NCBI RefSeq assembly: GCF_045679555.1 | Contig: NC_092091.1 | Location: 19,378,572-19,442,571, forward strand | Direction: 5' to 3' | Length of the DNA: 64,000 bases | Source of the DNA: Salvelinus alpinus | Lineage: Eukaryota > Chordata > Actinopteri > Salmoniformes > Salmonidae | Made by a program: the position numbers and the translations under genes | The notes under the pieces: generated by a model | Seen by the model: only the letters and a program-made list of their open reading frames with translations | The model's database searches: none | Told to the model about the DNA's origin: nothing | Shown: positions 1-64,000 of the stretch, piece after piece | How the letters are laid out: each line of letters begins with the position of its first letter | How positions within the stretch are numbered: position 1 is the first letter of the stretch

Positions 1-682
1 TTCAATTGGCTATGAAATTAGGGAAGAGCACTGAGATTTAAACATGACAAGAAATAACAATACTGTGAAATAACCTCTTCAATACTAATCACTGGAGATT
101 GGATGAAGAAATAACAGTTGGAAGCTATTTTCTTCACATAATTCATACAGAAATGCCATTATGGTAATTCAGACAATTTGGATCTTTATAGAACCGGAGC
201 ATCTCAATAGTCTGGTCATCACTAGTTAACACAGCCACAAAGTCATAAACCTTGCCTATTTGTACAATTTATCTTCTTAAAATCTGATTTTAGACCTAAC
301 CTTAACCACATTGCTAACCTTAAGCCTAAATCTAAGCTTAAATAAACTCTTTGTTTTCAGAATTTTTTGACGATATAGTAAATTTAGACTTTGTGGCTGT
401 ATTATCTAGTGGAAACCATTTAGTCTTGTTGACACCTCGATGTCCTGAGGGGCAGGGAAACACAGCCACTCCGTAAGGGCCCTCTGTGATAGGACGCAAC
501 ACCGGGACATATGGCGCTGCCTGCCAACAGCTGTAACGGCATGTATTAAGGGCCAGGCAGACAGTGGTGTAAAGTAATTGACATCAGGGAAGGCCTATAA
601 AAAGGTAGGATACAGGGGAGCTGTGTGCTAAGACCGTAAAAGTCACAGTAATGAAGGTGAGGATTGTACTGTACTAAAGTAC
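1..682 (-). other. partial polrmt intron 18, no feature recognised
   Basis: This stretch follows the splice donor after the motif C exon. I looked for the remaining C-terminal exons of polrmt (expected to begin near Cys-Arg-Glu-Gln) on the minus strand and did not find them, so they should lie beyond the left edge. No transposon or RNA gene was recognised. Confidence 0.5.
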
Positions 683-755
683 CTTGTTCATCGTGTCGAC
701 TGTAAGGGCGTGGGTCCAGAAGCAGTCGTGGACGGAGACGAACGTCAGGCCGGCG
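683..755 (-). CDS. polrmt: polrmt exon 18: palm motif C
   Basis: The 73-nt exon completes a split Ser codon (AG|C) and then encodes [16 protein letters not shown] and eight further residues. HDC is motif C, whose Asp binds the catalytic metal in T7-like polymerases. Human has VSVHDCYWTHA at this place. The acceptor is a CTAG-ended pyrimidine tract and the donor is AAG|GTAC. Confidence 0.93.
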
Positions 756-3700
756 CTAGAGGAGCACAGAGTAGAAACATGAGACATAGGGCTAGACGCC
801 GTGGAAGGTAATCGTGGTGGAAATTGGACACGGTAATATGAGGTTACACAGCCTGTGAGACATACTGAGATTTGAATCAACGTGACATACTATGACAACA
901 GTTTATGGGATCAAACAGAAATTGTTATTCAGATGGGTCTTGAGAGCAGACAGTGCATCAGCTGAATGGTGATAGAGTGTGGTAGGGAATTTGATCAGAG
1001 GTCCGTCCTCTGTGGCGGGGGTCAGTACTTAGTGTACCTGTAGCAGTAGAGAGCAGTCAGCATCATGTGTGTGGAGTCCAGAGAGTGGATGAAGTTAGGA
1101 GGGAAGGAATTCTTCTGTTTCACCGTGTCTGGCTTCCTGTGGACAGAAAACAAAAAACAGTTGTTCACAGAGAAAGCGCACAGTCACACACATATAGTGG
1201 GTCTCTCTCGTGCACCCACACACAATTAAGTCACAAGCACCTGATGACGCAAGCACCTGAAAAGCCAGTGTCTTAGTCCACGGATCAGTGCACAGGTAGG
1301 TCAGTATGAATTAATAACAAAGGGAAAGAAATCTGATGTTCAACTGATAAAGGCAGCTCGCAAACACAACTGCACTCTATACTTCCACTTCCTTTAGATG
1401 TCCTGTGTAAGCCCACAGCTAATTGGGTGTGGGCGAGAAAGGAAAACATATTGCCGTCTTTGCAGCTGTTTTGGCTACTGTCTTCCAACTGAAAGGTTGG
1501 AGAAATGTAAATGTCCATTGAGGACTTTACCACATCAGTCACGGGCCGCTTACAAGGAATGGGACACGGACGCATACAAGAAAGTCCGCTACGACCTCCG
1601 ATGGACATTTTCCTCCGGTGGAATCCTATTACACCGGCTCCGACACTTGAAGACGATAACGGATTACAAAGGGAAACCCAGCCGTGAAATGCACAGTGAC
1701 GCAGAACTCCCAAACGAGCTAAATGCCTTTTATACTCGTGTCGAAGAAAATAACACTGAGTCTTGCATGAAAGCCCCTGTTGTTCCGGATCACTGTGTGA
1801 TCTCGCTTTCTGTGGCCGATATGAATAAAACTATTAAACAGCTTAACGCTCAAAAGGGAGCTGCTATATGTAATGCGAAAGAAAATCAATGAATATACCA
1901 GAAAAAAATAATAAGGCTAAGTGGATTTTGACTCATCATTAACGCTTAGGCTACATGACATGTGCAAATTCAAGGCTCTACGCTGACATTTTTAACAAGG
2001 ACCACATTTAGGAGCACAACGAAAGTACATTTGAGTCACCTGGGTGAGACAAAAATGTTCATCTCCCCCTTTAAGGTGCGGGCCTTTACCTTGGTAACGT
2101 GGGATTCGCATGTCTGTCTGAGAGGTCCATCTTTGCTTGTAGCAGTTGAGCAAGCTCAAACTAACATTGAACAACCTAGTGAACAAATGATGTAAATAGC
2201 CAAGAAATACAAGGATAAATTCACACTTTAGTAGACTTTAGTGTAAATTATATCAACTTCTATTCCTGTGCGCTTCTTAAAAAAACATATTTCAGTGTTT
2301 CACTCAGTGACCCAGGCACTGTTGCTGTGCGAGGTGGGATATATGGGACTCTACGTAGTTCTTTGCATAGAAATAAGAAATCATTCTTATTTATGTGATT
2401 TTTTGTGTGATTAGCTACCAGCTATAAAACAAAACAGCAGAAATTGTTTGAAAATAGTTACGGCAGGATGTTTTTGCTATATGCTGTATCACAACTCACA
2501 CATGTGCTCACGCTACTTTTTCAGTTCGCACACATCTATTTTTAGGCACATGAGTAAAATGGTCGCACTGTAGAGCCCAGATATTCACACAGAGACAATG
2601 AAGGAGCATCATGCCACATAGTTCCTAAACCCAGAGGTACAACATTGCGAGATTTCCGGGAACGCTAGTGAAACAGACCAAGCAGATAAGGCAGCTGGTG
2701 GAAAACAGTGGGATGGAGAAGAACTTACTGTTTAGAGTCATGGGTGATCTGGAGACTTAGGTCCTGGATGGTACCCTTCAGCCGCAGCAGACATGAGGGG
2801 AAAAGGGAGGACATGAGTGAGTCAGGTAGGTTTGATGATGTCATTTCACTCAATGAAATTGTGGTGGGGACACTGGATTAGGATTAGACATTCTGTCTAC
2901 AAAGGGTAGACTTCCACCACCCAAATTGGTCCTTATTTCTAACAAATTGATGGAAGATCAAATTAATGTGGAGTCCATTTTAATTGAATGCCTCTGATTG
3001 ACCTACAAGTGCTCAGAGGTAACAGACATGACAATAGGACATTCATTACTGGTAAAAACCTGACTTGAGCTAGTATGCTAAATACAAGCCTACTGAGACA
3101 TGTTAAGAAAGAGTTTGACCCCTAGGAGTGATTCTAACTAGTGCTCAATATCTCAACAACATCTATTGACAGAGCAGAAACACACCGCTAGCAACTTTAG
3201 GCGCTGTCACAGAAGAGAGGCTTTTGACCAGGCTGAGGTGAAAAATGGAGCCCATCACTTTCAAATCAATTTCTAAAGCCATTTTTACATCAGCAGATGT
3301 CACAAAGTGCTTATACAGAAACACACACACACACAGAGCAGTAGAGGAGCGAGGTGCCCTGCTCAAGGTGGCAGTGCACTGAACCGGGACAGAGACAGGC
3401 CAGGAAACAGCTGATAGAGACCTGAAGTGCCGAGGATAACTTGAGAGATGGAGCTTTCAGAGGTTTCCTCCCCCTGTCTGTCAGCAGAGGTCAAGTGAGG
3501 TGAAGAGAGCCCTGTAATTGGTTACTGCTTTCAGGCCCCTCTACCAGTTCAAGACACACCAATAGCCAAACAATAAGCTGTCTGCCAGGTGGGTCAATTA
3601 GGGGGGAAAGGGACCTTAGTTTGCTTGTTATTTTCATGATCTCTCCAGTGGACATGTGACTGGCATTAATGGTGACCACAGCCAGATTGATTAAGCTATA

Positions 3701-6700
3701 AAACATATAATGTATAAATACTCTCATATTTCCCTTTGAAATGGACTATGTTTGACATGTACGCGCTCGTATACCAGCGCAGCGGTACAGGGTAACGTTA
3801 CTGTGGACAAGTGTAGCGGGACAAAAAAGGAAGGCTCGCTGCTTGGGTGTAAGACGTTCAACTGTCCAGTGAAAGACTTAAAAGTTAATATTCTGTTAAC
3901 TCATAGCCAAATAATGTTGTTGACTCATCCTATACTCGTATGTGGTCAAAGCATACATTGGAGAAAACAAAAACACTTCAAAAACCCCACCTCAAACTTG
4001 TATCTCAAACAGACAGTTTCAAAAATGCTTACTATTTCCTTATGGAGGATGAGCTGGCCAATCAGCGGCCTACTCGCATGAATATTTTTAATGACCATTA
4101 GACGCCCATACCATGCTGTTGTTGAAGTACGCCCACACCATTCCAACACAGAAAAGCTGCTTTAGAACATACTTAAATACCTTTTTTTATATTGTCATTA
4201 ATTTAGGTTATATTAGATATCTAATATCCAGATATCTGGAAACACTTGAGAGTTACTTTCATGCTTCTCTGTGCTCTAACTAAGCAACATCTTGAGTAAG
4301 CGACATTTAGTTTTACCATCTGCGTCCGGGTCCGGTGGTAGGGTTGAATGATGGGCAGGCCCAGGGGCGTCACCCACTCCACCGTGTTGCCCGATTTAGC
4401 GATGAGCCTGGCGCTCTCCGTCAGCCAGTCCTGAAACAGAGTGCACCGCCACGGGTCAGCCAATGGAAGGAGAGGGAGCTACTGAGTGAAAGTAGGATAC
4501 TTGAAACACCACTCACAGGTCACAGCATTCTACTCCTCTGCTGCCAGCTACTGTAGATACACAGAGCTAGGGGATTCAATTCACTTCCATCACCCACAGT
4601 ACATTTGTGCTCAAATAAAGATGTTTGTGAAATTGAGGAAAATGTGAGAATATAGACACATTACATTCACTCAGCAGCTTGGAAGTATGATCAGTTTAAA
4701 CTTAGATGCAGTTTCTTCCGTGATTATATCTATCCGTGCAAACAAATGGAGAGTTTTCAAAGAAACAGGTGGAACGTTGTTGCTTGCAGACAATATAACT
4801 CTAGCATAGATATAACAGAACAGTGCTGGCCTGGCTGTTGCTGAGCCTGACATATATCGCTTCCATTCAAGAGAGAGCATTAGAGTCCTAGAGGTCCTCA
4901 TCCACAGCCTCAGTGTAGGAGACTAATATTTACATTTCACATTTTAGTCATTTATCAGACGCTCTTATCCAGAGACTTAAAGTAGTGAGTTTGCCATGGG
5001 GACCAGTATAAAAATGTACAATCGAATCCACAACCCTGGCATTACAAGTGCCATGCTCTCCCAACTGAGCCACACGACCCAGCTAGCAGGCAGGCCCAAA
5101 GCTGGCCCATTAATCAGACTGTCTGCCTGCTTTCTGGCCCTCTTTCCCCTGCTAATCATCCTACCTCTCCTCTCCCCCTCCTTCATCCAGGAACTTCCAG
5201 CCAGGTACAGGGAGGAGGGGAAGAGAGAGGGATTGATCATGTACTGTAACCTGCCACCGCTGCGCTCTTCTTGAGACTGCTGTGTAGACCCAGCAGGACC
5301 TGACCAATTTAGAGACGAACCGGGAGCTGGAGCAAGATGAAGGGGGAATATTTCATTTGAGCTGGGGCTGTGTGCCCTCACCGTAAAGCTACCCGGATCA
5401 TTCTTTCTCTAATGGTTTTAATGCATGACTATGAGCATTTAATGCATATGATGAACGAGCACGGCTACTGTGCTAATAGTAAAGCAAACTATAGTCGTTA
5501 ATAATAAGTGCTGGGTCAACTGTGGAGCTGGTATATGCAGCAGGTAAATGGATATATTAGTAATGTGTGTCAACGCAGGGTACCTGGATCTCTGGTGCCG
5601 GTGAACATCTCCTTCAGACTGCTGAACACCTGTTGGACCAGGTAGTGAGAGGCATCCCATACGTACTCCTGCAATCACAACACAATCTCAATGGCAGGAC
5701 AATACATATATCCAAATGCAACACATGTATATTTATTTATAGGCACATAATCGAAATGAGTAAAAGACCAAGCACAGAATCCAGAGGAACTCCACAAGGT
5801 AAATTATGTGCTGTTCCATAAAATAATTCCTGGGTTGATTTGAATAGGGGGGGGTAACAAACCGCCACCCCGAACTGTTCACACCCCTCTTGTTTGCAAA
5901 GAGAAAACATTTGCAGTTTTAAAGATGCACTATGCAGAAATCGCTCTGACATTTCCTGGTTGCTGCAATTCTAATAGTTCGCCTAAATGTAGTTTGTGAC
6001 AAAACAAGCAAGTATAGTGTAGAGAATCATTGTACCATCTAAACCGTTGTGAAATATATTTTCCATAACCAAAAATATTGTATTTTCAGCTGTTTGAAGA
6101 TGGTGTACAAAACTGAAAGTAAAAGACTCAAAAATGAAACTTAAATGGGAAGCATAGAAATAGCGCACATAGAACAGATCTGTCGCTTCTTAGACTTGCA
6201 TTCAATGAGAATGTATTTATTTAACTAGGCAAGTCAGTTAAGAACTGGTCGTGTCCCCCAAAAAGTTACATATTGCCTGCAATTTTACATGTGTGTTCAT
6301 ATGATACCAGGAGTCAAATCCCGAACCGAATCGTATTGACCCCATTGTGGGGTCTGGATCCGGCCTGCGGTCCGCCTATTGAGCATGGCTGCAGTAGGTT
6401 ATGACCATCACCATTTTTATAGATAAACGATTTTGGTGTAAAATTCGACTGAAAAGAAAAGGTATAAATTCATGATGATATTGCTGCGCTCAACTAAATG
6501 GATATCAGAAGTATGAACGTCACATTACAGTGCTTTGTGAACATTGGGGCGGCAGGTAGCCTAGTGGTTAGAGCTTTGGACTAGTAACCGAAAGGTTGCA
6601 AGATCAAATTCCTGAGCTGACAAGGTAAAAATCTGTCGGTCTGCCCCTGAACAAGGCAGTTAACCCACTGTTCCTAGGACGTCATTGAAATTAAGAGTTT

Positions 6701-9700
6701 GTTCTTAACTGACTTGCCTAGTTAAATAAAGATTTAAAAAATAAACAGCGTTTTAAAAAGATTTGTAGATACAGGTATATCACAGAATTCACTCCAACCC
6801 CACAGAAGCCTTTTTCCAATATGGCTGCCAAACAACTGCATTTCAATGGGATAAGGCGGTTTTCACAGTAATAAAAATGTCCCACTACATTGTTCCCAGA
6901 TTCCCTGTTCAACTAATGAGACAATTTCCCTGGCTGTTAGACGGGAAACACACAAGATAAGATTAGGTTACTACCATATTATAATAGGTCTGTGTGCTTA
7001 TGTGACGTAGCTAAAGAATAATAAAATCAATGGCTAATATAGACAGATACAGTTTAAGACGTCTCACAGCCGTCAGTATGGCACGTGTCACATTTCTCGT
7101 AACACAGTCGTATGTTATAGGAGATAATTATGTGATACTATTCATCCAGAAAGGCCACAGCTAGTCACATCAAAAACCAACAATTACAAAGATGACTGGT
7201 AGGCCGTACCTTGGGGAAGTCATCGACCTCCTTGAGCCTCTTCTCTATCTGGAGGCGTCCTCCGTAGCGCGTCACGCCGTACACCACCGTCATCACCGTC
7301 TGCTTCACCACCTTCGTGCTGATGAAGCCCTCCAGCACCTGGGCGATCTTCAGACCCTTCTCTGAGTCGCGCGCACGGAACTCCTCCACCTATAAAACAC
7401 ACAGAGCACCAAACACAGTATGACTGTCATCTTGTTCAAAGGGAACCGCACGTACTCAAGAGTATCATACATTAACTCTGACAGTCCCATAGCATAACAT
7501 GGGAGCATAAGAGAACCACATTGTGCTGCAGACAGTACATTGATTTAGACTGTCAGTGAATGACACAGTTATCACACATCTGACTCAACGGGCCAGTGGC
7601 TTTAGCAGCAGTTTGCTGTATAGCCTGTACAGAACCTGCTGTAGTAGTAGTTCTACAAGTGAACAGTCTAAATCAATGAACTGCAATCACCTTAAAGACA
7701 CACCAGGTGTATCCTTCCTGTAAACATTGTTGCCTTGATGATTGGTGCCCTGTATGTACTGGAGGTGTTTGTCCTCCAAGACTCAGAGCGGAGCTGATTT
7801 CATCATCTGATTTCTAATAAGCGCTCCTCAGGGGTGGCTCTCCGCTCTCACCGGTGCTTAAATCAACAGGCTCAAATTGTCTCCCATCTAAAATATGTAG
7901 CTTGGTCAGCGCAAAATCCTTGGGCTGTGCCTTCTGCGCTGCAGGGACTGGGGCTCAGGGAGGCCTGGGGTGAGAGGTAAAGTAAAGCCTGCTCTGACTA
8001 GTCTGAGGAGAGCAGGTGCTGTTATTGTAGACTGTGCTAAGTGCAAAGGAAAAAGGTACACTGTTGTTCACTAGGTATCCAATCACCCAGATAAATAAAG
8101 AAGCAAGCTCGGTAATGAGACACTCTTCAAGTACAACATTATTTATGAATTGATAAACTACGGATTTCAGCAACTGTTTCGACCTTGTGTGTTAATTGTA
8201 CATTATAGGTGGTAGGGGCAGAGCAATACAATCTCCCCGCCACTGCCCACTGGCGCCCTCTGGTGCCCAGGCTGACTGACCTGCTGTGCCACCCTGCTGT
8301 AGACATCCTGGGGCACCTCACAGGGAATTAGGTTCACAGAGGTGGCACCGATCACGTCCCGACCCAGGGCTGCGTAGTGCTGGAGACCATTACACGAACC
8401 ATCCTGAGGGGAGGAAGGAGGGAGTGACGAGAGAAATATAAATAAGACACTTTTATTGGGGTGGCAAATACAAGCTTAATCGAGGCCATGGATGAGTCCT
8501 GAAGAAGCACAGACAGACGAGGTCAAGGAGCTGCTCAGCTCTACATAGCTAGAGCCCAACCAACAGAAAGGTTAACTGATGTCTGAACACACCGTTTAGG
8601 ATGGATCAGACAGGGCAGTGACTGAGCACAAAGTCAAGTGACAAAACAACCATTTCACCAAAATGGTGTCAGGGGAGCTGTTGCCTTGTTAACTTTGATG
8701 AGGCCTCTAAAATAACAGTATAGCGCGTAAGTGAGACACCGCCTGTTAAGAGGTTGTAAATTGGAGAACCTTTAGAGGGGAGCTAAACAAAATGGACCCC
8801 TAGACCCTAGGAGTATGCAATATAGCAAAACTTTCACCTATTCAGAGGGTAATATGGAGCTATGACCGTATTGTATATACCTATCTAATCCTTTCAGATC
8901 TAAATGGAGGGTCAAGGGGTGGGGGTTAGAGGTCAGTGTCATTACCTGATGTACAGGAAAGTGGGAGATGAAGTGTGTGGGGTCAGGTGATCTGACAGCG
9001 TTGGCTATCTCCATACAGCAGGCCAAGGCTTGCCAGGGTTCATCTGCATTCTGCCACCACTTCTTACCCTGCCGTGGAAACACACACACAACCACAGACA
9101 ATACAGTATCAGATACCACAGATGAATGTTTAGATTATCTCTCAGTGGGTAGAATATTACAACCACAATCTATGAGCTGTAACAGTATGATAACAAACAG
9201 GACACATTGTTAGCAGACTGACGTTGAGGGGGTTGTCTCCAGAGTCCAGGATGTTGTCCATGATTGTGTTGGCGTACTCCAACCTGCCGGCCAGCGAGCT
9301 GCGTTTCTTGAAGCCTGTCAGGTTGACCAGGTGGATCTTCAGCCATTTCAGACCGCCCGGCCTCAGGCGCTTCCCCTCCGCAAACACCAGGATGGCCCTG
9401 GTCACATCGCTGCCCAGGTGGTTGAAGTAGGGCGGGCACGGGTACGTCCGCCCGCGGAGGTCTATGTTGTGGGGGAACCAGAAGACCTCGTCCCTCATGT
9501 GGTTGGCGATGGAGAGTTTATAGAGGGCATCCATCCTGAGGCTGTGCATCTCACTGCACTTCTTCTTAGCCATGATCAGCTCCCTCTTCAGGAGTAGGTG
9601 GCCAAGTCCTGCTGGCTGTAGCGGATGATCTTGGGGGCCTCGGAGTTGGGCGGCGGGACGTCCAGCTTCTCATTGCCCTTATCGTTGAAGATGGAGATGA

Positions 9701-12700
9701 TGATGTCCAGCAGGGGCTGGTTGATCCTCCAGGCCGCGTTGCCCAGCTGGTTGAGGGAGTCAAGCACGGCATGCAGGGGCTGGTTGATCCTCCAGGCCGC
9801 GTTGCCCAGCTGGTTGAGGGAGTCAAGCACGGCATGCAGGGGCTGGTTGATCCTCCAGGCCGCGTTGCCCAGCTGGTTGAGGGAGTCAAGCACGGCATGC
9901 AGGGGCTGGTTGATCCTCCAGGCCGCGTTGCCCAGCTGGTTGAGGGAGTCAAGCACGGCATGCAGGGGCTGGTTGATCCTCCAGGCCGCGTTGCCCAGCT
10001 GGTTGAGGGAGTCAAGCACGGCATGCAGGGGCTGGTTGATCCTCCAGGCCGCGTTGCCCAGCTGGTTGAGGGAGTCAAGCACGGCATGCAGGGGCTGGTT
10101 GATCCTCCAGGCCGCGTTGCCCAGCTGGTTGAGGGAGTCAAGCACGGCATGCAGGGGCTGGTTGATCCTCCAGGCCGCGTTGCCCAGCTGGTTGAGGGAG
10201 TCAAGCACGGCATGCAGGGGCTGGTTGATCCTCCAGGCCGCGTTGCCCAGCTGGTTGAGGGAGTCAAGCACGGCATGCAGGGGCTGGTTGATCCTCCAGG
10301 CCGCGTTGCCCAGCTGGTTGAGGGAGTCAAGCACGGCATGCAGGGGCTGGTTGATCCTCCAGGCCGCGTTGCCCAGCTGGTTGAGGGAGTCAAGCACGGC
10401 ATGCAGGGGCTGGTTGATCCTCCATGCCGCGTTGCCCAGCTGGTTGAGGGAGTCAAGCACGGCATGCAGGGGCTGGTTGATCCTCCAGGCCGCGTTGCCC
10501 AGCTGGTTGAGGGAGTCAAGCACGGCATGCAGGGGCTGGTTGATCCTCCAGGCCGCGTTGCCCAGCTGGTTGAGGGAGTCAAGCACGGCATGCAGGGGCT
10601 GGTTGATCCTCCAGGCCGCGTTGCCCAGCTGGTTGAGGGAGTCAAGCACGGCATGCAGGGGCTGGTTGATCCTCCAGGCCGCGTTGCCCAGCTGGTTGAG
10701 GGAGTCAAGCACGGCATGCAGGGGCTGGTTGATCCTCCAGGCCGCGTTGCCCAGCTGGTTGAGGGAGTCAAGCACGGCATGCAGGGGCTGGTTGATCCTC
10801 CAGGCCGCGTTGCCCAGCTGGTTGAGGGAGTCAAGCACGGCATGCAGGGGCTGGTTGATCCTCCAGGCCGCGTTGCCCAGCTGGTTGAGGGAGTCAAGCA
10901 CGGCATGCAGGGGCTGGTTGATCCTCCAGGCCGCGTTGCCCAGCTGGTTGAGGGAGTCAAGCACGGCATGCAGGGGCTGGTTGATCCTCCAGGCCGCGTT
11001 GCCCAGCTGGTTGAGGGAGTCAAGCACGGCATGCAGGGGCTGGTTGATCCTCCAGGCCGCGTTGCCCAGCTGGTTGAGGGAGTCAAGCACGGCATGCAGG
11101 GGCTGGTTGATCCTCCAGGCCGCGTTGCCCAGCTGGTTGAGGGAGTCAAGCACGGCATGCAGGGGCTGGTTGATCCTCCAGGCCGCGTTGCCCAGCTGGT
11201 TGAGGGAGTCAAGCACGGCATGCAGGGGCTGGTTGATCCTCCAGGCCGCGTTGCCCAGCTGGTTGAGGGAGTCAAGCACGGCATGCAGGGGCTGGTTGAT
11301 CCTCCAGGCCGCGTTGCCCAGCTGGTTGAGGGAGTCAAGCACGGCATGCAGGGGCTGGTTGATCCTCCAGGCCGCGTTGCCCAGCTGGTTGAGGGAGTCA
11401 AGCACGGCATGCAGGGGCTGGTTGATCCTCCAGGCCGCGTTGCCCAGCTGGTTGAGGGAGTCAAGCACGGCATGCAGGGGCTGGTTGATCCTCCAGGCCG
11501 CGTTGCCCAGCTGGTTGAGGGAGTCAAGCACGGCATGCAGGGGCTGGTTGATCCTCCAGGCCGCGTTGCCCAGCTGGTTGAGGGAGTCAAGCACGGCATG
11601 CAGGGGCTGGTTGATCCTCCAGGCCGCGTTGCCCAGCTGGTTGAGGGAGTCAAGCACGGCATGCAGGGGCTGGTTGATCCTCCAGGCCGCGTTGCCCAGC
11701 TGGTTGAGGGAGTCAAGCACGGCATGCAGGGGCTGGTTGATCCTCCATGCCGCGTTGCCCAGCTGGTTGAGGGAGTCAAGCACGGCATGCAGGGGCTGGT
11801 TGATCCTCCAGGCCGCGTTGCCCAGCTGGTTGAGGGAGTCAAGCACGGCATGCAGGGGCTGGTTGATCCTCCAGGCCGCGTTGCCCAGCTGGTTGAGGGA
11901 GTCAAGCACGGCATGCAGGGGCTGGTTGATCCTCCAGGCCGCGTTGCCCAGCTGGTTGAGGGAGTCAAGCACGGCATGCAGGGGCTGGTTGATCCTCCAG
12001 GCCGCGTTGCCCAGCTGGTTGAGGGAGTCAAGCACGGCATGCAGGGGCTGGTTGATCCTCCAGGCCGCGTTGCCCAGCTGGTTGAGGGAGTCAAGCACGG
12101 CATGCAGGGGCTGGTTGATCCTCCAGGCCGCGTTGCCCAGCTGGTTGAGGGAGTCAAGCACGGCATGCAGGGGCTGGTTGATCCTCCAGGCCGCGTTGCC
12201 CAGCTGGTTGAGGGAGTCAAGCACGGCATGCAGGGGCTGGTTGATCCTCCAGGCCGCGTTGCCCAGCTGGTTGAGGGAGTCAAGCACGGCATGCAGGGGC
12301 TGGTTGATCCTCCAGGCCGCGTTGCCCAGCTGGTTGAGGGAGTCAAGCACGGCATGCAGGGGCTGGTTGATCCTCCATGCCGCGTTGCCCAGCTGGTTGA
12401 GGGAGTCAAGCACGGCATGCAGGGGCTGGTTGATCCTCCAGGCCGCGTTGCCCAGCTGGTTGAGGGAGTCAAGCACGGCATGCAGGGGCTGGTTGATCCT
12501 CCAGGCCGCGTTGCCCAGCTGGTTGAGGGAGTCAAGCACGGCATGCAGGGGCTGGTTGATCCTCCAGGCCGCGTTGCCCAGCTGGTTGAGGGAGTCAAGC
12601 ACGGCATGCAGGGGCTGGTTGATCCTCCATGCCGCGTTGCCCAGCTGGTTGAGGGAGTCAAGCACGGCATGCAGGGGCTGGTTGATCCTCCAGGCCGCGT

Positions 12701-15700
12701 TGCCCAGCTGGTTGAGGGAGTCAAGCACGGCATGCAGGGGCTGGTTGATCCTCCAGGCCGCGTTGCCCAGCTGGTTGAGGGAGTCAAGCACGGCATGCAG
12801 GGGCTGGTTGATCCTCCAGGCCGCGTTGCCCAGCTGGTTGAGGGAGTCAAGCACGGCATGCAGGGGCTGGTTGATCCTCCAGGCCGCGTTGCCCAGCTGG
12901 TTGAGGGAGTCAAGCACGGCATGCAGGGGCTGGTTGATCCTCCAGGCCGCGTTGCCCAGCTGGTTGAGGGAGTCAAGCACGGCATGCAGGTCAGCGTCCT
13001 GGCACTTCTCCAGCAGGATCTCATGCTGGTTGGCGCCAACCACCGTGCGCATCATCTTGGTGGGGGTGAGGAGGTAGGCGCCGAACTTGGCCGAGGTCCA
13101 GAGCACGGGCGGGCACAGCATGGGCATCACGTAGGAGTCAAAGGTCAGCGTGGTCTCCATGGCTTCCTGCTGCATCTGTGTTAGGATGGGGTGCGGCTTG
13201 ATGAAGCCGACCTGCAGCCAATCACAACACGAGAGATCCAATTAAATACATGAAATACAAAAACACAGGTACAGTACCAGTCCAATCAAATGTCTGCTCA
13301 AAAGCAGAGCTGAACATTTTAATTAAGCTTCAGTAAAACAGGCAGCCTTATTTGCTGTGACAACGCCACCACATTAACCATGGCTTCTGGTGGAGAGCGC
13401 ATGCGGCTGATTTATTTCCTGACTAAGTGTAATTGTGATGATGTAAATACTGTGGTTACCAGCTAAGGCAACTGGTTCATAGCAGTTTTAATCACGTGTG
13501 ACAGCCGGAGACTAATTAGCTACTACCTGAAAGGTTTCACCAACCAAACCCACAGAGACACATCATTGTAGAAAACATACTGTATAAACCAACAGTGTAG
13601 TCTAACACACACAGAGAGACAACAGATTCAGTCCTTCAACCAGAGATATAACAAATCCAGTCCATCAACCAAGCAGATATTCCATGAAAAATAAATGAGA
13701 GAAGCATTGTGCAGCCTAACAACTCTGCATGCTGTAAAAATCATTAGGCTGCACCCCTGCTGCCCTACCCTCTACCCCCCTGAGCCAGCACAGCAGAGGG
13801 AGGAGTGGCCAGAGACCAGCTTTGAAACCCACAGCGGATTAGGATGCCGGCAGGCACTTCTTTTACACCAGGAACGAGGCTCAGAGGACAAAATAGAAAG
13901 TGTCTTAATTTCCTTGTCAGTTATCCCAGAGCAGTCAATCAGCCAGCCAATTAAGGGGACAGTAAAAAAAGTGATTATTTCGGAAGCCACACATCTAAAA
14001 TGCGCTGCATGGTCAATCCGACATCTGCATTGGCTGTGCAGCCTATACAGTGACACATCCTGTACAGAAGTCAGGGAATTCATAATTATTACGCTTCGCA
14101 GAGCTGTTGAGTAGAGCTGTTGTGAAGAAAATTGTCAAGGAAGTGAGTTTGTGTTTATACAGGACCTCCCGCCCCCACCTACCGTCAACCAATCAAGTCA
14201 ATGCGGAGCGATACGGAGCCCTCCGCATTATAAACAAATGTGGGAGGCACACAGCGATGTGGTACGGAGCAACTGCATCACACCCTCCATACGGAGCCTC
14301 TGACCACATTTACAGACGAAGCATAAATTGGCTTTTAGTCAACTGCACCGCCGTCCACTCTTGCAGGGAAAGCGGTTTTATTATTCATATGCTTATGAGC
14401 CCGGACCGTGCAGGCAGAGAATAATATGAGGGAGCTGGGCTGTGAGAGGAGAGCTGAAGAGACAGACATAGCAGCTATAACAGACAGCCCTTTCCAAAAC
14501 CAAGGTAGCCTGTTATGTTATGGCACCTTCTCACTGCTGCACTAACTGATTTCGCTCATAAAATATCAATGTGAAGACTAAGTCATGACACCAAAATGAG
14601 ATGTCACGAAAATGACCCGAAGCCTTGGAAATCTGATGAAAAAAATTACTGGCATAAATCACTTCAAAATGTAGTGTACGATTTACCTGTTTGTTACTGC
14701 GGAAAGTGTACATGTGGTAGAGGACAGGGATGAACTTCCTGTCATAGGCAGGGTTGAGGATGTCGCTGTTCACCTTCATGTGCTTGACCATGAGGTCCAC
14801 CAGGTACGTGCCCAGCTCCACCACCACCGTGTGGGGCCATTGGGTATTGTCCCCCAGCAGGGAGCGACCAGAGCTATGCTCCGACTCCAGCTTCCACCAT
14901 CGCTCCCTAGGCAATACGTCAAATTCCTGCACCGCACAGTAAGGAAGTTCTTTAAGTCAAACAGTAGGTCAATGATTTAATACATCTTGTAATTTATCTG
15001 TAAAAACAGATAAAGACCAGATGTGGGTGGAAGAGTGACACATAGAAATAGAATGAATAGAATGGGCTTGGAACCTCTACCGCTGGCAATATGACTGGTA
15101 AACTCATGGGTACACTCGCAATGGCTGCCTGCCTTGTGATGCAACATTTCTATGGTAATGTAGAATGTTCATTCAAATTATGTTAACTGATGTGGCTCAT
15201 GCTATGGAATGTATTTTTTGTAATGTCAGTTGAAACAACAAATCACAGCACATATTGATGGGTACACTTCCTGCTTTGCTCCTATGGGTACTCTCGCAAT
15301 CGCCACCAGTCCACCCATTATGCCATCATTGACTTGAATGGGGACACCTGTTCTATTCATTCTATTTCTGTGGAGTGTCATACCTTAGAGTCTTTGGCTA
15401 GTAGCTCAGCATATTCATTGTAGATATGGTTTCCCAGCTCCTTGGCCAGGATGTGGAGACACTCCCCACTGGATGGCAAGTTAGACAGACTCTGACAAAT
15501 ATCAACATTATTAGGATCATCTGTATTTTATAGCATTACATTTGATATCACGCTACAAAGATGCTAAATAAACCTGACTTTAGAACTCTAGATACATCAG
15601 AGGTGTAAACGAGTCAAGGTCCAACATTCTGCTGGGATGCAGTGGGCTTTACCTGAAGGGTCCAAACACAGAACGCCAAATTAAACGTTAGAACGTTCAT

Positions 15701-18700
15701 ATAATTTGTCAACCAGCTCAGACAATTTGACACCACTCAGAAAAATAAGAATTGAACCAACAGAGACACAGTATATGCATTGAGTGTACAAAACATTAGG
15801 AACACCTCCCTAATATTGAGTTGCACACAAGGTGTCAAAAGCGTTCCACAGGGATGCTGGCCCATATTGACTCCAATGCTTCCCACAGTTGTGATAAGTT
15901 AGCTGGATGTCCTTTGAGTGGTGGACCATTCTTGATACACACGGGAAACTGTTGAGCGTGAAAAAAAACAGCAGCGTTGCAGTTCTTGACACAAACCGGT
16001 GCACCTGGCACCTAATACCACACCCCGTTCAAAGGCACTTAAATCTTTTGTCTTGCCCATTCACCCTCTGAATGTCACACACACACAATCCCTGTCTCAA
16101 GGCTTAAAAATCCTTCTTTAACCTTTCTCTTCACCTTCATCTACACTTATTGAAGTGGATTTAACAAGTGACATCAATAAGGGATCATAGCTTTAACCTG
16201 GTCAGTCTATGTCATGTTTTGTACACTCAGTGTATATGACCCAAGGTCAGAGATAGTTGAGAGGATTAAGTGGGTTATATAATAATAATAATGATGATAA
16301 TAATAGCTTTATACCTGGATCATGATGTCTACATAGTCCTTTTGGTCCTTCAGACAGAGGTAGGGGCTGAGTCTGACGGCCTTCGGGGTGATGCTGGCCA
16401 GGATCATATTGCTCTCCCTCAGGGCCCCAACTAGGGCTTCGTGCCACACCATCCGCTGCTCTGCCAGTAGAGCCCTCTGAAACATACACCACCATCAGCA
16501 CGGTAATACTGCATGGTACTGTGTGGTTCTGGTGGACGAAAACATGATGAACTATGGTCCATAAGCAAGTTCTGCCTTAGATCCACTTTGGATATGAGTT
16601 CAAAGTTGATGTCAAGTTAAACAACACACACCTTATAACTCATTTGGACTCGACTAGCTAGCCAATAACCATCTGTGGTATTCAGCATGTGTTCCGATTC
16701 AGATATTGTGATCGAACAGAACAGGTCTCCAGCCAGGTTGTGAAACTGGGTCAACCCTCCATCTAGGGGACTGTCATATTGCCTGACCATGCCAGGAGGA
16801 GAGCCCAGCTGACACAGAGCAGATAGGCTGACCTGGACTCTAGATGACTCCGCCCCCTCCTCAGGAGAGCCCCATCAAAATACATTATCATTCTGCTGTA
16901 CATTATCATTCCGCTGTAAATGTTGCAGACCACCAGGGACCCTCGTCCTCCTGCTCCCAGTCTGAAACACTGTCTGGAGATGCAGGGAGAGTTTAAACCG
17001 TAAATGCCTGGCCCCAGATCACTGAGATAACAGGAGAGGCCTCAAAGCATTACATTTAAAGTTTTGACTGATGTCTGGAGATAAACTTCTCTCTCTGCTG
17101 ACACTGATGGAACATAAAAAAATAAAATAAAAATCAACGTAATGAAAATATGATTTTGTCATTGGCAATGGATTAAATACAATTCCACCCCTTCAATGTA
17201 AAGCGATTTGAGATCTTATACAACTCCAATAATTGCTCATTTCAGGGCCATTAAAAACAAAACAAAGCATAGTATATTTCAGTGTGTAACTATCCCATAC
17301 AACTATAGTAGTATATTTCAGTTTGGCCAAACTATACGTCTAGGTGGGTGGGGCAGTTTGTTTACCATCTTGGCCATGTGTGGGGTAACAGGCTTCATGG
17401 CCTCCACAGAGTGAATGGTGATGGTGCTGGCCTGCTCCATGCTCAGCTGACGGCTGAACCTCTCCCGCAGTTCCTCCAGGCTGAAGGCCAACTTGGGGTA
17501 CTTAGCATCTGCCCTCTGAAACACACACAGGTCAGAGGGTTCAGAGAGGCCGTACACAGACAGGGTTTTCCAGGGAGAGACTTTTACATCACAGGAGAGA
17601 GACACTGGAAGGGAGCATACATTAGACCTAATGTCTATTATCAGAATCAATATTAGATACATTGAGAATACTCACATAGCTATTTTGGAATGCGTGTGTG
17701 CACATTCGAGCGTGTTTGTCCAGGCTCTCTGTGTGTGTGTGTGTACAGTCCTAGCCAGTGCGTGTGTGTATTCTGAATAATATGAGTGTGTGGTGATGGG
17801 GAGGGTTTGGTCAGGTCAGGGTGCGTCGCTAAGTGTGTGTTGACTGTGCAGTCAGCTGCCAACACACAGAGCATTACGCAGCCTTAATTACTAGACCAGG
17901 GATTATCAACTAGATTCAGCCGAGGGTAGATATTTTCTTTAGCGGATGGTCAAGGGGCAGGAACACAATTACAAATCATTTGTAGACTGCAAATTGACCG
18001 CAAGAAGCCCAAACATATATAATATTTGACTAAACCATAATCTCAAACTTTTCTTACATTTGTATACAATCGCATACACTCAGTGGCCAATTTATTATGT
18101 ACACAACCCTGTTCACAAAAATGGTTCGCTCCTATAGACCGTGAGTCACGTTCCCATGGCTTGCTATAAAAAGGAGGCAGACAGGCCTCCGGTAACTGTT
18201 TGATTGAACGTTAGAATGGGAAAAACAAGTGACCTAAGCGACTTTGAGCGTGGTATGATCGTCCTGGGCTTTTCACACACGACAGTGTCTAGGGTTCACT
18301 GAGAATTGTGAAACCAACTAAAAAAAACATCCAGTCAGCGGCAGTCCTGTAGGCGAAAACAGCTTGTTGATGAGAGAGGTCGAAGGAGAATGGCAAGAAT
18401 TGTGCAAGCTAGCAGGCGGGCCACAAACAGGCAAATAACGGCGCAGTACAACAGGAGTGTGCAGAACGGCATCTCGGAACGCAACACTCGTCGGTCCTTG
18501 TCACGGATGGGCTATTGCAGCAGACAACCACACCGGGTTCCACTCCTATCAGCTAAGTCGGTAAGTCAGTCCTGTGACTCAGTTGGTAGAACATGGCACT
18601 TGCAACGCCAGGGTTGTGAGTTCAATTCCCATGGGGGACCAGTACGAACAAATATCTGAAAATGTATGCACTCACTACTGTAAGTCACTCTGGATAAGAG

Positions 18701-21700
18701 AGTCTGCTAAATGACAAAAATGTTTTTAAAAAACTAAAAGAAGCGGTTCCAGTGGGCACACGATCAACACTGGACAATTGAGTGGAAAAACATTGCCTTG
18801 TCCGACGAATCTCAATTCCTGTTGCATCATGCTGATGGCAGAGACAGGATTTGGCGTAAGCAGTAAGCAAAGTGCATGGACCCATCCTGCCTGGTGTCAA
18901 CGGTACAGGATGGTGAGTGGAATGTTTTCCTGCCACACGTTCGGTCCCTTGATACCAATTGTGGAACACGTCCATGCCCCGAATAATTCAGGTTGTTCTG
19001 GAGGCAAAGGGGGGGTCCGACCCAGTACTAGATGGGTGTACCTAATAAACTGGCCACTGAGTGTATACCTCTCTATTATGTGTGGGAAAACTTTGGAACA
19101 GATTTCCAAAATTCAAAATCACTTGGAGCTGATGTGCTGGTGTATTTACACCCCACAAAAATTGCTCAGAAAACTTGGGGTGCCAAATAAAATCCCCCGC
19201 GGGCCACATTTGGCCAGTTGGGGAACCCTGCACTAAACGCTTAGTCTGCTGCCAACACACAGAACATGACCCAGGCTTAATCACTAGACATTCAGCTCCA
19301 CAAGACTATAAAGTAAACAGATGGCTCATTATGCTCGGCGTAATAAGGTGTAGTCACATCTGTGTGCTCCATCAATTACTGTGGGCTGGTACCTTGACTG
19401 CTTGGCATTTCATTTCCGAGATCAAACTGAAAATCAAATGATATGCGTTTACAAAGGAGTATGAATATTCCTATGTTTACATCTATAATTGGATGGTAAC
19501 ACATTTAAGGTCAGTGTAGTTCTGTCTGTCGGTCTCTGTGTGTGTCTCTGTCTGTGTGTTTGGTGCTTGGAGTAAAGGCACTAAATGGACTAAGGCAGGC
19601 CCACGCCACCATTCCCCCTGTGCCTGCAGTCACCTGACAGAGAGAAATAAAGAGGACACGAGGGCCCAAACTAACGCAAACCAAACCCAGAGCCTCAATT
19701 AACAGCCAGTAGCTATGCAAATTAACATCCATCCCATCACCCTCTCGTGGCCAATTAAAAAATAAATATGCTTATACTGCATCTTTACATGCTGCTGCTT
19801 TAAGCTTAACCCACACCAAAGGTCTGGCTGGCACCCAATTAAAAAGCTCATAGAAAGTGGCGGCACATATATCTCATTATATAAACACACAGCTGGCTAA
19901 GTGGTCCAGTGAGAAGGGTACTGAGAGGGCCTGTGTACTTTTTCATGTTGTAATTTATTATTGAAAGTGGGCGTCCGTGACCTGTGCAAGGACATCTGGG
20001 TATTATCAGTTAACACTTTATAGAAGGGTTGATGTACGGTGTCTCTTTATTAACCCGGGAGACACAGGAAGAGACACTAAATATGTCCGCAAAGGAGAGG
20101 CCGCTTGAACGGCAGCGAAAATAAAACTAAAGTTTCCGCGGGTGATAAGTCACTTGGTCACTGGCTCTAAGGCACTAAAGCATGGCACAATACTAGTCTT
20201 ACTTAAAGAGCAAGCTTTGCTGCTGAGGAACTACAGTATATACACTGATGTATTTGGACGCATATATTTACATTTTAGTCATTTAGCGGACACTCTTATG
20301 TTATAACATTCTGTTTCAGTGCTTCTATGGCAGTTCATGCTGGGCCATGAGAGAGGACTGAATAATAAGTATGTTCATGTGTATTGTTGTTTGCGTGTGT
20401 AGAAGTGTGTCAGACACTTGTTTCTGCCCAGGGGCAGAGATTGTCCAGAGACGGAGCAGAGCCAGCATGGACCGGAATGGGACAACTACCAAGCTTCCCT
20501 CCCTTTCCTTCTCACTCTCTCTTCTAGCTAGGACCCCTGGCAAAGGCAGAACTGTCAGCTAAACCATAGATCAAGTGCAGTAGGGCACCAAGATTAATGA
20601 GTTGGCTCATAATGATAGAAATGTAATATCCCCCTCACAGGAGAACACAGCATCTCCTAACACTAGATCAAACTGCATTTCTGCACATCTAATTTGCAAA
20701 TAGTACTAGTATATATATTATTCTAATGTGCAGTTTCGACTTCCCGTGAGACGGTGTTATGAAAACTTGGCACTGAGTTAAAAAACAACTCCTTCTCTCC
20801 CCATGGTACAAGCACAGCTAAAAATACATCCTGTATGGCAAAAAGTGAATCGTGTGAGAAAGCATAGCAGCACCACTTATCCCTAACAGAAATCCCACTA
20901 TGCCCTCAGACGAACCATCAAACAGGCAAAGCGTCAATACAGGATTAAGATTGACTCCTACACCGGTTCTGACTCTCGTCGGATGTGGCAGGGCTTGAAA
21001 ACTATTACGGACTACAAAGGGAAACCCAGCCGCGAGCTGCCCAGTGACGCAAGCCTACCAGACACGCTAAATGCCTTTTATGCTCACTTCGCGGCAAGCA
21101 ACACTGAAGCACGCATGAGAGCACCAGCTGTTCAGGACAATGGTGTGATAACGCTCTCGGTAGCCAATGTGAGCAAGACTTTAACACAGATCAACATTCA
21201 CAAAGCTGCGGGGCCAGATGGATTACCAGGACGTGTACTCAAAGAATGCACTGACCAACTGGCAAGTGTCTTCACTGACATTTTCATCCTCTCCCTGACC
21301 GAGTCTGTAATACCTACATGTTTCAAGCAGACCACCATAGTCCCTGTGCGCAAGGAAGCGAAGGTAACCTGCCTAAATGATTACCACCCCGTAGTTATCA
21401 CGTCAGTAACCATGAAGTGCTTTGAAAGGCTGGTCATGGCTCACAACAGCATCATCCCGGATACCCTAGACCCACTCCAATTCACATACCGCCCCAACAG
21501 ATCCACAGATGACTCAAATCGCACTTCACACTGCCCTTTCCCACCTGGACAAAAGGAATGCCTATGTGAGAATGCTGTTCACTGACTACAGCTCAGCGTT
21601 CGACACCATAGTGCCCACAAGGCTCAACACTAAGCTAAGGACTCTGGGACTAAACACCTCCCTCTGCAACTGGATCCTGGACTTCCTGATGGGTCGCCCC

Positions 21701-24700
21701 CAGGTGGTAAGGGTAGGCAACAACATCCAGGACCTATATACTAGGCAGTGTCAGAAAAAAGCCCCAAAAATGTGTTAAAGACTCCAGTCACCCAAGTCAT
21801 AGACTGTTCTCTCTGCTACCGCACGCCAAGCGGTAGCGCCGCGCCAAGTCTAGGACCAAAAGGCTCCTTAAGAGCTTCTACCCACTAGCCATAAGACTGC
21901 TGAACAATTAATCAAATGGCCATCCCCCCATTTGTTTTTAACACTTCTGCTACTCGCTGTTTATTATCTATGCATAGTCACTTTACCCCTACCTCCACGT
22001 ACAAATTACCTCAACTAACCTGTAACCCAGAACATTGACTCAGTACCCCCTGTATATAGCCTCGTTATTGCTATTTTATTGTGTTACTTTTTATTATTTT
22101 TTACTTTAGTTGGTAAATATTTGAACACTTTCTCAAACTGCATTGTTGGTTAAGGGCTTGTAAGTAAGTATTTCACAGTAAGGTCTACACATGTTGTATT
22201 CGGCACATGTGACAAATAAAGTTTGATTTGGTTGTAATTGCTCCTGTAAGTCGCTCTGTAAATGTATTTTATTTATTTAACCCTTATTATCAGGTAAGTT
22301 GACTGAGAACACATTCTCATTTACAACAACAACCTGGGGAATAGTTACAGGGGAGAGGAGGGGGATGAATGAGCCAATTGGAAGCTGGGGATGATTAGGT
22401 GGCCATGATGGTAGGAGGACCAGATTGGGATTTTAGCCAGGACACCAGGGTTGGCACCTCTACTCTTATGATAAGTGCCATGGGATCCTTAGTGACCACA
22501 GAGATTCAGGACACCCGTTTAACGTCCCATCCGAAAGACGGCACCTTACGCAGGGTCATGTCCCCAGTCCCTGTCATGGGGCATTGGGATTTTATTTTTT
22601 TAGACCAGAGGAAAGAGTGCTTCCTACTGGCCCTCCAACACCACTTCCAGACGTATCTGATCTCCCATCCAGGGACCAACTCTGCTTAGCTTCAGAGGCA
22701 AGCGAGCAGTGGGATGCAGGGTGGTATGCTGCTGGATACTGCACCATGATTACATAGAGATTGTTATAGGACAAACACATGACACAGTCCAACCACTGCT
22801 TCCAGAGAACCCTCCAGGCCTGGGGTGAATTTATTACGCTGATTGTTGCGAAACGTTTAGTCTGTTGCAAAACCGTTTACTCCAAACGGAAACGTTTTGC
22901 AACAAAAACGAGTTTATATTGCTCAAATTCAGGTAGGTCCCTCCACGTTTCGTTCAATTTGCTCTGTTTGGTTCATAAACAGTTTCTGTTGCAAGACGTA
23001 TACACCCCTAGACTGAGAAAAAGCACGTTATGTGTCAGACAGCATGGCTGCATGACAGCGAGAGGGACAGAGAGACACATTTCTGTCTCCAACAATGGAA
23101 AGAGTGTTCTATTCTATTTCTTTCTAGTCCAGTCACTATAGATTCAATAATGATTATATTTTACTCGATTCATAATAAATAATAATTTATTTGATGTATA
23201 TAGCACTTTTCACAATAGATCTCTCAAAACGCTTCATAAGCAAAACACTAACATAAAGGACAGGTCTGATCAAGTAATAAAAGCCAAGTCTCTGAATTCT
23301 GCATCCTCTGCAGATGGGTTGACTTGTCTACTCGACTCATATGTTGACATGTGTCCTACCTCTGTGTAGAAGTCTTTGACCAGCGGTGAGGAGCAAGTGT
23401 GCAGGACAGTGTTGATGCTGGGTTGAAAGTCTGGTTCCACGGTGTGGATGGCCCTCAGCACCATGTCCCTCTCATCCTGCCTGAACACACAGCATCTGAA
23501 CAGCTCTTCCACACACAGGCCATCTTCTTTCATCTGACGCAGGACCCTGAGGACAGACAGGGGGAAAAATGTCAGAGACAAGATAGCAAACCTCAGTCAG
23601 TACTCCCTACAAAGTTGCATTTAGCATATTTCTTTCAAATAGCCATTACTTACAGATGAGTGCCTTGGGGACGGATAAAGGCAATGGATGGATTACAAGT
23701 GTTGATAATCTTCTGGTAATATTATCTTATTTGCTTGAAGTAAAAAGTTAGGCATGTACTTTCATCAGCATAAAAAACATAGAAGTCAACTTTTTGACCT
23801 TGGTCTTCAGAAGGTGAACGAGGCCTAATGTCGGATCTAGTTTACTGTGGCCCCATGGTGACTTAATTATATTTAAAGCACCTCGGCTCCGATATCATAT
23901 GCATGGCTTTATTATGCTGATTGACAATGCCAGCATAACAAACATAATTTTTGCCCCAGAAGCATTGGAAATATCAGGCAGTCCACAGACCGGTCACAGA
24001 GCACGTTGTGTCATTTTAATTCAAATGATGGTCATCCTGAGACTCCATACCTGCCATGACTGGACTGTTGAATTCAGGAGATAGCGATGTGCACACAGCC
24101 AGTGGAATACAAAATGTAGTGTATGGAGCAACAACTGAAGCTGAAGAGGGATTGAGGAACCTAAGGCCTGGCTAATTCAAAGCGGCCCGTTGGATAACCG
24201 ATGGAGCCTTTGGGAACTAAGCAAGAGACAAAGCTGAAGTGTACTACGAAGCTAAGTCAACCTGAATGTCTGAGAAAGGGCATGTTGTGTGTCAGACAGC
24301 ATGGCCGCATGGCATGCTGGAAATAGTGTTCTGTTCTATTTCATTCTAGTCCAGTCTAGTTACTATAGATTCAAGAATTCATCTATTTTACTCTACTCAT
24401 GGGATTAAACAATTTTTTTTTTTAAAAAGCTTTATTTAAGTAGGCAAGTCAGTTAAGAACAAATTCTTATTTACAATGACGGCCTACCCCGGCAAATCCC
24501 GGACGACGCTGGGCCAATTGTGCGCCGCCCTATGGGACTCCCAATCACGGCCGGATGTGATGCAGCCTGGATTCGAACCAGGTACTGCAGTGACACCTCT
24601 AGCACTGAGATGCAGTGTCTTAGACCATGATGAGGTGAGTCGTCTACCCTACTCTACTCTGGGGTTGAGGTCAATTGCTCCTATATGTGACTGTTTCAGA

Positions 24701-27700
24701 GCACTGTATGAATGCCGTCTGTCAGTAGGAAGGAAAAGTTATGCTGTGGCATGTGATGTGTAACACCTCGATGTAACCGAGGTAACAGAGGTCCCTGGTG
24801 GCCTTGTGTTAGCACTGCCCTCTAATGGAGAACAACAGAATACTGCGACAGTGACAAAGGGATGAGGTATCGGAGGGGGGAAGATTTGTCATCAATGAGA
24901 GAGTATTCCTTTGCCCTCCACAGCTTTCTGCAAGACAGTAATTAAATAGCATTCACAGAACCAAACGGAATCCGGGAGAGAGGTTGGAATGGCCATTAAA
25001 GACTCCCTGTACTGTTTAACATGTCATTTTCTCAGTGTCTCTTGAACAAAGAGGAGATTAGGGCTTGTTCTCTCAGTGTGGTCTGGAGGAATAAAGAGAC
25101 AGGGGCGGGGATTACACTGCTATCAGCTCGCAGGGAGATGACGAGCAAGAGAGCGACATAGCTGAATTGTGCAAGCTGAAGATAAACTTTAGTTCTGTAG
25201 GAATGAGATGTGCTTTAAAAGGATGCTAGCCACCAGGCACAGTGTCACTGTGGACAATGGAACCCACATCAGGCCAGGAGATACAGTATGACTAGAGACA
25301 GAAAGAGAGGGGGAACTTGAGACGAACAGGGGAAGGGGAGGAAGAAGTGTGAGAGAGAGATGGCTGGGCTGAAGAGGGAGCAGGAGAGCACCAGTGCAGA
25401 ACAACAACAAACCACACACCCTGAGGCTGCATTCATCGTAGCTGGGGATTTTAACAAGGCTAATCTAAAAACAAAACTCCCTAAATTCTATCAGCATATC
25501 GATTGTGCTACCAGGGCTGGTAAAACCCTGGATCATTGTTATACTAACTTCCGCGACGCATATAAGGCCCTCCCCCGCCCTCCTTTCGGAAAAGCTGACC
25601 ACGACTCCATTTTGTTGATTCCAGCCTACAAACAGAAACTAAAACAACAAGCTCCCGCGCTCAGGTCTGTTCAACGCTGGTCCGACCAATCTGATTCCAC
25701 GCTTCAAGACTGCTTCGATCACGCGGATTGGAATATGTTCCGCATTGCGTCCAACAACAACATGGACGAATATGCTGATTCGGTGAGCGAGTTCATTAGG
25801 AAGTGCATTGACGATGTCGTACCCACAGCAACGATTAAAACATTCCCAAACCAGAAACCGTGGATTGACGGCAGCATTCGCGTGAAACTGAAAGCGCGAA
25901 CCACTGCTTTTAACCAGGGCAAGGTGACCGGAAACATGACCGAATACAAACAGTGTAGCTATTCTCTCCGCAAGGCAATCAAACAGGCTAAGTCCCAGTA
26001 CAGAGACAAAATAGAGTCGCAATTCAACAGCTCAGACACAAGAGGTATGTGGCAGGGTCTACAGTCTATCACGGATTACAAAAAGAAAACCAGCCCCGTC
26101 GCGGACCAGGATGTCTTGCTCCCAGACAGGCTAAATAACTTTTTTGCCCGCTTTGAGGACAATACAGTGCCACTGACACGGCCCGCTACCAAAACCTGCG
26201 GGCTCTCCGTCACTGCAGCCGAGGTGAGTAAAACATTTAAACGTGTTAACCCTCGCAAGGCTGCAGGCCCAGACGGCATTCCCAGCCGCGTCCTCAGAGC
26301 ATGCGCAGACCAGCTGGCTGGTGTGTTTACGGACATATTCAATCAATCCTTATCCCAGTCTGCTGTTCCCACATGCTTCAAGAGGGCCACCATTGTTCCT
26401 GTTCCCAAGAAAGCTAAGGTAACTGAGCTAAACGACTACCGCCCCGTAGCACTCACTTCCGTCATCATGAAGTGCTTTGAGAGACTAGTCAAGGACCACA
26501 TCACCTCCACCCTACCGGACACCATAGACCCACTCCAATTTGCTTACCGACACAATAGGTCCACAGACGACGCAATCGCAACCACACTGCACACTGCCCT
26601 AACCCATCTGGACAAGAGGAATACCTATGTGAGAATGCTGTTCATCGATTACAGCTCAGCATTTAACACCATAGTACCCTCCAAACTCGTCATCAAGCTC
26701 GAGACCCTGGGTCTCGACCCCGCCCTGTGCAACTGGGTCCTGGACTTCCTGACGGGCCGCCCCCAGGTGGTGAGGGTAGGTAACAACATCTCCACCCCGC
26801 TGATCCTCAACACCGGGGCCCCACAAGGGTGCGTTCTGAGCCCTCTCCTGTACTCCCTGTTCACCCACGACTGCGTGGCCATGCACGCCTCCAACTCAAT
26901 CATCAAGTTTGCGGATGACACTACAGTGGTAGGCTTGATTACCAACAACGACGAGACGGCCTACAGGGAGGAGGTGAGGGCCCTCGGAGTGTGGTGTCAG
27001 GAAAATAACCTCACACTCAACGTCAACAAAACAAAGGAGATGATTGTGGACTTCAGGAAACAGCAGAGGGAGCACCCCCCTATCCACATCGACGGGTCAG
27101 TAGTGGAGAAGGTGGAAAGTTTTAAGTTCCTCGGTGTACACATCACGGACAAACTGAATTGGTCCACCCACACAGACAGCGTTGTGAAGAAGGCGCAGCA
27201 GCGCCTCTTCAACCTCAGGAGGCTGAAGAAATTCGGCTTGTCACCAAAAGCACTCACAAACTTCTACAGATGCACAATCGAGAGCATCCTGTCGGGCTGT
27301 ATCACCGCCTGGTACGGCAACTGCTCCGCCCACAACCGTAAGGCTCTCCAGAGGGTAGTGAGGTCTGCAGAACGCATCACCGGGGGCAAACTACCTGCCC
27401 TCCAGGACACCTACACCACCCGATGTCACAGGAAGGCCATAAAGATCATCAAGGACAACAACCACCCAAGCCACTGCCTGTTCACCCCGCTATCATCCAG
27501 AAGGCGAGGTCAGTACAGGTGCATCAAAGCAGGGACCGAGAGACTGAAAAACAGCTTCTATCTCAAGGCCATCAGACTGTTAAACAGCCACCACTAACAT
27601 TTAGCGGCCACTGCCAACATATTGACTCAACTCCAGCCACTTTAAAAATGGGAATTGATGGAAATTATGTAAAAATGTACCACTAGCCACTTTAAACAAT

Positions 27701-30700
27701 GCCACTTAATATAATGTTTACATACCCTACATTACCCATCTCATATGTATATGTATATACTGTACTCTATATCATCTACTGCATCTTGCCATCTTTATGT
27801 AATACATGTACCACTAGCCACTTTAAACTATGCCACTTTATGTTTACATACCCTACAGTACTCATCTCATATGTATATACCGTACTCTATACCATCTACT
27901 GCATCTTGCCTATGCCGTTCTGTACCATCACTCATTCATATATCTTTATGTACATATTCTTTATCCCTTTACACTTGTGTGTATAAGGTAGTAGTTGTGG
28001 AATTGTTAGGTTAGATTACTTGTTGTTATTACTGCATTGTCGGAACTAGAAGCACAAGCATTTCGCTACACTCGCATTAACATCTGCTAACCATGTGTAT
28101 GTGACTAATAAAATTTGATTTGATTTGATTTGACAATGTCATTGGTATCACGATACAGTGATCGATGGACCAACCAGCTGGCCCTATCCACCCCTACTGC
28201 TCTGCAACATGCTCTGTCATTGGGCCACACTGCATAGGGTGACATCCTCAGGGGGGACAGCAGAGTAGGGCGGGATAGCCAGAGACAAGAGGGTCAGCGT
28301 CATGATAGTCTGAAAGACCACTCGAAAGGAAATCACTTTCACCACAACCGCATACTGACCAAGACTGACTCAGGATTCTCTGCCGTGACTCTGTATTCAA
28401 ACAACCTGCAGTTCTACACAACAAGGCTAGAAACCAAATCTGATAGAACAGTCTGTGTCATGAATCCATTACCAGCCAGTTTTTGCAGATATTTTTTTAA
28501 ATCTTCTTTTGAATGAATTAGCCTAACGTTCTAGTCAGCATATTGACATTGACAAATTGAGTTCCACCAAGCCTCCAAACAGACTGTTATTTCCTTGTCC
28601 AATAAGCATAATCAAATTACTGACAGCAGGTTGTTAAAACCTCTCTAGGGTACGTGAGACGTTAGCGTCCCACCTCTTCAACAGCCAGTGAAACTGCAGG
28701 GCGCCAAATTCAAATACAAAAATACTAATTGTAAAAATTCAGAAAACAAAACATATTTTACATAGGTTTAAAGATTAACTTCTTGTGAATCCAACCACGG
28801 TGTCAGATTTAAAAAATGCTTTACGGCGAAAGCATACCTTACGATTATTTGAGAACATAGCCCAGCAGACAAATCATTACAAACAGTAACCAGCCAAGTA
28901 GAAGAGTTACACAAGTCAGAAATAGAGATAAAATGTATCCCTTACCTTTAATGATCTTCATATGGGTGCACTCAGAAGACATTCATTTACTCAATAAATG
29001 TTCCAAAAACCTCAGGTTTGAAAACCTTTTCTTCAGTAATCCACAGGCTCAAACGCAGTCAAAACAGGCAGACAAATGTATCCGTAAAGTTCATAGAAAC
29101 ATGTCGAACGATGTTTATATTCAACCCTCAGGTTGTTATTAGCCTAAATAATCGATAATATTTCAACCGGACAATAACGTTGTCAATATAAAAGATAAAC
29201 AAGAAAGGCACTCTATCTGGTCGCGCGCATGAAAAATCTCTGTGACACTGCAGGTCCAGTCATTCAGACTGCTCTTATTCCCTAATTTTTCAGAATACAA
29301 GCCTGAAACCATTTCTAAAGACTGTTGACATCTAGTGGAAGCCACAGGACGTGCAATTTGAGTCATAAGTCAATGGATACTGTCATGGCAATGCATAGAA
29401 AACCACAAAACCAAAAATAAAACTAATTCCTGAATGGATTTTTCTCAGGTTTTCGCCTGCCAAATCAGTATGCATATCATATCTTCTGGGCCCGAGTAGC
29501 AGGCAGTTTAATTTGGGCATGCTTTTCATCCAAAATTCCAAATGCTGCCCCCTACCCTAGAGAAGTTAACACATACAAACACATACAGTATCAATCACAA
29601 TCCATTTGGCCTGACTGAAATCCATTTGGCCCGGTCTCTGTATAGTCAGCCAGCAGATTGTCCTGGCCTACATCAGATAGGGACATTCATTAAGATATAG
29701 CGAGATCTCTCTCCCTCTTCCAGGACTAGGTCTATATTAACATTTATTTTGACAGTGAGTCATGCTGAGACCATGGTCTCTTTCACAGATGAGCCCTGTA
29801 AACACATCAATACACATATCAGTATACACAATGTGTGCCGCCATGCTAAATGTCATGCAATAAATCTGTCTGGAGGAAGCATGCAGTCACCGACACCACC
29901 ACTGGCCTAAATGCAATATCACTCATCAATGGAGACTTCTCATTCAGGATGCCTGCCTAGCGCCTCCTCACTTCCAGGAAAGACGCTTCGCTGGCACCCA
30001 TAACACCTCTCCACATACAGCTGGCCTACGTGCTCAGCCCTCAAAAAATGCCCCACGCAACAACGTATTACAGGAAATATAATGGCAGCATCCTCTAGAC
30101 TAGAGGGTATTGAGTGGCCTGGTGCTTGACTGGGTAGAAATAGCGATGATCTCATATTTAAACAGTGTTGAAATCCCAGTATCTCTAGACACGCTCGTTA
30201 ACACTGGATCACAGAGGCGGCTAGAATAAAGAGAAATATTAACCGCAAAGCTAATAGGAGAGTCTGACATCTAGTGGGAAACACAGGCTACAAATGCACT
30301 GGCCATCTAGTAATAAATCATCCAAGACCACAACGAATTCTCATACACATTTAAAGCAGTCTAGGCATTGTTTTGTTTAACAGTCAAATATTATCATATT
30401 TACCTAATGTCAACAAGTTCCAGATGAACCTAGAGTTACAGTTATAAGTTAGGTTCTGTAAATGGCTGTCTGTGGGTTAGCCTACCTGTTGATGACCTTT
30501 GGAGAACAGTTATGGGTTTGACCCATACACTCCAGTGCAGCAGAGTAGGAGGTGAGGTTAGGCTTCAGACCTGCCTCTTCTACCAGAATGAACATACGTC
30601 CAATCTGGTTCAAAGAGCCCTGCAGTTGTCCACATGGAGAATAAGGAGGTAATGCAGAATTTAGAGACTTGTGTAGACAAAGTATTAGAATTGTAGAATT

Positions 30701-33700
30701 CTAATACAAGAGTGAGCAGCACTTACCTTCTTGGCCCAGACCCTCATCATGACGTTGTAGAGTCCTATGTTGAGCAGGTTGCGTCGGCTGATCATGCGGT
30801 GGTGAGTGAGCAGGAGGCGCTGGGCTCGGTCAATGTCGCCACAGACCACACAGGCCTCCAGGTAGCAATGCACACTAAGCTGGACACCCTCGTACATCCT
30901 GGCCTCGCTGTTATCCTGCACGAGCTCCGGGCTGGCCGACATAGCCCACTGGTTAAGCTTCCTCTCCAACTTCTCCATCTCAGACAGCTCCTGGGCCTTG
31001 GCCTCCGCCTTCCTCTCCACCTCGGCCAGCTCCTGGTCCCTGGCCTCAGACAACTCAGGAGCCGGCTCCTTTGAGGCTTTCCCCTTTCCTTTGGCTTTTC
31101 TAATAGGCACAGTTGCAGCAGCAACCGGTGCATCTGCCATAGTGTGTGCTTGGTTTGCAGTTGGCTCTTGGTTTTTCAGAGTCTTGCTCTTTTTAGAGGT
31201 CGATGCAGTCTTTTTTCCTGCTTTTGTCGATATGTTTTTTTGTGCGGTACCTGGTAGCATCAGTTTTCCTTTTCTGCTTTTCACAGGTTTATCTTCTATG
31301 CCTAGCTTCAGGTTCAGTTTCTTTGTTTTAGTCGTCTTCTCCTGAATCAGTTTCTCCATCCAGCGGGATTTGGAGGCTGAAGCATCTTTGCCCCCTCCCT
31401 TACTAATAGTCTGTCCCACCTTGGGCAACTCAGTCCTCACCCCAGAAACATTTTTGTGACTCTGCCCTGAAGAAGCCCCTCTCCCCGACTTGGAAGCGTT
31501 GACAAATTGTACCTTTGCATGTTGGACATCTAAAACAATGTCAGATTGGAGTTGCTGGATTCTGGCTTCAAGCACTGGAAAAAAGAACGAGACAGAGAAA
31601 ATACTAGCATTGTGATATAATAGAAAACAAACATGTAAAAGCATTTGAGGGATCACATGCATGATGAAAGGAATTTATTACATACCATCTAACAGCTGAT
31701 ATGGTTCCCATACTCGTTTTTTCCCACCCTCTTTCTTTGGGATCAGAGCTGAGAAATGGCTTCGTTGTGATGTCCATGGAGGATCTGTAAGATTGTTGTG
31801 AGAATTACTATATACAGTGCCTTGCAAAAGTATTCATCCCCCTTGGAGTTTTTCCTATTATGTTGCATTACAACCTGTAATTTAAATGGTTTGTAAAGGG
31901 ATTTCATGTAATGGACTAGAGGTCGACCGATTATGATTTTTCAACGCCGATACCGATACTTGGAGGACCAAAAAAGGCCGATACCAATTAATCGGCCGAT
32001 TTTATTTTTATTTGTAATAATGACAATTACAACAATACTGAATGAACACTTATTTTAACTTAATATAATACATCAATAAAAATCCATTTAGCCTCAAATA
32101 AATAATGAAACATCTTCAATTTGGTTTAAATAATGCAAAAACAAAGTGTTGAAGAAGAAAGTAAAAGTGCAATATGTGTCATGTAAAAAAGCTAACGTTT
32201 AAGTTCCTTGCTCAGAACATGAAAGCTGGTAGTTCCTTTTAACATGAGACTTCAATATTCCAAGGTAAGAGGTTTTAGGTTGTAGTTAAAATAGTATTTA
32301 TAGGACTATTTCTCTCTATACCATTTGTATTCCATATACCTTTGACTATTGGTTGTTCTTATAGGCACTTTAGTATTGCCAGTGTAACAGTATAGCTTCC
32401 GTCCCTTTCCTCGCTCCTACCTGGGCTCGAACGAGGAACACATCGACAACAGCCACCCTCGAAGCAGCATTACCCATGCAGAGCAAGGGGAACAACTACT
32501 CCAAGTCTCAGAGCGAGTGACGTTTGAAACGCTATTAGCGCGCACCTCACTAACTAGCTAGCCATTTCACATTGGTTACACCAGCCTAATCTCGGGAGTT
32601 GATAGGCTTGAAGTCATAAACAGCGCAATGCTTGAAGCACAGTGAAGAGCTGCTGGCAAAACGCACGAAAGTGCTGTTTGAATGAATGCTTACAAGCCTG
32701 CTGCTGCCTACCATCGCTCAGTCAGACTACTCTATCAAATATCAAATCATAGACTTAATTATAACATAATAACACACAGAAATATGAGCCTTTGGTCATT
32801 AATATGGTCGAATCCGGAAACTATCATTTCGAAAACAAAACGTTTATTATTATCGCATATACCCTGACTCTGCGTGCAATGAACGCAAGAGAAGTGACAC
32901 AATTTCATCTGGTTAATATTGCCTGCTAACCTGGATTTCTTTTAGCTAAATATGCAGGTTTAAAAATGTATACTTATGTGTATTGATTTTAAGAAAGGCA
33001 TTGATGTTTATGGTTAGGTACACGTTGGAGCAACGACAGTCCTTTTTCACGAATGCGCACTGCATCAATTATATGCAACGCAGGACACGCTAGATAAACT
33101 AGTAATATCATCAATCATGTGTAGTTAACTAGTATTTATGATTGATTGATTGTTTTTTATAAGATAAGTTTAATGCTAGCTAGCAACTTACCTTGGCTTC
33201 TACTGCATTCGCGTAACAGGCAGGCTCCTCGTGGAGAGCAATGAGAGGTAGGTGGTTAGAGCATTGGACTAGTTAACTGTAAGGTTGCAAGATTGAATCC
33301 CGAGCTGACAAGGTAAAAATCTGTCGTTCTGCCCCTGAACAAGGCAGTTAACCCACCGTTCCTAGGCCGTCATTGAAAATAAGAATGTGTTCTTAACTGA
33401 CTTGACTAGTTAAATAAAGGAGTAAAAAAAAAAAACGGCCAAATCGGTGTCCAAAAATACAGATTTCTGATTGTTATGGAAACTTGAAATCGGCCCTAAT
33501 TAATCGGCCATTCCGATTAATCGGTCGACCTCTATAATGGACATACGCAAAATAGTCCAAATCGGTGAAGTGAAATAAATAAGAATAATAAAAATTCTAA
33601 AAAAATAAAAAATGGAAAAGTGGGGTGTGCATATGTATTCACCCCCTACGCTCTGAAGTCCCTAAATAAGATCTGGTGCAACCAATTACCTTTAAAGGTC

Positions 33701-36700
33701 ACATAATTAGTTAAATAAAGTCCACCTGTGTGCAATCTAAGTGTCACATGATCTGTCACATGATCTCAGTATACATACACCTGTTCTGAAAGGCCCCAGA
33801 GTCTGCAACATCACTAAGCAAGCGGCACCATGAATACCAAGGAGCTCTCCAAAAAGAATATGGCACCACAACAAACCTGCCAAGAGAGAGCCGCCCACCA
33901 AAACTCACAGACCAGGCAAGGAGGGCATTAATCAGAGATGCATCAAAGAGACCAAAGATAACCCTGAAGGTGCTGCAAAGCTCCACAGCAGAGATTGGAG
34001 TATCTGTCCATAGGACTACATTAAGCCGTACACTCCACAGAGCTTGGCTTTACGGAAAAGTGGCCAGAAAAAAGCCATTGGTTAAAGAAGAAAATAAGCA
34101 AACACGTTTGGTGTTCGCCAAAAGACATGTGGGAGACTCCCCAAACATATGGGAATAGGTACTCTGGTCAGATGAGACTAAAATTGAGCTATGTCTGGCG
34201 CAAACCCAAGACTACTCATCACCGCGAGAACACCATCACAACAGTGAAGCATGGTGGTGGCAGCATCATGCTGTGGGGGGTGTTTTTCCATTGGCAGGGA
34301 CTGGGAAACTGGTCAGAATTGAAGGAATGATGGTGCTAAATACAGGGAAATTCTTGAGGGAAACCGGTTTCACTCTTCCAGAGATTTCAGACTGGGACGG
34401 AGGTTCACCTTCCAGCAGGACAATGACCATAAGCATACTTCTAAAGCAACACTCAACTGGTTTAAGGGGAAACATTTAAATGTCTTGGAATGGCTAGTCA
34501 AAGCCCAGACCTCAATCCAATTGAGAATCTGTGGTATGACTTAAAGACTGCTGTACACCAGCGGGACCCATCCAACTTGAAGGAGCTGGAGCACCCATAC
34601 AAAATGGTACCCATATTGTGCCATTAATATTAGAATGTTTGAAGTGTAGCCATAGAAATCCATGTAATGAGGCAGCTATGTTTTTGGATTGTAACTTAAG
34701 TGAAATAAGCACCAAATTGCACACAAGTTACAATCCAAAAACATAGCTGCCTCATTACATGGATTTCTATGGCTAAGCTCCAAACATTCTAATATTAAAT
34801 GGCACAATATGGGTGATTTTACAAAACAATAGTTGTAGCTGGTGCTATCAAAGTTGGTTATAATACATATCATTTCAAATGTGATTTCATGACCTTTCGG
34901 AACCACTTGTTATACGTTTAAAATGTATCAGGGTTTCTGATTTAAAGCCATTTAAACAGGTAATTCTGATACAGTTGAAGTCGGGAGTTTACATACACTT
35001 AGGTTGGAGTCATTAAAACTAATTTTTCAACCACTCCACAAATTCCTTGTAAACAAACTATAGTTTTGGCAAGTCAGTTAGGACATCTACTTTGTGCATG
35101 ACAAGTAATTTTTCCAACAATTGTTTACAGACAGATTATTTAATATATAACTCACTGCATCACAATTCCAGTGGGTCAGAAGTTTACATACACTAAGTTG
35201 ACTGTGCCTTTAAACAGCTTGGAAAATTCCAGAAAATTATCTAATGGCTTTAGAAGCTTCTGATAGGCTAATAAACATCATTTGAGTCAATTGGAGGTGT
35301 ACCTGTGGATGTGTTTCAAGGCCTACCTTCAAACTCAGTGCCTCTTTGCATTGACATCATGGGAAAATGAAAAGAAATCAGCCAAGACCCCAGAAAACAA
35401 TTGTAGACCTCCACAAGTCTGGTTCATCCTTGGGAGCAATTTCCAAACGCCTGAAGGTACCACGTTCATCTGTACAAACAACAGTACGCAAGTATAAACA
35501 CCATGGGACCACGTAGCCGTCATACCGCTCAGGAAGGAGATGTGTTCTTTCTCCTAGAGATGAACGTACTTCGGTGCGAAAAGTGCAAATCAATCCCAGA
35601 ACAACAGCAAAGGACCTTGTGAAGATGCTGAAGGAAACAGGTACAAAAGTATCTATATCCACAGTAAAACGAGTCCTATATCGACATAACCCGAAATTCC
35701 GCTCAGCACGGAAGAAGCCACTGCTACAAAACCGCAATAAAAAAGCCAGACTACGGTTTGCAACTGCACATGGGGACAAAGATCGTACTTTTTGGAGAAA
35801 TGTCCTCTGGTCTGATGAAACAAAAATAGAACTGTTTGACCATAATGACCATCTTTATGTTTGGAGGAAAAAGGGGGAGGCTTGCAAGCCAAAGAACACC
35901 ATCCGAATTGTGAAGCACGGGGGTGGCAGCATCATGTTGTGGGGGTGCTTTGCTGCAGGAGGGACTGGTGCACTTCACAAAATAGATGGCATCATGAGGG
36001 AGGAAAATGATGTGGATATATTGAAGCAACATCTCAAGACATCAGTCAGGAAGTTAAAGCTTGGTCTTCCAAATGGACAATGACCCCAAGCATACTTCCA
36101 AAGTTGTGGCAAAATGTCTAAAAAAGCCCTGACCTCGATCCTATAGAAAATTTGTGGGCAGAACTGAAAAAGTGTGTGCGACCATGGAGGCCTACAACCT
36201 GACTCCGTTACACCAGCTCTGTCAGGAGGAATGGGCCAAAATTCACACAACTTATTGTGGGAAGCTTGTGGAATGCTACCTGAAATTTTTGACCCAAGTT
36301 AAACAATTTAAAGGCAACGGTACCAAATACTAATTGAGTGTATGTAAACTTCTGACCCACTGGGAATGTGATGAAAGAAAAGCTGAATTAAATAAATCTA
36401 TTATTCTGACATTTCACATTCTTAAAAAAAAAGTGGTGATCCTAACTGACCTAAGACAGGGAATTTTTACTAGGATTAAGTGTTAGGAATTGTGAAAAAC
36501 TGAGTTAAAATGTATTTGGCTAAGGTGTATGTAAACTTCAGATTTCAACTGTGTATATACCCTAGAGGTCAAAGTTCTGTTAACCTGAAATTACCTGAAA
36601 ATGTGTCTGATGGATAGTTGTGAATAAAAAATGCCCAATGATTAAAGGGTATAATAAGCGAGCAATAACTTGTTGTATACTGACATTTTCTCATAGGTTA

Positions 36701-37454
36701 AAATCCCTATTGGAAAAATGAATGGGATGGAGGTATGAAAGAGTGTTAACACAGAAAGCTACCATTGCTGCACTGCTATCACACATTTTCCAACTCTAGG
36801 GACATGGACCTTTAAAAAAAATCACTATGAGACATGACGCCCCAAATCTGGGGGATCTGGCTCATGGACAAAATGTGCCATTTCAAAACATTCCAACTCA
36901 TAGGTAAATGGTTGACTTGAGTCAATTCATTTGCCATTTAGTATGGATTAGCAACGTCTTAAAAATAAATGTATATATTGGCATTTATCAGCCAACGACC
37001 TCTGATGTCTAAGTAATGTAACGTTACCCATGATGATAGCTAGCTAACTGTTTCAAAGTTCACTAACTAACGTTAGCTAGCTGCATGGCTACAAAAATCA
37101 AGACAGGATTTAGGGGGTGGCTGGTCAGTTAATTTATCTAACGTTTATCATGCATCATTACAAACAAGCTGTATACATTGAGACATATCACAAGTGATAT
37201 TCTGTGCGCTTTCCAGGTCTGACAACACTGTCTGAAATATGAATCCTGCATGCTTGAGCACTCGTCCCGTTGACTTAACAAGTTAGCTAGCGCAAGGGAC
37301 AACAACATTTACCTGATATTCGTCTTTCAACGTTATTCCGGAGTGTAAGAAAGTAGTGGCAATGGCCAGCATTTGACACACGACGAAGACTTCTTTCAAA
37401 CAATATTCGACCACTCAGACACTTCGATAAGGCACACAGTCTCAATAGTGACAT
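683..37454 (-). CDS. polrmt: polrmt, mitochondrial DNA-directed RNA polymerase; 18 coding exons, 3' end outside window
   Basis: This gene encodes the T7-phage-like single-subunit polymerase that transcribes mitochondrial DNA and makes replication primers in the matrix. The exons, read right to left, match human POLRMT in order: an Arg/Ser-rich targeting peptide, a Lys-rich linker, a PPR-like region (exons 3-5), an N-terminal domain, and the catalytic domain with motif A (DGSCNGLQH, exon 12), motif B ([13 protein letters not shown], exon 13) and motif C (HDCFWTHA, exon 18). Every intron has GT-AG ends, and exon phases agree except in exons 10 and 14, which are 1 and 2 nt short. Ignoring the 51 extra repeat units in exon 10, the exons here give about 1,231 codons; by comparison with human about 65 C-terminal residues are missing to the left. 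The identification is secure. Whether this copy makes protein is open because of the array and the two frameshifts. Introns 1, 4, 5, 7, 14 and 16 contain mobile elements. Confidence 0.93.
1038..1136 (-). CDS. polrmt: polrmt exon 17: [20 protein letters not shown] segment
   Basis: This 99-nt exon encodes [15 protein letters not shown] followed by [17 protein letters not shown], almost identical to the human fingers/palm segment just before motif C. It begins with the third base of a Gln codon left by exon 16 and ends with AG of the Ser codon finished in exon 18. The acceptor (TCCACAG) and donor (CAG|GTACAC) are both good. Confidence 0.92.
1540..1870 (+). mobile_element. LINE fragment in polrmt intron 16
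   Basis: The translated strand resembles the region before the reverse transcriptase in the LINE copies at 20.9 kb and 40.5 kb, with shared wording such as [23 protein letters not shown] and [12 protein letters not shown]. It stops abruptly after about 330 bp and lacks the polymerase domain. It is a dead, internally truncated insertion. Confidence 0.75.
2729..2775 (-). CDS. polrmt: polrmt exon 16, 47 nt, divergent
   Basis: The predicted exon encodes [15 protein letters not shown] plus two bases of a Gln codon completed by exon 17. It fills the gap between the exon 15 peptide and KPDT with the same spacing as human IQSITYTHNGDISRKPNT, and both phases fit. The acceptor (GCGGCTGAAG) is weak, so the 5' edge is less certain than for the other exons. 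Confidence 0.72.
2776..4316 (-). other. polrmt intron 15, nothing recognised
   Basis: About 1.5 kb between exons 15 and 16 with no coding similarity that I can support. A short CA run lies near 3320. Small open frames here lack any family signature. Confidence 0.45.
4317..4430 (-). CDS. polrmt: polrmt exon 15: WLTESARLI segment
   Basis: The 114-nt exon encodes [20 protein letters not shown] and then [18 protein letters not shown]. Human has [10 protein letters not shown]...[15 protein letters not shown]. It is in phase 0 at both ends, with acceptor CTGTTTCAG and donor ATG|GTAAAA. Confidence 0.95.
4935..5090 (-). mobile_element. tRNA-derived salmonid SINE (HpaI/SmaI-like), minus strand
   Basis: Read on the minus strand, this has a tRNA-like head with a B box (GGTTGTGGATTCGATTG) and ends in the GGATAAGAGCGTCTGATAAATGAC-type tail typical of salmonid SINEs. 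A second plus-strand copy is at 18.56 kb. It lies in polrmt intron 14. Confidence 0.8.
5584..5668 (-). CDS. polrmt: polrmt exon 14 with apparent 2-nt deletion
   Basis: The exon encodes [20 protein letters not shown] followed by MFTGTR, matching human EFVWEASHYLVRQVFKSLQEMFSGTR. Flanking exons require 87 nt, but it is 85 nt long. The loss falls after the Arg codon, where the bases read AGAGATCCAG and human has Ala-Ile-Gln; one AG unit appears to be missing from a short AG run. As it stands, the frame shifts before exon 15. This could be a real mutation or a sequencing error. Confidence 0.88.
6546..6747 (+). mobile_element. tRNA-derived SINE with TTAAATAAAG-type tail
   Basis: The head GGGCGGCAGGTAGCCTAGTGG contains an A box, and GGTTGCAAGATCAAATTCC is a B box. 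The body (CTGCCCCTGAACAAGGCAG) and the tail (ACTGACTTGCCTAGTTAAAT) recur at 33.24-33.43 kb. This is a common salmonid SINE type, here in polrmt intron 13. A tail-only fragment in the other orientation lies near 6215-6245. Confidence 0.82.
7210..7389 (-). CDS. polrmt: polrmt exon 13: motif B / fingers
   Basis: This 180-nt, phase 0 exon encodes [20 protein letters not shown] and then [19 protein letters not shown] and [21 protein letters not shown]. The Lys and Tyr of [13 protein letters not shown] form the O-helix (motif B) that selects the incoming nucleotide in this family. It is nearly identical to human. Acceptor TTTTATAG, donor AAG|GTACGG. Confidence 0.96.
8281..8403 (-). CDS. polrmt: polrmt exon 12: palm motif A
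   Basis: The 123-nt exon encodes [20 protein letters not shown] and then [21 protein letters not shown]. The first Asp is the motif A metal-binding residue. It has the same 41-residue length as the human counterpart and is in phase 0 at both ends. Confidence 0.96.
8946..9068 (-). CDS. polrmt: polrmt exon 11: GKKWW segment
   Basis: The 41 codons read [20 protein letters not shown] and then [21 protein letters not shown], as in human GRKWWMGAEEPWQTLACCMEVANAVR. Acceptor CCACGGCAG, donor CAG|GTAATG. The encoded stretch lies directly before motif A. Confidence 0.95.
9223..13211 (-). CDS. polrmt: polrmt exon 10 carrying a 52-copy in-frame 63-bp array and a 1-nt frameshift
   Basis: The exon starts VGFIKPHP, continues through [20 protein letters not shown] and [20 protein letters not shown], and enters the array. 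In human the matching segment (LHGALDALTQLG...AWRVN) occurs once. After 52 copies the exon continues [14 protein letters not shown] and [18 protein letters not shown]. There the frame meets TGA at 9590-9588; the expected continuation, [20 protein letters not shown] through [18 protein letters not shown] to [12 protein letters not shown], is in the neighbouring frame. Both exon borders are phase 0, so the length should divide by three, but it is 3,989 nt, one short. The natural reading is one C lost from a short C run near 9591. Without the 51 extra units the exon would be a normal 777 nt. Confidence 0.92.
9711..12986. repeat. 63-bp exonic minisatellite, 52 tandem copies
   Basis: The unit runs from CAGGGGCTGGTTGATCCTCC to ...CAAGCACGGCATG on the plus strand. 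On the coding strand each unit gives 21 residues, [12 protein letters not shown] plus NAAWRINQP. Copies 12, 33, 43 and 47, counted from the left, carry A for C in one Ala codon (GCC to GCA), which is silent. I see no other difference in any copy, judged from four parallel translated frames. Because 63 divides by three and the unit has no stop, four frames stay open across the whole array. Near-identity means either a very recent expansion, continuing homogenisation, or an assembly fault. Confidence 0.97.
13212..14686 (-). other. polrmt intron 9 with a probable dispersed repeat at 14150-14330
   Basis: No coding similarity was seen in this 1.5-kb intron. The part around 14190-14310, with repeated short GCGGAG/TACGGAGC words, resembles a dispersed salmonid repeat that I cannot name with certainty. 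Confidence 0.4.
14687..14926 (-). CDS. polrmt: polrmt exon 9
   Basis: The 80-codon, phase 0 exon encodes [20 protein letters not shown] through [20 protein letters not shown] to [20 protein letters not shown]. Human has PCLPRQYWEAL...SSRLVPVLYHVYSFRNVQQ here. It joins VGFIKPHP of exon 10. Acceptor GTGCAG, donor CAG|GTAAAT. Confidence 0.93.
15384..15491 (-). CDS. polrmt: polrmt exon 8
   Basis: The 36 codons read [20 protein letters not shown] and then [16 protein letters not shown], aligning with human QALPAQGESFTTLARELS...YLCLLASDAE. It is in phase 0. Acceptor TTTGTCAG, donor AAG|GTATGA. Confidence 0.88.
15778..16232. mobile_element. MITE-like element with TIR GAGTGTACAAAACATTAGGA, TA target (family A, copy 1)
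   Basis: The left end (CATTGAGTGTACAAAACAT) and right end (GTACACTCAGTG followed by TA) are inverted repeats of a family seen three times here (also 37680 and 47827). It has no open frame of note and is a nonautonomous element, probably Tc1/mariner because of the TA target. It sits in polrmt intron 7. Confidence 0.72.
16315..16476 (-). CDS. polrmt: polrmt exon 7
   Basis: This 54-codon exon encodes [20 protein letters not shown] through [20 protein letters not shown] to [14 protein letters not shown]. Human has DQWEKALCRALRETKNRLE...YPFLCLLDEREVVRMLLQV. It is in phase 0 at both ends, with acceptor TGTTTCAG and donor CAG|GTATAA. Confidence 0.92.
17366..17515 (-). CDS. polrmt: polrmt exon 6
   Basis: The 50 codons read [20 protein letters not shown] then [20 protein letters not shown] then [10 protein letters not shown]. 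They align with human SYPKLHLPLKTLQCLFEKQLHMELASRV. It is in phase 0, with acceptor TGTTTCAG and donor ATG|GTAAAC. Confidence 0.92.
18077..19063 (+). mobile_element. degenerate Tc1/mariner element, TIR CACTCAGTGGCCAATTTATT
   Basis: The ends CACTCAGTGGCCAATTTATT and AATAAACTGGCCACTGAGTG are inverted repeats flanked by TA. Inside are decayed transposase traces on the plus strand ([12 protein letters not shown] near 18220). The frame is broken by many stops and by a SINE at 18.56 kb. It is a fossil in polrmt intron 5. Confidence 0.82.
18560..18735 (+). mobile_element. tRNA-derived salmonid SINE inside the Tc1 fossil
   Basis: GACTCAGTTGGTAGAACATG is an A-box region and GAGTTCAATTCCCATGGG a B-box region. 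The tail AGTCTGCTAAATGAC is shared with the copy at 4.94 kb. Transposase-like sequence resumes on the right side, so the SINE inserted into the Tc1 element. Confidence 0.82.
20885..22225 (+). mobile_element. internally deleted LINE (RSg-1/L2-like) in polrmt intron 5
   Basis: The translated strand has the pre-RT region ([20 protein letters not shown]), RT start ([20 protein letters not shown]) and [12 protein letters not shown], then a frame break at about 21510 and continuation ([20 protein letters not shown]). At about 21730 it jumps from the VVRVGNNI motif to DLYTRQCQ, so the catalytic FADD box and nearby RT palm are deleted. The 3' end is ACAAATAAAGTTTGATTTGG. The uninterrupted TTAA at 21,870 is the empty counterpart of the piggyBac-like insertion at 38,395. 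Confidence 0.85.
22258..22738 (-). mobile_element. 5S rRNA-derived SINE (SINE3, OS-SINE1-like), minus strand
   Basis: On the minus strand the head reads GCATACCACCCTG and then GAAGCTAAGCAGAGTTGG and TGGATGGGAGA, which are the internal promoter parts of 5S rRNA. The body and the AT-rich tail (TTAAATAAATAAAATACAT) extend left to about 22258. The 5S part shows it is a SINE3-type element, known in salmonids as OS-SINE1. Confidence 0.78.
22820..23010. repeat. dispersed repeat with AAACGTTTTGCAAC words
   Basis: This piece (GTTGCGAAACGTTTAGTCTG ... GTAGGTCCCTCCACGTTTCG ... TACACCCCTAG) resembles a repeat widespread in salmonid DNA, possibly a SINE 3' body. I cannot define its ends. Confidence 0.45.
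23360..23546 (-). CDS. polrmt: polrmt exon 5: end of the PPR-like region
   Basis: The exon completes an Arg codon (AG|G) and then encodes [40 protein letters not shown] and [22 protein letters not shown]. Human has CLEQMSQEGLKLQALFTAVLLSEEDRATVLKAVHKVKPTF. It ends in phase 0. Acceptor TCCTCAG, donor GAG|GTAGGA. Confidence 0.92.
24412..24632 (-). mobile_element. tRNA-derived SINE, minus strand
   Basis: Read on the minus strand, it starts GGTCTAAGACACTGCATCTC, has a B box (GGTTCGAATCC) and a body (CATAGGGCGGCGCACAATTG) and ends in ACTGACTTGCCTACTTAAAT with an A-rich end. This is a very common salmonid SINE. It lies in polrmt intron 4. Confidence 0.85.
25360..27597 (+). CDS. LINE endonuclease (C-terminal part) and reverse transcriptase, 745 codons open
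   Basis: The frame encodes the end of an AP-type endonuclease (GDFN at residues 29-32; DH of the SDH-type motif at about residues 80-81, with Ala instead of Ser) and a full non-LTR reverse transcriptase. RT signs are [19 protein letters not shown], a [13 protein letters not shown] block, [18 protein letters not shown], the catalytic FADD at residues 517-520, and a C-terminal region ending [11 protein letters not shown]. The first 15 or so residues probably come from flanking host DNA, because LINE similarity starts near 25400. The frame has no stop or frameshift, so the insertion is young, but without the endonuclease N terminus it cannot move by itself. The closest fit is the L2/RSg-1-like group; the exact clade is uncertain. 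Confidence 0.9.
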   Translation: MAGLKREQESTSAEQQQTTHPEAAFIVAGDFNKANLKTKLPKFYQHIDCATRAGKTLDHCYTNFRDAYKALPRPPFGKADHDSILLIPAYKQKLKQQAPALRSVQRWSDQSDSTLQDCFDHADWNMFRIASNNNMDEYADSVSEFIRKCIDDVVPTATIKTFPNQKPWIDGSIRVKLKARTTAFNQGKVTGNMTEYKQCSYSLRKAIKQAKSQYRDKIESQFNSSDTRGMWQGLQSITDYKKKTSPVADQDVLLPDRLNNFFARFEDNTVPLTRPATKTCGLSVTAAEVSKTFKRVNPRKAAGPDGIPSRVLRACADQLAGVFTDIFNQSLSQSAVPTCFKRATIVPVPKKAKVTELNDYRPVALTSVIMKCFERLVKDHITSTLPDTIDPLQFAYRHNRSTDDAIATTLHTALTHLDKRNTYVRMLFIDYSSAFNTIVPSKLVIKLETLGLDPALCNWVLDFLTGRPQVVRVGNNISTPLILNTGAPQGCVLSPLLYSLFTHDCVAMHASNSIIKFADDTTVVGLITNNDETAYREEVRALGVWCQENNLTLNVNKTKEMIVDFRKQQREHPPIHIDGSVVEKVESFKFLGVHITDKLNWSTHTDSVVKKAQQRLFNLRRLKKFGLSPKALTNFYRCTIESILSGCITAWYGNCSAHNRKALQRVVRSAERITGGKLPALQDTYTTRCHRKAIKIIKDNNHPSHCLFTPLSSRRRGQYRCIKAGTERLKNSFYLKAIRLLNSHH
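25400..28132 (+). mobile_element. 5'-truncated LINE, 2.7 kb, in polrmt intron 4
   Basis: The element includes the reverse-transcriptase frame, a 3' untranslated region and the terminal TTTGATTTGATTTGATTTGA repeat at 28113-28132. The 3' region has two imperfect copies of a block of roughly 140 bp (CCACTAGCCACTTTAAAC ... CATCTACTGCATCTTGCC), at 27682 and 27810. The orientation is opposite to polrmt. Confidence 0.87.
28638..29565. mobile_element. piggyBac-like nonautonomous element, TTAA-flanked (copy 1)
   Basis: The element is bounded by TTAA on both sides (28634-28637 and 29566-29569), with inverted ends containing CTCTCTAGGGTA and TACCCTAGAG. It has no coding frame. The copy at 38395-39184 shares long stretches in the opposite orientation (GGCGAAAGCATACC, GACATCTAGTGGAAGCC). 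The TTAA target suggests piggyBac mobilisation. Confidence 0.68.
29570..30485 (-). other. rest of polrmt intron 4, nothing recognised
   Basis: About 0.9 kb between the piggyBac-like element and exon 4 with no feature that I can support. Confidence 0.4.
30486..30619 (-). CDS. polrmt: polrmt exon 4: PPR-like helices
   Basis: The exon encodes [20 protein letters not shown], then [20 protein letters not shown] and KVIN, plus AG of an Arg codon finished in exon 5. Human has GAFKELVYVLFMVKDAGLTPDLLSYAAALQCMGRQ, the pentatricopeptide-repeat-like part. Acceptor CTGCAG, donor CAG|GTAGGC. Confidence 0.93.
30727..31574 (-). CDS. polrmt: polrmt exon 3: Lys-rich linker, coiled coil and start of PPR region
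   Basis: This 848-nt exon begins by completing a Val codon, then [14 protein letters not shown] (human VLQARVRQLQ). A long Lys/Ser/Ala-rich, low-complexity section follows ([11 protein letters not shown] ... [12 protein letters not shown]), then a charged helix likely to form a coiled coil ([20 protein letters not shown]), and the PPR-like start [33 protein letters not shown]. It is longer and more basic than the human linker. It ends in phase 0 with donor AAG|GTAAGT. Confidence 0.92.
31686..31784 (-). CDS. polrmt: polrmt exon 2
   Basis: The 99-nt exon begins with two bases of an Asp codon, encodes [20 protein letters not shown] and [12 protein letters not shown], and leaves one base for exon 3. 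Human WGHVELLEVLQARV aligns with [14 protein letters not shown] across the junction, and phases fit on both sides. Confidence 0.85.
32382..32581 (-). mobile_element. tRNA-related interspersed repeat with TGTAAC ends, inside the hAT element
   Basis: Minus-strand reading shows a B-box-like GTTCGAGCCC, and the ends are GTGTAACAGTATA and TTGGTTACAC. The interior (GAGCAAGGGGAACAACTACT ... AACTAGCTAGCCATTTCAC) is a repeat that I recognise as frequent in salmonid DNA. Exact class uncertain. Confidence 0.6.
33244..33433 (+). mobile_element. tRNA-derived SINE inside the hAT element
   Basis: It shares body and tail with the SINE at 6546 (GAGCTGACAAGGTAAAAATC, CCTGAACAAGGCAGTTAACC, ACTAGTTAAATAAAG) and ends in an A-rich tail. 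The head is shortened. Confidence 0.8.
34610..34813. repeat. foldback (palindromic) element, arms about 88 bp
   Basis: The left arm (34610-34697, beginning CCCATATTGTGCCATT) and the right arm (34725-34813, ending GGCACAATATGGG) are near-perfect inverted repeats around a 27-bp spacer. Only a few mismatches are visible. It abuts the truncated end of the Tc1 element and is probably a small foldback MITE. Confidence 0.85.
34972..36551 (+). mobile_element. Sleeping Beauty-type Tc1 element with IR/DR ends
   Basis: The left end begins CAGTTGAAGTCGGGAGTTTA after TA, and an inner direct repeat, GGTCAGAAGTTTACATACAC, lies at about 35175. The right side has the matching inner (GTGTATGTAAACTTCTGACC, about 36337) and outer (TATGTAAACTTCAGATTTCA, about 36525) repeats. 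This two-repeat-per-end IR/DR layout and the end sequence are those of the salmonid Tc1 subfamily from which Sleeping Beauty was derived. The TA on the right is mutated. Confidence 0.93.
35365..36300 (+). pseudogene. decayed Sleeping Beauty-type Tc1 transposase
   Basis: The N-terminal paired-type helix-turn-helix part ([20 protein letters not shown]) is in one frame with stops. The longest intact block, 35574-36083, runs from [20 protein letters not shown] through the first catalytic Asp (WSDETKIEL) to [18 protein letters not shown] and ends [13 protein letters not shown]. The C-terminal part with the second Asp and the Glu ([14 protein letters not shown] at about 36075; [11 protein letters not shown] at about 36140) is frame-shifted. 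It cannot make a working enzyme. Confidence 0.88.
36560..37312 (-). other. promoter-proximal part of polrmt intron 1, nothing recognised
   Basis: About 750 bp without recognisable repeats or coding similarity. AT-rich with several GCTAGC words near 37040-37080. Confidence 0.35.
37313..37454 (-). CDS. polrmt: polrmt exon 1: mitochondrial targeting sequence
   Basis: The chosen start is the ATG at 37454 (A at -3), giving [20 protein letters not shown] and then [20 protein letters not shown]. This is rich in Arg, Leu and Ser with no early acidic run, as in matrix targeting peptides. A frame extending to a GTG at 37475 exists but is not a vertebrate start. The exon ends with one base of an Asp codon (TCA G|GTAAAT), agreeing with exon 2. 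Confidence 0.85.
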
Positions 37455-37456
37455 GT

Positions 37457-37500
37457 TTACATAACTGCACAACACTTCTGCACGCTAGGCGGCCATCTTG
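37457..37500 (-). promoter_or_regulatory. polrmt leader with two minimal uORFs and a YY1-like element
   Basis: On the minus strand CAAGATGGCCGCCTAG (37500-37485) looks like a YY1 element, often found at transcription starts of nuclear genes for mitochondria, and also forms a uORF Met-Ala-Ala-stop. At 37462-37457 there is ATG directly followed by TAA, a start-stop element that ends 2 nt before the main ATG. Whether they are in the mRNA depends on the unmapped start site. Confidence 0.5.
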
Positions 37501-37679
37501 AAAAAGACAAAGCTAATCGAACAGAAAGGAGCAGAGTATAGGCAAGGATAGACGACTACTAATTAATCGAAGAGTCGATTTAGAAACAAGACAATTAGGT
37601 TTTTTATGTATTGAAAGGAGTGTAGAACATTATTTGTTAAGGAAATATAATAGTAAACATAATATTTGTGCAATTTGTA

Positions 37680-38075
37680 CTGAGTGCACAAAACATTAGG
37701 AACACCTTCCTAATATTGCGTTGAACACCCTTTGGCCCTCAGAACAGTCTCAATTCGTTGGGGCATTGACTCTACAAGGTGTCGAAACAGTTGTGTCAAG
37801 TTGGCTAGATGTCCGTTGGGTGGTGGACCATTCTCGATACACATGGGGAACTGCTGAGCTTGAATACCCGGCAGTGTTGCAGTTCATGACACACCCAAAC
37901 CAGTGCACCTCGCACCTACTACCATACTCAGTTCAAAGTCACTTAAATATTTTGTCTTGCCCAGTCACCCTCTGAATGATACACAATCCATGTTTCAAGG
38001 CTTAAAAATCCTTCTTTAACCTGTCTCCTTCCCTTCATCTATATACTGATTGAAGTGGTTTTAACAGATGACATC
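37680..38075. mobile_element. family A MITE, copy 2, truncated on the right
   Basis: It begins CTGAGTGCACAAAACATTAG after TA and follows the copy at 15778 to GATGACATCAATA, where the 3' end of a LINE begins. The missing right part does not reappear beyond the LINE. It starts about 180 bp upstream of the polrmt leader. Confidence 0.75.
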
Positions 38076-38076
38076 A

Positions 38077-41000
38077 ATATTTGTCACATGCGCCGAATAC
38101 AACAGGTGTAGACATTACCGTGAAATGCTTCCTTACAACAATACAGTTCAAGAAATAGAGTTAAGAAAATATTTACTAAATAAACTAAAGTAAAAAATCA
38201 AATAAAAAGTAACACAGTAAAGTAACAATAACGAGGCTATATACAGGTGTTACCAGTACAGAGTCAATATGCAGGAGTACAGGTTAGTCGAGGTAATCTG
38301 TACATGTAGGTATGGGTGCAATGTAAATAGTCTGGGTGGCCATTTGATTAGTTGTTCAGCAGTCTTATGGCTTGAGGGTAGAAGCTTTTTTTAGGTCACA
38401 GGCCATTTCAATGCTAGCCTATGGGATATACAAATAGATAGGATCCAGATTGCAGTACCTATGGCTTCCACTAGATGTCAACAATCTTTAGAAAGGGTTT
38501 CAGGCCTGTTTTTTGAAAAATGAGCAAGTAGTAGTTTTTCCAAGGTGTCTCTCATTAGAAACGTAGTGTTGTTGAAGCGTGAATGAGGTGTGCGCTCCTC
38601 GTTATTTATCTTCCCTATTGAACATACTACTCTCCGTCTTAAATATTATCGTTTTTTAGATATTAGAGTACCTGAGGATTAATTAGAAACATCGTTTGAC
38701 TTGTTTGGACTAACTTTACCGGTAACTTTCTGGATTCGTTTGTATGCATGTTGAACGAGTGGATTACTGAGATAATTGGCACCAACTAAACAGACTTTGG
38801 ATATAAAGAAGGACTTTATCGAACAAAGCGACCATTCATTGTGTAGCTGGGACCCTTGGGATTGCAAACAGATGAAGATCTTCAAAGGTAAGGGATTTAT
38901 TTAATCGCTATTTGTGATTTTGTGACGCCTGTGCTGGTTGAAAAAGTATTTTGATGTGGGGCGCTGTCCTCAGATAATCGCATGGTATGCTTTCGCCGTA
39001 AAGCCTTTTTGAAATCTGACAACGGGGTTGGATTAACAATAAGTTAAGCTTTTAAATGATGTATGACACTTGTATTTTCATGAATGTTTAATATTACGAT
39101 TTTTGTATTTTGAATTTCGCGCTCTGCAATTTCACCGGATGTTGTCGTAGGTGTCCCGCTAGCGGTTCATGCACCCAAACAGGTTTAAGGAGCGTTTTGG
39201 ACCTAGAGTTGGCACTCCGGTACCGCTTGCCGTGTGGTAGCAGAGAGAACAGTCTATGACTTGGGTGACTGGTCTCTGACAATTTTTTGGGCCTTCATTT
39301 GACACTGCCTAGTATGTAGGTCCTGGATGGCAGGAAGCTTGTCCCCAGTGATGTACTGGGCAGTACGTACTACCCTCTGTAGCACCTTATCGTTGGATGC
39401 CGAGCAGTTGCCATACCAGGAGTAATGCAACCGGTCAGGATGCTCTCGATGGAGCAGCTGTAAAACTTTGAGGATCTGGGGACCCATGCCAAATCTTTTC
39501 AGTCTCCTGAGGGGGAAAAATAATTGTCGTCCCCTCTTCACAACTGTCTTGGTGTGTTTGGACAATGATAGTGTGGACAGCAAGGAACTTGAAACTCTCA
39601 ACCCGCTCCACTATAGCTCCATCAATGTTAATGGGGGCCTGTTCGGGCCTCCTTTTCCTATAGACCACGATGAGCTCCTTTGTCTTGCTCACATTGAGGG
39701 AGAGGTTGTTGTCCTGGCATCACACTGCCAGGTCTCTGACCTCCTCCCTATAGGCTGTCAGGCCTACCACTGTTGTGTTGTCAGAAAACCTAATGATGGT
39801 GTTGGAGTCGTGCTTGGCCACTTAGTCGTGGGTGAAGAGGGAGTACAGGAGGGGACTAAGCACGCAACCATGAGGGGCCCCAGTGTTGAGGATCAGTGTG
39901 GCAGATGTGTTGTTGCCTACCCTTACCACCTGGGGACTGCCCGTCAGGAAGTCCAGGATCCGGATGCAGAGGACGGTGTTTAGTCCCAGGGTCCTTAGCT
40001 TCGTGATGAGCTTTGTGGGCACTATGGTGTTGAATGCTGAGCTGTAGTCAATGAACAGAATTCCCACATATGTGTTCCTTTTGTCCAGGTGGGAAAGGGC
40101 AGCGTGGAGTGCGATTGAGATTGCGTCATCAGTGGATCTGTTGGGCCGATATGCAAATTGGAGTGGGTCTAGTGTTTCCGGGATGATGGTGTTGATGTGA
40201 GTCATGACCAGCCTTTCAAAGCACTTAATGGCTACCGGCGTGAATGCTATGGCGCGGTGGACATAGGGACTATGGTGGTCTGCTTGAAACATACAGGTAT
40301 TACAGACTCAGTCAGGGAGAGTTTGAAAATGTCAGTGAAGACACTTGCCAGTTGGTCAGCGCATGCTCTGAGTACATGTCCTGGTAATCCATCTGGCCAC
40401 GCGGCCTTGTGAATGTTGACCTGTTTAAAGGTCTTGTTCACATCGACTACGGAGAGCGTGATCACACAGTCCTCCAGAACAGTTGGTGCTCTCATGCATG
40501 CTTCAGTGTTGCTTGCCTCGAAGCGAGCATAAAAGGCATTTAGCTCGTTTGGTAGGCTCGATTCACTGGGCAGCTCGCGGCTGGGTTTCCCTTTGTAGTC
40601 CATAATAGTTTGCAATCTCTACCATATCCGATGAGCGTCAGAGCCGGTGTAGTAGGATTCAATCTTTGTCCTGTATTGAGGCTTTGCCTGTTTGATGGTT
40701 CATCTGAGAGCAGGATTTCAAATAAACGTCCAGATTAGTGTCCTGGCCCTTGAAAGCAGCAGCTCTAGCCTTTAGCTCGGTGTGGATGTTGCCTGTAATC
40801 CATGGCTTCTAGTTGGGATATTTATGCACGGTCACTGTGGGGAAAACGTCATTGATGCACTTATTGATGAAGCCGGTGACTGAGGTGGTATACTCCTCAA
40901 TGCCATTGGATGAATCGGAACATATTCCAGTCTGTGCTAGCAAAACAGTCCTGTAACATAGCATCCGCGTCATCTGACCACTTCCGTATTGAGCGAGTCA

Positions 41001-41600
41001 CTGGTACTTCCTGCTTTATTTTTTCTTGTAAGAAGGAATCAGGAGGGTAGAATTATGGTCAGATTTTCCAAATGGAGTGCAAGGGAGAGGTTTGTATGCA
41101 TCTCTGTGTATGGAGTAAAGGTGGTCTAGAGTTTTTCCCCCTCTGGTTGCACATGTGACATGCTGGTAGAAATTAGGTAAAACTGATTTAAGTTTGCCTG
41201 CATTAAAGTCCCCGGCCACTAACGCTTCTGGATGAGCATTTTCTTGTTTGCTTATGGCCTTATACAGCTCGTTGGGTGCGGTCTTAGTGCCAGCATCGGT
41301 TTGTAAATAGACAGCTACGAATAATATAGATGAAAACTCTCTTGGTAGATAGTGTGGTCTACAGCATATCATGAGGTACTCTACCTCAGGCGAGAAATAC
41401 CTTGAGACTTTTTAATATTATACATGGCGCACCAGCTCTTATTGACACGTAGACACACACCCGTACCCCCCGTCTTACCAGACGTAGCTGTTCTGTCCTA
41501 CTGATGCACAGAAATCCCAGTCAGCTCTATATTATCCGTGTCGTCGTTCAGCCACGGCTCGGTGAAACATAAGACATTACAGTTTTTGGTGGGATGGAGT
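38077..41600 (-). mobile_element. degenerate LINE (RSg-1/L2-like), minus strand, interrupted by a piggyBac-like element
   Basis: On the minus strand the 3' end (GGCGCATGTGACAAAT) is at 38077. RT pieces appear in shifted frames: [20 protein letters not shown] and [20 protein letters not shown] near 40.0-40.2 kb, [18 protein letters not shown] near 39.85 kb, and YGNCSASNDKVLQRVVRTAQ near 39.4 kb. Endonuclease pieces (VAGDFNAGKLKSVLPNFYQH; GKSDHNSTLLIPSYKKK) lie near 41.05-41.2 kb, and a more 5' part reaches about 41.6 kb. It is longer at the 5' side than the other copies here but full of stops. Confidence 0.85.
38395..39184. mobile_element. piggyBac-like nonautonomous element (copy 2) inserted into the LINE
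   Basis: LINE sequence is continuous on both sides once this 790-bp piece is removed. In the LINE at 21870 the same place reads GGCTCCTTAAGAGCTTC, so TTAA was the target. The flanks here are TTAG (38391-38394) and TTAA (39185-39188). The interior matches copy 1 at 28638 in reverse orientation. Confidence 0.75.
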
Positions 41601-42270
41601 TTTGGCCTGCCTGCTGACATCACCAGGCGGTAAATTAGTTGATTTACCAATAAGAAAGAGAATTTCAAACCTCGCTGCTAATAACAGCTAGTTTTCAGTT
41701 TTCCCCTCCCCACTCAGACCACTACCAGACAGTTCTAGCTAAATTCTTGCTTGAGAAATTGCTCTTTGCTAAGAAGATATTTTTGTTTATTTTTGACCAT
41801 TTTAATTGAAAACAATCACAGTAAGGTACTTAATTGTTACCCAGAAATGATTTGATATTGAGGTAAAAATGGCTGCATTGGGCATTTAACCTGTATCATT
41901 TATTCTCTAGGGAGAATAATAACTTTTATGTTTGGTCAGATTTCTATTTTATCATTATTTAAGAATATCTTATCAAATATCGAAATTATGAACACCACTG
42001 AAAAAAACTAAGGACAAGGTGTGTGTGACATGTGTGTGTGACCTATATCACCTATAGGTGGCAGCCTTACCATAAAATAAGTAGAACAAAGGTCAAACTA
42101 GAGGTCATACATAAGTGGTCTTGCTGGTACTCTCATGTCTTGGTTTGAGTGAGAAATTGCCACATAATATAAAGACTAACAACCTTTTGGATGGCTTCCA
42201 ACCGCCACTGGTCAACTTTTAAAACACATTTGAACTGACTCTCCATGTTGTCAGTGTGTAATTACAATGT
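41601..42270. other. intergenic stretch, nothing recognised
   Basis: About 670 bp of AT-rich sequence between the LINE and the next LINE fragment. No gene, RNA or clear repeat was seen. Confidence 0.35.
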
Positions 42271-42274
42271 AATA

Positions 42275-42925
42275 AATAAAATAAAATTGTATTTGTCATA
42301 TACTTCGCAAACAACAGGTGTACACGAACAGTGAAATGCTTACAAAAAGGTCCCTTCCCAACAATGCAGAGATAAAGAAAATAGAGAAATAATAGGAACG
42401 TTAAACACGTAATAATAGATACATAATGAGAAACAATAACTTATACAAGGGGTACCAGTACTGAGTCAATGTACAGGGGTACGAGGTAATAACTTGGCTA
42501 TATATAAGGGGCACCAGTACTGAGTCGATGTACAGGGGTACGAGGTAATAACTTGGCTATATACAAGGGGCATCAGTACTGAGTCTATGTGCAGGGGTAT
42601 GAGGTAACTGAGGTAGATATGTACATATAACTAGGAATAAAGTGACAGATAGTAAACGGTAGCAGCAGTGTCTGTGATGAGTCAAAACAGTTAGTGCAAA
42701 AAGGGTCAATGAATATAGTCCGGGTAGCTATTTGGTTAACTATTTAATGAACTGTTTAGCAGTCTTATGGCTTGGGGGTAAAAACTGTTCAGGGTCCTGT
42801 TGGTTCCAGACTTGGTGCATCAGTACCTCTTCCCGTGCAGTAGCAGAGAGAACAGTCTATGACTTGGGTGGCTGTAGTCTTTAGACATTTTTAGGGTCTT
42901 CCTCTGACACAACCTAATAGGGCTA
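42275..42925 (-). mobile_element. LINE 3' region fragment, minus strand, with internal ~60-bp repeats
   Basis: It carries the LINE 3' signature in reverse (ACAACAGGTGTACACGAACA, AGTGAAATGCTTAC) and the AGAGAACAGTCTATGACTTGG block shared with 39240. Three copies of a roughly 60-bp unit (CAGTACTGAGTC ... GGGGTACGAGGTAATAACTT) lie at 42447-42610. No coding part is left. Confidence 0.75.
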
Positions 42926-42929
42926 CCAT

Positions 42930-45900
42930 GTTGACCTGATACTATGGAAAATAATCATATTATCTCTGCTGGTAAATAACTTCATATTATGAATGATGCG
43001 CGTGAACCTTATCTGGCTCATTTGAGCTTCCTAATTAGTTAGGGAACCAATAGGATACATTGTCTGGTCTTTTGAGATTCATATAAACTGTCCAGTCTCT
43101 ACTATGCACTGCAAAATACTCTTGTGAGTCTTGTCATTTTTAGAAGCGGAAGGTCTACAAGATATCATCTTTGGAAAATTGAATATTGTTTATTCAATAG
43201 TATGCTCAGCATACCATTTTAAACAAATGCACAGTGCTTTCTGGAGTACAATACAATTAAAATGAAACTGAATGGTATCTTTTTTCATAGGCCCTTTTCA
43301 TTGTATCCTACATTTAAGTAATGCAGAACATAAATTCTACATCGTTCTAATAGCATGCATGCTGTTTGACCTAACAAGTGTCAGATTCCGCTTGTCACCT
43401 CTAAAGCATTCCTAAAGACTTGTACAGCCTTTTGTGTGAGGCGCTGGAAGTTAACATAAGTACTACTTGAGAGGTCAGGCTGGGAAATGAGGTCCAGGCA
43501 GTATATATTTTCTCAATGGAGGTGGTGGCTGGGATCACAGTCACATCGGTTGGTGTCTGCTGCTGAGATGTAGGTGAGGATCAGGAGGTGTTTGTTGCTA
43601 TGGTTCACGAGCAGGGCCCCTCGACAAGCTCGTTTGATGTGGTCGGCCTCTGTTGGCGGCTGGCTCTTTGCGCTGGTGACAGTCATTGCCGGGTGAGTGA
43701 CTGTCAATGCCTGAGCCAACAAAAGGGGAGAAGACAGCCATTCATGGCCCTGATAATAGCCAGGCCAGGACAAGGCTGCCATTCTCACAGACTTTGATCA
43801 TATGGATTCTTTGCACACCTCTGTAGGGGCTCCCTTTTTGTTTTACAGATGGACGCTGTTTTGAAAGTTCACCTGGCCAAGAAGACTTGACGGAGGTGCT
43901 TTGTGAAAGACTTGTGTTGGTAAATGCTTTGAGCATATATGTGTGTGCCTCTCAGATGGATCATGTGACATTCCCCCTGTGGAAAGAAGCTAGTGTTTTA
44001 AGAGACAGCTGCATGCTTTCGGCTGTCCAACTGCATGACATCCTAGAGGAGTTGTTCTTGGACATGTCAGATATTAGTCATCATGTTGAAATGGTCAAGA
44101 AAACATATTTAGGAAATGATTGTGTGTACTGGACAGTATATGTACCGTATGCATAGCCACATACAGTAGGAATTATGTTTTTGTCGGTCACATTACATCA
44201 GTATTTCTACCTAACCTCTGGTCCTGCATGATTATTTGCCAACACTGCCATAAATAATGTTTTAATGACAGAACTTTATTTGATTCGTTGTTTGCCACAC
44301 AGATTGAGCAAATATTTAAAGTATGAGTGTCAACAGGGAATTAATACAAACATATTGACCATTCTGACTGACTCATACCACTCTCACAGGGTTTCTCACA
44401 CAGAGAGGGAAGGTACATTAAGACGACTTGAATGATGGAGTCATCTAAGAAAATATTGTAATGATTTTTCATGCTGGTATTTACAAGTGCTACTTAATGG
44501 AATAATGGCTCTGACTACAGAGCCACATGTACTGTAGCAGTTAGCCTTTGTGATGCTTAGTTATTTCCATCACTGTATTTGATGCTAGACTCAAAACATC
44601 CTTTTGGTTCTAGTCCAAACCCTTTGAGGGGTTGTAAAATGCTGAGCCAGCAGAGGTCTTTACAGTAACCACGTCTACATACTGCTATCTCTGTCTCTCA
44701 CTTTATCAGTGTTCTGATTATCTGCTTTGGAATCACTGACGCGCAAAATCATGGCTACTTAATCACACCTGGCATGTCTCTTTTTTTTCCTTAAAAAAGC
44801 CGCAGTTTGTGGTATCGCTCGGGATCTGCTCCCGCCATCTGGATCTCTCAGAACAGTAAAGTCCATCAGATACGTGCCCCACTTATCTCCAGGCCACCGA
44901 CAATAGACAATAGTCATGAAGCAGGATATGCAAATGAAACGTGCTCTGACTAGGCCAGGGCACAGTGATGGTGGTGGTCTGGTCAGTTCCTGAATGAGTC
45001 CCGGATGTTTACACAGTCACCCACGGTGTGCAGCACAGAGATATCAAGAACACCTGCATTGGTCCAAACTGGCAGGAAGTCGACAAGTGACGACAGACTA
45101 ATTGCATAAACATAGAAGTTGTAATAATGTATTGGCATGGCATTGTATTTTAACAGTATTTCCCTTTTGTGAATTTCGTACATATCCCTAAATCTGGTAG
45201 GCCTACAAAAATATGCTAACTAGAGCAATGTGAAGAGACTTATATACTACGAATGTAAATCTGTCTTTTAATATTTGAATAAATAACAAAAGAGCAGAAT
45301 GATCATATGCTTAAAAAGCAAGAGGTCAGGGGTGATCAACTGAAAGGAGATCAGGGAGAGAGAGAGGGAGAGAGAGAAAGAGAAAGAGTACAGAAACAGG
45401 GAGTGAGTCAGTGGAGTTAGCAAGAGAGAGAAAACAATTAATAATAGGATCTATTACTGAGGGATTGTCAGTGCTAAGAGGGAGGTCGAGTTTCAGGCCT
45501 TTTTGAAGACTTTGAGGGTACAAACAGGACTCATTACAGAGATATTATCTCCATTCATACACTTACAGAGCCGCTTGGATCCCTGCTGGGAAAGATTAGG
45601 TTCCTTTGCTTGTGAACATCCTCCTCTGGTGCCCGGGCTGAAGAGCTTTCTCTGCTCAGGGCGCACCCTGGCCGGGAGACGCAACGTGGGAGCTGACTGA
45701 AAGCCTTCTGCAGGGGAGAGGAGAGAGGGTGGGGGGGCTCAAACTACCAAAAAGTCAGCCCTTTCTCATTTGGAGAGAGAGCTGCGTCACACCAGAGGGC
45801 CCCCCACCTGTTACTGATCTCTGAGTTTAGCGTTTGCCTCGTATTTTAGGATAGGGTATTAATGTGCTTTGTTCTTAATGATCATCACATTGACTAAAGT

Positions 45901-47776
45901 CTTGAATGGACTTGGATTATGTCATGTAGGCGTACTGTATTTAAATCTATACTGCATGTGTCATTCTAGTATGTCTTGCACTGGTAACTGAGAATAAAGC
46001 ACAGTGATAAATATACAGGGTTCTGGTTAAATATGATAAAATAATTGAACAATACAACATTCTTTCAAGCACCATATCCTCCTGGAAATATCCAGACAGC
46101 TCTATTTAGGGTCATTCATATTCTACCTATTCAATAATGTATCCAACTTCAATAGCTAAGGATACTGTAGGTCTATAGTCAAGCCACAGACAGCAATACA
46201 TGAGCGTGTGTCTCGCTTGGACCCAGGACACCACAAAGCAATCTACTGCCACATCTGACATTCAGATGCGGATATAAACTTTGATCTTGACCTCCGGGCA
46301 GACTAACTTTTAAGTAGGAAGTTATACAGTACATAGCATGATTGTATGATTTTAATTCTGGGTAATTTTCAGAGAGGAGGGGCAACTGGAGCTTCCTGGG
46401 GGTGCAGGCCGCATGAAAGAGTTCACTCTCCATGAAGGGAAAATAGGGATGACCAAGCAGCTGGCATACGAATGAAGTGGAAATTGAAGAGTTATCATAT
46501 AAATTAGCTTAAAGATGCATTAGAATCAAATAGAATCCAAAGAAAATCCCTTACCCCAGTTATTTTAGCATTTGTTTTATATAAAGGTATGTCGGCCTAC
46601 ACTCCCACAGCATGATGCAAAGTCTACCAGCCACACCTGAAGGTAGATGTATAAGCTTCACTGATTACAATTACATTTGCATATTTGTATTTAGATACAC
46701 ACATTTTTGAGCAGGCATAAGCAAAGCCAGCTGTGATAGAAGGTCTTCTAGCACTTCAGAGGACATTGAAGAATATTGTTTTCCATTACAATGCTGATGG
46801 AGAAGGCTGGAGTACCCTATAACAATTACACAGACAAGTCTATGAACACTCAGCTGTCCTGCTAACTGTTTACATTTTTTTGAAGATGGGGAAACAGTTT
46901 TATACAATGCTAACAAAAACCACATCTCCAATGTGTGCTGTGCTCTCCCAGCCCAGGCTCCTCCAGCCTGGCAACAGCACAGGCAGGCAACAACAAACAG
47001 ACAGTCACTCCAATGAACTCCACAGGGCGGAAATAAGGAGAGTTTGAAGGAAGAAGGAATAAACCTACTGGAAGTCAAGAGACGCTGCAGAGTGGTTTAA
47101 TTGCGGGTGAAATGCCTCTTTTCCTGGGGCCCATGCAGATAAATAGAGAGAAGTTTTGAGGAACTCCACAGTATCTAATAGCCAGAACAAGCAGGTAGAC
47201 AGGAATGGCTGCCAGGGGTTAGGGGGGTTGGGAGCTGTGGGGGAGAGAGAGGGCAGCTGGCCTCTGTCTGACTGGTCTTTTATGATGGGAGAGGGGGGGT
47301 AGAGGGACAGCCAAGCTTCTGGGACCAGTTAACAAGCGAAAGAGTGTGAAGTCACTGTTGTCCTCTCTGTGCACGCACCCCTCAAACACACTTCCACCCC
47401 TGGACACCGTGGTCGCCCCGGGGCGGTACACATCATTGAAACCGGGACCCTATTAAAAGGAAGTAAGTGCTGCACTAACTGGATAGACTCACTTTAGAAC
47501 ATGTGCTGTGGAGTGCTGCGGCTGCTCTCACAGCGGATGCTCCTAGCACCCTCGGCTGCTAGAATCAGATGATAGGGAATATTTCATTTGGTTTTACTTT
47601 TGTGTAAAAAAGGTCAACACATTACAGTTTTGTCCTCATTTCATTATTAATGACTAGCATGCAGTGAACTTGAGCCACCCTTCAAATACCATCAGGAATA
47701 CACTGAAGGAGTGAGGACAGGACAGTATATGGACAGTTTTGACAAATATTGAATGGAATACATTAGGTATCAGTAG
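42930..47776. other. intergenic region between polrmt and fgf22, no gene seen
   Basis: Nearly 4.9 kb in which I find no exon with family similarity, no RNA gene and no clear transposon. Short open frames (43887-44156 and others) lack known motifs. A GA-rich run lies at 45355-45390. Enhancers for the two divergent genes could be here, but the sequence alone does not show them. Confidence 0.4.
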
Positions 47777-47826
47777 TGCCGGCCCCAGGAATAAGCAGTT
47801 GCTTAGGGCCCCCGACCCTGTCCTCT

Positions 47827-47951
47827 TCTTCAGCTACACCAATTGAAGTGGATTTAACAGGTGACATCAGTAAGGGATCACAGCTTTCACCTGGATTCAC
47901 CTGGTCAGTCTATGCCATGTAAAGAGTTCCTAATGTTGTGTACACTCAGTG
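47827..47951. mobile_element. family A MITE, copy 3, right-end fragment
   Basis: AATTGAAGTGGATTTAACAG through TGTACACTCAGTG matches the right third of the copy at 15778. The Tc1 element at 47954 inserted into the TA that ends this copy. Confidence 0.75.
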
Positions 47952-47953
47952 TA

Positions 47954-49483
47954 CAGTCGTGGCCAAAAGTTTTGAGAATGACACAAATATAAATTTTCAC
48001 AAAGTTTGCTGCTTCAGTGTCTTTAGATATTTTAGTCAGATGTTACTATGGAATACTGAAGTATAATTACAAGCATTTCATAAGTGTTAAAGGCTTTTAT
48101 TGACAATTACATGAAGTTGATGCAAAGAGTCAATATTTGCAGTGTTGGCCCTTCTTTTTCAAGACCTCTGTAATCCTCCCTGGCATGCTGTCAATTTACT
48201 TCTGGGCCACATCCTGACTGATGGCAGCCCATTCTTGCATAATAAATGCTTGGAGTTTGTCAGAATTTGTGGGGTTTTGTTTGTCCACCCGCCTCTTGAG
48301 AATTGACCACAAGTTCTTAATGGGATTAAGGTCTGGGTAGTTTCCTGGCCATGGACCCAAAATATCGATGTTTTGTTCCCCGAGCCACTTAGTTTTCACT
48401 TTTGCCTTTTGGCAAGGTGCTCCATCATGCTGGAAAAGGCATTGTTCATCACCAAACTGTTCCTGGATGGTTGGGAGAAGTTGCTCTCGGAGGATGTGTT
48501 GGTACCATTCTTTATTCATGGCTGTGTTCTTAGGCAAAATTGTGAGTGAGCCCAATCCCTTGGCTGAAAAGCAACCCCACACATGAATGGTCTCAGGATG
48601 CTTTACTGTTGGCATGACACAGGACTGATGGTAGCGCTCGCCTTGTCTTCTCCGGACAAGTTTTTTTCCGGATGCCCCAAACAATCGGAAAGGGGATTCA
48701 TCAGAGAAAATGACTTTACCCCAGTCCTCAGCAGTTCAATCCCTGTACCTTTTGCAGAATATCAGTCTGTCCCTGATGTTGCTGCCCTTCTTGACACCAG
48801 GCCATCCTCCAAAAGTATTTGCCTCACTGTACATGCAGATGCACTCACACCTGCCTGCTGCCACTCCTGAGCAAGCTCTGTACTGATGGTGCCCCGATCC
48901 CGCAGCTGAATCAACTTTAGGAGACGGTCCTGGCGCTTACTGGACTTTCTTGGGCGTCCTGAAGCCTTCTTCACAACAATTGAACCGTTCTCCTTGAATT
49001 TCCTGATGATCCGATAAGGTGCAATCTTACTGGCAGCAATATCCTTGCCTGTGAAGCCCTTTTTGTGCAAAGCAATGATCACGGCACGTGTTTCCTTGCA
49101 GGTAACCATATTTGACAGAGGAAGAACAATGATTCCAAGCACCACCCTCCTTTTGAAGCTTCCAGTCTGTTATTCAAACTCAATCAGCATGACAGAGTGA
49201 TCTCCAGCCTTGTCCTCATCAACACTCACACCTGTGTTAACGAGAGAATCACTGACATGATGTGAGCTGGTCCTTTTGTGGCAGGGCTGAAATGCAGTGG
49301 AAATGTTTTTGGGGGATTCAGTTCATTTGCATGGCAAAGAGGGATTTTGCAATTAATTGCAATTCATCTGATCACTCTTCATAACATTCTGGAGTATATG
49401 CAAATTGCCATCATACAAACTGAGGCAGCAGACTTTGTGAAAATTAATATTTGTGTCATTCTCAAAACTTTTGGCCACGACTG
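47954..49483 (-). mobile_element. Tc1/mariner element with TIR CAGTCGTGGCCAAAAGTTTT
   Basis: The ends CAGTCGTGGCCAAAAGTTTT and AAAACTTTTGGCCACGACTG are inverted repeats flanked by TA (47952-47953, 49484-49485). Length is 1,530 bp. The transposase reads on the minus strand. Confidence 0.95.
48196..49110 (-). pseudogene. Tc1 transposase, frameshifted, catalytic Glu replaced by Lys
   Basis: The N-terminal DNA-binding part begins MVTCKETRAVIIALHKKGFT and includes the KASGRPRKSSKRQDR hinge. The frame breaks near 48750. The catalytic part continues LFGASGKKLVRRRQGERYHQ, HVWGCFSAKGLGSLTI, and second Asp motif LFQHDGAPCQKAK. The final acidic motif reads PDLNPIKNLW where relatives have PIENLW, so the catalytic Glu is missing. 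The enzyme would be inactive even without the frameshift. Confidence 0.9.
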
Positions 49484-50124
49484 TATATACAGATATATTT
49501 ATATTATTTTAGGAAGTCAACTTACTGTTGACAGTTAGACTAGTAGAATACACAAGGTGCCAGTTTCGAAATGTGGTTGTGCATCATTTCTCTTGTTATG
49601 TCAGTCACTGACAGTCACTCAATTAGCCATGTCAGCTAACTATTTTTAGATTGGTAAGTTAGTCTTGCCAGCTATCTAAACTTGTTGTAATCATAGCCGA
49701 ATACCAACATGCTCACAGGGCACGGGCCCAGGGGCTCTGACCTCAAGGGGGCCCCCATTGATTTCGTTTGTCACTCCCACTCAGATATCATTAACATGGC
49801 ATAAGTCATGGCAAAATGTGTAGAATTGCAAGAAATTAGCTTTAAATCTGCAGAATGTTGTTTCCACCCAATGGCAAAATGTGTAGAATTGCAGGAAATA
49901 AGCTGTTAAACTGCAATTTGTATCTCTCTGTCCCATGGCAAAAGAAGTAGAATTGCATGAAATGTGTTATAAATTGCAAGATAGTATTTTCTCTACTTCC
50001 CATTGCAAAATGTGTAGAATTGCAGGAAATTAACTTTAAAACCAAAATTGTTTGCCTGCGAGGTGGGGGCTCCACGCAACCAAATCTTGCTTAGGGTCCC
50101 CAAAAGCTAGAGCCGGCCCTAAGG

Positions 50125-50815
50125 TGACATGTTCATTTCTTTGAACGCAATGACTCAGTCCTGATTTACAGCCTGATCGTGACAACAGACAGACAGAGTG
50201 TGAAGTTGTAAAAAGGTGTTCACCATTACCACCCTGGTCTCACAAATCAGAGGTGAACATCAGAAACCACCTCAAGGAAATATTAACACAGGTGATCAGA
50301 AAGACTCCTCTGCCGTTGTTTCCGACAAACTAAAGCCCCCTTTAATCTGTCCCATATGTCTACAAATAGTCCAGTCACAGGTGTCACAAAAGGGCCCCTT
50401 CCATGTCAATTTACCTTCTCACTGCTGACCTAGGATCCTCATCATCTTCAAGCGCTGGGACAACAAAGGAGTTTGACTTAACCCTTTCCAGTTGACTCTT
50501 TCCATGGAGCAATAAAACCTATAGGTAGCCGGCTAATGGCTTTCTAGGAACCACTATTAGGAGACAAAGGCTACATTAAGAAATTATAAAAGAGAGATTG
50601 TGCAAAGCCTCTCTCGTTAATTTCAAATAGTTATCAATGATTGTGGCCCCACCCCTCTCCTTTCAACTCCCCAGATGCAAGCCCTGCCCAGGATAAAATG
50701 CAGGACAAGCCCAAGCCTCCCATTCCACACAGGAGAAGGGACGGACTGCACAGGAGAGAGTGGAGACAGTCATTTACTGCTTCACTGCTTCATACAGGCA
50801 GGCAGACCAGACACA
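50125..50815 (+). other. noncoding DNA upstream of fgf22, nothing recognised
   Basis: No gene or repeat can be supported in these 700 bp. They may contain fgf22 regulatory DNA. Confidence 0.35.
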
Positions 50816-50817
50816 CA

Positions 50818-51058
50818 CTCACTGACTGCCTCCCTCACTCACTTACTCTCTCACTCACTGACTGCCTCTCTCACTCACCGACTGCCTCTCTCACTCACTG
50901 ACTGCCTCTCTCACTCACCGACTGCCTCTCTCACTCACTGACTGCCTCTCTCACTCACTGACTGCCTCTCTCACTCACCGACAGCCTCTCTCACTCACTG
51001 ACTGCCTCTCTCACTCACTGACTGCCTCTCTCACTCACTGACTGCCTCTCACACTCAG
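50818..51058 (+). repeat. 20-bp minisatellite, about 12 copies, upstream of fgf22
   Basis: The unit is ACTGCCTCTCTCACTCACTG with a frequent T-to-C change near the end (CACCG). It is pyrimidine-rich on the plus strand and leads into the low-complexity stretch after 51060. Confidence 0.95.
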
Positions 51059-51059
51059 T

Positions 51060-51290
51060 AGCTGTTGCCTCTTTCTCTCTTCCTCATACACACACTGTCT
51101 CTCTCACTCTCCCGCCTCCTCACTCTGTCTCTCACTCTACCTCCCCCTCACTCTGCCTCCCTCACTCACATATACACAGACATACACACACACTCTCTCC
51201 CTCTGTCTCCCTCTCTGTTTCTCTCTCTCTTCTCTCTCTACACACACACACTCTCTCTGTGACTCGCTCTCCCTATTGCACTTTTACACA
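51060..51290 (+). repeat. pyrimidine-rich low-complexity tract
   Basis: CTCTCT, CACACA and TCCCTC runs dominate. It lies 500-750 bp upstream of the fgf22 start codon and could adopt non-B DNA, but no specific element is evident. Confidence 0.85.
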
Positions 51291-51763
51291 CACTTACACA
51301 CAGTCACTCACTCTCCCTCACTCAAGTCATTCTCAGCCAGACAAGCACTGTATTCCAGTCCAGCTGGAGAGAGGAGCATCGCAAGGTGCACACATCGCAG
51401 GACAGGACACTGATTGACTCTGCAGCTGGAAAGAAGGACACAAGCCAAAAGGAACAGAACAAGGAAAACAACAGAAAATAACAGATGACTTTTGGCAATG
51501 GAATTACAAAATGAATCATTTTAGAGGACAGAGTGAGTAAATAGAGGCTGAGAGAGAAATAGGAGTTTATCATCAGACAGACAAGTAAAGAGACAAAGTT
51601 ATCTGTGACAGAGGGCTGGTTAGAAGCCCAGGTTCCTCTCTGCTCTGCTGACTGGTCCTCAGTGACAGGGTCTGCTGCCTGCTTGATCACCCCCCCTTTC
51701 CACCTTCAGAGAGAGAGAGACCACTCGACTGGACCACACAGCCTGGGTCTCCAGCCAGCCAGC

Positions 51764-51799
51764 ATGCCTGCCTGTGCAAGGTGCACCTTGGGAGTCTGA
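51764..51799 (+). promoter_or_regulatory. uORF in the fgf22 leader (11 codons)
   Basis: ATG at 51764 opens a short frame MPACARCTLGV ending in TGA at 51797-51799, 6 nt before the fgf22 ATG. If transcribed it should reduce initiation at the main start and make it depend on leaky scanning or reinitiation. Its own context has A at -3 (GCCAGCATGC: A at -3), so it is not weak. Confidence 0.5.
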
Positions 51800-51805
51800 T
51801 CCACC

Positions 51806-52163
51806 ATGTGCAGATGGATGCCACCCTTCGCCGGACTCGGTCCTGACCTTGCTGCCATTGGCACTGCCCACGCCGGGCTTCCGCCCCTACCCAGTGCTGC
51901 CTCCCTCAGCCTGCTGTGCCTCACCCTGCTCCTGGTGGCTGGCACGGCTCTGGGGGGCTGCCCACCTGGGGTAGGGCATGAGCCCCTCCAAGTACTGGCG
52001 AGGGGCATTAACTGCTCATGGACACTTGAGCGGCACACACGCAGTTACAATCACCTAGAGGGCGATGTCCGACTAAGGCGGCTCTACTCCGCCAACAAGT
52101 TCTTTCTCTGTATCGACAAAACGGGCAAGGTGGACGGCACCAGACGGAAAAACTACGCTGAAA
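51806..52163 (+). CDS. fgf22: fgf22-like fibroblast growth factor, coding exon 1
   Basis: This exon encodes the N terminus of a secreted paracrine FGF of the FGF7/10/22 group, ligands of FGFR2b/FGFR1b; FGF22 is known as a presynaptic organiser in mammals. The start ATG has a strong context (CCACCATGT), and MCRWMPPF resembles the start of FGF10. Residues about 30-50 ([18 protein letters not shown]) form the signal peptide core. Residues 77-119 contain [20 protein letters not shown] and [20 protein letters not shown], the first beta-trefoil strands. NCS at 69-71 is a possible N-glycosylation site. The exon stops in phase 1 at GAA A|GTGAGT, the same place as in other FGF first exons. Exons 2 and 3 are not found to the right edge. 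The name rests on the POLRMT-FGF22 neighbourhood in human; fgf10 or fgf7 are less likely alternatives. Confidence 0.88.
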
Positions 52164-54117
52164 GTGAGTAAACTGGCACTATCTCCCCTCTTTATCTCTC
52201 CTATGTGATGGAGGAGTGGCGGGATGCCTATGACACTATATTATATTTTATGGTGGTGTGAACTCTCTTATCTTGCTACTTTTATAGTGGTTCATAGGGG
52301 TTTCACTGGTTTGTATCAGCCTGTCACTCCTATTTATGTTGTGTTTGGAGCGGGAGGCGTTGCTAGGTAAACTGGGAATACCCAGTGTGGATTAACACAC
52401 CTCATGGGAAACCCAGCACTGTGTTTACAGCAAGGCAGACTTGAAGAAAGACATTATGCATCAGTTGGTCATGCAAACTGGGCTTGGGAAAAAGATTCAA
52501 TATCACAGGGGATTAACTTGTCAAAACTGTGTTGAAAGTCCTCTGGTTCAAGGGGCAGCAATTTTCTATTTCTCACAGTTTTCTCACCGATTTTGTTGAG
52601 CGCTCGTTAGTGGAATTGTCAGGATAATTTGGAGCCTCTGTGATATAAACTGTTAAGTACAGACCCAGAATCAACCGCTAACAAAGATCACGTATGTGTG
52701 AAAACTTCAGACTAGACCAGAGAGCTGGCTTCACTTCCACGTACAGCAGGTGCATTGGGCTCGCCAGCACTGTATAATTTACTGCAGACACTCAGAGAAT
52801 TTCTACATACCCATGCAAAGTGTAAAGTCTTCTTACACACACACCTATCAATCAATGATCTTCCAAAAAATGTATTGAACAGATCAGCTCTTTCAACAGC
52901 TGCTATTATATCATCTCAGTATGGTAAGATTCCCCAGATTAGATTGCACTGTATCTGATGTTAGTCATAAGGACACTTGAGAGGAGGGCAGTGCACTGGG
53001 CATAGGTGTCACTCACTCCACAATCTCCATCAATGGTGTCTTTCAGACTGTTGACCAGGACAGACGAGTTGTCTCTGGTCATGAACTGACCTCCCAGTGG
53101 CCACTGGACAGCCTTGAGAGGTTCATGCCTTTGACGGTTATATTTATGTATTTAGTCGTTAATGTCTTTTTACGCAAGTGGCTGAATCAGGGTTTTTCCA
53201 TGCTACCGAGGTAACAGCAAGGACTGCCCAGTCAGTCTGCCACTGTGTACAGCCTTTTAACAGTCGGTGACATTTGTTAACCTGCCGGGGCTACTATACT
53301 TCTCGTCTGGCATACAGTTTTATACCTCACACACACGACATCCATTCACATTGACTTGAATTATCACAATTCCAAATTGTGCTGGTGTTTGTTTTCCCTC
53401 AAATGGGGATTCTAATTTTCATGTAGGTGGTTTAGATGTCAGACATAATCATAAAACGTTACTCTCTCAGGTCGTGCTTATGTTTGACACTTTAAAATCA
53501 GATTGTAGCAGGAGCGGAAAGCAGGAATTGGCATCGCAATGGAAGTTCTTAAGAGGACTGCAGCTACATGAAGCTTTTTCATGCTGGAAACAGCTAAATG
53601 GATGCATCTGGATTGGGAGATTTGTGTCTTTCCGTGGTCTTGTCAGAAGTGCTTAGTCAGTTGTAAAGAGTGGTTCCCCATGAAAATGTGCAGCCCCCAA
53701 ATGCAATGCTCTCATACTCTTTAACCACCATCCTCTCATTTCCTGCCCTGGAAAGAATGGTTCTCTATGAACACTACAGCACAGTGAGGGTGTGTACCTG
53801 CCTGCACCCCTAAAGCTGCACCCTGCCAAACCAGTGGTCATTCGGCCTTGAAATGAGTGAAATGGACCTTATGGTCGTGATGTGGTCATACCTCACAATG
53901 AGACGATATGGCCTGGTCTATTCTGAGGTCCAGTTTGGGTTCTGTGTTACCACAGGTCATTGCACCTAGAGAATTCCTTGATATTGATATGGTCACTATG
54001 CTTTAGATTAGAGAGGGACGACTGGGCGGAAGCTCTGCATTTTTAATGAGCTTCTATTGACACAGATACAAGACTGCAGCCTCAGTATGACTGTCTCTGT
54101 GAAAAGAGAGCACATAT

Positions 54118-54785
54118 GGCTTGGCTGGCACAGTGGCTTGGCTGGCACAGTAGATGTTTGGGTTGAGTTTTAAGTGGCTTTGCTGGCACAGTAGATGTTT
54201 GTGTTGAGTTTTAAGTGGCTTGGCTGGCACAGTAGATGTTTGTGTTGAGTTTTATGTGGCTTGGCTGGCACAGTATATCTTTGTGTTCAGTTTTAAGTGG
54301 CTTGGCTGGCACAGTAGATGTTTGTGTTGAGTTTTAAGTGGCTTGGCTGGCACAGTATATCTTTGTGTTCAGTTTTAAGTGGCTTGGCTGGCACAGTAGA
54401 TGTTTGGGTTGAGTTTTAAGTGGCTTGGCTGGCACAGTAGATGTTTGTGTTGAGTTTTAAGTGGCTTGGCTGGCACAGTAGATGTTTGTGTTGAGTTTTA
54501 AGTGGCTTGGCTGGCACAGTAGATGTTTGTGTTGAGTTTTATGTGGCTTGGCTGGCACAGTATATCTTTGTGTTCAGTTTTAAGTGGCTTGGCTGGCACA
54601 GTAGATGTTTGTGTTGAGTTTTAAGTGGCTTGGCTGGCACAGCAGATGTTTGTGTTGAGTTTTAAGTGGCTTGGCTGGCACAGTAGATGTTTGTGTTGAG
54701 TTTTAAGTGGCTTGGCTGGCACAGCAGATGTTTGTGTTGAGTTTTAAGTGGCTTGGCTGGCACAGTAGATGTTTGTGTTGAGTTG
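54118..54785 (+). repeat. 41-bp minisatellite, about 16 copies, in fgf22 intron 1
   Basis: The unit reads GGCTTGGCTGGCACAGTAGA followed by TGTTTGTGTTGAGTTTTAAGT. Variant copies (ATATCTTTGTGTTCAG, GCAGATG) recur at regular spacing, showing that multi-unit blocks were copied. Confidence 0.95.
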
Positions 54786-54889
54786 ACAAAAATGTCTCAA
54801 GTGTCTAATAAAACATAAAGAAACAGCAACTACTTTATTATCCAAACATAGATGTAATGTAACCAAATTCTGTGAACACATCACACATT

Positions 54890-54894
54890 AGCAC

Positions 54895-54929
<35 letters not shown>

Positions 54930-55270
54930 CACACAGTCTTGTACAGCTAACCTTGTGGGGACACAATTCAGTCCCATTCAAAATCCTATTTCCCCTAACC
55001 CTAAACCTAACCCTAACCCGTACTCTTACCCTAACCCTAACTGTAACCCAAAAACCTAACCTTAACACTAAACCTAGCTCCTAACCCTAAACCTAACCCT
55101 AAAACTAACCCTTGCTCCTAACCCTAACACTTAATGTAATTCTAACCGAAACACTAATTATAACCTTAACCCTAAACCCCCTAGAAATAGTATTTGACCT
55201 TGTGGGGACCAACAAAATGTCCCCAGTTGGTGAAATGTTTGTTTGTTTATTATTTTGTTTGTTTAGTATT

Positions 55271-55323
<53 letters not shown>

Positions 55324-55325
55324 CT
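54890..55325 (+). repeat. CA microsatellites around a degenerate CCCTAA-like block
   Basis: CA runs at 54892-54933 and 55275-55321 flank a stretch (54995-55180) of imperfect CCTAACCCTAAACCTAACCC words. The block is bordered by two direct copies of CTTGTGGGGAC (54950 and 55199). It looks like an internal repeat of an old dispersed element rather than true telomeric DNA, because the hexamers are irregular. Confidence 0.8.
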
Positions 55326-55654
55326 CACCCGCAGCAGACCCCTTGCTCCTTCCCACATGTTTTAATGTTGCTGGTGTGAGTGGGGAAGCACAGCTCAGCA
55401 GGGCCCTGAATGCAGGACCCTCCTTGTTCTCTGTGTTGCGGTCTGTCAACACGGATACATTGCCCCGACTGCCCTGCTACACCCTCGCCTCACTCAGTTT
55501 TTCCAGCCCCTGCTCCCAACCTCTCAGGTGTAAAAACAGTTGGAATTAGTCAACGGGCCCTCTGCTAATTGAGGTTGGAAAATATTGTATCAGTCCCAGT
55601 GGACCAGAGTATGGAACAGCTGAAGGAAGAGGCTGGGCCTCAGAGAGATGGAAG

Positions 55655-55772
55655 GTAGAGAGAGAGAGAGAGAGATCTGAATCTACTGAGGTAAAGTCTG
55701 GTTCTGATTAGGCATTAGTGGAAGGAAAGGCACATCTTTCTCAGTTTAGAAAGAGAGAGAGAGAGAAAGAGA

Positions 55773-55821
<49 letters not shown>

Positions 55822-55930
55822 TCTGAATCTACTGAGGTAAAGTCTGGTTCTGATTAGGCATTAGTGGAAGGAAAGGCACATCTTTCTCAGTTTAGAAAGA
55901 GAGAGAGAGAGAGAGAGAAAGAGAAAGAGA

Positions 55931-55971
<41 letters not shown>

Positions 55972-55975
55972 TGAG
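55655..55975 (+). repeat. GA-rich tract with a 146-bp tandem duplication
   Basis: A unit starting TCTGAATCTACTGAGGTAAA and ending in GAGA runs is present at 55676 and again at 55822, almost identical. GA microsatellites separate and follow the copies. Confidence 0.9.
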
Positions 55976-57511
55976 GTTAAAGAGAGCAGGGAGCACAGTC
56001 TGAGAGCAAAGGGTGAGCAAGGGAGTGATAGTCCAAAATCAAAATGGTTGGGATATAATTTCCAATAATTCAACTGTGTATTATACCCGGATAGATGCTG
56101 TGATTTGTGTTCTCATATTTATGTCGAGATACAATATGATACCGCCCCTCTACAGTGATGTTCTTGGAGTCCCGCAGTGGAATATTACGCTGAATGACTG
56201 AATGATCTGTGGTATATATTGAAATGTAACACTTGTACTGGTCTGGACATGATTTGTGGATATCAATTGCATTTTTTTTTTTATAATTTCAAAGGTGCAG
56301 TTCTGTCTGATACAGTAGCATCCTGTTCTGTCCTGATGCTTTTGAGCACACAGGTCATGTATCAATTCCTGAAACTTGTTATTGTCGCAGCCAGACCTAA
56401 TCCCCACAGGCCACAGCACAGTATTTATAAAACAAATGATCTAGATACCCATCAGTCATGATAAAGTGCCTGCCAAACCGAGCCAATGGTGGAAAGCTTG
56501 CAAAAACCACACTGGCCAAGTAGGCCTTCATATGATTGCAAACTACCATGTCACCAAGGCACTAAAGTTGCGTGTTGAAATAATAATAAGAGGAGAGAGA
56601 TTTATTTTTTGACTGATTGGGGTTCAACATGTTTTTCTTTTTAGCAAATGGTGGAGGTACAATGATCGAAGGGCCAAACAAATCAAAGTGTTTACAAAAG
56701 CTCTAAAAGTCATTACTCATCATATCCTGTCCCAGGTCATGGGTCAAATCTTACTAATTAAGCAGAGCACAACGGCTGTCGAGGCTGGACCATCTTCCAC
56801 ACGATAAACCACAGCAGCCAATCACTGAATAGGGAGAACGCTGTTAGGGACCAATAAAATCCCAACACAATGTTTGATGTCCCTCGGACAGCCTTAGTCC
56901 AGTTCAAAATACATATTGAATGATTATGCTTGGCTAACCTTGTTTTCTTACTTTTTCCTTTTTTCTCAGGTCAGTTCCCTATGAAATATAGTTGGCAAGT
57001 ATGCCAGTGTATGAGACATTTTCACATCTCACTTGAAAAGGACCCACTGTTGAAATGAAGGGTGTGGCTAAAAGCATCAAACCGTTGAGCGACCTCCAGG
57101 CTATGACACCACGTTCAACCTGAGGAAATAAGGCCCAGCGACAAGTATAATCAGAGAAGTCACTTACATTAAAAGATGCCTGCTTCGCTATTTGCCAATT
57201 TGCTGTTTTATCTTTCTTCATCTGTGCCATTTTCACTGGGAGGACGTGTGTCCTGTTTACCACATTTCCCTTGAGCTTAGCAACATCTCACTGTTTGATG
57301 TAAGACTATTCCTTTGCAATGAGTTCATGAGTATTTGACTTGGACTGGGCCCAAGGGAAGAAAATCTTCCACCCCTTCAGAATATGATGTGGAAATGATT
57401 TAAACCCTTTTGAGAGAGGGGAAACTGTCACTCACCGATCAGAGCAGGACTGGGTTGAACCTGAATTGGGCACATTGGAATAGACAGGATACATTTTTGT
57501 GCATGCATCTA

Positions 57512-59101
57512 CAGTGGGGCAAAAAAGTATTTAGTCAGCCACCAATTGTGCAAGTTCTCCCACTTAAAAAGATGAGAGAGGCCTGTAATTTTCATCATAG
57601 GTACACTTCAACTATGACAGACAAAATGAGAAAAAAAAATCCAGAAAATCACATTGTAGGATTTTTTATGAATTTATTTGCAAATTATGGTGGAAAATAA
57701 GTATTTGGTCAATGACAAAAGTTTATCTCAATACTTTGATACCGTTTGTTGGCAATGACAGAGGTCAAACGTTTTCTGTAAGTCTTCACAAGGTTTTCAC
57801 ACACTGTTGCTGGTATTTTGGCCCATTCCTCCATGCAGATCTCCTCTAGAGCAGTGATGTTTTGGGGCTGTTGCTGGGCAACACGGACTTTCAACTCCCT
57901 CCAAAGATTTTCTATGGGGTTGAGATCTGGAGACTGGCTAGGCCACTCCAGGACCTTGAAATGCTTCTTACGAAGCCACTCCTTCGTTGCCCGGGCGGTG
58001 TGTTTGGGATCATTGTCATGCTGAAAGACCCAGCCACGTTTCATCTTCAATGCCCTTGCTGATGGAAGGAGGTTTTCACTCAAAATCTCACGATACATGG
58101 CCCCATTCATTCTTTCCTTTACACGGATCAGTCGTCCTGGTCCCTTTGCAGAAAAACAGCCGCAAAGCATGATGTTTCCACCCCCATGCTTCACAGTAGG
58201 TATGGTGTTCTTTGGATGCAACTCAGCATTCTTTGTCCTCCAAACACGACGAGTTGAGTTTTTACCAAAAAGTTATATTTTGGTTTCATCTGACCATATG
58301 ACATTCTCCCAATCTTCTTCTGGATCATCCAAATGCTCTCTAGCAAACTTCAGACGGGCCTGGACATGTACTGGCTTAAGCAGGGGGACACGTCTGGCAC
58401 TGCAGGATTTGAGTCCCTGGCGGCGTAGTGTGTTACTGATGGTAGGCTTTGTTACTTTGGTCCCAGCTCTCTGCAGGTCATTCACTAGGTCCCCCCGTGT
58501 GGTTCTGGGATTTTTGCTCACCGTTCCTGTGATCATTTTGACCCCACGGGGTGAGATCTTGCGTGGAGCCCCAGATCGAGGGAGATTATCAGTGTTCTTG
58601 TATGTCTTCCATTTCCTAATAATTGCTCCCACAATTGATTTCTTCAAACCAAGCTGCTTACCTATTGCAGATTCAGTCTTCCCAGCCTGGTGCAGGTCTA
58701 CAATTTTGTTTCTGGTGTCCTTTGACAGCTCTTTGGTCTTGGCCATAGTGGAGTTTGGAGTGTGACTGTTTGAGGTTGTGGACAGGTGTCTTTTATACTG
58801 ATAACAAGTTCAAACAGGTGCCATTAATACAGGTAACGAGTGGAGGACAGAGGAGCCTCTTAAAGAAGAAGTTACAGGTCTGTGAGAGCCAGAAATCTTG
58901 CTTGTTTGTAGGTGACCAAATACTTATTTTCAACCATAATTTGCAAATAAATTCATAAAAAATCCTACAATGTGATTTTCTGTATTTGTTTTTCTCATTT
59001 TGTCTGTCATAGTTGAAGTGTACCTATGATGAAACTTACATCTTTTTAAGTTGGAGAACTTGCACAATTGGTGGCTGACTAAATACTTTTTTGCCCCACT
59101 G
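57512..59101 (-). mobile_element. nearly intact Tc1 element, TIR CAGTGGGGCAAAAAAGTATT
   Basis: The 1,590-bp element has ends CAGTGGGGCAAAAAAGTATT and AATACTTTTTTGCCCCACTG, flanked by TA at both sides. The transposase is on the minus strand. Copy quality is the best among the six Tc1 elements here. Confidence 0.96.
57709..58746 (-). pseudogene. Tc1 transposase with one premature stop codon
   Basis: The frame starts [20 protein letters not shown], contains the helix-turn-helix part ([20 protein letters not shown]), hinge ([12 protein letters not shown]), first Asp (WSDETKI), second Asp ([12 protein letters not shown]) and Glu ([10 protein letters not shown]), and runs on to SIEINFCH. The only break is TAA at 58275-58273, directly after WSDETKI; both halves are in the same frame, 346 codons in total. 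Relatives, including the SB-type copy at 35.8 kb, have Glu there, so a single G-to-T change fits. One conserved Trp in the MLWGCF motif is also Cys. Confidence 0.93.
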
Positions 59102-59202
59102 TATATTGCTGCTTGTAAGACCTTAAAAATCTTTTATGTTTAGTCTCTAAAATGCCAGTTTATTTCTGTTAATTGTAGCTATAAGATAGTGATCTCCTTT
59201 TT

Positions 59203-59375
59203 AGAAAGAGAGAGAGAGCAAGAGAGAAAGAGGGAGAGGGAGAGGGAGAGGGAGAGGGAGAGGGAGAGGGAGAGGGAGAGGGAGAGGGAGAGGGAGAGGG
59301 AGAGGGAGAGGGAGAGAGACAAATAAATAGAAAGAGAGAGAGAAAGAAATAGAAAGAGAAAGAGAGAGAAATATA
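59203..59375 (+). repeat. GGGAGA hexanucleotide and GA microsatellite
   Basis: About 13-14 pure GGGAGA units at 59229-59310, with GA-rich flanks. The Tc1 element at 59400 begins just after it, and GA repeats reappear at 60484. Confidence 0.95.
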
Positions 59376-59399
59376 TATTTAAAAAAATATATATGTACA

Positions 59400-60482
59400 C
59401 AGTGCATTCAGAGAATCTTTTTCCACATGTTGTTATGTTGCAGCCTTATTCTAAAATGTATTAAATTACATTTTTTTCTCATCAATCTACACACAATACC
59501 CCATAATGACAAAGCAAAAACAGGTTTTCAGAAATGTTAGCAAATTTATTAAACATAAAAAACAGGAATACCTTATTTACATAAGTATTCAGACACTTTG
59601 CTATGAGACTCGAAATTGAGCTCAGGTGCATCCTGTTTCCAATGATCATCCTTGAGATGTTTCTACAACTTGATTGGAGTCCACCTGTGGTAAATTCAAT
59701 TGATTGGACGTGACTTGGAAAGGCACACACCTGTCTTTATAAGGTCCCACAGTTGACAATGACCAAGAACTCAATGGTCACAAGATTCTCAGGTCTGATG
59801 AAACCAAGATTGAACTCGTTGGCCTGAATGCCAAGTGTCACGTCTGGAGGAAACCAGGCATCGCTCATCACCTGGCAATACCATCCCTACAATGAAGCAT
59901 GGTGGTAGCAGCATCGTGCTGTGGGGATGTTTTTCAGTGGCAGGGACTGGGAGACTAGTCAGGATTGAGGGAAAGATGAACGGAGCAAAGCACAGAGAGA
60001 TCCTTGATGAAAACTTGTTCCATAGTGCTCAGGACCTCAGACTGGGGGCGAAGACTCACATTCCAACAGGACAACGACCCCAAGCACACAGCCAAGACAA
60101 CATAGGAGTGGCTTTGGGACAAGTCTCTGCATGTTCTTGAGTGGCCCAGCCAGCCTGGACTTGAACCCGATCGAACATCTCTGGAGAGACCTGAAAATAG
60201 CTGTGCAGCGATGGTCCCCATCCAACCTGAGAGCTTGAGAGGATCTGCAGAGAAGAATGGGAGAAACTCCACAAATCCAGGTGTGCCAAGCTTGTAGCAT
60301 CATACCCAAGAAGACTCAAGGCTGTAATCGCTGCCAAAGGTGCTTCAACAAAGTACTGATTAAAGGGCCTGAACACTTATGTAGATGTGATATTTCATAG
60401 TTTTTTTTCTATACATTTGCAAACGAAATCTATTTTAGAATAAGGCTGAAACATAAGAAAATGTGAAACAGTCAAGGGGTCT
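59400..60482 (+). mobile_element. internally deleted, 3'-truncated Tc1 element
   Basis: It begins CAGTGCATTCAGAGAATCTT near a TA. After a short leader the DNA-binding half of the transposase is missing: MTKNSMVTRF leads straight to [14 protein letters not shown] sequence. The remaining catalytic part has PTMKHGGSSIVLWGCFSVAG and then frame breaks. It ends GTCAAGGGGTCTTGAGAG without a right TIR. Confidence 0.88.
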
Positions 60483-61765
60483 TGAGAGAGAGAGGGCAGT
60501 AAAATTGACCTATCATTGGTGTAAACATGAAGGTAGTGTGGACACCTGAGTTTTTAAATTGAGATCATTTTTCCTAATTGACGATGTTCCTGATACTGAA
60601 CCAAGGCAGGAATCCCAAACATTGACTGAATGACTTGTTTATTTCCCTATTTCCCAAATGTATTGTATAACATGTTTGTATTTCCTTACTTTGGCCATAA
60701 ACATTGACTTGGTAGACATTACACTATGCTCTGGGTATTTAGTTAGCCCTTCTGAAGGCGTGAGAAAGTTCTATTCTGTCTAAAATATTCTGTCTAACTC
60801 CTCCTCATGACTCACCATTAACGCTAAGAGAAGTCAGACGGACTTAGATGTGTGACTGGATCAAAAGTATGGAGAAAAAGCTAAAGAGGGAAGCACCTGG
60901 CTAAAGTAAGGACAGGCTGTTTTGAATAGGGAGTTCACACATGTTAATGAGGGTGTGAGAGGGCCGGTGTGTGCTCTGCTTAGTATTGTGGTGGACATTT
61001 AAAAGGTAGGAGAGCTGGAGTCTTTCCCATTGCTCATTAGACCTTGTGCAAGGTTTCCTCCAAAGAGTCTAAGGGGCTTCGTAGAAAATCATGGTGCCAA
61101 CAGGAGGGGAAAATCCCACGAATCCTGCCGCTTTAATCCTTCCGAATAAGGACAGCGGCCCTGGTCCGAGTGGGAAACTATAAAAATCGATCTCTTGCCA
61201 GCGGTTCCTGGTATTGGGAGGCAAAAAGCAACAAAAAAAACTGTACACACACATACACACACACACACACACCCTGGGAATGTTGCGGGAAACGTGTGGC
61301 AGTGGCACTAATTAGTCTAACCTCACTGGCTTCTAACACCGGAGTTTGATATCATGAATGGCCAGGCTTTTTGGGCAATTAGCAGCTAACAACCGCAGTC
61401 TGGCCTGAGCTCCTTTCTGTTACGTACTGAGTTCATCACTGGGTTTATTGAGTCTGACTTTGGCTCCAAGAGCAAACTCCTTTTTACATCCTACCATTTG
61501 TACATCCTGTGGATTTGAAAGAGTACAAAAAGGAGACGATCTCATTGCCAATAAGGAACCCTCTTCTAAAGACTTGAGTAAATGATGTTAAGAGGGTGTC
61601 CATTTGAATGGCTGTTTTAATGACAAGGGGAATAAGAGCTTCACACATTATAGACCCTGGAGAGAGTTCATTGCGGAGAACTGAAACAATTACAGCGTTT
61701 GACAGCCTATAAATGAAAGATACAGCGAAACAAGTCATCGTGTTCTTGATGCCAGAAAAAACCTG

Positions 61766-64000
61766 TTCCCCTTGACGCTATTCAGCTCCGTCTGACGTTA
61801 TTCAGCTCTGTCTGATGTTATTCAGCTCCCCCTGACCTTATTCAGCTCTGTCTGATGTTATTCAGCCCCGTCTGACGTTATTCAGCTCCGTCTGACGTTA
61901 TTCAGCTCTGTCTGATGTTATTCAGCTCTGTCTGATGTTATTCAGCTCTGTCTGATGTTATTCAGCCCCGTCTGACGTTATTCAGCTCCGTCTGACGTTA
62001 TTCAGCTCCCCCTGACCTTATTCAGCTCTGTCTGATGTTATTCAGCCCCGTCTGACGTTATTCAGCTCTGTCTGACGTTATTCAGCTCCGTCTGACCTTA
62101 TTCAGCTCTGTCTGATGTTATTCAGCTCCGTCTGACGTTATTCAGCTCTGTCTGACGTTATTCAGCTCTGTCTGACGTTATTCAGCTCTGTCTGATGTTA
62201 TTCAGCTCCGTCTGACCTTATTCAGCTCTGTCTGATGTTATTCAGCTCCATCTGACGTTATTCAGCTCTGTCTGACGTTATTCAGCTCTGTCTGACGTTA
62301 TTCAGCTCTGTCTGATGTTATTCAGCTCTGTCTGACGTTATTCAGCTCTGTCTGACGTTATTCAGCTCTGTCTGATGTTATTCAGCTCTGTCTGACGTTA
62401 TTCAGCTCCCCCTGACGTTATTCAGCTCCCCTTGAAGTTATTCAGCTCCCCCTGACCTTATTCAGCTCTGTCTGACGTTATTCAGCTCCCCCTGACGTTA
62501 TTCAGCTCCCCTTGACGTTATTCACCCCCCCTTGACCTTATTCAGCTATGTCTGACGTTATTCAGCTCCCCCTGACGCTATTCAGCTCCCCTTGACGTTA
62601 TTCAGCTCCCCCTGACCTTATTCAGCTCTGTCTGACGTTATTCAGCTCCCCCTGACGTTATTCAGCTCCCCTTGACGTTATTCACCCCCCCTTGACCTTA
62701 TTCAGCTATGTCTGACGTTATTCAGCTCCCCCTGACGCTATTCAGCTCCCCTTGACGTTATTCAGCTCCCCCTGACCTTATTCAGCTCTGTCTGACGTTA
62801 TTCAGCTCTGTCTTATGTTATTCAGCTCCGTCTGACGTTATTCAGCTCCCGCTGACGTTATTCAGCTCCCCCTGACTTTAATCAGCTCCGTCTGACGTTA
62901 TTCAGCTCCCCCTGACGTTATTCAGCTCCCCGTGATGTTATTCAGCTCTGACGTTATTCAGCTCAGTCTGACGTTATTTAGCTCAGTCTGATGTTATTCA
63001 GCTCCGTCTGACGTTATTCAGCTCAGTCTGACGTTTTTCAGCTCCGTCTGATGTTATTCAGCTCAGTCTGACGTTATTCAGCTCCCCTTGACGTTATTCA
63101 GCCCCCCCTGACCTTATTCAGCTCTGACGTTATTCAGCTCCGTCTGACGTTATTCAGCTCAGTCTGACGTTTTTCAGCTCCGTCTGATGTTATTCAGCTC
63201 AGTCTGACGTTATTCAGCTCAGTCTGATGTTATTCAGCTCAGTCTGACGTTATTCAGCTCAGTTTTATGTTATTCAGCTCAGTCTGACGTTATTCAGCTC
63301 AGTCTGATGTTATTCAGCTCAGTCTGATGTTATTCAGCTCCGTCTGATGTTATTCAGCTCAGTCTGATGTAATTCAGCTCCGTCTGATATTATTCAGCTC
63401 AGTCTGACGTAATTCAGCTCAGTCTGATGTTATTCAGCTCAGTCTCATGTTATTCAGCTCCGTCTGACGTTATTCAGCTCAGTCTGACGTTATTCAGCTC
63501 AGTCTGACGTTATTCAGTTCAGTCTCATGTTATTCAGCTCAGTCTGACGTTATTCAGCTCAGTCTCATGTTATTCAGCTCAGTCTGACGTTATTCAGCTC
63601 AGTCTGACGTTATTCAGTTCAGTCTCATGTTATTCAGCTCAGTCTGACGTTATTCAGCTCCGTCTGATGTTATTCAGCTCCGTCTGATGTTATTCAGCTC
63701 CGTCTGACGTTATTCAGCTCAGTCTGACGTTATTCAGCTCAGTCTGACGTTATTCAGTTCAGTCTCATGTTATTCAGCTCAGTCTGACGTTATTCAGCTC
63801 AGTCTGACGTTATTCAGCTCAGTCTCATGTTATTCAGCTCAGTCTGATGTAATTCAACTCCGTCTGATGTTATTCAGCTCAGTCTGACGTTATTCAGCTC
63901 CGTCTGATGTTATTCAGCTCCGTCTGACGTTATTCAGCTCCGTCTGACGTTATTCAGCTCCGTCTGACGTTATTCAGCTCAGTCTGACGTTATTCAGCTC
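61766..64000 (+). repeat. 20-bp minisatellite, over 100 copies, reaching the window end
   Basis: The unit is TTCAGCTCTGTCTGACGTTA with three main variants in its middle: CTCTGTCTGA, CTCCCCCTGA and CTCAGTCTGA. The CTCAG type dominates after about 62950. Two 16-bp units (near 62941 and 63117) shift the register. A 160-bp block of eight units at 62461 is repeated at 62621. The array continues past the right edge. Confidence 0.97.

Follow-up and report, generated by a model that had tools for sequence, protein, structure and literature searches.

Among described systems, those closest to the locus reported here are minisatellites and VNTRs that originate at short direct repeats, coding VNTRs like the ones in mucin genes, and the decay of Ss4R ohnologs. 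The salmonid duplication dates back 80-100 My. The locus is a copy of polrmt from Salvelinus alpinus, located on the minus strand of a stretch of 64,000 nucleotides (NC_092091.1, positions 19,378,572 to 19,442,571; termed the window below), and a second copy is found on C16 of the same genome. Exon 10 of the window copy contains a long tandem array of a 63-bp unit. This array is very probably a recent minisatellite expansion, seeded at the motif GCAGG, in a salmonid ohnolog that is turning into a pseudogene while its partner retains the function of the enzyme.

The 63-bp array and the reading frame of exon 10

Cutting from position 9711 divided the segment 9711-12986 (3276 bp) into 52 head-to-tail units of 63 bp, and Tandem Repeats Finder reported 9710-12990 with a period of 63, 52.1 copies, 99% matches, and 0% indels. 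With units in the range of roughly 10-100 bp, the array is a minisatellite. A sequence-only reading of the window had described 52 copies of the unit within exon 10, one silent Ala-codon change in four of them, and a single occurrence of the segment in human POLRMT. The first two points were borne out by the Tandem Repeats Finder result and by cutting and comparing the units, and the third by the alignment of human POLRMT, which matches there once. Forty-eight of the 52 units were identical, and units 12, 33, 43, and 47 (in plus-strand order) shared a G-to-T exchange at unit position 22, which is the silent change. Private mutations were absent from the entire array, and its purity is far beyond chance. 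The variant units were irregularly spaced, at intervals of 21, 10, and 4. A 251-bp query spanning the array edge gave 26 matches in its own genome when the best candidates were scored, 25 of them in the array on C6 and 1 on C16.

On the minus strand, the array sits in a stop-to-stop frame of 1217 residues (13241..9588). The sequence-only reading had held that 1,071 additional residues nearly double an essential enzyme. An in-frame addition of 51 x 21 residues is indeed what the array would provide; the doubling is unsupported because, in the window copy, no single frame reads through the catalytic part. As evident from the alignment with the C16 copy, exon 10 has lost 19 bp at a point 121 bp past the array. 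Due to this loss, the array frame runs into a stop (9588-9590) ahead of the catalytic part, and the RGRTYPCPP stretch falls out of frame; a different frame (ORF 9157..9669) is the only one in which it is open. The stop, together with a 2-bp deletion in exon 14, leaves no single open frame through the catalytic part. A giant essential enzyme was ruled out by the stop, the frame of RGRTYPCPP, and the 19-bp gap relative to the C16 copy, and the claim of a nearly doubled protein is corrected accordingly. Mutual rescue of the two deletions (19 + 2 = 21 bp) was also considered and rejected: the phase is regained after exon 14, but a stop is met at once in between.

The remaining exons of the window copy were recognisable. 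Exons were numbered by counting against the Salmo trutta protein P0121, and matches in the window and in L020 together covered 1318 of its 1340 residues, the POLRMT exons lying in order on one strand. RNA_pol (PF00940) was matched seven times each at C6 and C16. Weak matches to the same family, 24-25 residues long, at C15:22819916-22819987 and C15:22861707-22861781 are due to chance or are fragments. Splice dinucleotides were present at the 10 internal exons checked, and no frameshift was seen in exons 1-9, upstream of and including the exon before the array, relative to S. trutta P0121. In-frame deletions were found in exons 7 and 8 (Table 1); the one in exon 8 equals the array unit in length, but a sequence relation between the two was not seen. 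The 2-bp lesion of exon 14 taken alone could be a consensus error, which hardly holds for the 19-bp lesion of exon 10.

Table 1. Features of the window polrmt copy (positions are those of the window)
Feature	Position	Strand	Remarks
Exons 11-15	4317..9068	-	splice-site dinucleotides at each; only exon 14 frame-broken
Exon 14, second frame-breaking deletion (2 bp)	5584..5668	-	85 bp vs 87 in the C16 copy
Exon 10	9223..13211	-	3989 bp = C16 795 bp + 51 x 63 - 19
Remainder of exon 10, EMHSLRM...RGRTYPCPP	9223..9591	-	frame differs from that of the array
In-frame stop at the 19-bp deletion	9588..9590	-	junction near 9589/9590, uncertain to within a few bases
GCAGG, left arm of 5-bp direct repeat	9710..9714	.	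left array edge on the plus strand
52-unit 63-bp tandem array	9711..12986	-	each unit = 21 residues (cyclic), in the frame of the exon
GCAGG, right arm of 5-bp direct repeat	12986..12990	.	right array edge on the plus strand
Exon 8, 63-bp in-frame deletion	15384..15491	-	108 bp vs 171; junction 15428/15429
Exon 7, 6-bp in-frame deletion	16315..16476	-	162 bp vs 168
Exon 1 (start codon side)	37314..37454	-	window polrmt copy

The surroundings contain further repeats. A 20-bp tandem array occupies 61773-64000 of the window with about 112 copies and continues with about 8 more in L022 (1-168), another with a 20-bp period lies at 50816-51057 (12.3 copies), and a 41-bp tandem array lies at 54132-54784 (15.9 copies, 94% matches). 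Directly to the right of the window, a 15-bp array extends over L022 6982-9992 (about 202 copies, 86% matches). Degenerate CCCTAA-like repeats (69-72% matches) occur at 54993-55128 of the window and at L022 5413-5523; they are telomere-like in their letters, yet reside about 19.4 Mb into a contig of 101 Mb. Around the C16 copy, 10 overlapping minisatellite rows were recorded in 99.8 kb. On the plus strand of the window, 25321-27597 holds a stop-to-stop frame of 758 residues that resembles the reverse transcriptase of a non-LTR retrotransposon, as named by eye.

The duplicate on C16 and the orthologues in other salmonids

Comparison with the other polrmt ohnolog had been proposed along with the sequence-only reading. 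The C16 locus was colinear with the window and contained one 63-bp unit, and the 11 exon pieces compared were free of stops. This intactness covers exon 6 to exon 15 plus some exons further down. The spliced piece of 717 residues aligned to human POLRMT (7zc4_A) over 5-711 and was identical at 715 of 717 positions to the protein of S. namaycush, at 714 to that of S. fontinalis, at 701 to that of Salmo salar, and at 699-703 to the Oncorhynchus models of the same type (A-type; B-type denotes orthologues of the window copy). A comparison of the window and C16 copies over 622 codons gave a Ks of 0.234, a Ka of 0.040, and a Ka/Ks ratio of 0.17; three of the pieces used include the acceptor CAG codon, and the 622 codons exclude exon 8 and some of exon 7. 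A Ka/Ks of this size between the char copies points to long constraint followed by recent loss.

Protein searches retrieved both polrmt copies from other salmonids. The colinear loci, together with the presence of both A-type and B-type proteins among Salmo and Oncorhynchus, mark the two copies as an ohnolog pair. Exon 10 was inspected in 44 protein entries, 40 of which were readable and 4 of which lacked the anchor words. Thirteen of the 40 were B-type models (S. trutta 3, O. kisutch 5, O. tshawytscha 2, O. mykiss 3). All 13 had one unit and retained the segment deleted in the window copy, with the reservation that frameshifts can be concealed in predicted gene models such as these. When up to 8 substitutions were allowed, 245 of 246 POLRMT proteins contained the unit once and 1 did not contain it. 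Thus, the array and the deletions are derived in the char lineage, and the window copy carries disabling lesions that are absent from its paralogue and from the B-type models, as is characteristic of a pseudogene. Neither a POLRMT with several units nor a B-type protein of Salvelinus occurred among the best 120 of 704, 760, and 340 protein matches; the Salvelinus proteins seen there were of the C16 type (P0135 and P0136), and a Salvelinus record may be among the 36 sequences of cluster P0121.

Relative-rate comparisons pointed to relaxed constraint in the window copy. With the char C16 copy as outgroup, changes were distributed 18:3 between the window copy and the B protein of S. trutta (p 0.0015), 18:5 for O. 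mykiss (p 0.011), and 15:3 for O. kisutch (p 0.0075). The fourth comparison, with O. tshawytscha P0107, a partial model with 514 columns, gave 14:10 (p 0.54). Other outgroups produced the same pattern. The char C16 copy did not show an excess over A-type orthologues when S. trutta B served as outgroup (8:7, 7:7, and 6:9), and the values with Esox as outgroup were 9:6, 9:2 (p 0.065), and 9:4. At 539 otherwise invariant columns, the window copy had 14 changes, including M-to-I and F-to-L in NMDFRGR. Unique changes elsewhere amounted to 0-4 in salmonid rows, 16 and 11 in two Hucho models, and 55 in Esox. The clustered changes of the two Hucho models probably arise from mis-splicing of the models. 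The high numbers in Hucho and Esox imply that such counts alone prove little.

A functional coding VNTR would require that the frame is restored in the RNA, by splicing or because the lesions are consensus errors, yielding a giant or a truncated, repeat-bearing POLRMT. The array being in frame, the exons 1-9 without frameshift, and the splice dinucleotides fit this explanation, and on the last two grounds a truncated product is conceivable. They are opposed by two independent frame-breaking deletions and the 63-bp deletion, by accelerated change that extends to the RGR motif, and by the existence of the intact C16 copy. In addition, a stop that is followed by more exons makes an mRNA a target of nonsense-mediated decay, and the stop in exon 10 precedes further exons. 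We regard a functional coding VNTR as highly improbable. A real polymorphic coding VNTR, an expanded decaying duplicate, and an assembly artefact had been offered as options in the sequence-only reading. The decaying duplicate is the one supported, because two frame-breaking and further in-frame deletions, excess amino acid change, and relatives with one unit in frame all speak for it, including the intact C16 copy; the giant coding enzyme is not.

Origin and timing of the array

The array is bordered by GCAGG on both sides, and the array with its flanks has the structure expected if a stretch between two GCAGG arms, spaced 63 bp, had been duplicated. These arms would originally have bracketed one ancestral unit in exon 10. 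The right arm has one mismatch in the C16 copy. Judging from the junctions, the GCAGG arms may have seeded the array.

The array might instead have been inflated by the assembler from few units or even one. Fifty-two near-identical units do resemble a mis-resolved repeat, and not one of the 246 POLRMT proteins compared has more than one unit. The spacing of the variant units, however, lacks the regular period of a simple loop, the GCAGG arms offer a natural biological birth, and three further minisatellites (period of at least 15, at least 5 copies) within the same 64 kb indicate that such arrays are normal here. An artefact is unlikely, and an error in the assembled length of the array is possible.

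A minisatellite expansion in a decaying duplicate would have proceeded as follows. The window copy represents one of the two polrmt duplicates that arose in the salmonid whole-genome duplication, here in char (Salvelinus). With the C16 copy supplying the function, the window copy would have come under relaxed selection. Slippage or unequal exchange between the GCAGG arms may then have created the first in-frame 63-bp duplication, and further rounds of unequal exchange or slippage would have lengthened it and kept its units alike, up to the 52 near-identical ones. The array would persist since nothing selects against it, and it is probably itself without function.

If the duplication is placed at 80-100 My, the excess protein change of the window copy corresponds to roughly 5-8 My without constraint, and the purity of the array puts its last homogenisation below roughly 0.6-0.8 My. 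The timing weakly favours death of the gene first and expansion later; homogenisation could hide an older start of the array. In the reverse order, in-frame insertion of units would have inactivated a functional duplicate and the deletions would have followed. The data do not fix which came first, and the array is located a short way upstream of the enzyme's palm motifs, both of which leave room for this order, but the two time estimates run opposite to it, and we consider it doubtful. Equally doubtful is the associated proposal that minisatellite growth in the polymerase core itself knocked out the duplicate in chars, which would make repeat expansion a route to ohnolog loss. Were it true, char lineages would carry differing array lengths on the same dead copy.

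The locus offers a neat example, open to dating, of minisatellite growth within an exon during or following the loss of function of a duplicate. If chars share the array or differ in it, it would serve as a useful, highly variable marker and could show whether repeats grow before or after a gene dies.

Comparison with known systems

In kind, the locus is nothing unusual: it is a striking, young minisatellite within one of two duplicates of an essential gene, the one that is decaying while the other is intact. Among the article titles listed on polrmt and salmon, on salmonid exon minisatellites, on coding VNTRs, and on salmonid pseudogenization, none concerned a polrmt repeat in fish. Coding VNTRs, for instance in mucin genes, likewise have a unit that is a multiple of three and stays in the frame of the exon; they differ in that the unit here belongs to an enzyme core and occurs once in relatives, and in that the frame breaks shortly past the array. 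Minisatellites and VNTRs that originate at short direct repeats share with the array the near-perfect head-to-tail units, here of 63 bp, and the edges with a short direct repeat, here of 5 bp, the repeat number here being that of one assembly. The decay of Ss4R ohnologs has its counterpart in two colinear copies in one genome with a Ks of 0.23, one of them intact and the other with frame-breaking deletions. The window copy departs from that pattern in harbouring a 3.3-kb minisatellite within an exon while it is still gene-like exon by exon.
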